The translations under genes and the position numbers were made by a program. A DNA stretch of 34,783 bases from Labilithrix sp. Its GTDB lineage: Bacteria > Myxococcota_A > Polyangia > Polyangiales > Polyangiaceae. Below, piece by piece: positions 1 to 34,783 of the stretch; positions within the stretch are counted from its first letter, which is position 1, and the number at the start of each line of letters is the position of its first letter. The notes beneath the pieces were generated by a model. It saw nothing but the letters and a program-made list of their open reading frames with translations. It had not been told where the DNA came from and ran no database searches. The stretch lies in NCBI GenBank assembly GCA_019637105.1, contig JAHBWF010000081.1:1-34783 (forward strand), given 5' to 3'.

Positions 1-653
1 ACGAGATCGGCGAGCTCCCGCTGAACCTCCAGGTCAAGCTGCTCCGCGCGCTCCAGGAGCGCGTCGTCTTCCGCGTGGGCGACAGCAAGCCGGAGAAGGT
101 CGACATCCGCGTCGTCGCCGCGACGAACCGCATCCTCGAGGACGAGATCAAGGCCGGCCGCTTCCGCGAGGACCTCTACTACCGGCTGAACGTCGTCAAC
201 ATCTGGCTGCCGCCGCTCCGCGATCGTGGCGACGACGTGCTCATCATCGCGAAGGCGCTCCTGTCGAAGTACGCCGAGGAGCTCCACTCGTCCGTTCAAG
301 GCTTCACGCCGCAGGCGCTCGCCGCGATCCGCAAGCACAACTGGCCGGGCAACATCCGCCAGCTCGAGAACCGCCTGAAGAAGGCGCTCGTCCTGTGCGA
401 CAAGACGCTGCTCGGCATCGAGGACCTCGAGCTCGACCAGGCGGGGGAGAGCTCGATCCTCCCGCTCGAGAAGGCGAAGGAGGAGTTCCAGCGGAAGTAC
501 GTGCTGGAGGTGCTCGAGCGCAACAACGGCAACCGGACCCAGACGGCGCGCGACCTCGGCGTCGATCCGCGGACGATCTTCCGGTACCTCGAGCGCGAGC
601 AGAACCCGATGCCCTCGGGCGCCGGCGGCACGCCGAGCTCCAAGCCGGAGTAG
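1..653 (+). CDS. Sigma-54-dependent transcriptional activator, NtrC family (C-terminal part)
   Basis: This is the 3' end of a gene that starts before the window; codons are in frame from base 3 and 216 residues are visible. It holds the second half of the sigma-54 AAA+ domain: the [17 protein letters not shown] helix, sensor I 'DIRVVAATN', the arginine-finger stretch '[11 protein letters not shown]', 'PPLRDR' and sensor II '[10 protein letters not shown]'. A C-terminal Fis-type helix-turn-helix follows ('[20 protein letters not shown]'). Proteins of this family bind enhancer DNA and hydrolyse ATP to open promoters held by sigma-54 RNA polymerase. The Walker A and GAFTGA motifs and any receiver or FHA domain lie outside the window, so the input signal cannot be named. 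The tail after the HTH is a short Pro/Gly/Ser-rich extension. The gene converges on the lipoprotein gene at 677-1282. Family assignment is firm; identity as a specific regulator such as PilR is not supported. Confidence 0.95.
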
Positions 654-669
654 CGCCGAGCCGCCGGGG

Positions 670-688
670 TCGGACGCTACTCGTCCGA
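670..688. terminator. Hairpin between convergent genes, candidate bidirectional terminator
   Basis: A perfect 7-bp inverted repeat (TCGGACG / CGTCCGA) with a 5-nt loop lies just after the stop codon of the sigma-54 activator and spans the stop codon of the convergent lipoprotein gene. There is no T-run on either side, so intrinsic termination is uncertain. Position and symmetry are the only evidence. Confidence 0.35.
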
Positions 689-1282
689 GCCGCGCGGATC
701 GGCCTTCTTCCGTTCGTACAAGGCCGAGAGGTCGGCGTCGCTCCGCACGACGTGCGGGCGGACGAGGAGCGTGACGCGCCGGTCTTCGATCGTCACCTCC
801 GTGCCGAGGACGAGCAGCTCCTTGTCGGGGACGACCACGGTCGTCGTCGCCTCCTTCCCGCCGAGCTCGAGATCGACCTTCAGACGAACGCGATCGTCCT
901 CTACGACGTGCGGCGTGATCTCCAGGCGGTAGCCCGCGAGGGGGTCGCCCGGAGCCGCGCCCCCCGGGTCCGCGGGCGGGAGCCGCGCGACGACGTCGGA
1001 CGTGGTGAGCGCGCCGAAGCTCGAGACGTGGCGCGCGCCCGTCCGCGCCGCGAGGTCGCCGAAGCTCGTCTCCGCGGGGCTCGTCCCCAGCGCGGCGAGC
1101 CCGCCCGGCGGCGCGTCGAAGAGGAGCCCCTCGACGAACACGCGCGGCGCGGCCTCGTTCGCAGGCTGCGCGCGCGTCGGCGTCGGGCCGGCGGGCGCCG
1201 TCGACGAGCAACCCGCGGCGAGCGCGCCGGAGGAGAAGGCGAAGCAGAGGGCGGCTCGGAGGACCAACGCGCGGCGGCTCAT
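677..1282 (-). CDS. Lipoprotein with secretin-like C-terminal segment
   Basis: The 201-residue protein starts at an ATG and has a lipoprotein signal peptide ending in a lipobox (ALAAG-C, Cys about residue 25). A Pro/Thr/Ala-rich linker follows. The body shows the pattern of the secretin domain of type II/III secretion and type IV pilus pores: 'PRVFVEGLLFD', then 'GARHVSSFGALTT', then 'YRLEITPHVVEDDRVRLKVDLE', and 'TTTVVVPDKELLVLG', which resembles the secretin 'TTVxVxDGQTxVLGGL' signature. It is far shorter than any secretin and has no N-domains. It may be a stand-alone secretin-fold protein or a decayed one. No secretion genes are adjacent, so no system can be assigned. The linker has no acidic residues next to the Cys, unlike the lipoproteins at 18.6-25.6 kb. 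Confidence 0.8.
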   Translation of the reverse strand: MSRRALVLRAALCFAFSSGALAAGCSSTAPAGPTPTRAQPANEAAPRVFVEGLLFDAPPGGLAALGTSPAETSFGDLAARTGARHVSSFGALTTSDVVARLPPADPGGAAPGDPLAGYRLEITPHVVEDDRVRLKVDLELGGKEATTTVVVPDKELLVLGTEVTIEDRRVTLLVRPHVVRSDADLSALYERKKADPRGSDE

Positions 1283-1437
1283 GTCCGAGCTCTACCATCG
1301 ATCGCGCCCCGGCATTCCTCGTTCCCCGCGCGCCGGGGCCTGACGCGCCCGTGGACGCGCGCGCGATCGACGCCTCCGGATCGACTCGAGCGGCGAGGTG
1401 CGCCGGCCGCGCGGGCGGCCGACGCGCGCCGCCCGCG

Positions 1438-1962
1438 TCAGTCGGTCGGGACGCAGGCGCTGCAGACGAAGACGCGGGGGCTGCTCGGCCGGTCGTCGTC
1501 GCGGAGGCCGAGGCTGACGCTCTGCCCCCGGCGCAGCTCGGCCGTGCACTTGGCGCAGCTCGCCGCCTGCGCGAGCTTGACGGGCTGGAACGCGAAGATA
1601 CCGTCGAGCGGATCGGGCATCACGCGCCGGCGAAGCTTCCCGCGCCCGTGCCCGAGGCTCGTCGCGAGCCTCCTCAGCCGGACCTCGAGGCCCTCGCTCG
1701 CGTGATCGGCGACGGCGACCGCGTCCTCCACCACGGCGCGCACGAGGTTCGACAGCGGGACCCGCAGCGTCTCGGCGAGTCGCCTGAGCTCGCGCTCGAG
1801 CACCGCCGGCGCGCGCGCTTGAAGGACGCGCTCTCGCCGCGCCGAGCCGTCGTCTGCGTCGGCGTCGCCGCTCGAATCGATCACGGCTCGCGGCTCTTCT
1901 CCGCGTCTCGAGCTCGGTTCGATATCGCGCGCGCGCCCCCCCATATCGAATGACTGTGTCAC
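1438..1962 (-). CDS. Hypothetical protein with C-terminal CxxC...CxxC zinc ribbon
   Basis: This 174-residue protein is not a family I can name. The start is a GTG with AAGG about 5 nt upstream; an in-frame ATG lies six codons later (1944). The N-terminal 45 residues are charged and probably disordered. Residues about 50-75 form an amphipathic helical stretch ('RELRRLAETLRVPLSNLVRAVVEDAV') reminiscent of ribbon-helix-helix or coiled DNA-binding segments. The C-terminus has two CxxC pairs ('CAKC' and 'CSAC') about 30 residues apart, a layout that usually binds one zinc ion. This suggests a small nucleic-acid-binding or regulatory protein. It is transcribed divergently from mutS2. Coding is supported by the ordered cysteine pairs, but frames on the other strand also stay open here, so I am only moderately sure. 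Confidence 0.6.
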   Translation of the reverse strand: MTQSFDMGGRARDIEPSSRRGEEPRAVIDSSGDADADDGSARRERVLQARAPAVLERELRRLAETLRVPLSNLVRAVVEDAVAVADHASEGLEVRLRRLATSLGHGRGKLRRRVMPDPLDGIFAFQPVKLAQAASCAKCTAELRRGQSVSLGLRDDDRPSSPRVFVCSACVPTD

Positions 1963-2001
1963 GGCGCCTTACATACGGCTGGCTCTCCTGCTGCGCAAAC
2001 C

Positions 2002-2023
2002 GTTCGGGCGGCGCGATCCGAAC
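2002..2023. promoter_or_regulatory. Inverted repeat in divergent promoter region
   Basis: Perfect 6-bp arms GTTCGG and CCGAAC with a 10-nt spacer lie in the 225-nt gap between the divergent zinc-ribbon gene and mutS2. The one-turn spacing fits a dimeric repressor site, but short repeats like this arise by chance in GC-rich DNA. The rest of the gap (1963-2187) shows no clear -35/-10 pair. Confidence 0.2.
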
Positions 2024-2187
2024 CTGCATGAATTCCCCTAGATAGGACGTGACACGGTGCCTCTCCGCGCCTCCTTCCGCGCGATCGCCCGCGACGGGGC
2101 GGGAGACCGGCGGCGACGCCGCCGCGCGCGATCGTCGAAAAGCGAAGCGCGATCCGCCTCTTGAAAGAACGAGGCGGCGTGATCACC

Positions 2188-4692
2188 ATGCGATGTCCCG
2201 CGACACCGCCTCCCGCGGCGCTGCTCGACGCTCCACCGTCCGAAAGACCGCTCGCCGTGACCGAGACGCTCCGCGATCCCTGCCCCGACAAGACCCGTGG
2301 CGACCTCGAGTACGACCGCCTGCTGGAGGCGCTCGCCGCGCGGTGCGTCTCGGAGATGGGGAAGGCCCTCGCGCGCGAGCTCCCGTTCGCCGCGACGCGC
2401 GCCGAGACGCGGCGCCTCGCGGACGAGGCGCGCGAGGCGGCGTCCTTGCTCGACGGCGGCGAGCCTCTGCCCGTGGTCGCGCTCGGCGACGTCTCCGGCG
2501 CGGTCGGTCGCGTCGGGGCGGCCGGCGTCCTCGCGCCGGCGGAGATCCGCGACCTCGGCAAGGCGCTCGCGGCCGCGCGCGCGCTCCGCCGCTTCCTCGG
2601 CGCGCGGCGCTCGCGGATCCCCGCGCTCCACGCGGCCTGCACGACCGATCCGACGCTCGACGCGCTCGCCGACGAGCTGGCGGAGGCGTTCGATCCGGAC
2701 GGCACGCTCTCCGATCGCGCGAGCCCGCGGCTCAAAGAGCTCCGCGGCGAGTTCCACGCGGCGCGTCAACGGATGCTCTCGCGGCTCGAAGACCTCATGT
2801 CGAAATACGAGGCGATCCTCCAGGACCGCTTCGTCACCGAGCGCGAGGGCCGGTACGTCGTCCCGGTCCGCTCGGACGCGCACGAGCGCTTCCCCGGCAT
2901 CGTCCACGCGACGAGCGCGAGCGGCGCGACGCTCTTCGTCGAGCCGCGCGCCGTCATCCCGATGGGCAACCGCCTGAAGGTCCTCGAGGCCGAGGTCCAG
3001 CGCGAGGAGCAGGCGATCTACGCCACGCTGTCGGAGCGCATCGGCGAGTCGCTCCCGAGCGTCGTCGCGGCGCTCGACGCGCTCGCGCGGGCCGACGTCC
3101 GCGCGGCCACCGCTCGGCTCGCGCGAGACCTCCACCTCACCTTCCCCGAGATCACGGACGAGGCGCGCCTCGAGCTCCAGAAGGCGCGGCACCCGCTGCT
3201 CTTGCTCGACAGCGCGGACGACGCGGGCGAGGTCCGGCATGACGCCGTGGTCCCGAGCGATCTCGCGATCGCCGCGCGCCGCGCGATGGTCGTCAGCGGC
3301 CCGAACGCCGGCGGGAAGACCGTCGCGCTGAAGACGATGGGCCTCGTCGCCTTGATGGCGCGCGCCGGCCTGCCGGTGCCGTGCGCGGACGGGAGCGTCG
3401 TCGGCATCTTCGAGGTCGTCCTCACCGACGTCGGCGACGACCAGAGCCTGACGAAGAGCCTCTCCACGTTCAGCGCGCACGTCCAGAACCTCGCGCGCAT
3501 CCTCGACGACACCAGTCCCGGCGCGCTCGTGCTCCTCGACGAGCTCGCCGGCGGCACCGATCCGCGCGAGGGCGAGGCGCTCGCCGCGGGCATGCTCGAC
3601 TCGTTGACCGCGCGCGGCGGGGCGGTCGTCGTCACGACGCACTACGAGGGCCTCAAGGCGCTCGCCCTCGCCGACGATCGCTTCGAGAACGCCAGCATGG
3701 GCTTCGACCTGCCGACGATGAGCCCGACCTTCCGCCTCGCGGCCGGCGTGCCCGGCAGCTCGAGCGCGCTCGCCGTCGCGCGGAGGTTCGGCTTGCCCGG
3801 CACCGTGATCGAGCGCGCGGAGCGCTTCCTCTCGCGCGAGGACGTCCACTTCGAGACCGTCGTGAAGAAGCTGAACGACGAGCGCGCCGCCCTCGAGCTC
3901 GCGCGCGCCGACGCCGACCGCCGCGAGCGCGAGGCCGACGCCGTCCGGCGCGCGCTCGACGCCGAGCTCCGCGCCGCGAAGGACCGCGAGCAGCGCCACC
4001 TCACGAAGGAGGCCGAGGCGCTGCTCGCCGCCGTCCGGCGCGCGCGCGAGGAGCTCCGCGAGGCGCAGGCCAAGCTCCGCGCGAAGAAGCTCGACGCCGC
4101 CCTGGTGAAGGAGGCCCAGCTCGCCGTCGACCGCGTCGCCGGGCAGGTCGCGGTCGGCGGCGCGCTCGATCCGTCGCTCCTCGCCACGCCGGCACCGCTC
4201 TCCCCGCCGGCCCCGTCCGCGTCGCTGAAGAAGGGCGCGCGCGTCTGGGTCGCGCGCGTCCGCGCGGAGGGCGACGTCCTCGAGCTGCTCCCCGACGGCG
4301 CCGTCCGCGTGCAGGCGGGGCCGCTGAAGCTCGTCGTCGATCCGTCGGAGCTCCGCGCGATCGCGCCGCAGGAGCCCGACCGTCGCAAGGCGGCGGCCCC
4401 CGCGAAGCCCGGCGGGGACCCGGCCGGGCTCGAGGTCGCGGTGCAGACGAACGACAACACGTGCGACCTCCGCGGCCTCCGGACCGACGACGCGCTCTCG
4501 ATGGCCGTGTCGTTCCTCGATCGGTCGATCAACGACGAGCGCCGCGTGTGCTTCCTCCTCCACGGCCACGGCACGGGCGCGCTCAAGGAGGCGATCCGCC
4601 GCGAGCTCAAGTCGAGCCCGTACGTCCGCTACTTCCGCGCGGGCAACCCCGGAGAGGGCGGCGACGGCGTGACGATCGCCTGGCTCTCCTGA
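2188..4692 (+). CDS. mutS2: MutS2 family endonuclease/ATPase with Smr domain
   Basis: This 834-residue protein has the full MutS2 architecture. The N-terminal core is MutS-like, with the lever region around 'RYVVPVRSDAHERFPGIVHATSASGATLFVEP'-type sequence. The ATPase has Walker A 'GPNAGGKT' (residues 371-378) and Walker B 'LVLLDE' (Asp451, Glu452). A long Glu/Arg/Ala-rich coiled coil follows, and the C-terminal Smr domain carries 'CDLRGL' (759-764) and 'HGHGTGAL' (from 792). MutS2 proteins act on branched DNA and, in Bacillus subtilis, on collided ribosomes. The nuclease motif usually read as LDLR is CDLR here, with Asp and Arg kept. The mismatch-recognition domain of MutS is absent, as expected. 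I chose the ATG at 2188; a TTG nine codons earlier is in frame. The stop codon lies 18 nt from the convergent map stop. Very sure. Confidence 0.96.
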   Translation: MRCPATPPPAALLDAPPSERPLAVTETLRDPCPDKTRGDLEYDRLLEALAARCVSEMGKALARELPFAATRAETRRLADEAREAASLLDGGEPLPVVALGDVSGAVGRVGAAGVLAPAEIRDLGKALAAARALRRFLGARRSRIPALHAACTTDPTLDALADELAEAFDPDGTLSDRASPRLKELRGEFHAARQRMLSRLEDLMSKYEAILQDRFVTEREGRYVVPVRSDAHERFPGIVHATSASGATLFVEPRAVIPMGNRLKVLEAEVQREEQAIYATLSERIGESLPSVVAALDALARADVRAATARLARDLHLTFPEITDEARLELQKARHPLLLLDSADDAGEVRHDAVVPSDLAIAARRAMVVSGPNAGGKTVALKTMGLVALMARAGLPVPCADGSVVGIFEVVLTDVGDDQSLTKSLSTFSAHVQNLARILDDTSPGALVLLDELAGGTDPREGEALAAGMLDSLTARGGAVVVTTHYEGLKALALADDRFENASMGFDLPTMSPTFRLAAGVPGSSSALAVARRFGLPGTVIERAERFLSREDVHFETVVKKLNDERAALELARADADRREREADAVRRALDAELRAAKDREQRHLTKEAEALLAAVRRAREELREAQAKLRAKKLDAALVKEAQLAVDRVAGQVAVGGALDPSLLATPAPLSPPAPSASLKKGARVWVARVRAEGDVLELLPDGAVRVQAGPLKLVVDPSELRAIAPQEPDRRKAAAPAKPGGDPAGLEVAVQTNDNTCDLRGLRTDDALSMAVSFLDRSINDERRVCFLLHGHGTGALKEAIRRELKSSPYVRYFRAGNPGEGGDGVTIAWLS

Positions 4693-4713
4693 GCCGCGCG
4701 GGCGCTCGGTTCA
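4690..4713. terminator. Hairpin formed across the convergent mutS2 and map stop codons
   Basis: TGAGCCG (4690-4696) can pair with CGGTTCA (4707-4713), seven pairs with one G-U, around a 10-nt GC loop. The outer bases are the two stop codons themselves. It has no U-tract, so it is only a candidate bidirectional terminator. Confidence 0.25.
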
Positions 4714-5463
4714 GAGCGACGTCATGATCTCGTGGCCGTCGCGCGTCACGATCACGGTGTGCTCCCACTGCGCGGAGAGGCTCCCGTCCGCCGTCCGCAC
4801 CGTCCAGCCGTCGTCGAGGAGCGTCACCTCGGCGCGACCGAGGTTGACCATCGGCTCGACCGTGATCCCCATCCCGGCCTTCAGCCGGGGCCCCGAGCCG
4901 CGCCTGCCGGTGTGCGCGACGTGCGGATCGGCGTGCATCCGCCGGCCGATGCCGTGACCGCCGAACTCGGTGACGACGCTCACGCCCTCGTGGCGCGCTA
5001 CCTCCTCGATCGCGGCGCCGATGTCGCCGAGCCGTGCGCCCTCGCGGACGACGGCGATGCCGGCGTCCCGACAGCGGCGCGCGACGTCGACGAGGCGCCG
5101 GGCGTCCGCGCTGGCGTCTCCCACGATGAACGTCGCCGAGGTGTCGCCGTGGTAGCCGCCGAGGTCGGTCGTCACGTCCACGTTCACGATGTCGCCCGGC
5201 TCGAGGACCTCGCGCGCGCTCGGGATCCCGTGGCAGACGACGTCGTTCCGGCTCGTGCAGACCGCCGCCGGGAAGCCCTTGTAGCCGAGCTGGCTCGGCC
5301 TCCCGCCGCGCCGCGCCGTGTCTTCGCGCACCCACCGATCGATCTCGGCGGTGGTGATCCCCGGACGGATCCGCGAGCCGACCAGCGCGAGCGTCTCCGC
5401 CGCCGCGCGGCCCGCGCGGCGCATCCGCTCGATCTCGGGAGCGCTCAAGATCTCGATCGCCAT
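4711..5463 (-). CDS. map: Methionine aminopeptidase, type I
   Basis: The enzyme removes the initiator methionine from new proteins in the cytoplasm. The 250-residue length is typical of bacterial type Ia enzymes. The five metal ligands are visible: Asp96 ('VNVDVT'), Asp107 ('HGDTSA'), His170 ('FGGHGIG'), Glu203 ('VEPM') and Glu234 ('QWEHT'). The conserved histidines His78 ('CHGIP') and His177 are also present. I chose the ATG at 5463 (MAIEIL...) because family proteins begin about there; a TTG twelve codons upstream would add a non-conserved tail. There is no N-terminal zinc-finger or SH3-binding extension. The gene stands alone, divergent from the LysR-HTH gene and convergent with mutS2, unlike the common secY-adk-map arrangement. 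The 157-nt gap to the LysR-HTH gene shows no clear promoter. Confidence 0.96.
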   Translation of the reverse strand: MAIEILSAPEIERMRRAGRAAAETLALVGSRIRPGITTAEIDRWVREDTARRGGRPSQLGYKGFPAAVCTSRNDVVCHGIPSAREVLEPGDIVNVDVTTDLGGYHGDTSATFIVGDASADARRLVDVARRCRDAGIAVVREGARLGDIGAAIEEVARHEGVSVVTEFGGHGIGRRMHADPHVAHTGRRGSGPRLKAGMGITVEPMVNLGRAEVTLLDDGWTVRTADGSLSAQWEHTVIVTRDGHEIMTSL

Positions 5464-5620
5464 GGCGCGACGATGCGTGCCCGCCGACGCCGCGTCCAAT
5501 ACCGTTTCGATCTCGCGCCCCGCCGCCCCTCCGCCCCGCGCGATCGGCCGCCGGCGCGGCGCGGCCGAGGCGCCTACGAAGGCGGTTGCCCCGCGGCCCG
5601 AGGCACGTCACGCTGGAGGC

Positions 5621-5929
5621 GTGAGCCTCGCTCAGATCCGCTACTTCGTCGCCGTCGCCGAGGAGGGCCACGTCGGCCGCGCCGCGGAGCGGCTCCACGT
5701 CGCGCAGCCGCCGGTGAGCCGCCAGATCCGCGCGCTCGAGGACGAGCTCGGCACGCCGCTGTTCGCGCGCACCCCGCGCGGGATGACGCTCCTGCCGTCG
5801 GGCGAGGCGTTCCTCGATCACGCCCGCGGGATCTTGGCGGCCGTCGAGCGCGCCGGGGACGCGGCGCGCGGCGCGGCCCGAGAGCGCCCGCCGCTCACAC
5901 CGGCGCCGCGGAGTTCGGCGGCGGGCTGA
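5621..5929 (+). CDS. LysR-type HTH domain protein lacking the effector-binding domain
   Basis: The 102-residue protein consists of a LysR-family winged HTH and little else. The motif runs from 'QIRYFVAVAEEGHVGRAAERL' (residues 5-25) through 'AQPPVSRQIRALEDELGTPLF' (28-48) and 'RGMTLLPSGEAF' (53-64), then part of the linker helix ('ARGILAAVERAG'). It ends with 'RERPPLTPAPRSSAAG'. Normal LysR proteins are about 300 residues with a C-terminal inducer-binding domain, which is missing. The GTG start fits the usual LysR N-terminus; GGAGG lies only 1 nt before it, closer than normal. The last 35 bases overlap the 3' end of the convergent TerB-like gene. It may be a truncated gene, or a small DNA-binding protein that dimerises through the linker helix. 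No effector can be predicted. Confidence 0.75.
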   Translation: MSLAQIRYFVAVAEEGHVGRAAERLHVAQPPVSRQIRALEDELGTPLFARTPRGMTLLPSGEAFLDHARGILAAVERAGDAARGAARERPPLTPAPRSSAAG

Positions 5930-6353
5930 GCGCGACCCGGACCTCCTTCGCGAGCGCCTCCGCGCGATCGAGGTCGAGCTCGAGCGACCGGAAGAGCACG
6001 TCGATGAGCGCGTCCTCGTGCGGGCTCGCGTCGCGATCGATCAGCGCGAGCGCGAGCGCGACCCGGAACGCCGCCTCGCGCAGGTCCGAGGGCAGCTTCG
6101 GCGCGACGGCCTTCACGCGGTCGACGCAGCTCGAGCCGTCGAGCGCCTCCGTGAACCGAGCGTAGACCGCGCCGATCTCGTCGGAGGTCACGGCCCGACC
6201 GCGCACCCGCTGCATCAGCTCGGCGAAGGCGGCGGCCTCCTCGGCGGCGAGCTTCCCGTCGGCGGCCGTGACGAGGAACGCGAGCTCGAGCAACGTGTCG
6301 GCGTGGTCCTCAGCCGCGATCGCTCCGATCGGAAGAAACGCTTGGATCGTCAT
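5895..6353 (-). CDS. TerB-like tellurite-resistance-family protein
   Basis: A 152-residue acidic helical protein. The segment 'LLELAFLVTAADGKLAAEE' and the later 'ALALIDRDASPHEDALIDVLF' give the paired (A/D)xDG...E helical pattern of the TerB/DjlA-N fold, often linked to metal or membrane-stress proteins. I chose the ATG at 6353 because AGGAGAGGGAG lies just upstream; the open frame extends further but reads as arginine-rich noise. No other ter genes are near, so a role in tellurite resistance should not be assumed. It lies 107 nt downstream of the TPP-enzyme gene on the same strand and may be co-transcribed with it. The fold is likely, the function unknown. Confidence 0.8.
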   Translation of the reverse strand: MTIQAFLPIGAIAAEDHADTLLELAFLVTAADGKLAAEEAAAFAELMQRVRGRAVTSDEIGAVYARFTEALDGSSCVDRVKAVAPKLPSDLREAAFRVALALALIDRDASPHEDALIDVLFRSLELDLDRAEALAKEVRVALSPPPNSAAPV

Positions 6354-6460
6354 GAGTGCTCCCTCTCCTGTCGCTCGCGCGAGCGAGGCACCGAGGAGAC
6401 GATGAAACAGCAAGACGCGCGAGGCGAAAAGCCGGATCGACGGCCGCGCCTCGCCGCCGA

Positions 6461-8101
6461 TCAGACGCTGATGGCGCCCTTGCGGAAGTCGCTCTTCGCG
6501 ATCTTCACGTTGACGCACGCGGGCTTCTTGCACGCGAAGGCCTCGTCGAGCGCCGGTCCGAGCTGTCCGACGTCCTCGACCCAGAAGCCGCGCCCCCCGC
6601 ACGCCTCGACGATCTTCTCGTAGCGCGTGTAGTCGAGCGCCGTCGCCACGGCCCGCTCGGCGCCGTAGATGTCGACCTGACCGCGCCGGATCTGGGTCCA
6701 GCCGGCGTCGTTGCCGATCAGCGCGATCACGGGGATCCCCTGGCGCGCCATCGCCTCGAACTCGATGCCGTGGAGGCCGAAGCTCCCGTCCCCGTAGACG
6801 AGGACGACGTTCGCGTCCGGCCGGGCGAGCTTCGCCGCCATGGCGTAGCCCGGACCGACGCCGAGCGTGCCGAGCGGGCCCGGATCCATCCAGAGCTGCG
6901 GGTGCTGGAGCTTGAGGACGTAGGCGGCCGTGGCGACGAAGTCACCGCCGTCGCCGATGACGACGTCGTTCGGCCCGAGCCGCTTGCCGAGCTCGGCGCA
7001 GACGCGGAGCGGGTTCGGCGGCGAGTCGTTCGAGTCGATCTCGAGCTGCATCTTCGCGCGCCGCTTGTCCTCGTCGGCGCGGACGGCGCTCACCCAGGGC
7101 TCGAACGCCGGCTTCGTCTCGCCGAGCTCCCGCGCGATCTGCTCGAGCGCGACCCCGCCGTCCGCGTGGATCGGGACGTCGACGCGGCGGTTCCTGCCGA
7201 GCTCCGCGCCGTCCAGATCGATCTGGACGATCTTCGCGCCCTCGTTCCACGTCGGCGAGCGGCCGTAGTCGACGCGGAAGTCGAACGGGGTGCCGAGGAC
7301 GAACACGACGTCCGCCTGCGAGAGGGCGAAGCGGCGCGAGCGGCTGAAGAGGAGCGGGTGCGCGTGCGGCAGGGTCCCGCGCGCCATCCCGTTGAGGAAC
7401 ACCGGCGCGCCGAAGCGCTCGAGCACCGCGGCGAGGCGCTCGCGCGCGGGCGACCAGCGCACCTGCGAGCCGACGAGGAGGCAGGGGCGCTGCGCCCCCT
7501 CGAGGAGCTCGGCCGCGCGCGCCACGAGCCGCGGATCGGCCGCCGGGCGCGGCGGCTCCTCGAGCGGACGCGTCGCCGGGAGGTCGGCGTCGTCGTGCAT
7601 GTTCATCAGGAGGTCGAGCGGCATCTCGAGGAACACGGGGCCCGGCACGTTCGCCTGCGCGACGCGGAACGCGGCGTCGACGTACTCCGCGATGCGCCGG
7701 GTCTCGGGGACCTGCACGCTCCACTTCGTGATCGGCCGCATCAGCGCGACGTGGTCCATGTCCTGGAGCGAGCCCATGTCGCAGAGCACCTTCGGCCCCG
7801 CGCCGCCGATGCAGACGAGCGGCACCTGCGCGCGCTGGGCGTTCGCGATCGCGGTGACGACGTCCGTGACGCCCGGGCCGGCCGTCACGGCGCACACGCC
7901 CGGCCGGCCCGTCACGCGGGCGTAGCCGTCCGCGGCGTGCCCGGCGGTCTGCTCGTGGCGCACGTCGACGACGCGGATGCCCTCGTCGAGACAGCCGTCG
8001 TAGATCGCCTGGATGTGGCCGCCGCAGAGCGTGAAGAGATGGGTCGTGCCGTGGCGCTTGAGCGCCTGCGCGACGAGTCGACCTCCGTGAACGAACGCCA
8101 T
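6461..8101 (-). CDS. Thiamine-diphosphate-dependent enzyme, ILVBL/HACL2-like (acetolactate synthase superfamily)
   Basis: The 546-residue protein has the three-domain fold of the acetolactate synthase superfamily. The N-terminal pyrimidine-binding domain carries the catalytic glutamate Glu50 ('RHEQTAGHAADGYAR'). The central domain spans about 190-330. The C-terminal domain has the ThDP/Mg motif 'YGDGSFG' (from 436) and 'GNDAGW' (463-468). The run 'GDGGDFVATAAYVL', 'GNDAGWTQI', and the C-terminus 'DFRKGAISV' closely resemble what I remember of animal ILVBL, now described as 2-hydroxyacyl-CoA lyase 2, more than IlvB. A likely reaction is cleavage of 2-hydroxyacyl-CoA to an aldehyde and formyl-CoA, but this is inference. 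There is no ilvN small subunit nearby, which also argues against branched-chain synthesis. The ATG follows a good site (GGAAGGAGC). The 152-nt upstream gap (8102-8253) holds no other gene. Confidence 0.88.
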   Translation of the reverse strand: MAFVHGGRLVAQALKRHGTTHLFTLCGGHIQAIYDGCLDEGIRVVDVRHEQTAGHAADGYARVTGRPGVCAVTAGPGVTDVVTAIANAQRAQVPLVCIGGAGPKVLCDMGSLQDMDHVALMRPITKWSVQVPETRRIAEYVDAAFRVAQANVPGPVFLEMPLDLLMNMHDDADLPATRPLEEPPRPAADPRLVARAAELLEGAQRPCLLVGSQVRWSPARERLAAVLERFGAPVFLNGMARGTLPHAHPLLFSRSRRFALSQADVVFVLGTPFDFRVDYGRSPTWNEGAKIVQIDLDGAELGRNRRVDVPIHADGGVALEQIARELGETKPAFEPWVSAVRADEDKRRAKMQLEIDSNDSPPNPLRVCAELGKRLGPNDVVIGDGGDFVATAAYVLKLQHPQLWMDPGPLGTLGVGPGYAMAAKLARPDANVVLVYGDGSFGLHGIEFEAMARQGIPVIALIGNDAGWTQIRRGQVDIYGAERAVATALDYTRYEKIVEACGGRGFWVEDVGQLGPALDEAFACKKPACVNVKIAKSDFRKGAISV

Positions 8102-8253
8102 CGATGCTCCTTCCCGATCGTAGGGCCGCTACCGTAAACGAGGCCTCCGGACAGCGGAAGGGCCACGGACGATCCCGGCCGCGACGACGCGCGCGGCGCC
8201 GAGGCGCGACGCGGCGATCCGCGCTCGCCCGACGGCGCCGAGCCGGCGAGCGC

Positions 8254-9315
8254 TCAGCGCGACGGGACGCGGACGCGGCCGGCGACGACGTCCGCGCGGA
8301 GCGCCTCGACGCGGCGCTTCACGTCGTCCGGGATCCCGGCCGCGTGGGGCCCGTCGCGCACGTAGTCGACCCCGTCCTCGGCGAGGCCGAAGACCCTGAT
8401 CCCGCCGGCGAACTCCCCGTCGAGCACCGCGCGGACCACGTCGAACACCGCCGTGTCGGCGCGCTTGATCATGCTCGTGACCACGGTGCCCGGCATCTCG
8501 TCGTGCTGATCGGCGTCGACGCCGATCGCCAGCGCCTTCGCGTCGGCGGCGGCCTCGAAGACGCCGTGGCCCGTCGATCCGGACGCGTGGTAGATCACGT
8601 CGCTCCCGGCCGCGATCTGCGCGTTGGCGAGCGCCTTTCCCTTCGCGGGATCGCGGAACGCGTCGGGCGTCGTGCCCGCGTACGCCGCGTGGACCACGCA
8701 CGTCGGGCACGCGGCCTCGACCCCGGCCGCGTAGCCCGCCTCGAACTTGCGGATCAGCGGGCCGGTCATGCCGCCGACGAAGCCGACGTGCTTCGTCTTC
8801 GACATGAGGCCCGCGACCGCGCCGACGAGGAAGGAGCCCTCCTCCTCGCGGAAGGCCAGCGCCGCGACGTTCGGCGGGATCCCGCCCGGCCCCGGCGCGA
8901 AGTCGACGCCGGCGAAGCGCACGTCCGGATACGCGCGCGCGACCTCCTCGATGTCGCTCGAGAAGATGAAGCCGACGCCGATCACGAGATCGAGCCCGCG
9001 CGCCGCGAACAGGCGAAGCGCGGCCTCCCGATCCTCCGTGCTCGACGGCTCGAGGTAGCTCGCCTCGACGCCGAGCTCCTGCTCCGCGCGGGACACGCCG
9101 TCGAAGGCGGCGTCGTTGAAGCTCTTGTCGCCGCGTCCGCCCACGTCGAAGACGAGCCCGACGCGCGCCGTCGGGCGGGCGGCGGGCGCGTGGCGGACGT
9201 GCGCGTCTCGGGCGGGCAAGAACGTGGCGACGACGGCGAGCGCCACGAGCGCCAGCGTCCGCCGCGCGCCCGCCGGGAGGCGCGCGGCGAGGCCCGCGCC
9301 GGCGGCCGAGGTCAC
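8254..9315 (-). CDS. BMP family (PnrA/TmpC-like) substrate-binding protein
   Basis: The 353-residue protein has the periplasmic-binding fold of the basic-membrane-protein family, whose studied members bind nucleosides for ABC transporters. Diagnostic parts are 'GLVFDVGGRGDKSFNDAAFDG' (53-73, shown here as the family's N-terminal signature), 'VIGVGFIFSSDIEEVA', 'AGLMSKTKHVGFVGG' and 'HASGSTGHGVFEAA'. The start is a GTG whose bases overlap the stop of the CDF transporter gene (GTGA at 9312-9315), so translation is probably coupled. The N-terminus is a hydrophobic export signal (about 20-34) but has no lipobox cysteine, whereas most family members are lipoproteins. It may be a soluble periplasmic or signal-anchored form. 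No ABC ATPase or permease is in the window, so the ligand and transporter are unknown. It is the last gene of the operon that begins at 11913. Confidence 0.9.
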   Translation of the reverse strand: MTSAAGAGLAARLPAGARRTLALVALAVVATFLPARDAHVRHAPAARPTARVGLVFDVGGRGDKSFNDAAFDGVSRAEQELGVEASYLEPSSTEDREAALRLFAARGLDLVIGVGFIFSSDIEEVARAYPDVRFAGVDFAPGPGGIPPNVAALAFREEEGSFLVGAVAGLMSKTKHVGFVGGMTGPLIRKFEAGYAAGVEAACPTCVVHAAYAGTTPDAFRDPAKGKALANAQIAAGSDVIYHASGSTGHGVFEAAADAKALAIGVDADQHDEMPGTVVTSMIKRADTAVFDVVRAVLDGEFAGGIRVFGLAEDGVDYVRDGPHAAGIPDDVKRRVEALRADVVAGRVRVPSR

Positions 9316-10349
9316 TCCGCGGCCTCGGTGCTCGGCCTGTCCTTCCCGCCGCCGGGCGCCGCGTACTTCGCCTCCTCCTCGAGCTTGCGCTTCGCCCACG
9401 CGGCGCGCGCGCGCTCGAGGCCGCGGCCGTCGCCGTGGGCGTCCACCTCGATGAAGATCTTCCGCATGGTGCTCATCTCGGCGCGGACCCGGCGCTCGAT
9501 CTCGTTGATCGTCTCCTCGACCTCCTCGACGACCATCCCCTCGCGGAAGCCGATCTTCATCGAGAGGATCGCGACGTCCGGCCCGACGTGGAACGTGAGG
9601 AGCTGCGTCACCTTCTCGACGCCCTCGACGCTCTCGGTGATCTCGAGGGCCCGCCCCTCGTCCTCCGGCTCGGCCGACGCGCCGATGAGCAGCGCGTGCG
9701 TGATCCGGGCGAGCGAGATCGCGACCACCGCGAGGAGGACGCCGATGCAGATGCTCCCGATGGGATCCCAGACGGGCTGGCCGGTGAGGTGGCTGACGAG
9801 CACGGCGGTGAACGCGATCGCGAGGCCGATCAGCGCCGTCGTGTCCTCGGCGAGGACGAGCGGGATCGTCGGGTCCCGCGCCTCGCGCACGGCCGTCAGC
9901 CAGTGGCGGCCCTTCGCGAGCACCTTGAACTCGCCCCACGCCACGCGGAAGCTCATCGCCTCGAACGCGAGCGAGACGCCGAGCACGCCGTAGCTCCACC
10001 AGCGCGAGCCTTGCTCCTCCTTCGGGTGCATCGCGTGCTCGATGCCGTCGTAGATCGCGAACGCGCCGCCGACCGAGAAGAGCATCAGCGCGACGACGAA
10101 CGGCCAGAAGTACTTCTCGCCCGAGCGCCCGAACGGGAAGCGCTCGTCGGGCGGGCGTGCGGCGAGGCGCATCCCGATCAACAAGAGGCCCTGGTTGCCG
10201 GTGTCCGCGAGCGAGTGGACGGCCTCCGCCAGCGTGGCCGTCGATCCCGACAGGAACGCCGCGCCGAACTTGCAGGCGGCGATCGCCAGGTTGCCCGCGA
10301 GCGCCGCGACGACGACCTTCTTGCTGTCCGCGCCGGCCCCCGCGCTCAC
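9312..10349 (-). CDS. Cation diffusion facilitator (CDF) transporter, SLC30A9-like
   Basis: A 345-residue inner-membrane protein that probably exports Zn2+ or a similar divalent cation in exchange for protons. About six membrane segments are visible, beginning 'VVVAALAGNLAIAACKF'. The metal site in TM2 is 'HSLADTGNQ' (His45, Asp49). TM5 has 'LAEDTTALIG' (Glu168, Asp169), the acidic pair seen in the ZnT9/SLC30A9-like branch. The C-terminal cytoplasmic domain is about 100 residues ('VTQLLTFHVGPDVAILSMKI') and the tail is Lys/Glu-rich. The GTG start overlaps the TGA of the SurA-like gene (GTGA, 10346-10349), and its own TGA overlaps the GTG of the BMP gene. Pairing with a periplasmic chaperone-like protein and a binding protein is unusual; no metal regulator is adjacent. 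The family is clear, the metal is not. Confidence 0.93.
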   Translation of the reverse strand: MSAGAGADSKKVVVAALAGNLAIAACKFGAAFLSGSTATLAEAVHSLADTGNQGLLLIGMRLAARPPDERFPFGRSGEKYFWPFVVALMLFSVGGAFAIYDGIEHAMHPKEEQGSRWWSYGVLGVSLAFEAMSFRVAWGEFKVLAKGRHWLTAVREARDPTIPLVLAEDTTALIGLAIAFTAVLVSHLTGQPVWDPIGSICIGVLLAVVAISLARITHALLIGASAEPEDEGRALEITESVEGVEKVTQLLTFHVGPDVAILSMKIGFREGMVVEEVEETINEIERRVRAEMSTMRKIFIEVDAHGDGRGLERARAAWAKRKLEEEAKYAAPGGGKDRPSTEAAE

Positions 10350-11065
10350 GGGGACGCCCCCGCCGAGCCCGGCTCGCCCGAGCCGCTCGCTCGGAGGGTC
10401 GTCACCTTGATGCGCGCGCGCGCGCCCTGGAGGAACTCGAGCTCCGCCGCGCGCAGCCGCTCGGTGACGAGCCAGCGGCGCAGGCTCCCGCGCACGTCGT
10501 CGAACTTCGCGCCGCGGAAGGGGTGGAGCGTGGAGCGGTAAGCCTCGCGCAGCGAGTCCTCCGTCACGGCGAGGATGGGCGCGATCGCGCGGTCGACGTA
10601 GTAGGTGGCGCGGACCTCGTCGCGGAGGAACGAGAGCAGCTCCTCGTCCTCGATGCCCTCCCGCTTCATCGCGTCGGCGAGGACGCGCGGCCCGCCGAGG
10701 CGCGCCTCGAGCTCGGCGCGCGCGTCGAGCGTGAGCCGGGGCAGGTCGGGCGGCTCCACCCCGCGCTGGATCATCAGGCTCGCGAGCATCGAGCGCGCGA
10801 TCAGCCGGTCCATCGCCGAGCGGACGTAGCGCTCGGGGTAGTCGTCCGGCTCGAGCGGCGTCTGCTCGAGCAGGGCCTCGACGCGCGCGAAGAACGCGAG
10901 CTCACGCTCCGTGAAGAAGCGCGGTCGCGCCGCGCCGCCGGTCTCCGGCGTGACGTAGCGGACGACCACGCGATCCGCGAGGACGGCGGCCGGCGCGGGC
11001 GGCGCGAAGCAGAGCGCCGCCGGGACGACCGACCACCGAACGAGCCCGAGGAGGAGCCGACGCAA
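10346..11065 (-). CDS. Exported SurA/PpiC-N-like periplasmic protein
   Basis: A 239-residue protein. I chose the TTG at 11065 because it gives a standard signal peptide (MRRLLLGLVRWSVVPAALCF..., cleavage near 'APAAVLADR') and lies 14 nt after the UPF0158 stop with GAGGGGCGG upstream; the open frame extends further but overlaps the UPF0158 gene. After the signal, 'ADRVVVRYVTP...FFTERELAFFARVEALLEQ', 'RSAMDRLIARSMLASLMIQRGV', 'DAMKREGIEDEELLSFLRDEV' and 'LRAAELEFLQGARARIKV' follow the helical plan of SurA N-terminal domains. There is no parvulin PPIase domain. A role as a periplasmic chaperone or assembly factor is an inference. Its TGA overlaps the GTG of the CDF gene, so the two are probably translationally coupled. 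Confidence 0.75.
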   Translation of the reverse strand: MRRLLLGLVRWSVVPAALCFAPPAPAAVLADRVVVRYVTPETGGAARPRFFTERELAFFARVEALLEQTPLEPDDYPERYVRSAMDRLIARSMLASLMIQRGVEPPDLPRLTLDARAELEARLGGPRVLADAMKREGIEDEELLSFLRDEVRATYYVDRAIAPILAVTEDSLREAYRSTLHPFRGAKFDDVRGSLRRWLVTERLRAAELEFLQGARARIKVTTLRASGSGEPGSAGASP

Positions 11066-11079
11066 GCGACGCCCGCCCC

Positions 11080-11913
11080 TCAGGAGCCGCTGCTGTCCTT
11101 GTCGAGGCTCGCGGCCGAGCTCGGCGCCTCGGCGATGCGGGCGCCGCGCTGCGACGCCGCGCCCTTGTCCTCGCGCTCCGCGAGCATGTGCTCGTGGTGG
11201 TGCGCGAAGCCCCGCGCCGCGCGCCGCGCCTTGAGGAACTCCGCGAACGACACGAGCAGATCGAGCTCGCGCGGACCGAGGGCGTCGCCGAGCTCCTTCA
11301 GGAGCTGGCGGAGGGACTCCGCGTTGCGCTGCCGCCGGCCGCTCTGGGACTTCGGCGGCTCCTCGGCGAGCGGCGCGGCCGCCGCCGCGCTGCCCTGGCT
11401 GAGCGGCGCCAGGCTGTCCGGCGACGGCTCCTCGACCGACGCGGGCGGGCTGTCGCTCCACCCGGGCCGCGGGACCGCCTGAATCGCGTGGGCGTTGAGC
11501 CACGCCTCCATGAACGTACGGAGCCGCTCGCTGCGGAACGCGAACCAACGCTCGCGGTCCGCGGCGTAGGTCATCAGGACGTCCTTGAAGCGGCGGAACG
11601 CTCCTTTGCCGTCGATGGCGTGGGCGAGCTTCCCCCGGAGCTCGGCGTCGTCCACCATCGGGATGAAGCGCTCCATCCAGCGGTACTGCTCGCGGGACGA
11701 GACCGGGTCGATCCGGAGGTAGTTCGGATCGGCGCTGATCCTCGCGTGCATCTGCGGATCGGCGACGCCGTCGACGACCCGGAGGACCTCGCCCGTCGTG
11801 AGGTGGAGGTAGCTGTGGACCTCGGGCGCGTTGTTCTCGAAAGCATCCTCCAGCGCCTCCCAGTCCACGGGGACTTCCCGCAGGGGGGCCGTCGGATGAC
11901 GGTCATTGCTCAT
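11080..11913 (-). CDS. UPF0158 family protein
   Basis: A 277-residue cytoplasmic protein. Residues about 10-140 match the UPF0158 pattern: 'VDWEALEDAFENNAPEVHSYLHLTTGEVLRV' type opening, 'YLRIDPVSSREQYRWMERF' and 'FKDVLMTYAADRERWFAFRSERL'. Family members are common but have no established function. A Pro/Ser/Ala-rich linker (about 155-195) leads to a second helical segment ('LRQLLKELGDALGPRELDLLVSFAEFL') and a charged, Ser-rich tail ending DKDSSGS, so this protein is about 100 residues longer than the single-domain members. The ATG at 11913 has AGGGAGA 6 nt upstream. It is the first gene of a four-gene minus-strand operon that runs to 8254. Confidence 0.85.
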   Translation of the reverse strand: MSNDRHPTAPLREVPVDWEALEDAFENNAPEVHSYLHLTTGEVLRVVDGVADPQMHARISADPNYLRIDPVSSREQYRWMERFIPMVDDAELRGKLAHAIDGKGAFRRFKDVLMTYAADRERWFAFRSERLRTFMEAWLNAHAIQAVPRPGWSDSPPASVEEPSPDSLAPLSQGSAAAAAPLAEEPPKSQSGRRQRNAESLRQLLKELGDALGPRELDLLVSFAEFLKARRAARGFAHHHEHMLAEREDKGAASQRGARIAEAPSSAASLDKDSSGS

Positions 11914-12217
11914 CGTGATCTCCCTTTCGAAGGCAAGCGACTCGAGCACCCTCTCTCCTTGATGCTCGACGGGCCGGACCGTGGGCTGGACGGCGCGACC
12001 ACACACACGAGCGGATGCAGGCGAAGGCAAGCAGGAGGTAGGCCCGGCGGCGAGCGCGGAAGACAGCGAAGCGCCCGCGCAACCGCCGGCGAACCTCAAG
12101 GGTCGCACGGCCAAGCCCGCCGGGGAAGCGCTTCCGCTTGACCGCGCGCCGAGACGCGCCGTGTCGGGGCGGGTGCGACGCGCGCGCGCCCGCGCGGCGC
12201 GCCCGCGTCCGCGAGGC
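11914..12217. other. Intergenic region upstream of the UPF0158 operon
   Basis: This 304-nt gap separates glpK from the downstream operon on the same strand, and I see no gene in it. It must hold the operon promoter, but no convincing -35/-10 pair is visible. It contains a perfect 12-bp palindrome, GGAAGCGCTTCC (12124-12135), a short CACACACAC run near 12000, and a block of alternating GC just after the glpK stop (about 12176-12217) that could fold as a stem without a U-tract. Confidence 0.4.
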
Positions 12218-13720
12218 TCAGCGCGAGCGCGTCTGCTCGACGGCCCGTCGCCAGCGCTGGATGTGCTCGGCCCGCGCCGCCGCGTCGATCGCGGGCTCGA
12301 AGGAGCGGTCGAGCTTCACCATCCGCGTCGCTGCGGCGAGATCGGAGAGCTCCGCGCCGACGCCGGCGAGCATCGCGGCGCCCCGGCCGGTGGACTCCAC
12401 CTCGGTCGGCCGGACGACCGTGACCTGCGCGACGTCGGCCTGGAACTGCGCGAGCAGATCGTTCTTCGCCGCGCCGCCGTCGACCTTCAGCGCGACCAGC
12501 TCCCGGCCGGCGTCCTTCGTCATCGCCTCGAGGAGGTCCCACACCTCGAACGCGATCCCCTCCAGGGTCGCGCGCGCGAGGTGAGCCGCGGTGGTGCCGC
12601 GCGTGATGCCGGTGATCGTCCCGCGCGCGCTCTGGTCCCAGTACGGCGCGCCGAGGCCGGCGAGCGCCGGGACGAACGCGACGCCCTCGGACGACTCGAC
12701 CTTCCGCGCGAGCGGCTCGATGTCCGCCGCCGCCGCGATGAGCCCGAGGCCGTCGCGCAGCCACTGGACCGCCGCCCCCGCGATGAAGGCGCTCCCCTCG
12801 AGCGCGTAGGTCGGCGCCGCGTCCTCGCCGCCGAGCTGCCAGGCGACCGTCGTGATCAGCCCATGCCCGCTCGCGATCGGCGTCTTGCCGACGTTCATGA
12901 GCGCGAACGCGCCGGTCCCGTAGGTGCACTTCGCGTCGCCCTCGCCGAAGCACGCCTGCCCGAAGAGGGCGGCCTGCTGATCGCCGGCGATCCCCGTGAT
13001 CGGGATCCCGTCGGGGAGGAAGCTCACGCCGCGCGTCTCGCCGATCGGCCCCGCGCTCGGGACGATCTTCGGCAAGACGCTCGCCGGCACGCCGAAGAGC
13101 CGCAGCATCTCGTCGTCCCAGGCGAGCGCGTCGATGTCCATCAAGAGCGTGCGCGACGCGTTGGTCACGTCGGTCGCGTGGACCGCGCCGCCCGTGAGCC
13201 GATGCACGAGGAACGCGTCGATCGTCCCGAACGCGAGCTCGCCCCGATCCGCGCGCGCGCGCGCGCCGGACACGGCGTCGAGGATCCAGGCGATCTTCGT
13301 CCCCGAGAAGTACGCGTCGATGACGAGGCCGGTCTTCTTCCGCACGAGCGGCTCGGCGCCGTCGGCCTTCAGCCGATCGCACAGCTCCGCGGTCCGCCGG
13401 CACTGCCAGACGATCGCGCGGTGGACCGGCCTGCCGGTCCGACGATCCCAGAGGAGCGTCGTCTCGCGCTGGTTGGTGATCCCGATCGCGCCGATGTCGG
13501 TCCCTGCGATCCGCGCGGCGGAGAGCGCGCCGGAGACCGCCTCCTCGACGCTCTTCCAGATCTGCTCGGCGTCGTGCTCGACCCACCCCGGCTTCGGGAA
13601 ATGCTGCGGGAACTCGACGGTCTTCTTCCCGAGCGTCTCGCCCTCGAGGGTGAGGACGATCGCCGTGGATCCGGTCGTGCCTTGATCGATCGCGAGGAGC
13701 TTCCGCGGGGTGGCTGACAT
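12218..13720 (-). CDS. glpK: Glycerol kinase
   Basis: A full-length 500-residue FGGY-family kinase that phosphorylates glycerol to glycerol 3-phosphate with ATP. The ATP-phosphate loop 'AIDQGTTGSTA' (10-20), the substrate region 'GITNQRETTLLWD' (80-92), 'GIAGDQQAALFGQ' with the catalytic Asp, 'TYGTGAF' and 'LKVDGGAAKNDLL' are all present. The pattern fits glycerol kinase and not xylulose or gluconate kinase. The ATG at 13720 gives the normal N-terminus. No glpF, glpD or glpR lies beside it, so it is a single gene here. It is divergent from the aminotransferase gene across 143 nt (13721-13863), where I see no clear promoter. High confidence. Confidence 0.96.
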   Translation of the reverse strand: MSATPRKLLAIDQGTTGSTAIVLTLEGETLGKKTVEFPQHFPKPGWVEHDAEQIWKSVEEAVSGALSAARIAGTDIGAIGITNQRETTLLWDRRTGRPVHRAIVWQCRRTAELCDRLKADGAEPLVRKKTGLVIDAYFSGTKIAWILDAVSGARARADRGELAFGTIDAFLVHRLTGGAVHATDVTNASRTLLMDIDALAWDDEMLRLFGVPASVLPKIVPSAGPIGETRGVSFLPDGIPITGIAGDQQAALFGQACFGEGDAKCTYGTGAFALMNVGKTPIASGHGLITTVAWQLGGEDAAPTYALEGSAFIAGAAVQWLRDGLGLIAAAADIEPLARKVESSEGVAFVPALAGLGAPYWDQSARGTITGITRGTTAAHLARATLEGIAFEVWDLLEAMTKDAGRELVALKVDGGAAKNDLLAQFQADVAQVTVVRPTEVESTGRGAAMLAGVGAELSDLAAATRMVKLDRSFEPAIDAAARAEHIQRWRRAVEQTRSR

Positions 13721-13863
13721 GGCGCGGCGAGCATACGCGCTTCGCGAGCGCAGAGGAGCCCTCCGCGAGAGGCCCCGCAGCGAGAGCCCTCGACGAGAGA
13801 CCGCGAATCGCTCGAGGCTCCTTGGAACGCCGCGGCGCCGCCACTACAATGCGCCGCACGAAC

Positions 13864-15198
13864 ATGAGCGACACCGCCGAGATCCAGGCCAGACACGCGA
13901 AGTACGTCCTCAGCCCGTGGCTCGCCCAGGGCGGCCTCGTCGCCCCGGTCATCGTGCGGGGAGAGGGCTCGTACCTCTTCGACGCCGACGGCAAGAAGTA
14001 CCTCGATCTCGGCAGCGGCCTCATCGCGGTGAACCTCGGCCACGGACACCCGAAGGTCGTCGCGGCCATCCAGGAGCAAGCCGGCCTGCTCGGCTACGCC
14101 GCCCCGGCGCTCTTCCACGACAAGCGCGCGCTCCTCGCCGAGGAGCTCTCCGCGATGTCGCCTTGGGCCGGCGGCGAGGGGTGCCGCGCCTTCTTCACCA
14201 CCGCCGGCGCCGACGCGAACGACGACGCCGTGCGCATCGCGCGCGCCGTCACCGGACGCGCCAAGGTGCTCTCCGCCTACCGCTCGTTCCACGGCTCGAG
14301 CGGCACGTCGATCATGTTGACCGGCGAGGACCGGCGCTGGGGCGGCGAGCCCGGGCCGCCGTCGATCATGCGCTTCTTCGCGCCGTACCCGTACCGCTCG
14401 CCGTTCCACGCGACCACCCCGGCCGAGGAGACCTCGCGCGCGATCGAGCACCTCGAGCGCATCCTCCTGCACGAGGATCCGAAGCGCGTCGCCGCGGTCC
14501 TCATCGAGCCCGTCGTCGGCTCGAACGGCGTCATCGTCTACCCCGACGGCTACCTCCCCGCGCTCCGCGCGCTGACGGAGAAGCACGGGATCTTCCTCAT
14601 CGCCGACGAGGTCATGACCGGCTTCGGCCGCACCGGCCCGGCGTTCGCCTCGCAGAAGTTCGGCGTCGTCCCGGACATGCTCACGTTCGCGAAGGGCGTC
14701 ACGTCGGCCTACCTGCCGCTCGGCGGCGTCCTCGTGCGCGAGAGGATCGCCTCGACGTTCGACGCGCGCGCGCTCCCGTGCGGCCACACCTACTCGGGCC
14801 ACCCGATGTGCGTCGCCGCGGGCCTCGCGACGGTGCGGGCCTACAAGGAGGAGAAGGTCTTCGAGCGCGGCGCGGCGCTCGAGGGCGTGCTCCGCGCCGG
14901 CCTCGCCAACATCACCGAGAAGCACCGCTCCGTCGGCGAGGCGCGCGGCACGGGGGCCTTCTTCGCCCTCGAGCTCGTGAAGGACCGCGCCTCGAAGGAG
15001 CCGCTCGTCCCCTGGCACGGCGACGGCCCCGGCGTGATGAAGAACCTCTACGTGGAGCTCCGCAAGCGCGGCGTCTACACGTTCGGCAAGTTCAACTGCG
15101 TCATGGTGGCCCCGCCGCTCACCGCGACGAAGGCCGAGGTCGAGGAGGGCCTCGCCGCCCTCGACGACGCGCTCACCGCGTTCGAGGCCGCGCTGTAG
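13864..15198 (+). CDS. Class III PLP-dependent aminotransferase (taurine/omega-amino-acid type)
   Basis: A 444-residue fold-type I aminotransferase. The cofactor motifs are 'FFTTAGADANDDAVRIAR' (phosphate contact), 'IADEVMTGFGRTG' with Asp248 (pyridine nitrogen) and 'LTFAKGVTSAYLPLGG' with the Schiff-base lysine Lys277. 'YRSFHGSSG' is the usual aromatic-His pair over the ring, and 'CGHTYSGHPM' is also typical. It resembles taurine or beta-alanine:2-oxoacid aminotransferases; the substrate cannot be read from the sequence. I chose ATG 13864 (MSDTAEIQARH); ATG 13849 and TTG 13822 are in frame but would add a non-conserved tail. It ends 10 nt before the HugZ/PPOX-like gene, so the two are probably co-transcribed. 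No taurine transport genes are near. Confidence 0.93.
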   Translation: MSDTAEIQARHAKYVLSPWLAQGGLVAPVIVRGEGSYLFDADGKKYLDLGSGLIAVNLGHGHPKVVAAIQEQAGLLGYAAPALFHDKRALLAEELSAMSPWAGGEGCRAFFTTAGADANDDAVRIARAVTGRAKVLSAYRSFHGSSGTSIMLTGEDRRWGGEPGPPSIMRFFAPYPYRSPFHATTPAEETSRAIEHLERILLHEDPKRVAAVLIEPVVGSNGVIVYPDGYLPALRALTEKHGIFLIADEVMTGFGRTGPAFASQKFGVVPDMLTFAKGVTSAYLPLGGVLVRERIASTFDARALPCGHTYSGHPMCVAAGLATVRAYKEEKVFERGAALEGVLRAGLANITEKHRSVGEARGTGAFFALELVKDRASKEPLVPWHGDGPGVMKNLYVELRKRGVYTFGKFNCVMVAPPLTATKAEVEEGLAALDDALTAFEAAL

Positions 15199-15208
15199 CG
15201 CGCCCGCC

Positions 15209-16027
15209 ATGCCGTCCGATCGAGATCGAGGCGCGCGCGCGCCGAGAAGCCACGGCGACGTCGAGGTCGACGAGCGCCCGCCGGTGAAGGCGCCGAGCCA
15301 CGCCGAGCGCTGCCGGACGCTCGCAGCCGGCGCCCGCGCCGCGACCCTGTCGACGATCGCGAGCGATCCGCCGGGGTACCCGTACGGCTCGCTCGTGACC
15401 GTCGCCTTCGACGGCGGGCGGCCGCTCCTCTTGATCTCGCGGCTCGCGGAGCACACGCAGAACCTCGAGCGGCGCGCGGACGCGTCGGTGCTCGTGACCG
15501 AGCCGCTCGATCGGCACGCGCAGCCGCTCGCGGTGGGCCGCGTGACGATCCTCGGACCGTGCCGCCCCGTCACCGAAGCCGAGCGCGACGCCGCGCGCGC
15601 GACGTTCCTTGCCGCGCACCCGGACGCGTCCTACTACGTCGACTTCTCCGACTTCGCGTTCTACCGGCTCGAGCCGGTCGCGCTCCGGTACGTCGGCGGC
15701 TTCGGGCGCATGTCGTGGGTGACCGCCGAGGACTACCTCGCGGCGGAGCCCGATCCGCTGGCGAGCTCGGCCGCCGGCATCCTCGCGCACATGAACGACG
15801 ACCACGCGGACGCCGTGCTCGCCTACGCGCGCGCGCTCGCGGGCATCGACGCCGCCACGGCCGCGACGATGACCGCCGTCGACCGCTACGGCTTCGAGCT
15901 CGCCGCGACCACCCCGGCGGGGCCGAAGGCGGCGCGCCTCGCGTTCGAGTCCCCGGTCTCGACCACGGACGAGGTCCGCAAGGCGATGGTCGCGCTCGTG
16001 CGCGAGGCGCGCGCGCGCCTCGCCTGA
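15209..16027 (+). CDS. HugZ-like PPOX/DUF2470 flavin- or heme-binding protein
   Basis: A 272-residue protein with two domains. The N-terminal split-barrel (about 30-165) is of the pyridoxamine-5'-phosphate-oxidase type: 'AATLSTIASDPPGYPYGSLV', 'PLLLISRLAEHTQNLERRADASVLV' and 'FYRLEPVALRYVGGFGR'. The C-terminal domain (about 175-272) is DUF2470-like with 'HMNDDHADAV' (His194, His199). This pairing is found in HugZ/HutZ heme-utilisation proteins and in uncharacterised PPOX proteins. It could degrade heme or reduce a flavin- or F420-linked substrate; no heme-uptake genes are nearby. The first 28 residues are charged and probably disordered. ATG start at 15209, just after the aminotransferase. 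The family is well supported, the reaction is not. Confidence 0.88.
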   Translation: MPSDRDRGARAPRSHGDVEVDERPPVKAPSHAERCRTLAAGARAATLSTIASDPPGYPYGSLVTVAFDGGRPLLLISRLAEHTQNLERRADASVLVTEPLDRHAQPLAVGRVTILGPCRPVTEAERDAARATFLAAHPDASYYVDFSDFAFYRLEPVALRYVGGFGRMSWVTAEDYLAAEPDPLASSAAGILAHMNDDHADAVLAYARALAGIDAATAATMTAVDRYGFELAATTPAGPKAARLAFESPVSTTDEVRKAMVALVREARARLA

Positions 16028-16106
16028 CGCCGGCTCGCGCGGCATGCGCGAGGAGGAGCGAGCGGGTACCGTTCGGGAGACGCCTCGTCTGGCTCGTCGA
16101 TCTCCG

Positions 16107-17219
16107 ATGCCGTCCATCGAAGCCTCGCCCGTCTCGACGACCCGCAGGCGCCGCGCCGCGTGGGCGCTCTTCGCCGTGCTCGCCGGCGCGTCGCGCGCGG
16201 AGGCGGAGGAGCCGCGCGCCCCGGGCGCACCGGCGGAGCACGAGCGCGTCCACATCGCGTACGACGCCGGCGATCGATGCCCGCGCTACGAGGCGTTCGT
16301 CGACAACGTACGCGCGTACACGTCCCGCTGGACCCCGGCGGAGGGCGGGCGCCGCCTGCGCGTGACGCTCGAGCCGCGCGACGACGAGGTGGTGGGGACG
16401 CTCGAGGTGCCGCGGGGAGACGAGGCCCCGAGCGCGGTCCGCGAGATCGTCGGCCCCGACTGCGAGACGGTCGCGCGCGCGATGGCGGTCGCCGTCGCCG
16501 TCGCGATCGATCCGCGCGCGTTCGGCGGCGTCGGCGCGCCCGAGCCCGCGGCGCCGGCGCCGGCCGAGGCGGGCGAGGCCGCGACCGGCGGCCCGCGGGA
16601 GACCGGGCCGCCCTCGCCGCCCGAGCGCCGCCCGCCCGAGCCCGCCGCCTCCTCGCGCCGTCCGCTGCCTCGCGTGGCGCTCGAAGCGCGAGCGGAGCTG
16701 ACGTCGGCGGTGGTCGCCGGCCTCCTCCCCGTCTTCGGCGTGGCGGCCGAGCTCGATCCGTTCGCCGAGAGCGCGGCGCGACCGTCGTGGCGCGCGCCGC
16801 GCTGGCTCCGACCGTCGTTCGCCCTGGGGCTGAGGCAGAGCGTCCCGAGGGAGATCACGTCGTCCGCGGTCGTCACGACGTTCACCTGGACGAGCGGCGT
16901 CGCGCGCCTCTGCCCCGCGCGCGTCGCGAGCCGCGACGGGCGGCTCGAGCTCGTGCCTTGCCTCGAGGGCGACGCCGGCGTCCTCCGCGCCGACGCGAGC
17001 GGCGCGTTCGACGCGAGGCGCACGTCGAACCTCTGGCTCGACGCGGGCGCCTCGGCGCGGTTGGCGTGGACGCCGGCGGGCCGGTGGTTCGCCGGCGCCG
17101 CGGTCTCCGCGATCGTGCCGGTGACGCGCAATCGCTTCGAGCTCACGGACCGTACCCTGGTCTCGCGCGCGCCGCGCCTCGGAGTGAGCTTCGGGCTCTC
17201 GGCCGGCGTGCGGTTCTGA
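16107..17219 (+). CDS. Exported protein, possible outer-membrane protein, function unknown
   Basis: I do not recognise a named family. I chose the ATG at 16107 because it gives a signal peptide ('RRRRAAWALFAVLAGASRAEAEE', cleavage near residue 34). A first domain (about 45-150) has paired Cys residues ('DRCPRYEAF' and 'GPDCETVARAMAVAVAV'), consistent with a periplasmic disulfide fold. A Pro/Glu/Ala-rich linker (about 155-200) follows. The C-terminal half has alternating polar/hydrophobic segments ('PSFALGLRQSVP', 'VVTTFTWTSGVARLC', 'LGVSFGLSAGVRF') and ends in Phe, like the final strand of outer-membrane barrels. An earlier ATG (16044) is in frame. It sits 68 nt upstream of the ECF sigma gene, but the AT-rich stretch between them suggests a separate promoter. 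A link to the sigma operon is possible but not shown. Confidence 0.75.
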   Translation: MPSIEASPVSTTRRRRAAWALFAVLAGASRAEAEEPRAPGAPAEHERVHIAYDAGDRCPRYEAFVDNVRAYTSRWTPAEGGRRLRVTLEPRDDEVVGTLEVPRGDEAPSAVREIVGPDCETVARAMAVAVAVAIDPRAFGGVGAPEPAAPAPAEAGEAATGGPRETGPPSPPERRPPEPAASSRRPLPRVALEARAELTSAVVAGLLPVFGVAAELDPFAESAARPSWRAPRWLRPSFALGLRQSVPREITSSAVVTTFTWTSGVARLCPARVASRDGRLELVPCLEGDAGVLRADASGAFDARRTSNLWLDAGASARLAWTPAGRWFAGAAVSAIVPVTRNRFELTDRTLVSRAPRLGVSFGLSAGVRF

Positions 17220-17246
17220 GCCGCGCCCTCGACGAACGGCGGTGGA

Positions 17247-17276
17247 GATTTTTTGATCAACGCGCGGCACCGAAAC
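17247..17276 (+). promoter_or_regulatory. AT-rich candidate promoter of the ECF sigma operon
   Basis: In the 68-nt gap before the sigma gene, GATTTTTT (17247-17254) runs into a perfect 8-bp palindrome TTGATCAA (17253-17260), and CGAAAC follows at 17271-17276, 12 nt before the start codon. This is the most AT-rich stretch in the neighbourhood and stands out in this GC-rich window. It could be an autoregulated ECF promoter or an operator. No textbook -35/-10 consensus matches. Confidence 0.4.
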
Positions 17277-17287
17277 ATCCATGGGCA

Positions 17288-17905
17288 ATGTCCGCCTGCT
17301 CGTCACTCCTCGCGCCGGCGGAGCGCGCGACCTCGGACGAGGACGCCGTGACGGAGCGCGCCCGTCCGGCCGCCGAGGGCGCCGACGCCCGGCTTCGCGA
17401 GCTCGCCTCGCGGCACTTCGCGGACGTGTGGCGCTTCCTGCGACACCTCGGGGTCCCGCAGAGCTCGGTCGACGACGCCGCGCAGGACGTCTTCCTCGTC
17501 GCCGCGCGACGGCTCGAGGAGATCGAGCCCGGCCGCGAGCGCTCCTTCCTCTTCGGGACGGCGTTCAAGGTCGCGCAGGCCGCCCGGCGCAAGGCCTGGC
17601 GCGAGGCGCCGCGCGAGACGCTGCCCGACGGCGACGCGGGCGACGAGCGCGACCACGGTCCGACGCCCGAACAGCACCTGGACGACAAGCAAGCGCGCGC
17701 GCTCGCGCTGCGCCTCCTCGACGAGCTCGACGAAGGGCTGCGCGAGGTGTTCGTCCTCTACGAGATCGAAGGACTCACGATGCAACGAATCGCCGAGCTC
17801 ACGGAGCTGCCCCCGGGCACGGTCGCGTCGCGGCTGCGTCGCGCGCGGGAGGAGTTTTTGACCCGCTTCGCGCGGCACCGCAACAGCGCGCGAGGTGCCC
17901 GATGA
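17288..17905 (+). CDS. ECF-type RNA polymerase sigma factor
   Basis: A 205-residue group IV sigma factor that would direct RNA polymerase to a small set of promoters, probably including its own. Region 2 spans about residues 38-105 ('HFADVWRFLRHLGVPQSSVDDAAQDVFLVAARRL'-type helices with the DDAAQDVFL motif). Region 4 spans about 137-192 ('LREVFVLYEIEGLTMQRIAELTEL' followed by 'PPGTVASRLRRAREEF', the HTH). The ATG at 17288 gives a normal length; another ATG at 17281 is out of frame. The last bases overlap the next gene (ATGA, 17902-17905), the standard arrangement for a sigma factor and its partner regulator. It heads a seven-gene operon that ends at 25571. Confidence 0.95.
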   Translation: MSACSSLLAPAERATSDEDAVTERARPAAEGADARLRELASRHFADVWRFLRHLGVPQSSVDDAAQDVFLVAARRLEEIEPGRERSFLFGTAFKVAQAARRKAWREAPRETLPDGDAGDERDHGPTPEQHLDDKQARALALRLLDELDEGLREVFVLYEIEGLTMQRIAELTELPPGTVASRLRRAREEFLTRFARHRNSARGAR

Positions 17906-18637
17906 AGCCGGGAGACGACGCGCGGCTCGAGGACACCGACCCGGAGTTCGCGCGCCTGGTCTCGGCGCTCCGCGCGGGCGGTCCCTCGGAGGACGCGCGC
18001 GCGAGGACGGTGGCCGCGATGACCGCGGTCGCCCTGGCGGCCGCGCCCGCGCCGCCCGCCGAGCCCGCGCCGCCCGCCGACGCGCAGCGTGGATCGGCCC
18101 GGCGCGGTGCTGCTGGCGCTCGTCGCCGGGCTCGGAGGTCGCGGCGGCGAGCCCGCGCCTCGGTCGGGCGCCCCGGCGCCGCCGTCCGAGGGCGCGTCGC
18201 CGGCCGTGACGGCCCCCGCCGCGCACGTCGAGGATCGCGAGCCGCAGGTCGCCTCGGTCCGCGTCGAGGATCTGCCGCCCGCGGCGACGGCGCCCTCCCG
18301 CGAGGCGCCGGCGGCCAAGGCGCGACCCGACACGGGCGCGAGCGCGAAGCCGGCCGCCGACTCGTTCCGCGAGGAGCTCGCGCTCGTCGAGCGGGCGCGC
18401 GGCGAGCTCTCGCGCGGCGACGCGTCGGCGTGCCTCCGCACGATCGACGCCTACGGCGCGTACGTGGGGCCGCGCGGAGGCGTCTTCACGCAGGAGGTCG
18501 AGGTGATGCGCGTCGAGGCCCTCGCGCGCTCCGGCGACCGAGAAGAGGCGCGGGCCCACGGCCGTCGGTTCTTGGCGGACCACCCCGCGAGCCCGTACGC
18601 GGAGCGCGTCCGCTCCGTGCTCCACGAGACCGAATAG
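17902..18637 (+). CDS. Sigma-factor partner (anti-sigma-like membrane protein), apparently frameshifted
   Basis: The first 60 codons (from ATG 17902, frame 1) read as the cytoplasmic head of an ECF-associated regulator: 'DTDPEFARLVSALRAGGPSEDARARTVAAM' type sequence, then an Ala/Pro-rich stretch. After about base 18085 this frame turns arginine-rich, and good coding sequence continues in frame 2: 'GAVLLALVAGLGG' (membrane segment), a Pro/Ala linker, and a helical TPR-like C-terminus ('FREELALVERARGELSRGDAS', 'MRVEALARSGDREEARAHGR', 'FLADHPASPYAERVRSVL'). The part from GTG 18089 to 18637 alone would give 182 residues. The gene length (736 nt) is 3n+1, as a one-base gain would give. In related bacteria, as I recall them, head and tail form one protein of about 245 residues next to the sigma factor. 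The cause is a sequencing error or a real disruption that might free the sigma factor. Confidence 0.7.
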
Positions 18638-18657
18638 CTCGAGGCCCGACGCTCGAC

Positions 18658-19893
18658 ATGAAGACCGACGTACGACAGCCGGCGCGGCGCCGCCGGCACC
18701 GAAGCGGGCTCACGGTCGTCGCCCTCGCGGCGGCGGCCGTGGCGATCCTGACGGCCTCGTGCGCGGGCCTCGACGATCCCGTCGTGCTCGCGACGCCCGG
18801 GACCGACGCCGGCCCGCCCCCGCCGCCGTTCACGCCGGCCGACGCGGGAGACGCCGGAGACGCCGCGCCCGAGCTGTTGCGCTGCATCGGCACGGAGTGC
18901 CCGTTCCCCTACGCGAGCTGTCAGGCCGCCCCGAACGCGCGGCCGCCGTTCAAGTGCCAGCACGACCTGCTGACGGACAACGAGAACTGCGGCGCTTGCG
19001 GCAACCCGTGCCCGGCGTATCCGGAGTTCGGCGTCCTCGGGCGGTGCAGCGACGGCAAGTGCGAGCCGCAGTGCGAGGGCCAACGTCGCGACTGCAACCA
19101 GCGCCCCGACGACGGCTGCGAGGTCGAGATCCTGTTCGATCGCGACAACTGCGGCGCCTGCGGGAACGCGTGCGCGGAGGGCGTGCGCTGCATCGAAGGG
19201 AGCTGCGGGTGCCCGCCCGGCAAGACGGACTGCCGCGGGGCCTGCGTCGACACCTCGATCGACGACCTCAACTGCGGCGCCTGCGGGAACTTCTGCACGC
19301 CTCCGCCGGACGCGACGCCTCCCCCGAACATGCGCTACGGCTGCGCGGGCGGCAAATGCGGGCAGCTCATCTGCGAGGCGCCGTGGCGCGACTGCAACGG
19401 CGACCTCACGGACGGCTGCGAGGTGAACGTCGAGCAGGAGATCGAGCCGGGCCTGCTCGACCCCGCGAACTGCGGCGCGTGCGGGGTCGCCTGCGCGGCG
19501 GGCGAGGAGTGCCGGCGCCTCTTCGACGGCGAGATCACGTGTCGATGCAAGGGCCAGGACGTCATGTGCGGCTACCCCGGCAACTACCAGTGCGCGGACA
19601 TCGCCTCGGATCCGAAGCACTGCGGGCTCTGCAACCACGCCTGCCCCTTCGTCGATCGGCGGGGCCTGCACCAGCAGGCGACGTGCACGAAGGGCGTCTG
19701 CGGGACCGAGTGCGAGCCGGGCTGGGGCGACTGCAACGACAACCCCGCGGACGGCTGCGAGACCAACCTCACGTACGACGGCGCGAACTGCGGCGCCTGC
19801 GGGACCCGCTGCAGCACCGGGCTCGGACAGCCTTGCATCGACGGTCGTTGCCTCACGGTCGAGTGCGACGCCGGGGATCCGGTGACGCGATGA
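18658..19893 (+). CDS. Cys-rich repeat lipoprotein (NCGACGN repeats)
   Basis: A 411-residue secreted lipoprotein: Arg-rich n-region, hydrophobic core and lipobox LTAS-C (Cys35), then 'AGLDD' and a Pro/Ala/Asp linker with DAG repeats (48-70). The body has about 45 cysteines in repeated units. The signature NCGACG occurs at residues 110, 164, 205, 271 and 377, with a variant HCGLCN at 321. Three units have a longer form: (W)xDCNxxxxDGCE followed by a spacer and NCGACG (from about 142, 242 and 355). The spacing suggests a stalk of small disulfide-bonded modules. Such repeats are common in myxobacterial surface proteins; the function is unknown, and adhesion or a rigid spacer is plausible. ATG 18658 follows the regulator gene by 20 nt, and its TGA overlaps the next ATG (ATGA, 19890-19893). 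Confidence 0.9.
   Translation: MKTDVRQPARRRRHRSGLTVVALAAAAVAILTASCAGLDDPVVLATPGTDAGPPPPPFTPADAGDAGDAAPELLRCIGTECPFPYASCQAAPNARPPFKCQHDLLTDNENCGACGNPCPAYPEFGVLGRCSDGKCEPQCEGQRRDCNQRPDDGCEVEILFDRDNCGACGNACAEGVRCIEGSCGCPPGKTDCRGACVDTSIDDLNCGACGNFCTPPPDATPPPNMRYGCAGGKCGQLICEAPWRDCNGDLTDGCEVNVEQEIEPGLLDPANCGACGVACAAGEECRRLFDGEITCRCKGQDVMCGYPGNYQCADIASDPKHCGLCNHACPFVDRRGLHQQATCTKGVCGTECEPGWGDCNDNPADGCETNLTYDGANCGACGTRCSTGLGQPCIDGRCLTVECDAGDPVTR
18982..19818 (+). repeat. Tandem Cys-rich protein repeat region (NCGACGN modules)
   Basis: Six in-frame copies of a (N/H)CG(A/L)C(G/N) core, spaced 41-66 residues apart, lie in the Cys-rich lipoprotein. At the DNA level the cores share AACTGCGGCGC(C/T)TGCGG. 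They are degenerate protein repeats, not a nucleotide satellite. Confidence 0.75.
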
Positions 19894-21101
19894 AGCGCCC
19901 GCTCCGCTGGACCGCCTTCGCCGCGGGCGCGACCCTCTCCGCCGCGCTCGGCGCCGCGAGCTGCGCGGACGCCGGCGAAGAGCGATCGCCCGACGACCTC
20001 CCCGGCCCCGGCCCGAGCGTGATCCCGGACGCGGGGGCTCCCGAGGACGCGGCGTGCGACGGCGACGGGTGCGCGGCGCTCTCGCCGTGCGCGGAGACCG
20101 ACTTCTGCCCGGTCACGACGGGGCCCGATCCGCGCTGGACGCTCACCGCGGTGTGGGGCACCTCGAAGGACGACGTGTGGGCGGTCGGCTCGCGCGGGAC
20201 GATCCTCCACTGGGACGGCGCCGCGTGGACGGCGACGCCGTCCGGCACCCCGCAGACGCTCTTCGCGATCACCGGGAGCGGGCCGAACGACGTCTGGGCG
20301 TTCAGCTCGCGCGGCGTGGTCCTCCGATCGACGGGCTTCGCCGCGGGCGCCGCGACGTGGACGGCCGCCCCGCCGGTCGCGCCGACGTACGCGCAGTACC
20401 CGCCGCAGGTCCACAACGAGAGCCTCCTCCTCGCCGCGTGGGCCGGCGCGTCCGGCGCGCTGTGGACCGCGGGCGAGCCTTATCCGGTCGTCCCCGACGG
20501 CGAGCGCACGCCCACGCCGATGAACCTATGGCGGCGCGCGAAGGCCGGCTCCGCGGCGGCGTGGGACCACGACGTCATCGGGTCGAGCGTCGCCGTCCAC
20601 GGCCTCTGGGGCGACGCCGCCCACGGCGTCTGGGCGGTCGGCGGGACGTACGGCACCGCGCTCCAGCGCGCGGGGCGCACCTTCCACGCGACCGTCGCGG
20701 CGGGCGGCGCGCCGACGTGGACGGAGATCGACAGCCAGTCGTCGACCGATCTCCACGCGGTGTGGGGCTCGAGCGCGACCGACGTCTGGGCCGTCGGCGA
20801 CCGCGGCGCCGTCCGTCACTGGACGAACGCCACGCCGAAGCGCTGGGCGATCGTCGACGTTCCGACGGAGAGCGACCTGCGCGCCGTGTGGGGCAGCGGC
20901 CCCTCCGACGTCTGGGTCGTCGGCGACGCCGGCACGATCCTGCACTTCGACGGCGAGACCTGGGAGCCGGCCACCGCCGCCTTCCCGCTCGGCTTGACCC
21001 CGAACCTCCGCGGCGTCTGGGGCAGCAGCGCCGACGACGTGTGGATCGTCGGGGACAGCGTCGTCCTTCACTCGACCGGAAAGGCGAAGAGCGCGCCATG
21101 A
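19890..21101 (+). CDS. Lipoprotein with seven-repeat WG/DVWxVG beta-propeller
   Basis: A 403-residue secreted protein. Lipobox LGAAS-C (Cys25), then 'ADAGEE' and a DAGAPEDAA linker with four cysteines before the domain. The rest consists of seven repeats built on (V/L)WG(S/T)xxxDVWxVGxxGxxLHW(D)G: VWGTSKDDVWAVG, ITGSGPNDVWAF, AAWAGASGALWTAG, LWGDAAHGVWAVG, VWGSSATDVWAVG, VWGSGPSDVWVVG and VWGSSADDVWIVG. Seven units predict a closed seven-bladed beta-propeller, a scaffold used for binding proteins or glycans. No catalytic motif is seen. ATG 19890 overlaps the previous stop (ATGA), and its own TGA overlaps the next ATG (21098-21101). The following gene is a diverged paralogue, so the pair probably arose by tandem duplication. 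Confidence 0.9.
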   Translation: MKRPLRWTAFAAGATLSAALGAASCADAGEERSPDDLPGPGPSVIPDAGAPEDAACDGDGCAALSPCAETDFCPVTTGPDPRWTLTAVWGTSKDDVWAVGSRGTILHWDGAAWTATPSGTPQTLFAITGSGPNDVWAFSSRGVVLRSTGFAAGAATWTAAPPVAPTYAQYPPQVHNESLLLAAWAGASGALWTAGEPYPVVPDGERTPTPMNLWRRAKAGSAAAWDHDVIGSSVAVHGLWGDAAHGVWAVGGTYGTALQRAGRTFHATVAAGGAPTWTEIDSQSSTDLHAVWGSSATDVWAVGDRGAVRHWTNATPKRWAIVDVPTESDLRAVWGSGPSDVWVVGDAGTILHFDGETWEPATAAFPLGLTPNLRGVWGSSADDVWIVGDSVVLHSTGKAKSAP

Positions 21102-22303
21102 GATCGCTTCGGGCTCGTACTCCCGCCCTCGTCACCGCGGCGCTCGTCGCGTCGTCGGCCGCGCTCCTCGCGGTGAGCGCGTGCTCGAGCGACGTCGAGC
21201 TGGCCACGGCCGATCCTCCGCTCGAGGACGCGGGGGCGCCCGAATCGCCGGCGCCGTCCGACGCCGCGACCGACGTCGAGGACGGCGGCTCCGACGCCGA
21301 CGCGCCGGCGCGCACGTGCACCGACGACGGCTTCTGCCATCTGCCGCTGCCCGAGCCGCTGCCCTTGCGCGGCGTGTGGGGCGACGGCGTGGGCACGGTC
21401 TGGGCGGTGAGCGCGGACGGCGCCGTCGTTCGCTGGGACGGCGCGAGCTGGACCAAGCACGTCACGGTGAAGGGCTCGCTCCAGGCGATCTGGGGCAGCG
21501 GCCCGACGGACATCTGGATCGGCGGCGAGGGCGGCCTCTTCCACGGCCAGGGCCCGAGCCCCGACCAGATCGCGTTCGCGCCGGTCGAGCTCGAGCGCGA
21601 CCTCCCGATCACGTCCATCCACGGCTCCGGGCCCGACGACGTCTGGGCGGTCGGCGGCCGCTCCGACTTCGACCACGAGGAGAGCCACGTGCTCCACTAC
21701 GCCGGGCCGACGGCCGATCCGGCGGACGCGTGGCGGCTCGATCCGATCTCGGAGCGGGTGACCGAGTTCGCGCGCGTGTGGGGCGCGACGCCGGACGAGG
21801 TCTGGCTCGGCGGCACGACGTTCCTCAGCGAGCCTCAAGGCGCGGTGCTCGTCCACGGCCGCAAGGCCGACGGCGGGATGGCCTTCGAGGACGTGCCCCT
21901 CACCAACACGCGCGGGCAGTTCCGCCTCGTCACCGGCGGCGCCGTCCTCTCGGAGCTCTTCGTCGTCGGCCGCTACTGGAGCGGGATCGGCGCGGCGTGG
22001 TCCGGACCGATCGGCGACGCGGGAGACGCCGGTCGCGTGTGGGACGACACCACGTTCGACACGTACTTCGGCTTGAACGCGATCTGGGGCGTCGCGGACG
22101 ACGACGTCTGGATCGTCGGCGAGCTCGGCCGCGTCCGGCACTGGGACGGCGCGACGTGGACGCTCCCGAACGTGACGATCACCAAGTTCCCCCTGGCGAA
22201 CGACCTCCACGCCGTCTGGGGCGACGCGAAGGGCGTGCTCTGGATCGTGGGCGACGGCGTCGCGCTGCGACGGGATCCGGCGCTCGTGAAAGGAGGGAGC
22301 TGA
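21098..22303 (+). CDS. Second WG/DVWxVG beta-propeller lipoprotein, paralogue of the upstream gene
   Basis: A 401-residue secreted protein. Lipobox LAVSA-C (Cys29), then 'SSDVE', a DAGAPE linker and an Asp/Gly/Ala tract ('ATDVEDGGSDADAP') with two cysteines. Repeats resemble the upstream protein but are more degenerate: VWGDGVGTVWAV, IWGSGPTDIWIGG, IHGSGPDDVWAVGG, VWGATPDEVWLGG, LVTGGAVLSELFVVG, IWGVADDDVWIVG and VWGDAKGVLWIVG, again seven. Longer loops occur between blades 3 and 6, including a second GDAGDAG tract. It is probably a seven-bladed propeller with a different binding face. ATG 21098 overlaps the previous TGA, and the stop and next start share bases (TGATG, 22301-22305). Confidence 0.9.
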   Translation: MRSLRARTPALVTAALVASSAALLAVSACSSDVELATADPPLEDAGAPESPAPSDAATDVEDGGSDADAPARTCTDDGFCHLPLPEPLPLRGVWGDGVGTVWAVSADGAVVRWDGASWTKHVTVKGSLQAIWGSGPTDIWIGGEGGLFHGQGPSPDQIAFAPVELERDLPITSIHGSGPDDVWAVGGRSDFDHEESHVLHYAGPTADPADAWRLDPISERVTEFARVWGATPDEVWLGGTTFLSEPQGAVLVHGRKADGGMAFEDVPLTNTRGQFRLVTGGAVLSELFVVGRYWSGIGAAWSGPIGDAGDAGRVWDDTTFDTYFGLNAIWGVADDDVWIVGELGRVRHWDGATWTLPNVTITKFPLANDLHAVWGDAKGVLWIVGDGVALRRDPALVKGGS

Positions 22304-23718
22304 TGGCGCGCCTTCGCTCCCTCTCCTGGCGCGCGATGGCGCTGGTCGCGGCGACGGCGGCGGCGCCGCTGGCGTTCGCCGCGTGCGGCGACGCCGAGGA
22401 GCGCGTCGCGTTCCCTCCGGACGCCGCGGCCGAGACCTCGCCGCCCGTGATCCCGCCGCCCGAGGCGCCCGACGGCGGGCCGAGCAGAGGCCACGACGCC
22501 GCCGCCGAGCCGGTCGTGTGCGCGGTCACGCCGTGCGCCGTCGAGCTCGCGGCGGGCGCGAGCCACGTCTGCGCGCGCATGGCCGCGGGAGACGTCCGCT
22601 GCTGGGGCGACGACACGTTCGGCTCGATCGGCAACGGCGCGCCGCCGCCCGACGCGGGGACCGACGACGGCGGCAAGGACGACGACCCGAAGGGCGATCC
22701 CGACGACGACCCGAAGGGCGATCCCGACGACGATCCGAAGGCCGACACGACGCGGCCGACGGCGGTGACGCACGTCGCCGGCGCGACGCAGATCAGCGCG
22801 GCGCATCAAACGACCTGCGCGCGGATCGACGACGGCTCCGTCCGGTGCTGGGGAGGCAACGCGCACGGGCAGCTCGGCCTCGCGGTCGCGCCCGCGATCG
22901 CGGACGACCTCCCCCACCCCTACGCGTCGCCCGTCGCGCTGACCGGCGCCGCGAAGCGCGTCGACGTCGGGCAAAGGAGCACCTGCGCGGTCCTCGCGGA
23001 CGGCGCGCTCGCGTGCTGGGGCTCGAACGAACGGCTGCAGCTCGCGCGCCTCGAGCGCGGCGTGCTCGGCCCCGGCGCCGGCGACCTCGCGGGGTTCGCG
23101 GTGACGCGCGCCGCCGCCTCGGAGGTCACCACCTACGGCCTGACCGCGACCGCCGGGGGCGTGAAGCTCCTCTCGTGGGGCGCGCTCGGCGGCCGCCAGG
23201 GCTCGCTCGATCCGGATCCGGTCCCGGCGATCCTCCCGGCGCTCGACGACGTCCAGGACGTCGCCGTCGGGCCGACGCACGCCTGCGCGATCGCGGGGGG
23301 CAGCGTCTACTGCTGGGGGTCGAGCACGAAGTACGCGCTCTGCACCGGCCTGCCGAGCAGCGAGCCGGAGCCCGCCCACGCGATCCTCCGCACGCTCGCC
23401 TACCCGCAGCAGATCGCGGTCTCGCGCAACGGCACGTGCGTCCGCCTGACCGACGGCACGCTCCAGTGTTGCGGCGACGCCTCGCGCGGGCAGCTCGCGA
23501 TCCCGGCGGCCGACGGCGGCTCGAGCGCGCTCTCGTTCACCCCGGCGACCGGCTTCGTGGGTTACGCGGTCCAGGTCGTGACGACGGACCTCGCGACCTG
23601 CGCGCTGCTCAAGAGCGGCGCGGTCGAGTGCTGGGGAGGAAACGCCCACGGAGAGCTCGGGCGAGGGACGCGCGACGACGATCCGCATCCGACGCCGGAG
23701 CGGGTGAGCTTCCAATGA
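22303..23718 (+). CDS. RCC1-repeat lipoprotein with acidic DPK insert
   Basis: A 471-residue secreted protein. Lipobox LAFAA-C (Cys28), then 'GDAEER' and a Pro/Ala-rich linker. Seven RCC1-type repeats follow, each built on (V/I)xxGxxxxCAxxxxGxVxCWGxNxxGQLG: the blades start near 'ELAAGASHVC', 'QISAAHQTTC', 'RVDVGQRSTC', 'RAAASEVTTYG', 'DVAVGPTHAC', 'QIAVSRNGTC' and 'QVVTTDLATC'. RCC1 repeats fold as a seven-bladed propeller. The first blade carries an insert of about 35 residues with three copies of DDDPK(G/A)D, strongly acidic and possibly Ca2+-binding (inference). Most blades keep a Cys...CWG cysteine pair, perhaps disulfide-bonded. AGGAGG (22291-22296) lies 6 nt before the ATG, the strongest ribosome site in the operon. 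The stop overlaps the next ATG. Confidence 0.9.
   Translation: MARLRSLSWRAMALVAATAAAPLAFAACGDAEERVAFPPDAAAETSPPVIPPPEAPDGGPSRGHDAAAEPVVCAVTPCAVELAAGASHVCARMAAGDVRCWGDDTFGSIGNGAPPPDAGTDDGGKDDDPKGDPDDDPKGDPDDDPKADTTRPTAVTHVAGATQISAAHQTTCARIDDGSVRCWGGNAHGQLGLAVAPAIADDLPHPYASPVALTGAAKRVDVGQRSTCAVLADGALACWGSNERLQLARLERGVLGPGAGDLAGFAVTRAAASEVTTYGLTATAGGVKLLSWGALGGRQGSLDPDPVPAILPALDDVQDVAVGPTHACAIAGGSVYCWGSSTKYALCTGLPSSEPEPAHAILRTLAYPQQIAVSRNGTCVRLTDGTLQCCGDASRGQLAIPAADGGSSALSFTPATGFVGYAVQVVTTDLATCALLKSGAVECWGGNAHGELGRGTRDDDPHPTPERVSFQ
22678..22746 (+). repeat. 24-bp in-frame tandem repeat encoding DDDPKGDP
   Basis: Almost three copies of a 24-bp unit (GACGACGACCCGAAGGGCGATCCC); the first two are identical and the third differs at two or three bases and is 3 nt short. 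It lies inside the first RCC1 blade. Near identity implies recent expansion and possible length variation by slippage. Confidence 0.85.
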
Positions 23719-25571
23719 CGACACGTCCGCCCCCGGAGCATCGCATCATGATCGGCAAGCACGTCGTCCCCGCGCTCGCGCTGGCGGCGCTCACGCTCGG
23801 GTTCGCCGCCTGCGGGAGCTCGCGCGTCACCCCGGAGGAGAAGGATCCGCCCGTCTTCGAGGACGCCGGCGCGCCCGATCCGGCGTGCGACCAGCGGCGC
23901 TGCTCGCGCGACCTCAAGAGCGTCCTCCGCGCGTGCGACGGCGGGGAGGAGGTCATCGAGACCTGCACGGACGGCAAGGGCTGCGGCGACGGCAAATGCG
24001 TCGACGCCTGCACGAGCGCGGAGCTGTCGAAGGGCTCGACCGGCTGCTCCTTCTGGACGCTCCCGCCGGAGGAGCCCCGCCTCGGCGTCGGCTCCTGCTT
24101 CACCGCGATGATCGCGAACACCTGGGACCACCCGGTCACGATCTCCGCCGAGCTGGGGGACGCGCCGCTCGACGTCTCGAGGTCGACGTACACGGCCGAG
24201 AAGGTCGGCACCGAGATCGTCTACACGCCGCTCGGCGGCCCGCTCCCTCCGGGCGGCGTGGCGCTGGTGTTCCTGTCGCAAGGCGAGAACGACGGCACGA
24301 ACGAGTACACGCGCTGCCCGACGACCGTGGTCCCGGCGCTCGCCGAGGATCCCATCCACCACGGCACGGTGCTCACCCGCGCGTTCCACCTGAAGACCGA
24401 CGCGCCCGTGAGCGCCTACTCGATCTTCCCGTACGGCGGCGCCCGCTCGTTCATGCCCGCGGCGACGCTGCTCTTGCCGGTCTCCTCGTGGGGGACGAAC
24501 TACGTCGCGATCACCGGCGGGAACGTGCGCCTGACCGGCGGCGGCTACCCCGACGTGATCAGCGCGACGACCTTGCAGATCGTGGCCGACGAGGACGACA
24601 CCGAGGTCCGGATCCGCCCGAGCGCGGACATCGCCGACGGCGTCGGCGTCCCCGGCGCGGCCCAGGGCTACCCGCGCGCGTGGACGCTCGCGCGCGGCCA
24701 GGTGCTCCAGCTCGCGCAGAGAGCGGAGCTGACCGGCAGCGCGATCGAGACGAGCAAGCGGGTCGGCCTCTTCGGCGGCACCCAGTGCACCAACCTGCCG
24801 TCGACGTACACCGCGTGCGACGTCCTCCACCAGCAGATCCCCGCGCTCTCGCAGTGGGGCAGCGAGTACGCGCTCGCGCCGTACCCCTCGCGGATCCCGT
24901 CGGCCTCGGATACCCCGATCCCCGAGCGCGTCCCGTGGCGCCTCGTCGGCGCCGTCGACGGCACCGCCCTCGCGTGGGATCCCGCGCGGCCGGTCGGCGC
25001 TCCGGAGACCCTGGCGGCCGGGGAGTCGGTCGTCTTCTGGACCGACGCGCTCGTCTCCGTGGCGAGCCAGGACAAGGCGCACCCGTTCTACGCCGGCGTC
25101 TACATGACGGGCGCGAGCTTCAACGGCACGATCCCGACCGGCGGCGGCGGCACGAGCCAGACCTACACGAGCGGCGATCCCGACTACGTCAACGTCGTCC
25201 CGGCCGACCAGTTCCTCGATCGCTACGTGTTCTTCGCGGACCACACCTACCTCGAGACGTCGCTCACGGTCGTCCGCCGCAGGACCGCGGCGGGCTTCGC
25301 CCCCGTCGAGCTCGCGTGCGGCGGCGCGCTCACCGGCTTCCGCCCGCTCGGCGAGAAGGGCGAGTACGAGGTCGCCTGGGTGAAGCTCACGGAGGCCGGC
25401 GCGAACCGGAAGTTCCCCGAGGGCGAGTGCGGCTACGGCCGCCACGAGGCGCGGAGCGACGGACCGTTCGCCGTCACCGTCTGGGGCACGGGCGACTACG
25501 CCAGCTACGGCTTCGCCGGCGGCATGGGCAACCGCCCGATCAACGACGTGACGGCCCCCGTCCCGAAGTAG
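23715..25571 (+). CDS. IgGFc-binding-domain-like lipoprotein
   Basis: A 618-residue secreted protein and the last gene of the sigma operon. Lipobox LGFAA-C (Cys33 from ATG 23715), then 'GSSRVTPEEKD' and a DAGAPD linker. A small Cys-rich section ('CDQRRCSRDLKSVLRACDGGEE', 'CTDGKGCGDGKCVDAC') precedes the main domain (about 110-600). This contains 'IHHGTVLTRAFHLKTDAPVSAY', 'SIFPYGGARSFMPAATLLLPVSSWG' and 'NYVAI', the pattern of the IgGFc-binding N-terminal domain family also seen in many myxobacterial surface proteins. In animals the domain occurs in mucin-like FCGBP; the bacterial role is unknown. ATG 23715 overlaps the previous TGA; ATG 23748 would give a more typical short signal peptide. 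The stop is 8 nt from the convergent UbiB gene, with no clear terminator. Confidence 0.88.
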   Translation: MTTRPPPEHRIMIGKHVVPALALAALTLGFAACGSSRVTPEEKDPPVFEDAGAPDPACDQRRCSRDLKSVLRACDGGEEVIETCTDGKGCGDGKCVDACTSAELSKGSTGCSFWTLPPEEPRLGVGSCFTAMIANTWDHPVTISAELGDAPLDVSRSTYTAEKVGTEIVYTPLGGPLPPGGVALVFLSQGENDGTNEYTRCPTTVVPALAEDPIHHGTVLTRAFHLKTDAPVSAYSIFPYGGARSFMPAATLLLPVSSWGTNYVAITGGNVRLTGGGYPDVISATTLQIVADEDDTEVRIRPSADIADGVGVPGAAQGYPRAWTLARGQVLQLAQRAELTGSAIETSKRVGLFGGTQCTNLPSTYTACDVLHQQIPALSQWGSEYALAPYPSRIPSASDTPIPERVPWRLVGAVDGTALAWDPARPVGAPETLAAGESVVFWTDALVSVASQDKAHPFYAGVYMTGASFNGTIPTGGGGTSQTYTSGDPDYVNVVPADQFLDRYVFFADHTYLETSLTVVRRRTAAGFAPVELACGGALTGFRPLGEKGEYEVAWVKLTEAGANRKFPEGECGYGRHEARSDGPFAVTVWGTGDYASYGFAGGMGNRPINDVTAPVPK

Positions 25572-25579
25572 CGCGCGCG

Positions 25580-27463
25580 TCAGCGGCTGCGCGGGCGCGA
25601 GAAGATCGACGACATCAGGAGCATGAAGCCCGAGAACCCCGCGACGCCGACGAGCACGCGGGTCGGCGTCCCGTCCTCGCCTCGGCCGTGGAGCCAGAGC
25701 GCCGCGAAGCCGGTCGAGAGGCCGATCGCCGTGTAGATGAGCTGCCGGCCGATCGCGTAGACCGTCCGCGCGCCCTCCTGCACGCCCTTGACGCGGACCT
25801 CCATCTCGCCGCGCGTCGCGCGCACGAGGTACTTGCGGAGATCCTCCGGGAGCGTCACGGCGCCGAGCGCCATGTCGCGCACCGTGTCCATCGCGACCTT
25901 CTGCCAGTCGCGGTTTCCGAGGACGAAGTCCTGGAGGTACGGCTGGATGATCGCCATCGGGTTGAGCTCGGGGTCGAGCAGCGCGCACGAGCCGTAGACG
26001 AGCAAGATCGTCCGCTCGAGCAGCACCCAGTCGCGCGGGACGTGGAACGCGCCCGAGAGCTCCTTCAGGCCGACGTTCATCTTCCGGAGGTCGAGCAGGT
26101 TCTCGAACCCGCGCTGCGGGTCGATCTTGATGTCCTTCAGGTTGAAGCTCTCGAGCTTCACCTCCTCCTGGAAGCGGCGGTGGAAGTACTCGATGATCTT
26201 CTCGCTCACGACCTCGTCGCTCGTGCGCGAGAGGAAGCCCATCTTGCGGAGCGCGCGGATCAGCCGCTCGGTGTCGCGCCGGAGCACGCCCTCGAGGAAC
26301 TCCGGGATCCCCTCGCGCATCTGCGGCGAGAGCTCCGCGACCGCGCCGAAGTCGAGCAAGACGAGGTTCCCCTGCTTGTCGACCAGGATGTTCCCGGGGT
26401 GCGGATCGGCGTGGTAGACGCCGTCGACGAAGATCATCTGGCAGTAGACGCGCACGAGGCGGCTCGCCAGCTCCTTCTTGTCGATGCCCATCGCGTCGAG
26501 GCCGGACAGGTCGGAGAGCTTGCGGCCCTCGACGAACGTGGTCGTGATCACGCGACGCGTCGACAGCTCGCGGATCGGCGTCGGGAAGATGACGCGCGGG
26601 TCCTTCTCGAAGTGCTTCGAGATGCGCTCGATGTTCTCGGCCTCGAGCGTGAAGTCGAGCTCGCGCCCGAGCATCTCCTTGATCTGGTGGTAGTAGGCGT
26701 CGAGCCCCTGCACGGGCACGAACCACTGGACGATCGCCATGATGCGGCGGATCGTCTTGAGGTCGAGGCGCACGATCCGGTCGATGTCGAGGTGCTGCAC
26801 CTTCACCGCGACGCGCCGCCCGTCGACCGTCTCGGCCTCGTGGACCTGCCCGAGCGAGGCGCTGGCGAGCGGGACGGGCTCGAAGCGGGCGAAGAGGTCG
26901 CCCGGCGCTCGCCCGAGCTCCTCCTCGACGCGCGACGCGATCTCCTCGAACGGGCGCGGCGGCACCTGATCCTGCAGCCCCTCGAGCTCCGCGCGGAAGG
27001 CCTCCGGGAGGAAGTTCGCCATGATCGAGAGCGCCTGCCCGACCTTGATGAAGAGGCCCTGGAGCTGGAGGATCGTCTCGTAGACGCGCTTCGCGTTCGT
27101 CCTGTGGACCTTGGGGAGGTTCTGATCGCGGTACGCCCTCCCGAGGAGCTTGGCCTTCCAGAAGAGCCAGAGGTAGCTGAAGATGACCTGGAAGGTCGTC
27201 GTGTACGCGCGGACGAAGCGCCAGGTGTCCTCGCTCCGTCCGCGATAGCGCACGACGCGCTTGTCGCGGCCCCGCGCGCCGAGCGCCCGCGGGCCCGACG
27301 GCGCGATCGAGGTCGTCCGTCGTCGCTTGATCGGCCCGCTCTCGTCGGCCGCGCTCTCCGCCGCCGCCGGCGCGGCCGCCGCCACGCGGGTCTCGGCGTC
27401 CGCCGAGCCGCCGTCGGGCTCGGCGGCGTTCGCCGGGAGGTGTTCGAGGCGCGGCTCGGGCAT
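25580..27463 (-). CDS. ABC1/UbiB/AarF family atypical kinase
   Basis: A 627-residue membrane-associated protein of the UbiB (ADCK/COQ8) family, whose members support ubiquinone/menaquinone or other lipid metabolism. The family features are present: KxGQ motif Lys140-Val-Gly-Gln143, the Ala-rich loop 'ASASLGQV' (200-207) replacing a glycine loop, Lys221 ('VAVKVQ'), 'ELDFTLEAEN', the catalytic 'HADPHPGN' (351-358) and 'DFG' (371-373). Two hydrophobic segments close the protein ('LIYTAIGLSTGFAALWL' and 'VLVGVAGFSGFMLLMSSIF'), as in UbiB. The first 80 residues are an unusual Ala/Pro/Arg-rich extension. I chose ATG 27463; an earlier in-frame start (27499) would add 12 residues. No ubi or men genes are adjacent. 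It lies 54 nt downstream of the serine hydrolase gene, possibly in one operon. Confidence 0.94.
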   Translation of the reverse strand: MPEPRLEHLPANAAEPDGGSADAETRVAAAAPAAAESAADESGPIKRRRTTSIAPSGPRALGARGRDKRVVRYRGRSEDTWRFVRAYTTTFQVIFSYLWLFWKAKLLGRAYRDQNLPKVHRTNAKRVYETILQLQGLFIKVGQALSIMANFLPEAFRAELEGLQDQVPPRPFEEIASRVEEELGRAPGDLFARFEPVPLASASLGQVHEAETVDGRRVAVKVQHLDIDRIVRLDLKTIRRIMAIVQWFVPVQGLDAYYHQIKEMLGRELDFTLEAENIERISKHFEKDPRVIFPTPIRELSTRRVITTTFVEGRKLSDLSGLDAMGIDKKELASRLVRVYCQMIFVDGVYHADPHPGNILVDKQGNLVLLDFGAVAELSPQMREGIPEFLEGVLRRDTERLIRALRKMGFLSRTSDEVVSEKIIEYFHRRFQEEVKLESFNLKDIKIDPQRGFENLLDLRKMNVGLKELSGAFHVPRDWVLLERTILLVYGSCALLDPELNPMAIIQPYLQDFVLGNRDWQKVAMDTVRDMALGAVTLPEDLRKYLVRATRGEMEVRVKGVQEGARTVYAIGRQLIYTAIGLSTGFAALWLHGRGEDGTPTRVLVGVAGFSGFMLLMSSIFSRPRSR

Positions 27464-27517
27464 CGGGGCAAGCCTATGCTGGCGGCCGCAGGACGACAAA
27501 TCCGGGGGGATCCGAGG

Positions 27518-28747
27518 CTATCTCGGTGGGCCAGCGCGCCTCAGACGCGCGTCGGCGAGGGCGAAGAGGGCGTCGTGGACGACCGGTCGCGCCGCGCGCA
27601 GGGCGACGTTTTCACGTGTAGGATGCACACGATTCGTGAGGACGACGACGACCGCGCCCGCGTCCGGGTCGATCCACAGGCTCGTCCCGGTGAAGCCCAG
27701 GTGCCCGAACGTGCGCGGGCCGGCGCGCTCGCCCGCGCTCGAGCCGCGCTCGCTCTTCGCGTCGAAGCCGGCGCGGAGGGTCCCTCCGGGGCGCGGCCGC
27801 ACGAGCCACCCGAGGTCGCGCGCCCCGGGCGCGGAGGGGACGAGCGCGCCCTCGCCGCGCTCGATCGCGTCGAGCGCGGCGCAGCCGAACGCGAGCAGCG
27901 CCGGGGCGGTCCCGAACATCCCGGCGTGCCCCGAGCCGCCGTCGCCGGTCAGCGCCCACGCGTTCTCGTCGTGGACGACGCCGCGGATCTCGCCGCCGCG
28001 GAAGGCGACGACCTCCGTGGGGCGCACGCGGCGCGCGAAGTCCGGCGCGCGCGCGAGCGTGCGAGCCGTGCCGAGGTCGTCGCGGCCGAGCGCCCGCGCG
28101 ACCCGCCGCTCGACGACCTCCCCCGCGTCGCGCGCCTCCTCCGCTCGCGCGAGCGCCTCTCCGACGAGGATGTAGCCGAGGTCGCTGTAGACGGGCGGGA
28201 AGCCGTCCGGGGGCAGCGCGCCGGGCGCGTCGGCGCGCCGCGCGGCGGCGGCGCACGCGAGCGCCCGCTCCTTGTCGAACGTCCACGCCGGATCGTCCGC
28301 GTCGAGGGGCTCGCCGGCCGCGGCGCGGGCGGCTCGCGCGACGAGCGGCGCGAACAGCGGCAGGTGCGCCTCGAGGCCGGCGCGGTGGGCGAGGAGCAGC
28401 TCGAGCGACGCCTCGGCCGTGGGCGATCCACGGCTCTCGTCGAGCACGTCGGCGAGGAGCGTCGTCCGCGCGAGCCGCCCGCTGCGCGCGAGGGCGAAGG
28501 CGGTCATCGGCTTGGTCACGCTGGCGAGATCGAAGACCGGCTCGAGCTCGAGCCGCCCGTCGACGCTCGCCCGACCTGCTCCAAGCTCCCACCCCGCCGC
28601 CGTCCGGACCGCCCACCCCACCGCGGCGTCGCGCGCGATCCCGCGCGCGACGAGGACCTCGGCGATTCCCTCGGGATCGAGCCCGGACAGGGCCCGCGCG
28701 TCGAGCGCCGGAGGGGCGGCCTCACCGTCACGATCCGGACGGTTCAT
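27518..28747 (-). CDS. Serine hydrolase of the beta-lactamase/PBP fold, AmiE/YbbE-like
   Basis: A 409-residue protein with the class C beta-lactamase fold. Catalytic motifs: SVTK (Ser76, Lys79), 'YSDLGY' (187-192, the Tyr motif) and 'HLGFTGTS' (349-356, in place of KTG). The phrases 'HDENAWAL', 'GHAGMFGTA' and 'LTNRVHP' recur in the YbbE/AmiE-type hydrolases that Bacillus uses with NagZ to recover muropeptides. A cell-wall peptide or ester substrate is therefore more likely than a beta-lactam; this is inference. I see no signal peptide with the ATG at 28747 (seven codons after an in-frame alternative), so the enzyme may be cytoplasmic, or the start may be wrong. No nagZ is next to it. Divergent from pilC. 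Confidence 0.88.
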   Translation of the reverse strand: MNRPDRDGEAAPPALDARALSGLDPEGIAEVLVARGIARDAAVGWAVRTAAGWELGAGRASVDGRLELEPVFDLASVTKPMTAFALARSGRLARTTLLADVLDESRGSPTAEASLELLLAHRAGLEAHLPLFAPLVARAARAAAGEPLDADDPAWTFDKERALACAAAARRADAPGALPPDGFPPVYSDLGYILVGEALARAEEARDAGEVVERRVARALGRDDLGTARTLARAPDFARRVRPTEVVAFRGGEIRGVVHDENAWALTGDGGSGHAGMFGTAPALLAFGCAALDAIERGEGALVPSAPGARDLGWLVRPRPGGTLRAGFDAKSERGSSAGERAGPRTFGHLGFTGTSLWIDPDAGAVVVVLTNRVHPTRENVALRAARPVVHDALFALADARLRRAGPPR

Positions 28748-28854
28748 CTCATCCGCACGCGTCCGCACGCGAACGAGGGCTCCGAGAAAAGAACGGCGTC
28801 CGTCACGGCGGATACTTTACCGACCGGATTTTGCGCCGGTAAGATTGAACGGGC
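28748..28854. promoter_or_regulatory. Divergent promoter region between serine hydrolase gene and pilC
   Basis: This 107-nt gap must hold promoters for both directions. It is less GC-rich near pilC. An inverted repeat TTACCG (28817-28822) / CGGTAA (28837-28842) with a 14-nt spacer overlaps the likely promoter zone and lies about 12 nt before the pilC start. No convincing sigma-70 or sigma-54 hexamers are visible. Confidence 0.3.
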
Positions 28855-30066
28855 ATGGCGGAATTCGTCTGGGAGGCGCGCGCCCGCACGGGCGAGCTGC
28901 GCAAGGGCACGATGGAGGCCGACGACGAGCCTGCCGTCCAGGCTCGACTTCGAGGGCAGCAGCTCATGCCCACGAAGATCAAGAAGAAGGCCGCCGCCTT
29001 CAACTTCAAGTTCGGCAGCGGCGTCGACCTCCGCGACGTCGTCACGTTCACGCGCCTCTTCGCGACGATGATCGACGCCGGCCTGCCGATCGTGCAGTGC
29101 CTCGACATCCTCTGCGGCCAGACGGACAACAAGCATTTCGCGATCATCCTCCGCGACGTGAAGGCGAACGTCGAGCAGGGCGCGACCTTCAGCGACTCGC
29201 TCAAGCGGCACCCGAAGGTGTTCGACCAGCTCTACGTCAACCTCGTCCAGGCGGGCGAGGTCGGCGGCATCCTCGACACCATCCTGTCGCGCCTCGCGGT
29301 CTACAACGAGAAGGCGATCAAGCTCCGCCGTCAGCTCCGCGGCGCGATGGTCTATCCGAGCGCCGTCCTCATCATCTTCACCGGCGTCCTCGGCATCTTG
29401 CTCGGCTGGGTCATCCCGTCGTTCAAGACGATCTTCAAGGACCTCGGCTCGGACGACGCGCTCCCGTGGCTCACCCAGGTCGTCATCGCCGTCTCCGAGG
29501 CGTTCATCGGCTACCTGCCGCTCGTCATCCTCGCCGGCATCGGCGCCGCGGTCGGCATCACCTATTTCTACAGGACGCCGAAGGGGAAGAAGTTCTTCCA
29601 CACGCTCATGCTGAAGGCGCCCGTCATGGGCCCCGTCCTCCGGAAGATCGCGGTCGCCCGCTTCACGCGGACGCTCGGCACGCTCCTCTCCTCGGGCGTC
29701 CCGATCCTCGACGCCATGGAGATCGTCGCGAAGACCGCCGGCAACGTGGTCGTCGAGGACGCGATCATGTACGCGCGCGCGAAGATCTCCGAAGGCAAGA
29801 ACATGGCGGCGCCGCTGCTCGAGACGAACGTCTTCCCGCCGATGGTCGTCCAGATGGTCGGCGTCGGCGAGCAGACGGGCGCGCTCGACGCCATGCTCGG
29901 CAAGATCGCCGACTTCTACGAGGAGGAGGTCGACGTCGCGGTCGCCGCGATGACGAGCCTCATCGAGCCCGTCATGATGGTCGGCATCGGCGGCACCGTC
30001 GGCGTCGTGCTCATCGCGATGTACCTGCCGATCTTCAGCATCGCCGGCAAGATCAAGGCGAACTGA
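28855..30066 (+). CDS. pilC: Type IV pilus inner-membrane platform protein PilC
   Basis: A 403-residue inner-membrane protein of the GspF/PilC family that couples the PilB/PilT motor ATPases to pilin assembly and retraction. It has two copies of the T2SSF cytoplasmic domain: 'VVTFTRLFATMIDAGLPIVQCLDIL' (62-86) to 'NLVQAGEVGGILD' (129-141), and 'VARFTRTLGTLLSSGVPILDAMEI' (267-290) to 'QMVGVGEQTGALDAML' (333-348). Membrane segments lie at about 164-188, 217-239 and 371-397. Length and order are typical. In Myxococcus xanthus pilC sits in pilB-pilT-pilC-pilS-pilR-pilA; here pilB and pilT are not upstream. The start at 28855 has only a weak ribosome site. It precedes the PilS-type kinase by 57 nt. 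Confidence 0.96.
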   Translation: MAEFVWEARARTGELRKGTMEADDEPAVQARLRGQQLMPTKIKKKAAAFNFKFGSGVDLRDVVTFTRLFATMIDAGLPIVQCLDILCGQTDNKHFAIILRDVKANVEQGATFSDSLKRHPKVFDQLYVNLVQAGEVGGILDTILSRLAVYNEKAIKLRRQLRGAMVYPSAVLIIFTGVLGILLGWVIPSFKTIFKDLGSDDALPWLTQVVIAVSEAFIGYLPLVILAGIGAAVGITYFYRTPKGKKFFHTLMLKAPVMGPVLRKIAVARFTRTLGTLLSSGVPILDAMEIVAKTAGNVVVEDAIMYARAKISEGKNMAAPLLETNVFPPMVVQMVGVGEQTGALDAMLGKIADFYEEEVDVAVAAMTSLIEPVMMVGIGGTVGVVLIAMYLPIFSIAGKIKAN

Positions 30067-30123
30067 CGGGGCCTCGAGGGCGGACTCCTTCGAGCTGCCC
30101 TCCACAGGAGGAGCGCCGGTACT

Positions 30124-31539
30124 GTGGAGAGTGACGATCGCCTCTCGAACCGGCTCGCGTGGGTGACCGGGCTCCGCCTCGGGTTCCTCACGCTCCTGCT
30201 CGGCTCGACCGCGTTCTTCTACCTCCGCGGCGCGCTGAGCCGGTACCCGCAGAGCCAGACGTTCCTGCTCGCGGCGATCGGCGCCGCCTTCGCGCTCGCG
30301 GCGATCTACGCGACGCTCCTCCGGCGGAGGAGGCACCTCCGCCGCCTCGCCGAGCTCCAGATCGTCCTCGACCAGATGACGTGGACGGCGATCGTCTACG
30401 TCACCGGCGGCGCGACGAGCGGCGCCACGTCGTTCTACGGGCTCACGTGCCTCGTCGGCGCGATCCTCATCGGCCTGCGCGGCGCGACGATCGCGGCCCT
30501 CGCGGGGATCGGCGCCTTCGTGGCGCTGTGCGTGGGGTTCGGCTCCGGGTCGATCGGCCCGCCCGTCGACCAGCGCGCGGGCAACTACATCGTCGAGTGG
30601 GAGGCGATCCTCTACCCGCTCGGCGTCAACGCCCTCGGGATCGTGGTCGTCGCGCTCCTCGCCGGCTACTTGGCGGAGCGCCTCCGGCGTACGGGCGGCG
30701 CGCTCGTCGAGGCCAACGAGCGCGCGGCGTCGGCCGAGCGCCTCGCGATGCTCGGACGCATCGCCGCCGGGCTCGCCCACGAGATCCGCAACCCGCTCGG
30801 ATCGATCTCCGGGTCGATCGAGCTGCTCCGCGAGGCGCCCGGGCTCACCGACGAGGACCGGCGCCTCTGCGAGATCGTCCAGCGCGAGGCGGGCCGGCTG
30901 AACCACCTCGTCACCGACATGATGGATCTCGCGCGCCCGCGACGGCCCGAGCCGGAGCCCGTCGACGTCGCCGCGCTCGCGCGGGACGTGGTCGAGCTCG
31001 CCGCGCGCTCCGAGCGGAGCGGCGCGGGCGACGTCGAGGTCGTCTACGACGGGCCGGCCGGCCCCACGTGGGCGACGTGCGACGGCGCGCAGATGCGGCA
31101 GGTGCTCTGGAACCTCGTCCGCAACGCCGTGCAGGCGAGCGGGGCCGGCTCGACCGTCCGCGTCTCGGTGCGCGAGGAGGGCGACGGGCGCTCCGGGCGC
31201 GTCTTCATGGCCGTCTCCGACCGCGGGCCCGGGATCCCGCCGGGCTCGCAGGAGAGGATCTTCGAGGCATTCTTCACGACGCGCTCCCAGGGCGCCGGGA
31301 TCGGGCTCGCGGTCGTCCGGCGAATCATCGAGGATCACGCCGGCGTGGGCGCGACGATCGACGTCCGGAACAACGCCGAGGCCCCCGCCGGCGCCGCGGC
31401 GTGCGGCGCCACGTTCGAAGTGGGACTTGCGCGCGCGCCGTCGCCCACTACAAGGAGCGCAACGGGCCGTCCGGACCACGCATCGGATCTTGGTGTCCTA
31501 CCGCCCGCCAACCCGCGTTCACACTCCGATCTAAGTTGA
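30124..31539 (+). CDS. pilS: PilS-type sensor histidine kinase
   Basis: A 471-residue membrane histidine kinase. About six hydrophobic segments fill residues 12-185, with little periplasmic sequence, as in PilS. The dimerisation box 'AAGLAHEIRNPLGSISGSIELL' carries the phospho-accepting His219. The ATPase has the N box 'NLVRNAVQAS' (330-339), G1 'DRGPGIPP' (366-373), F box 'FEAFFTT' (380-386) and G2 'GAGIGLAVVRRI' (390-401). In known systems PilS senses pilin and signals to the sigma-54 activator PilR to control pilA. Placement after pilC supports the name, but no pilR follows. I see no PAS domain. The last 35 residues are a Ser/Pro/Arg-rich tail. The start is a GTG. Kinase identity is certain, the PilS name likely. 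Confidence 0.88.
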   Translation: MESDDRLSNRLAWVTGLRLGFLTLLLGSTAFFYLRGALSRYPQSQTFLLAAIGAAFALAAIYATLLRRRRHLRRLAELQIVLDQMTWTAIVYVTGGATSGATSFYGLTCLVGAILIGLRGATIAALAGIGAFVALCVGFGSGSIGPPVDQRAGNYIVEWEAILYPLGVNALGIVVVALLAGYLAERLRRTGGALVEANERAASAERLAMLGRIAAGLAHEIRNPLGSISGSIELLREAPGLTDEDRRLCEIVQREAGRLNHLVTDMMDLARPRRPEPEPVDVAALARDVVELAARSERSGAGDVEVVYDGPAGPTWATCDGAQMRQVLWNLVRNAVQASGAGSTVRVSVREEGDGRSGRVFMAVSDRGPGIPPGSQERIFEAFFTTRSQGAGIGLAVVRRIIEDHAGVGATIDVRNNAEAPAGAAACGATFEVGLARAPSPTTRSATGRPDHASDLGVLPPANPRSHSDLS

Positions 31540-31563
31540 ACGATTCCCGTTGTTTCGAATGTT

Positions 31564-31593
31564 GCCCCCGGGCATGAATCCCGCTCCGGGGGC
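31564..31593 (+). terminator. GC-rich hairpin downstream of pilS
   Basis: A perfect 8-bp inverted repeat GCCCCCGG / CCGGGGGC with a 14-nt loop lies 25 nt after the pilS stop and 70 nt before the MlaC start. It lacks a U-run, so it is either a factor-dependent terminator/RNA-stability stem or a leader structure of the next gene. TTGAAC (31536-31541) just upstream could be a -35 element, with no good -10 partner. Confidence 0.35.
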
Positions 31594-31663
31594 GATCGTC
31601 CAACCCAGCATCCCCCAGCTCCCCCTCCGCCTGACCGTGGAGAGGGGACCCGACAGGAGACCA

Positions 31664-32296
31664 ATGCGGTTCCGTCACTTCTTCCGTGCAGTATTCTTCG
31701 GGCTCAGCGTCACGACGCTCTCGCTCGCCGCCTCCGCCGACGTCGCCGGAGCGCAATCGTTCGTCGAGCGCGAGCACGGGCAGATCAAGAAGCTGGTCGA
31801 GCGGAACGCCCCCGCGACCGAGGTCACGAAGGCGATCGACGGCATGGTCGACTACGACGCGCTGGCGCAGCGCGCGCTCGGCAACCCCTGCCCGACGACG
31901 ATCCCGAACTGCACGAACCACTGGAACGAGCTCAACGACGCTCAGAAGAAGGAAGTGACGGCGCTGTTCAAGGGTCTCGTCGAGAAGAAGTACCGCGAGA
32001 ACGCCTACAAGACGCGCGACTTCGACGTCTCGTACCGCGGCGCCAAGGAGCAGAGCGCCGACATCTCCAAGGTCCGCACCGAGGCGAAGAACAAGGCCAA
32101 GCCGCGCGAGCCGGCCGTCCAGGTCGACTACATCATCAAGAGCAGCGGCAACGGTCACAAGGTCATCGACCTCGTGACCGAGGGGTCGATCCTCACGAAG
32201 AACTACTACGACCAGTCGCACAAGATGCTGACGACGCCGGGTCAGGGGTACCCGTACTTCGTCCAGAAGCTCCGCGACAAGATCGCCAAGAAGTAG
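31664..32296 (+). CDS. MlaC/Ttg2D family periplasmic phospholipid-binding protein
   Basis: A 210-residue exported protein. The ATG at 31664 follows AGGAGA at a good distance and gives a clear signal peptide ('FRAVFFGLSVTTLSLAASADVAGAQS', cleavage near residue 32). The mature part follows the MlaC plan: an N-terminal helix 'IKKLVERN', 'VDYDALAQRALG', 'FKGLVEKKYRENAY', then strands 'VQVDYIIK' and 'GHKVIDLVTEGSILTKNYYDQ', and a final helix 'FVQKLRDKI'. Family members carry phospholipids between the inner-membrane MlaFEDB complex and the outer membrane. No mlaF, mlaE or mlaD lies next to it, so it is an orphan here. It has a lower arginine content and more Lys/Asn than neighbours, probably reflecting high expression. 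Confidence 0.9.
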   Translation: MRFRHFFRAVFFGLSVTTLSLAASADVAGAQSFVEREHGQIKKLVERNAPATEVTKAIDGMVDYDALAQRALGNPCPTTIPNCTNHWNELNDAQKKEVTALFKGLVEKKYRENAYKTRDFDVSYRGAKEQSADISKVRTEAKNKAKPREPAVQVDYIIKSSGNGHKVIDLVTEGSILTKNYYDQSHKMLTTPGQGYPYFVQKLRDKIAKK

Positions 32297-32303
32297 CCCG
32301 GCG

Positions 32304-32323
32304 GGGCCCTCACTCGAGGGGCC
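32304..32323. terminator. Hairpin between convergent MlaC and lectin genes
   Basis: GGCCCTC (32305-32311) pairs with GAGGG-G-CC (32316-32323) with one bulged G and a 4-nt loop ACTC, directly after the MlaC stop and over the stop of the convergent lectin gene. No U-run is present; a candidate bidirectional terminator. Confidence 0.35.
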
Positions 32324-33497
32324 GCTGGCACACGAAGACGCGACGCGCGACGGCGCTCGCGTCTTCGTCGCTTTGCGCGAGCTGCGTGTCGAACGTCTCG
32401 GCCACCCGGAGGAACGCCCGCCCGACGCCCGCGGCCCTGGGCTGGTCCCTCCCCCACGGCAGAGGCCGCAGGGCGCCGTCGGCGGCGCGCCCGTCGTCCC
32501 ACGTCCAGGCGCCGTCCCGGAGCGAGAGGCCGATCCAGACCTCGAGGTCCTCGAGCGGCGTCCGCAGGCGCTGCACGATCTCGCGGACGAGCTGCTCGCG
32601 CTCCTCGCGCGAGTCGAAGACCACGAGCGCGCCGCCATCGTAGCTCGTCTCGCAGAGCGTCTTCGCCTCGTCGGCGGTCGCCGGGAACGGCCAGACGACG
32701 TAGCGCTTCCGGCCGGCGGTCACCTGGAGCGTCGTGCACAAGAGGCCGCCGCACGGGTAGATGCGTTGACCGATCGGCTCGCGCTCGCAGAGCGTCTTGA
32801 ACGGGTGGGAGCCCTCGCACGGGACCTCGAGCCACGTCCCCTCCTCCGCGACGAGGCAGTCGCGCCGCCGATCGCCCGCGTCGACGGGGTGGGCCGCGAA
32901 CTCGCCCCCGTCGGCGCCGATCGCGAAGCACCCGCTGCAGGCGCTCGCGGCGCCGGGCCAGCCGGGCTCGCCGACGTTGGGCGGCGTGCCGTAGGCGTTC
33001 AGGTTGTTGTCGAACGTCAACCCGACCCAGTAGCCCGCGTCCCCCTCGCGCGCGCCGGCGATCGCCGAGGCGAAGGCGGCCTCGCGCTCGCTCGCGATCG
33101 TCACGACGTGGCCGCGCGCGTCGTTGCACGCGCTGACGGCCTCCGCGTACGTCGCGGTGTCGTCCGCGAGGAAGTAGCAGTGGCCGGCGTCGTCGACGCC
33201 GCCCGAGCAGACGAACGTGCAGCCCTCGCACCCCGCGGGCTGCGCGTCGCCCGGGTCGCACGACTCCCCGGCGTCGCCGCCGTCGTCCAAGGTCTCGATG
33301 ACGCCGTCGCCGCAGCCGAGGACCTCCGCGCTCGCGGCGGGCTCGCCCGCGTCGGGGCCCGCGGGGAACTCCTCGAGGTCGGGGAGGCACGCGAAGACGA
33401 GCCCGGTCCCCGCGAGCCCGAGCGCGACGACGCCGGCGCCGCGCGTACGTCGTCGCGGCCCGCCCGCGGCGGATCCGACGCCGCTCCTCCGACTCAA
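32310..33497 (-). CDS. Lipoprotein with two C-type-lectin-like domains
   Basis: A 395-residue secreted protein. It starts at a TTG (no ATG or GTG fits), followed by an Arg-rich n-region and lipobox LVFA-C (Cys37), then 'LPDLEEF' and a DAGEP linker. A short Cys-rich segment ('CGDGVIETLDDGGDAGESCDPGD') resembles the eukaryotic-like myxococcal disulfide repeats. Domain 1 (about 105-237) has 'HCYFLADDTATYAEAVSAC', 'GYWVGLTF' and 'CERE'. Domain 2 (about 265-395) has 'WIGLSLRDGAWTWDDG', 'WGRDQP' and 'FVCQRPLE'. These are the WIGL and closing-Cys landmarks of the C-type lectin fold. Canonical EPN/QPD sugar-binding triplets are not clear, so carbohydrate binding is uncertain. The gene is divergent from a serine/threonine kinase and convergent with the MlaC gene. 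Confidence 0.85.
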   Translation of the reverse strand: MSRRSGVGSAAGGPRRRTRGAGVVALGLAGTGLVFACLPDLEEFPAGPDAGEPAASAEVLGCGDGVIETLDDGGDAGESCDPGDAQPAGCEGCTFVCSGGVDDAGHCYFLADDTATYAEAVSACNDARGHVVTIASEREAAFASAIAGAREGDAGYWVGLTFDNNLNAYGTPPNVGEPGWPGAASACSGCFAIGADGGEFAAHPVDAGDRRRDCLVAEEGTWLEVPCEGSHPFKTLCEREPIGQRIYPCGGLLCTTLQVTAGRKRYVVWPFPATADEAKTLCETSYDGGALVVFDSREEREQLVREIVQRLRTPLEDLEVWIGLSLRDGAWTWDDGRAADGALRPLPWGRDQPRAAGVGRAFLRVAETFDTQLAQSDEDASAVARRVFVCQRPLE

Positions 33498-33549
33498 ACC
33501 GCTCGCGCTCCCACGCGTCTCTCCGTGCCCTCTCTGCGGTTAAGCTACG

Positions 33550-34783
33550 ATGTTTCGAGCGATGACGGCGCGCGACCTCGCAGAGGGCCCGGACACCGGA
33601 CCGCGCTCCGGCCGGGCGCTCCCGGCGGCCGCCGAGGCCGCGGCGACGACGTACCGGTCGCTCTTCGTCATCGGGCGCGGAGGCATGGGCTCGGTCGAGG
33701 CCGCGCTGACGAGCGCCGAGGGCGCGATCGACCGGGACCGCGTCTACGAGCGCGTCGTGGCCCTGAAGCGGCTCTTGCCGGACGGAGCGCGCGACGCGCG
33801 GCGCGTCGAGATGTTCCTCCGCGAGGCGCGCCTCGCGGCGATGCTCGAGCACCCCAACGTCGTGCGCGCGTACGACTACGGCGAGCTCGACGGCGAGCTC
33901 TACCTCGCGATGGAGTACGTCGAGGGTCAGCCGCTCTCGCGCGTCCTCCAGGCCCTCGACGACGCGGGGGAGCGCATGCCGCCCTCGGTCGTCGCGTGGG
34001 TGCTCGCCGAGACGTGCCGCGGGCTCCACGCGGCGCACGAGCTCGCCGATCCGTCGACGGGGGCTCCCCTCCACCTCGTCCATCGGGACGTCTCTCCGCA
34101 GAACGTCATGATCGGCCACGACGGGCGCGTCCGCCTGCTCGACTTCGGCGTCGCCAAGATCGAGGCCGAGAACGTGACCAGGACCGGCGAGGTCAAGGGC
34201 AAGACGGCGTACATGTCGCCCGAGCAGGCGATGGGCGATCCGCTCGACCGCCGGAGCGATCTGTTCGGCGTCGGGGCGCTGCTCTTCGAGTGCCTCGCCC
34301 TCCGGCGCATGTGGGGCGCCGGGACGGACATGGACGTCCTCCGCAAGCTCGCGCTCGAGGCGCCGCCCTCGCTCGAGGCGTGCGGAGAGCCGTTGCCGGC
34401 CGGGCTCGCGGAGCTGCACGCGCGCCTCGTCGCGCGCGAGGCGAAGGACCGGCCGGCGACCGCCCTCGAGGTCGCGGACGCGCTCGCGCGGTTCACCGAG
34501 GATCCGCCGGCGGCCGCGCGCGAGCTCCGCGCGATCCTCGAGGCGCACTTCGGCGAGCAGGCGCGGGCGCAGCGCGCGCGCCTCGAGGCGTCGCTGCGCG
34601 CGATCGCGCCACGGCAAGCGGACGCGCTCCGCGAGAGCCTCGCTCCGACGCGCGCTTCGGACGCGCCGCCGGTGGCACGCGACCCGACGCGCGCTTCGGT
34701 CGCGACGCCGGTGGCACGCGACGCGCCGCGCGCTTCGGACGCGCCGCCGGTGGCACGCGACGCGTCCACGACGGCGCGCGACG
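33550..34783 (+). CDS. Serine/threonine protein kinase, Hanks type (C-terminus beyond window)
   Basis: At least 411 codons; the 3' end is outside the window. The kinase domain (about 37-315) is complete: glycine loop 'GRGGMG' (42-47), Lys73 ('VALKRLL'), Glu in the 'FLREARLAAML' helix, catalytic 'HRDVSPQN' (178-185) with Asp180, 'DFG' (Asp198) and the activation segment 'GKTAYMSPEQ'. HRDVSPQN, in place of the more usual HRDLKPxN, is frequent in myxobacterial kinases, so activity is expected. After a helical stretch ('AAARELRAILEAHFGEQAR') a 13-residue repeat begins. No membrane segment is visible before the window end. ATG 33562 is an equally possible start. The 52-nt gap to the divergent lectin gene must contain both promoters. 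Confidence 0.93.
   Translation, partial: MFRAMTARDLAEGPDTGPRSGRALPAAAEAAATTYRSLFVIGRGGMGSVEAALTSAEGAIDRDRVYERVVALKRLLPDGARDARRVEMFLREARLAAMLEHPNVVRAYDYGELDGELYLAMEYVEGQPLSRVLQALDDAGERMPPSVVAWVLAETCRGLHAAHELADPSTGAPLHLVHRDVSPQNVMIGHDGRVRLLDFGVAKIEAENVTRTGEVKGKTAYMSPEQAMGDPLDRRSDLFGVGALLFECLALRRMWGAGTDMDVLRKLALEAPPSLEACGEPLPAGLAELHARLVAREAKDRPATALEVADALARFTEDPPAAARELRAILEAHFGEQARAQRARLEASLRAIAPRQADALRESLAPTRASDAPPVARDPTRASVATPVARDAPRASDAPPVARDASTTARD
34645..34783 (+). repeat. 39-bp in-frame tandem repeat (13-residue units) in the kinase tail
   Basis: Three complete units (34645-34683, 34684-34722, 34723-34761) and the start of a fourth encode (P/A)(T/P)RAS(D/V)A(P/T)PVARD. Units are about 90% identical at the DNA level, so the expansion is recent. 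The array may continue beyond the window. Confidence 0.9.

Follow-up and report, generated by a model that had tools for sequence, protein, structure and literature searches.

Five lipoprotein genes lying in a row behind the gene of an ECF-type sigma factor raise the question whether their products work as one unit at the cell surface, or are separate proteins which share a promoter. The genes reside in the window, the whole stretch of 34,783 nucleotides analysed, which corresponds to a contig (JAHBWF010000081.1) of Labilithrix sp. The first-pass annotation described a seven-gene operon, having overlooked an eighth gene, OMP, upstream of the sigma gene. The cassette thus reads OMP–SIG–REG–Lip1–Lip2–Lip3–Lip4–Lip5, all on the plus strand, and is one copy of a paralogous family. 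This amplification, a break in the REG frame and the re-pairing of two gene modules had escaped the earlier reading as well.

Most of the lipoproteins belong to broad families. The names of these families denote single domains, and membership was assigned by curated cut-offs. Lip1 (18658-19893) is a Cys-rich, MXAN_6577-like or STIG1-like protein, a member of NF041328 (115.8 bits, cut-off 100), and matches PF04885 at 39 bits. Lip2 (19890-21101) carries DVWxVG repeats, and scores 30.7 bits against the YCF48-type propeller profile PF14870 (cut-off 27); DxW repeats are found also in its orthologue and paralogues. Lip4 (22303-23718) is an RCC1-repeat propeller (PF13540, RCC1_2, 110.2 bits, cut-off 22). 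Lip5 (23715-25571), mostly beta, is a member of PF17517 (IgGFc_binding) over the full profile 1-297 (322.3 bits, cut-off 25.6); its AlphaFold2 model (pLDDT 88.4, pTM 0.88) gave no confident fold match among solved structures. The domain labels proposed earlier for these four proteins and for the sigma factor all exceed their cut-offs. Lip3 (21098-22303), which had also been called a propeller, reaches the cut-off of no family, and can be tied to the propellers as a divergent member because it resembles Lip2 (the Lip2 of locus L038 and the Lip3 of the window are 27% identical, E 2e-22). A lipobox following a hydrophobic stretch was recognised by a strict pattern in 49, 61, 63, 63 and 66 of 69 copies of Lip1 to Lip5, respectively; by a looser pattern, in 67 of 69 copies of Lip1. 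Asp occupies position +2 at just 4 of 302 recognised sites, a count to be read through the +2 rule for lipoproteins, which may differ in myxobacteria. Lip1-5 are plausibly located at the cell surface.

The genes upstream make up a control module. OMP (16044-17219, alternative start at 16107) encodes a signal peptide, a periplasmic alpha/beta domain (about residues 65-161), a Pro-rich linker and a C-terminal barrel of eight strands (residues 208-391). The predicted fold is that of the small OmpA-type outer-membrane barrels, similar to OmpA and NspA, and no Pfam family was retrieved with OMP of the window at E<=1. SIG (17288-17905) is an ECF sigma factor with regions 2 and 4, exceeding the cut-offs of PF04542 (26.8 bits, cut-off 24), PF08281 (54, 25.7) and TIGR02937 (69.5, 42.9). 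REG (17902-18637) is a membrane regulator, which the first-pass annotation had overlapping SIG. The ATG at 17902 does overlap the SIG stop (ATGA), but an intact REG frame is absent from the assembly: the frame opened by this ATG continues into Lip1 with no stop in between, and the conserved TM/TPR part (18098-18637) lies in another frame. The orthologue in L038 is a single frame of 247 aa, and in the alignment of the two genes gaps of 3 or 9 are accompanied by one gap of 10 nt and one of 1 nt. REG consists of a short N-terminal part, one TM segment, a Pro-rich linker and a TPR-like periplasmic part. A hydrophobic, TM-like stretch of 19 residues is present in 19/19 relatives, a topology compatible with the anti-sigma factor type, and weak matches to YfiO (11/19) and TPR_14 (9/19) were observed. 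Among the Pfam matches of the 19 proteins at E<=1 there was neither an anti-sigma domain nor the FecR family. CnrY-type (class II) anti-sigma factors have a short N-terminal part followed by one TM helix (PMC7406223); REG resembles them in this topology, and differs in its TPR-like periplasmic part. REG may plausibly act as an anti-sigma factor, and OMP as the sensor.

A candidate sigma-dependent promoter element, GATTTTTTGATCA (17247-17259, plus strand), precedes SIG, and its letters are identical in L038 and L040. GTGATC occurs upstream of SIG in 12 of 36 cassettes versus 1.1 expected, being, post hoc, the best of all 6-mers. The OMP–SIG–REG trio is widespread in the family, and often adjoins other lipoprotein genes; at 19 loci of other genomes, picked by an OMP match, it lacks the five-gene block in 18. 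The conservation of the trio and the GTGATC motif before SIG make control of the linked lipoprotein genes by SIG more likely.

Had the five lipoprotein genes been found apart or reordered in relatives, the notion of a fixed set would have suffered. All 69 blocks holding the five genes, drawn from six genomes, keep the order Lip1-Lip2-Lip3-Lip4-Lip5 on one strand, and they do so across paralogues whose median identities are 27-44%. The overlaps reported at 19890 (ATGA), 21098 (ATGA), 22303 (TGATG) and 23715 (ATGA) are exact. Across blocks, Lip1/Lip2 overlap in 69/69 cases and Lip2/Lip3 in 68/69, Lip3/Lip4 in merely 39/69 and Lip4/Lip5 in 35/69; SIG and REG overlap in 47/58. These are raw counts, uncorrected for chance overlap, for which the start was set at whichever in-frame ATG, GTG or TTG lies closest to the stop. 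Incomplete copies occur: L093, L153 and L161 lack Lip3, L051 both Lip3 and Lip4. Among the 60 blocks with at least 9 kb of upstream sequence, OMP was not found in 7, and SIG in 2 (L102 and L047).

The cassette is made of two modules with different histories, R (OMP-SIG-REG) and L (Lip1-Lip5). Spearman correlations are 0.76–0.91 within L, 0.37–0.52 within R, and 0.00–0.17 between the two. The figures are similar in a 40-member set devoid of orthologues (0.62-0.87, 0.37-0.50 and 0.01-0.15, respectively). The histories are largely, not wholly, independent: the correlations of OMP-Lip1 (0.17), OMP-Lip4 (0.14), SIG-Lip1 (0.13) and OMP-Lip5 (0.10) all exceed the values from 200 shuffles per pair (0.12, 0.10, 0.08 and 0.09). 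Trees of R and L have 2 of 27 splits in common, and the data of either module reject the tree of the other (delta lnL 2300-4857). The difference between the Lip1-Lip2 and Lip4-Lip5 trees is just 78-129, and a common tree for both halves of L is rejected by the KH and AU tests, not by SH. Where L identity is 0.55-0.70 (38 pairs), SIG/REG identity drops below 0.4 in 23; as a control, among 156 pairs with Lip4/Lip5 identity in the same range, Lip1/Lip2 is under 0.4 in none. Four discordant pairs feature DNA swap junctions near the Lip1 start. The shared history of Lip1-5, unlike that of the adjacent control genes, supports the notion of one unit more strongly than gene order does.

Linkage alone could however have produced the shared history within L. 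According to this view, the lipoproteins would be co-expressed surface proteins, such as several adhesins or decoys, acting independently and building no joint structure. Linkage and co-inheritance are indeed the evidence at hand, all of the five but Lip3 are members of broad families, Lip5-type proteins occur alone in other genera, and the three blocks missing just Lip3 fit the same picture. Yet, no reordering is seen within the block though recombination occurs at its edge, and the Lip1/Lip2/Lip3 overlaps are near-universal. This explanation is possible, but doubtful.

The cassette is much amplified. Besides the Lip5 of the window, its genome hosts 11 near-full-length copies, and nine of these lie in a complete lipoprotein block. 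Another genome of the genus, the MAG Myxococcales bacterium 68-20 (G003), hosts 128 strong Lip5 loci. In a sample of every fourth Lip5 locus (n=35), 31 sit in a complete block with the same order, and one more in a block without Lip3. By extrapolation from Lip5 loci and sample, this genome probably has more than a hundred cassettes (122-126). Among the 128 loci, 12 same-strand neighbours are 9.4-11.1 kb apart, which indicates tandem duplication. A Lip3 profile (E<=1e-30) matched 7 of 290 genomes of the class, six in the same genus and one, on a short contig, elsewhere. Lip2 matches are absent in six genomes of the genus (G001, G002, G006, G008, G009 and G011).

This spread of copy number within one genus, the extent to which Lip3 and Lip2 have diverged (median identities of 0.27 and 0.33, respectively), and the re-pairing of control and output could also be accommodated by antigenic or kin-type variation, the copies being alternative surface coats, which their private sigma factors would switch on singly or a few at once, against phage or for self-recognition, with no sensing of ligands. 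Such a scheme is unlikely, since in eight cross-species pairs the L modules are 82-94% identical and the control module is the same, which suggests stable individual roles. Even less probable is the neutral or selfish multiplication of a recombination-prone cassette with no repertoire function, which would explain the closely spaced neighbours and the uneven copy number between relatives, but is at odds with the maintenance of pairings across species and with the finding that all 128 strong Lip5 matches in G003 are free of internal stops despite wide divergence.

The reading we favour, with a probability of about one half, is that of a two-module cassette, in which R senses a surface signal, L is one surface recognition or attachment unit, and recombination re-pairs the two. 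OMP, which has a periplasmic domain, and REG, in the inner membrane, would hold or release SIG, and upon a signal at the cell surface SIG would transcribe its own operon. The output would be five translationally coupled outer-membrane lipoproteins, Lip1 as a Cys-rich spacer, Lip2 and Lip3 as BNR-type propellers, Lip4 as an RCC1 propeller and Lip5 as an IgGFc-type beta protein; they may associate in a physical complex, and act together in adhesion or recognition. Copies would have multiplied through duplication, both tandem and dispersed. Their L modules would have diverged in ligand and their R modules in signal, and recombination near the Lip1 start would have joined R modules to new L partners. 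More tentatively, the 122-126 copies estimated in one genome may form a combinatorial repertoire of fixed five-lipoprotein "receptors", into which interchangeable barrel/ECF-sigma heads are re-plugged by recombination, built on a family-wide class of outer-membrane-to-sigma signalling free of TonB receptors.

Two known arrangements invite comparison. In Fec-type cell-surface signalling (FecA-FecR-FecI), an outer-membrane barrel, an inner-membrane regulator with a periplasmic part and an ECF sigma factor are co-encoded. The cassette has counterparts of all three, and its sigma factor is likewise expected to drive linked surface genes. However, OMP is predicted to be an OmpA-type barrel of eight strands that carries a periplasmic domain at its N-terminus, REG has no FecR domain, and the output is five lipoproteins rather than a transporter; as searches at E<=1 showed neither a TonB-dependent receptor with plug nor a FecR-family regulator, the cassette was not assigned to the Fec type. 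Bacteroides SusC/SusD loci occur in many paralogous copies per genome, with their own ECF sigma/anti-sigma pair and surface lipoproteins. The cassette similarly comes in many paralogues, each with its own ECF sigma factor, membrane regulator and surface-type lipoproteins, but the sigma partners are different, and control and output modules have been recombined. SusD, plug and TonB receptor families were absent from the cassette genes of the window in searches at E<=0.1 and E<=1, and with no SusC/SusD pair a Sus-like locus was discarded. A search of open-licence papers found no named system with this ordered lipoprotein set, or comparable operon family.

About a tenth of the 11.9-Mb G003 genome may be cassette, taking the extrapolated 122-126 copies at about 9.5 kb each; if the estimate holds, this is an unusually large family of paralogous operons for a bacterium. 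The family offers a natural experiment on how signal input and surface output become re-paired, and the widespread OMP–SIG–REG trio a testable pathway from the outer membrane to sigma factors in myxobacteria. If the repertoire exists as outlined, a given surface structure could gain a new trigger.

The genes of the seven-gene ECF sigma operon proposed by the first-pass annotation are all present in the window, with their coordinates and overlaps. The unit extends further upstream: a gene for a predicted outer-membrane barrel (OMP, 16044-17219), located directly before the annotated interval, also belongs to the cassette. This comprises a control module, formed by OMP, the sigma factor (SIG) and a membrane regulator (REG), and a lipoprotein module, formed by Lip1 (Cys-rich), Lip2 (propeller), Lip3, Lip4 (RCC1) and Lip5 (IgGFc_binding, PF17517). 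The domain assignments of SIG, Lip1, Lip2, Lip4 and Lip5 pass curated cut-offs. Lip3, described as a second propeller, resembles Lip2, but matches no family above cut-off. The regulator gene has an ATG at 17902 overlapping the sigma stop, as reported, but is not a single open frame as assembled. The conserved membrane/TPR part (18098-18637) is in a different frame from this ATG, and the frame is broken within 17902-18100 relative to the orthologue, a single frame of 247 aa in L038, the corresponding locus of Labilithrix sp. ACE_MYX5. Cassette and flanks (12197-27381) are collinear with positions 267-15484 of L038 at 89% DNA identity, and the match ends beyond 27381. A further gene, at 32310-33497 on the minus strand, has a start resembling, by eye, a lipoprotein signal.

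The lipoprotein genes had been supposed to keep a fixed order, and relatives bear this out. Among 85 places with a Lip5 profile score >600 in the regions examined for gene order, all five genes were found at 69, and the order is the same in 69/69. Of the remaining 16 places, seven are Lip5 genes standing alone, one of them in G011 and six spread over five genomes outside the genus; the other nine either are truncated by the end of a contig or retrieved region or are without Lip3 (in one case also without Lip4). By raw count, overlaps of stop and start codons (-4 or -1) connect Lip1/Lip2 in 69/69 blocks, Lip2/Lip3 in 68/69, Lip3/Lip4 in 39/69, Lip4/Lip5 in 35/69, and SIG/REG in 47/58. OMP, SIG and REG were all detected in 56 of the 69 blocks; where at least 9 kb of upstream sequence was available (n=60), OMP is missing in seven and SIG in two. 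The REG-Lip1 gap ranges from -4 to 137 nt, except for two larger values. The entire trio is directed away from Lip1-5 in L046 and L054, SIG and REG in L095, OMP in L122.

Judged from their sequences, the control and lipoprotein modules have separate histories. Pairwise protein distances in the 69 blocks (56 OMP, 61 SIG and 65 REG sequences) correlate at 0.76-0.91 within Lip1-5, at 0.37-0.52 within OMP/SIG/REG, and at 0.00-0.17 across the two sets. The latter values are mostly inside the range of 200 label shuffles, OMP-Lip1, OMP-Lip4, OMP-Lip5 and SIG-Lip1 being slightly above their own. Upon removal of orthologues (40 cassettes left) the figures are 0.62-0.87, 0.37-0.50 and 0.01-0.15, and nearest neighbours agree in 57-72% of cases within the lipoprotein module, 67-70% within the control module and 17-27% between them. 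Of 27 splits in trees of 30 paralogues, 2 are common to the two modules and 16 to the halves of the lipoprotein module. When the tree of the other module is imposed, the log-likelihood falls by 2300-4857 units; exchanging trees between the lipoprotein halves lowers it by 78-129, and for these a common tree is not rejected by the SH test, and is rejected by KH and AU.

Individual pairs make this visible. Between L107 and L099, both in the same-genus MAG Myxococcales bacterium 68-20 (G003), identity is 74% in the lipoprotein module and 23% in the control module, whereas L107 shares 86% identity in its control module with L049, a locus in the genome of the window. At the DNA level L107 and L099 align over 6.8 kb with 79% identity; the alignment sets in about 80 nt into the Lip1 profile match and reaches the end of Lip5, with nothing aligned before it. 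In the pairs L100-L097, L121-L122 and L095-L159 it sets in 98-153 nt into the profile match, the first two pairs each having one additional short matching stretch in SIG. All these junction positions are BLAST ends and thus rough. L103-L118 represents the reverse case. Across species, the pairing of modules is retained, as between the window and L038 (lipoprotein module 89%, control module 80%).

Lip5-type matches occur in 32 of the 39 genomes searched, own included. The genome of the window has 18, 12 of which, its own among them, are near full length. Nine of the 11 other regions (L041, L043-L050) carry all five lipoprotein genes in succession, on one strand and in the same order, the third being recognised by the Lip2 profile in L047 and L050; Lip4 was detected only as a weak fragment in L042, and L051 lacks Lip3 and Lip4. 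Also in this genome, a contig end holds OMP, SIG and the beginning of REG (L212, G000:C17). Extra RCC1-type genes adjoin some cassettes, after Lip5 in L045 and L165, between REG and Lip1 in L048. ACE_MYX5 has 46 matches, and G003 has 141 PF17517 matches, 128 above 270 bits. Sampling every fourth of ranks 1-137 gave 35 G003 loci, 31 of which host the complete ordered block (L120 with a Lip2-type third gene); L093 lacks Lip3, and the block is absent at ranks 129, 133 and 137 (L123-L125). Scaling 31-32 of 35 to 138 loci, G003 would by extrapolation hold about 122-126 copies. Twelve same-strand neighbours among the 128 loci are spaced 9.4-11.1 kb apart, which points to tandem duplication.

The two modules differ in distribution. 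Labilithrix belongs to Polyangiales (NCBI taxonomy). The Lip2 profile (E<=1e-40) identifies 6 of 109 family genomes, all in the genus of the window. Applied to 290 class genomes, the Lip3 profile (E<=1e-30) recovers these six and one more, G252 from another family (7 in all). The G252 match (L221, G252:C195) is a 7.7-kb contig carrying the end of one cassette and the start of a second, tandem partials attributable to either misbinning or transfer. A Lip3-4-5 fragment resides on a short contig of G005, in which the Lip2 profile search of the family gave no match. PF17517 is found in 91 of 99 family genomes, and no five-gene block occurs at the Lip5-type loci examined outside the genus. The OMP profile has a match in 83 of 99 family genomes. 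At 19 loci of other genomes, hand-picked among the stronger OMP matches, the order OMP-SIG-REG was found in 18, from 11 genera, and OMP alone in L205. In 10 of these 18 loci the next same-strand gene is lipoprotein-like, as judged by the pattern of the script in five (L196, L200, L202, L203, L210) and by eye in five (L197, L198, L199, L201, L207).

Fec-type surface signalling and Bacteroides Sus loci have a working outline similar to that of the cassette, but defining features of each were sought in the cassette and not found. Such a gene set is not named in the portions of the literature searched. A path from the outer membrane to RNA polymerase is plausible, made up of the barrel with its periplasmic domain, REG and SIG. 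REG has a TPR-like part and, in 19 of 19 proteins, one TM-like stretch; no anti-sigma domain was recognised in 19 REG proteins. The short N-terminal part of REG would fit, by analogy, a class II, CnrY-like anti-sigma as outlined in PMC7406223. The word GTGATC, the top one from a search over all 6-mers, precedes SIG in 12 of 36 cassettes (1.1 expected), which is consistent with self-regulation of each sigma; some matches include the OMP stop codon. A lipobox is present in 49-66 of 69 sequences, depending on the lipoprotein gene, and Asp at +2 is rare. The best argument that the five lipoproteins may act together is that the five-gene unit has been retained though recombination works at its edge.
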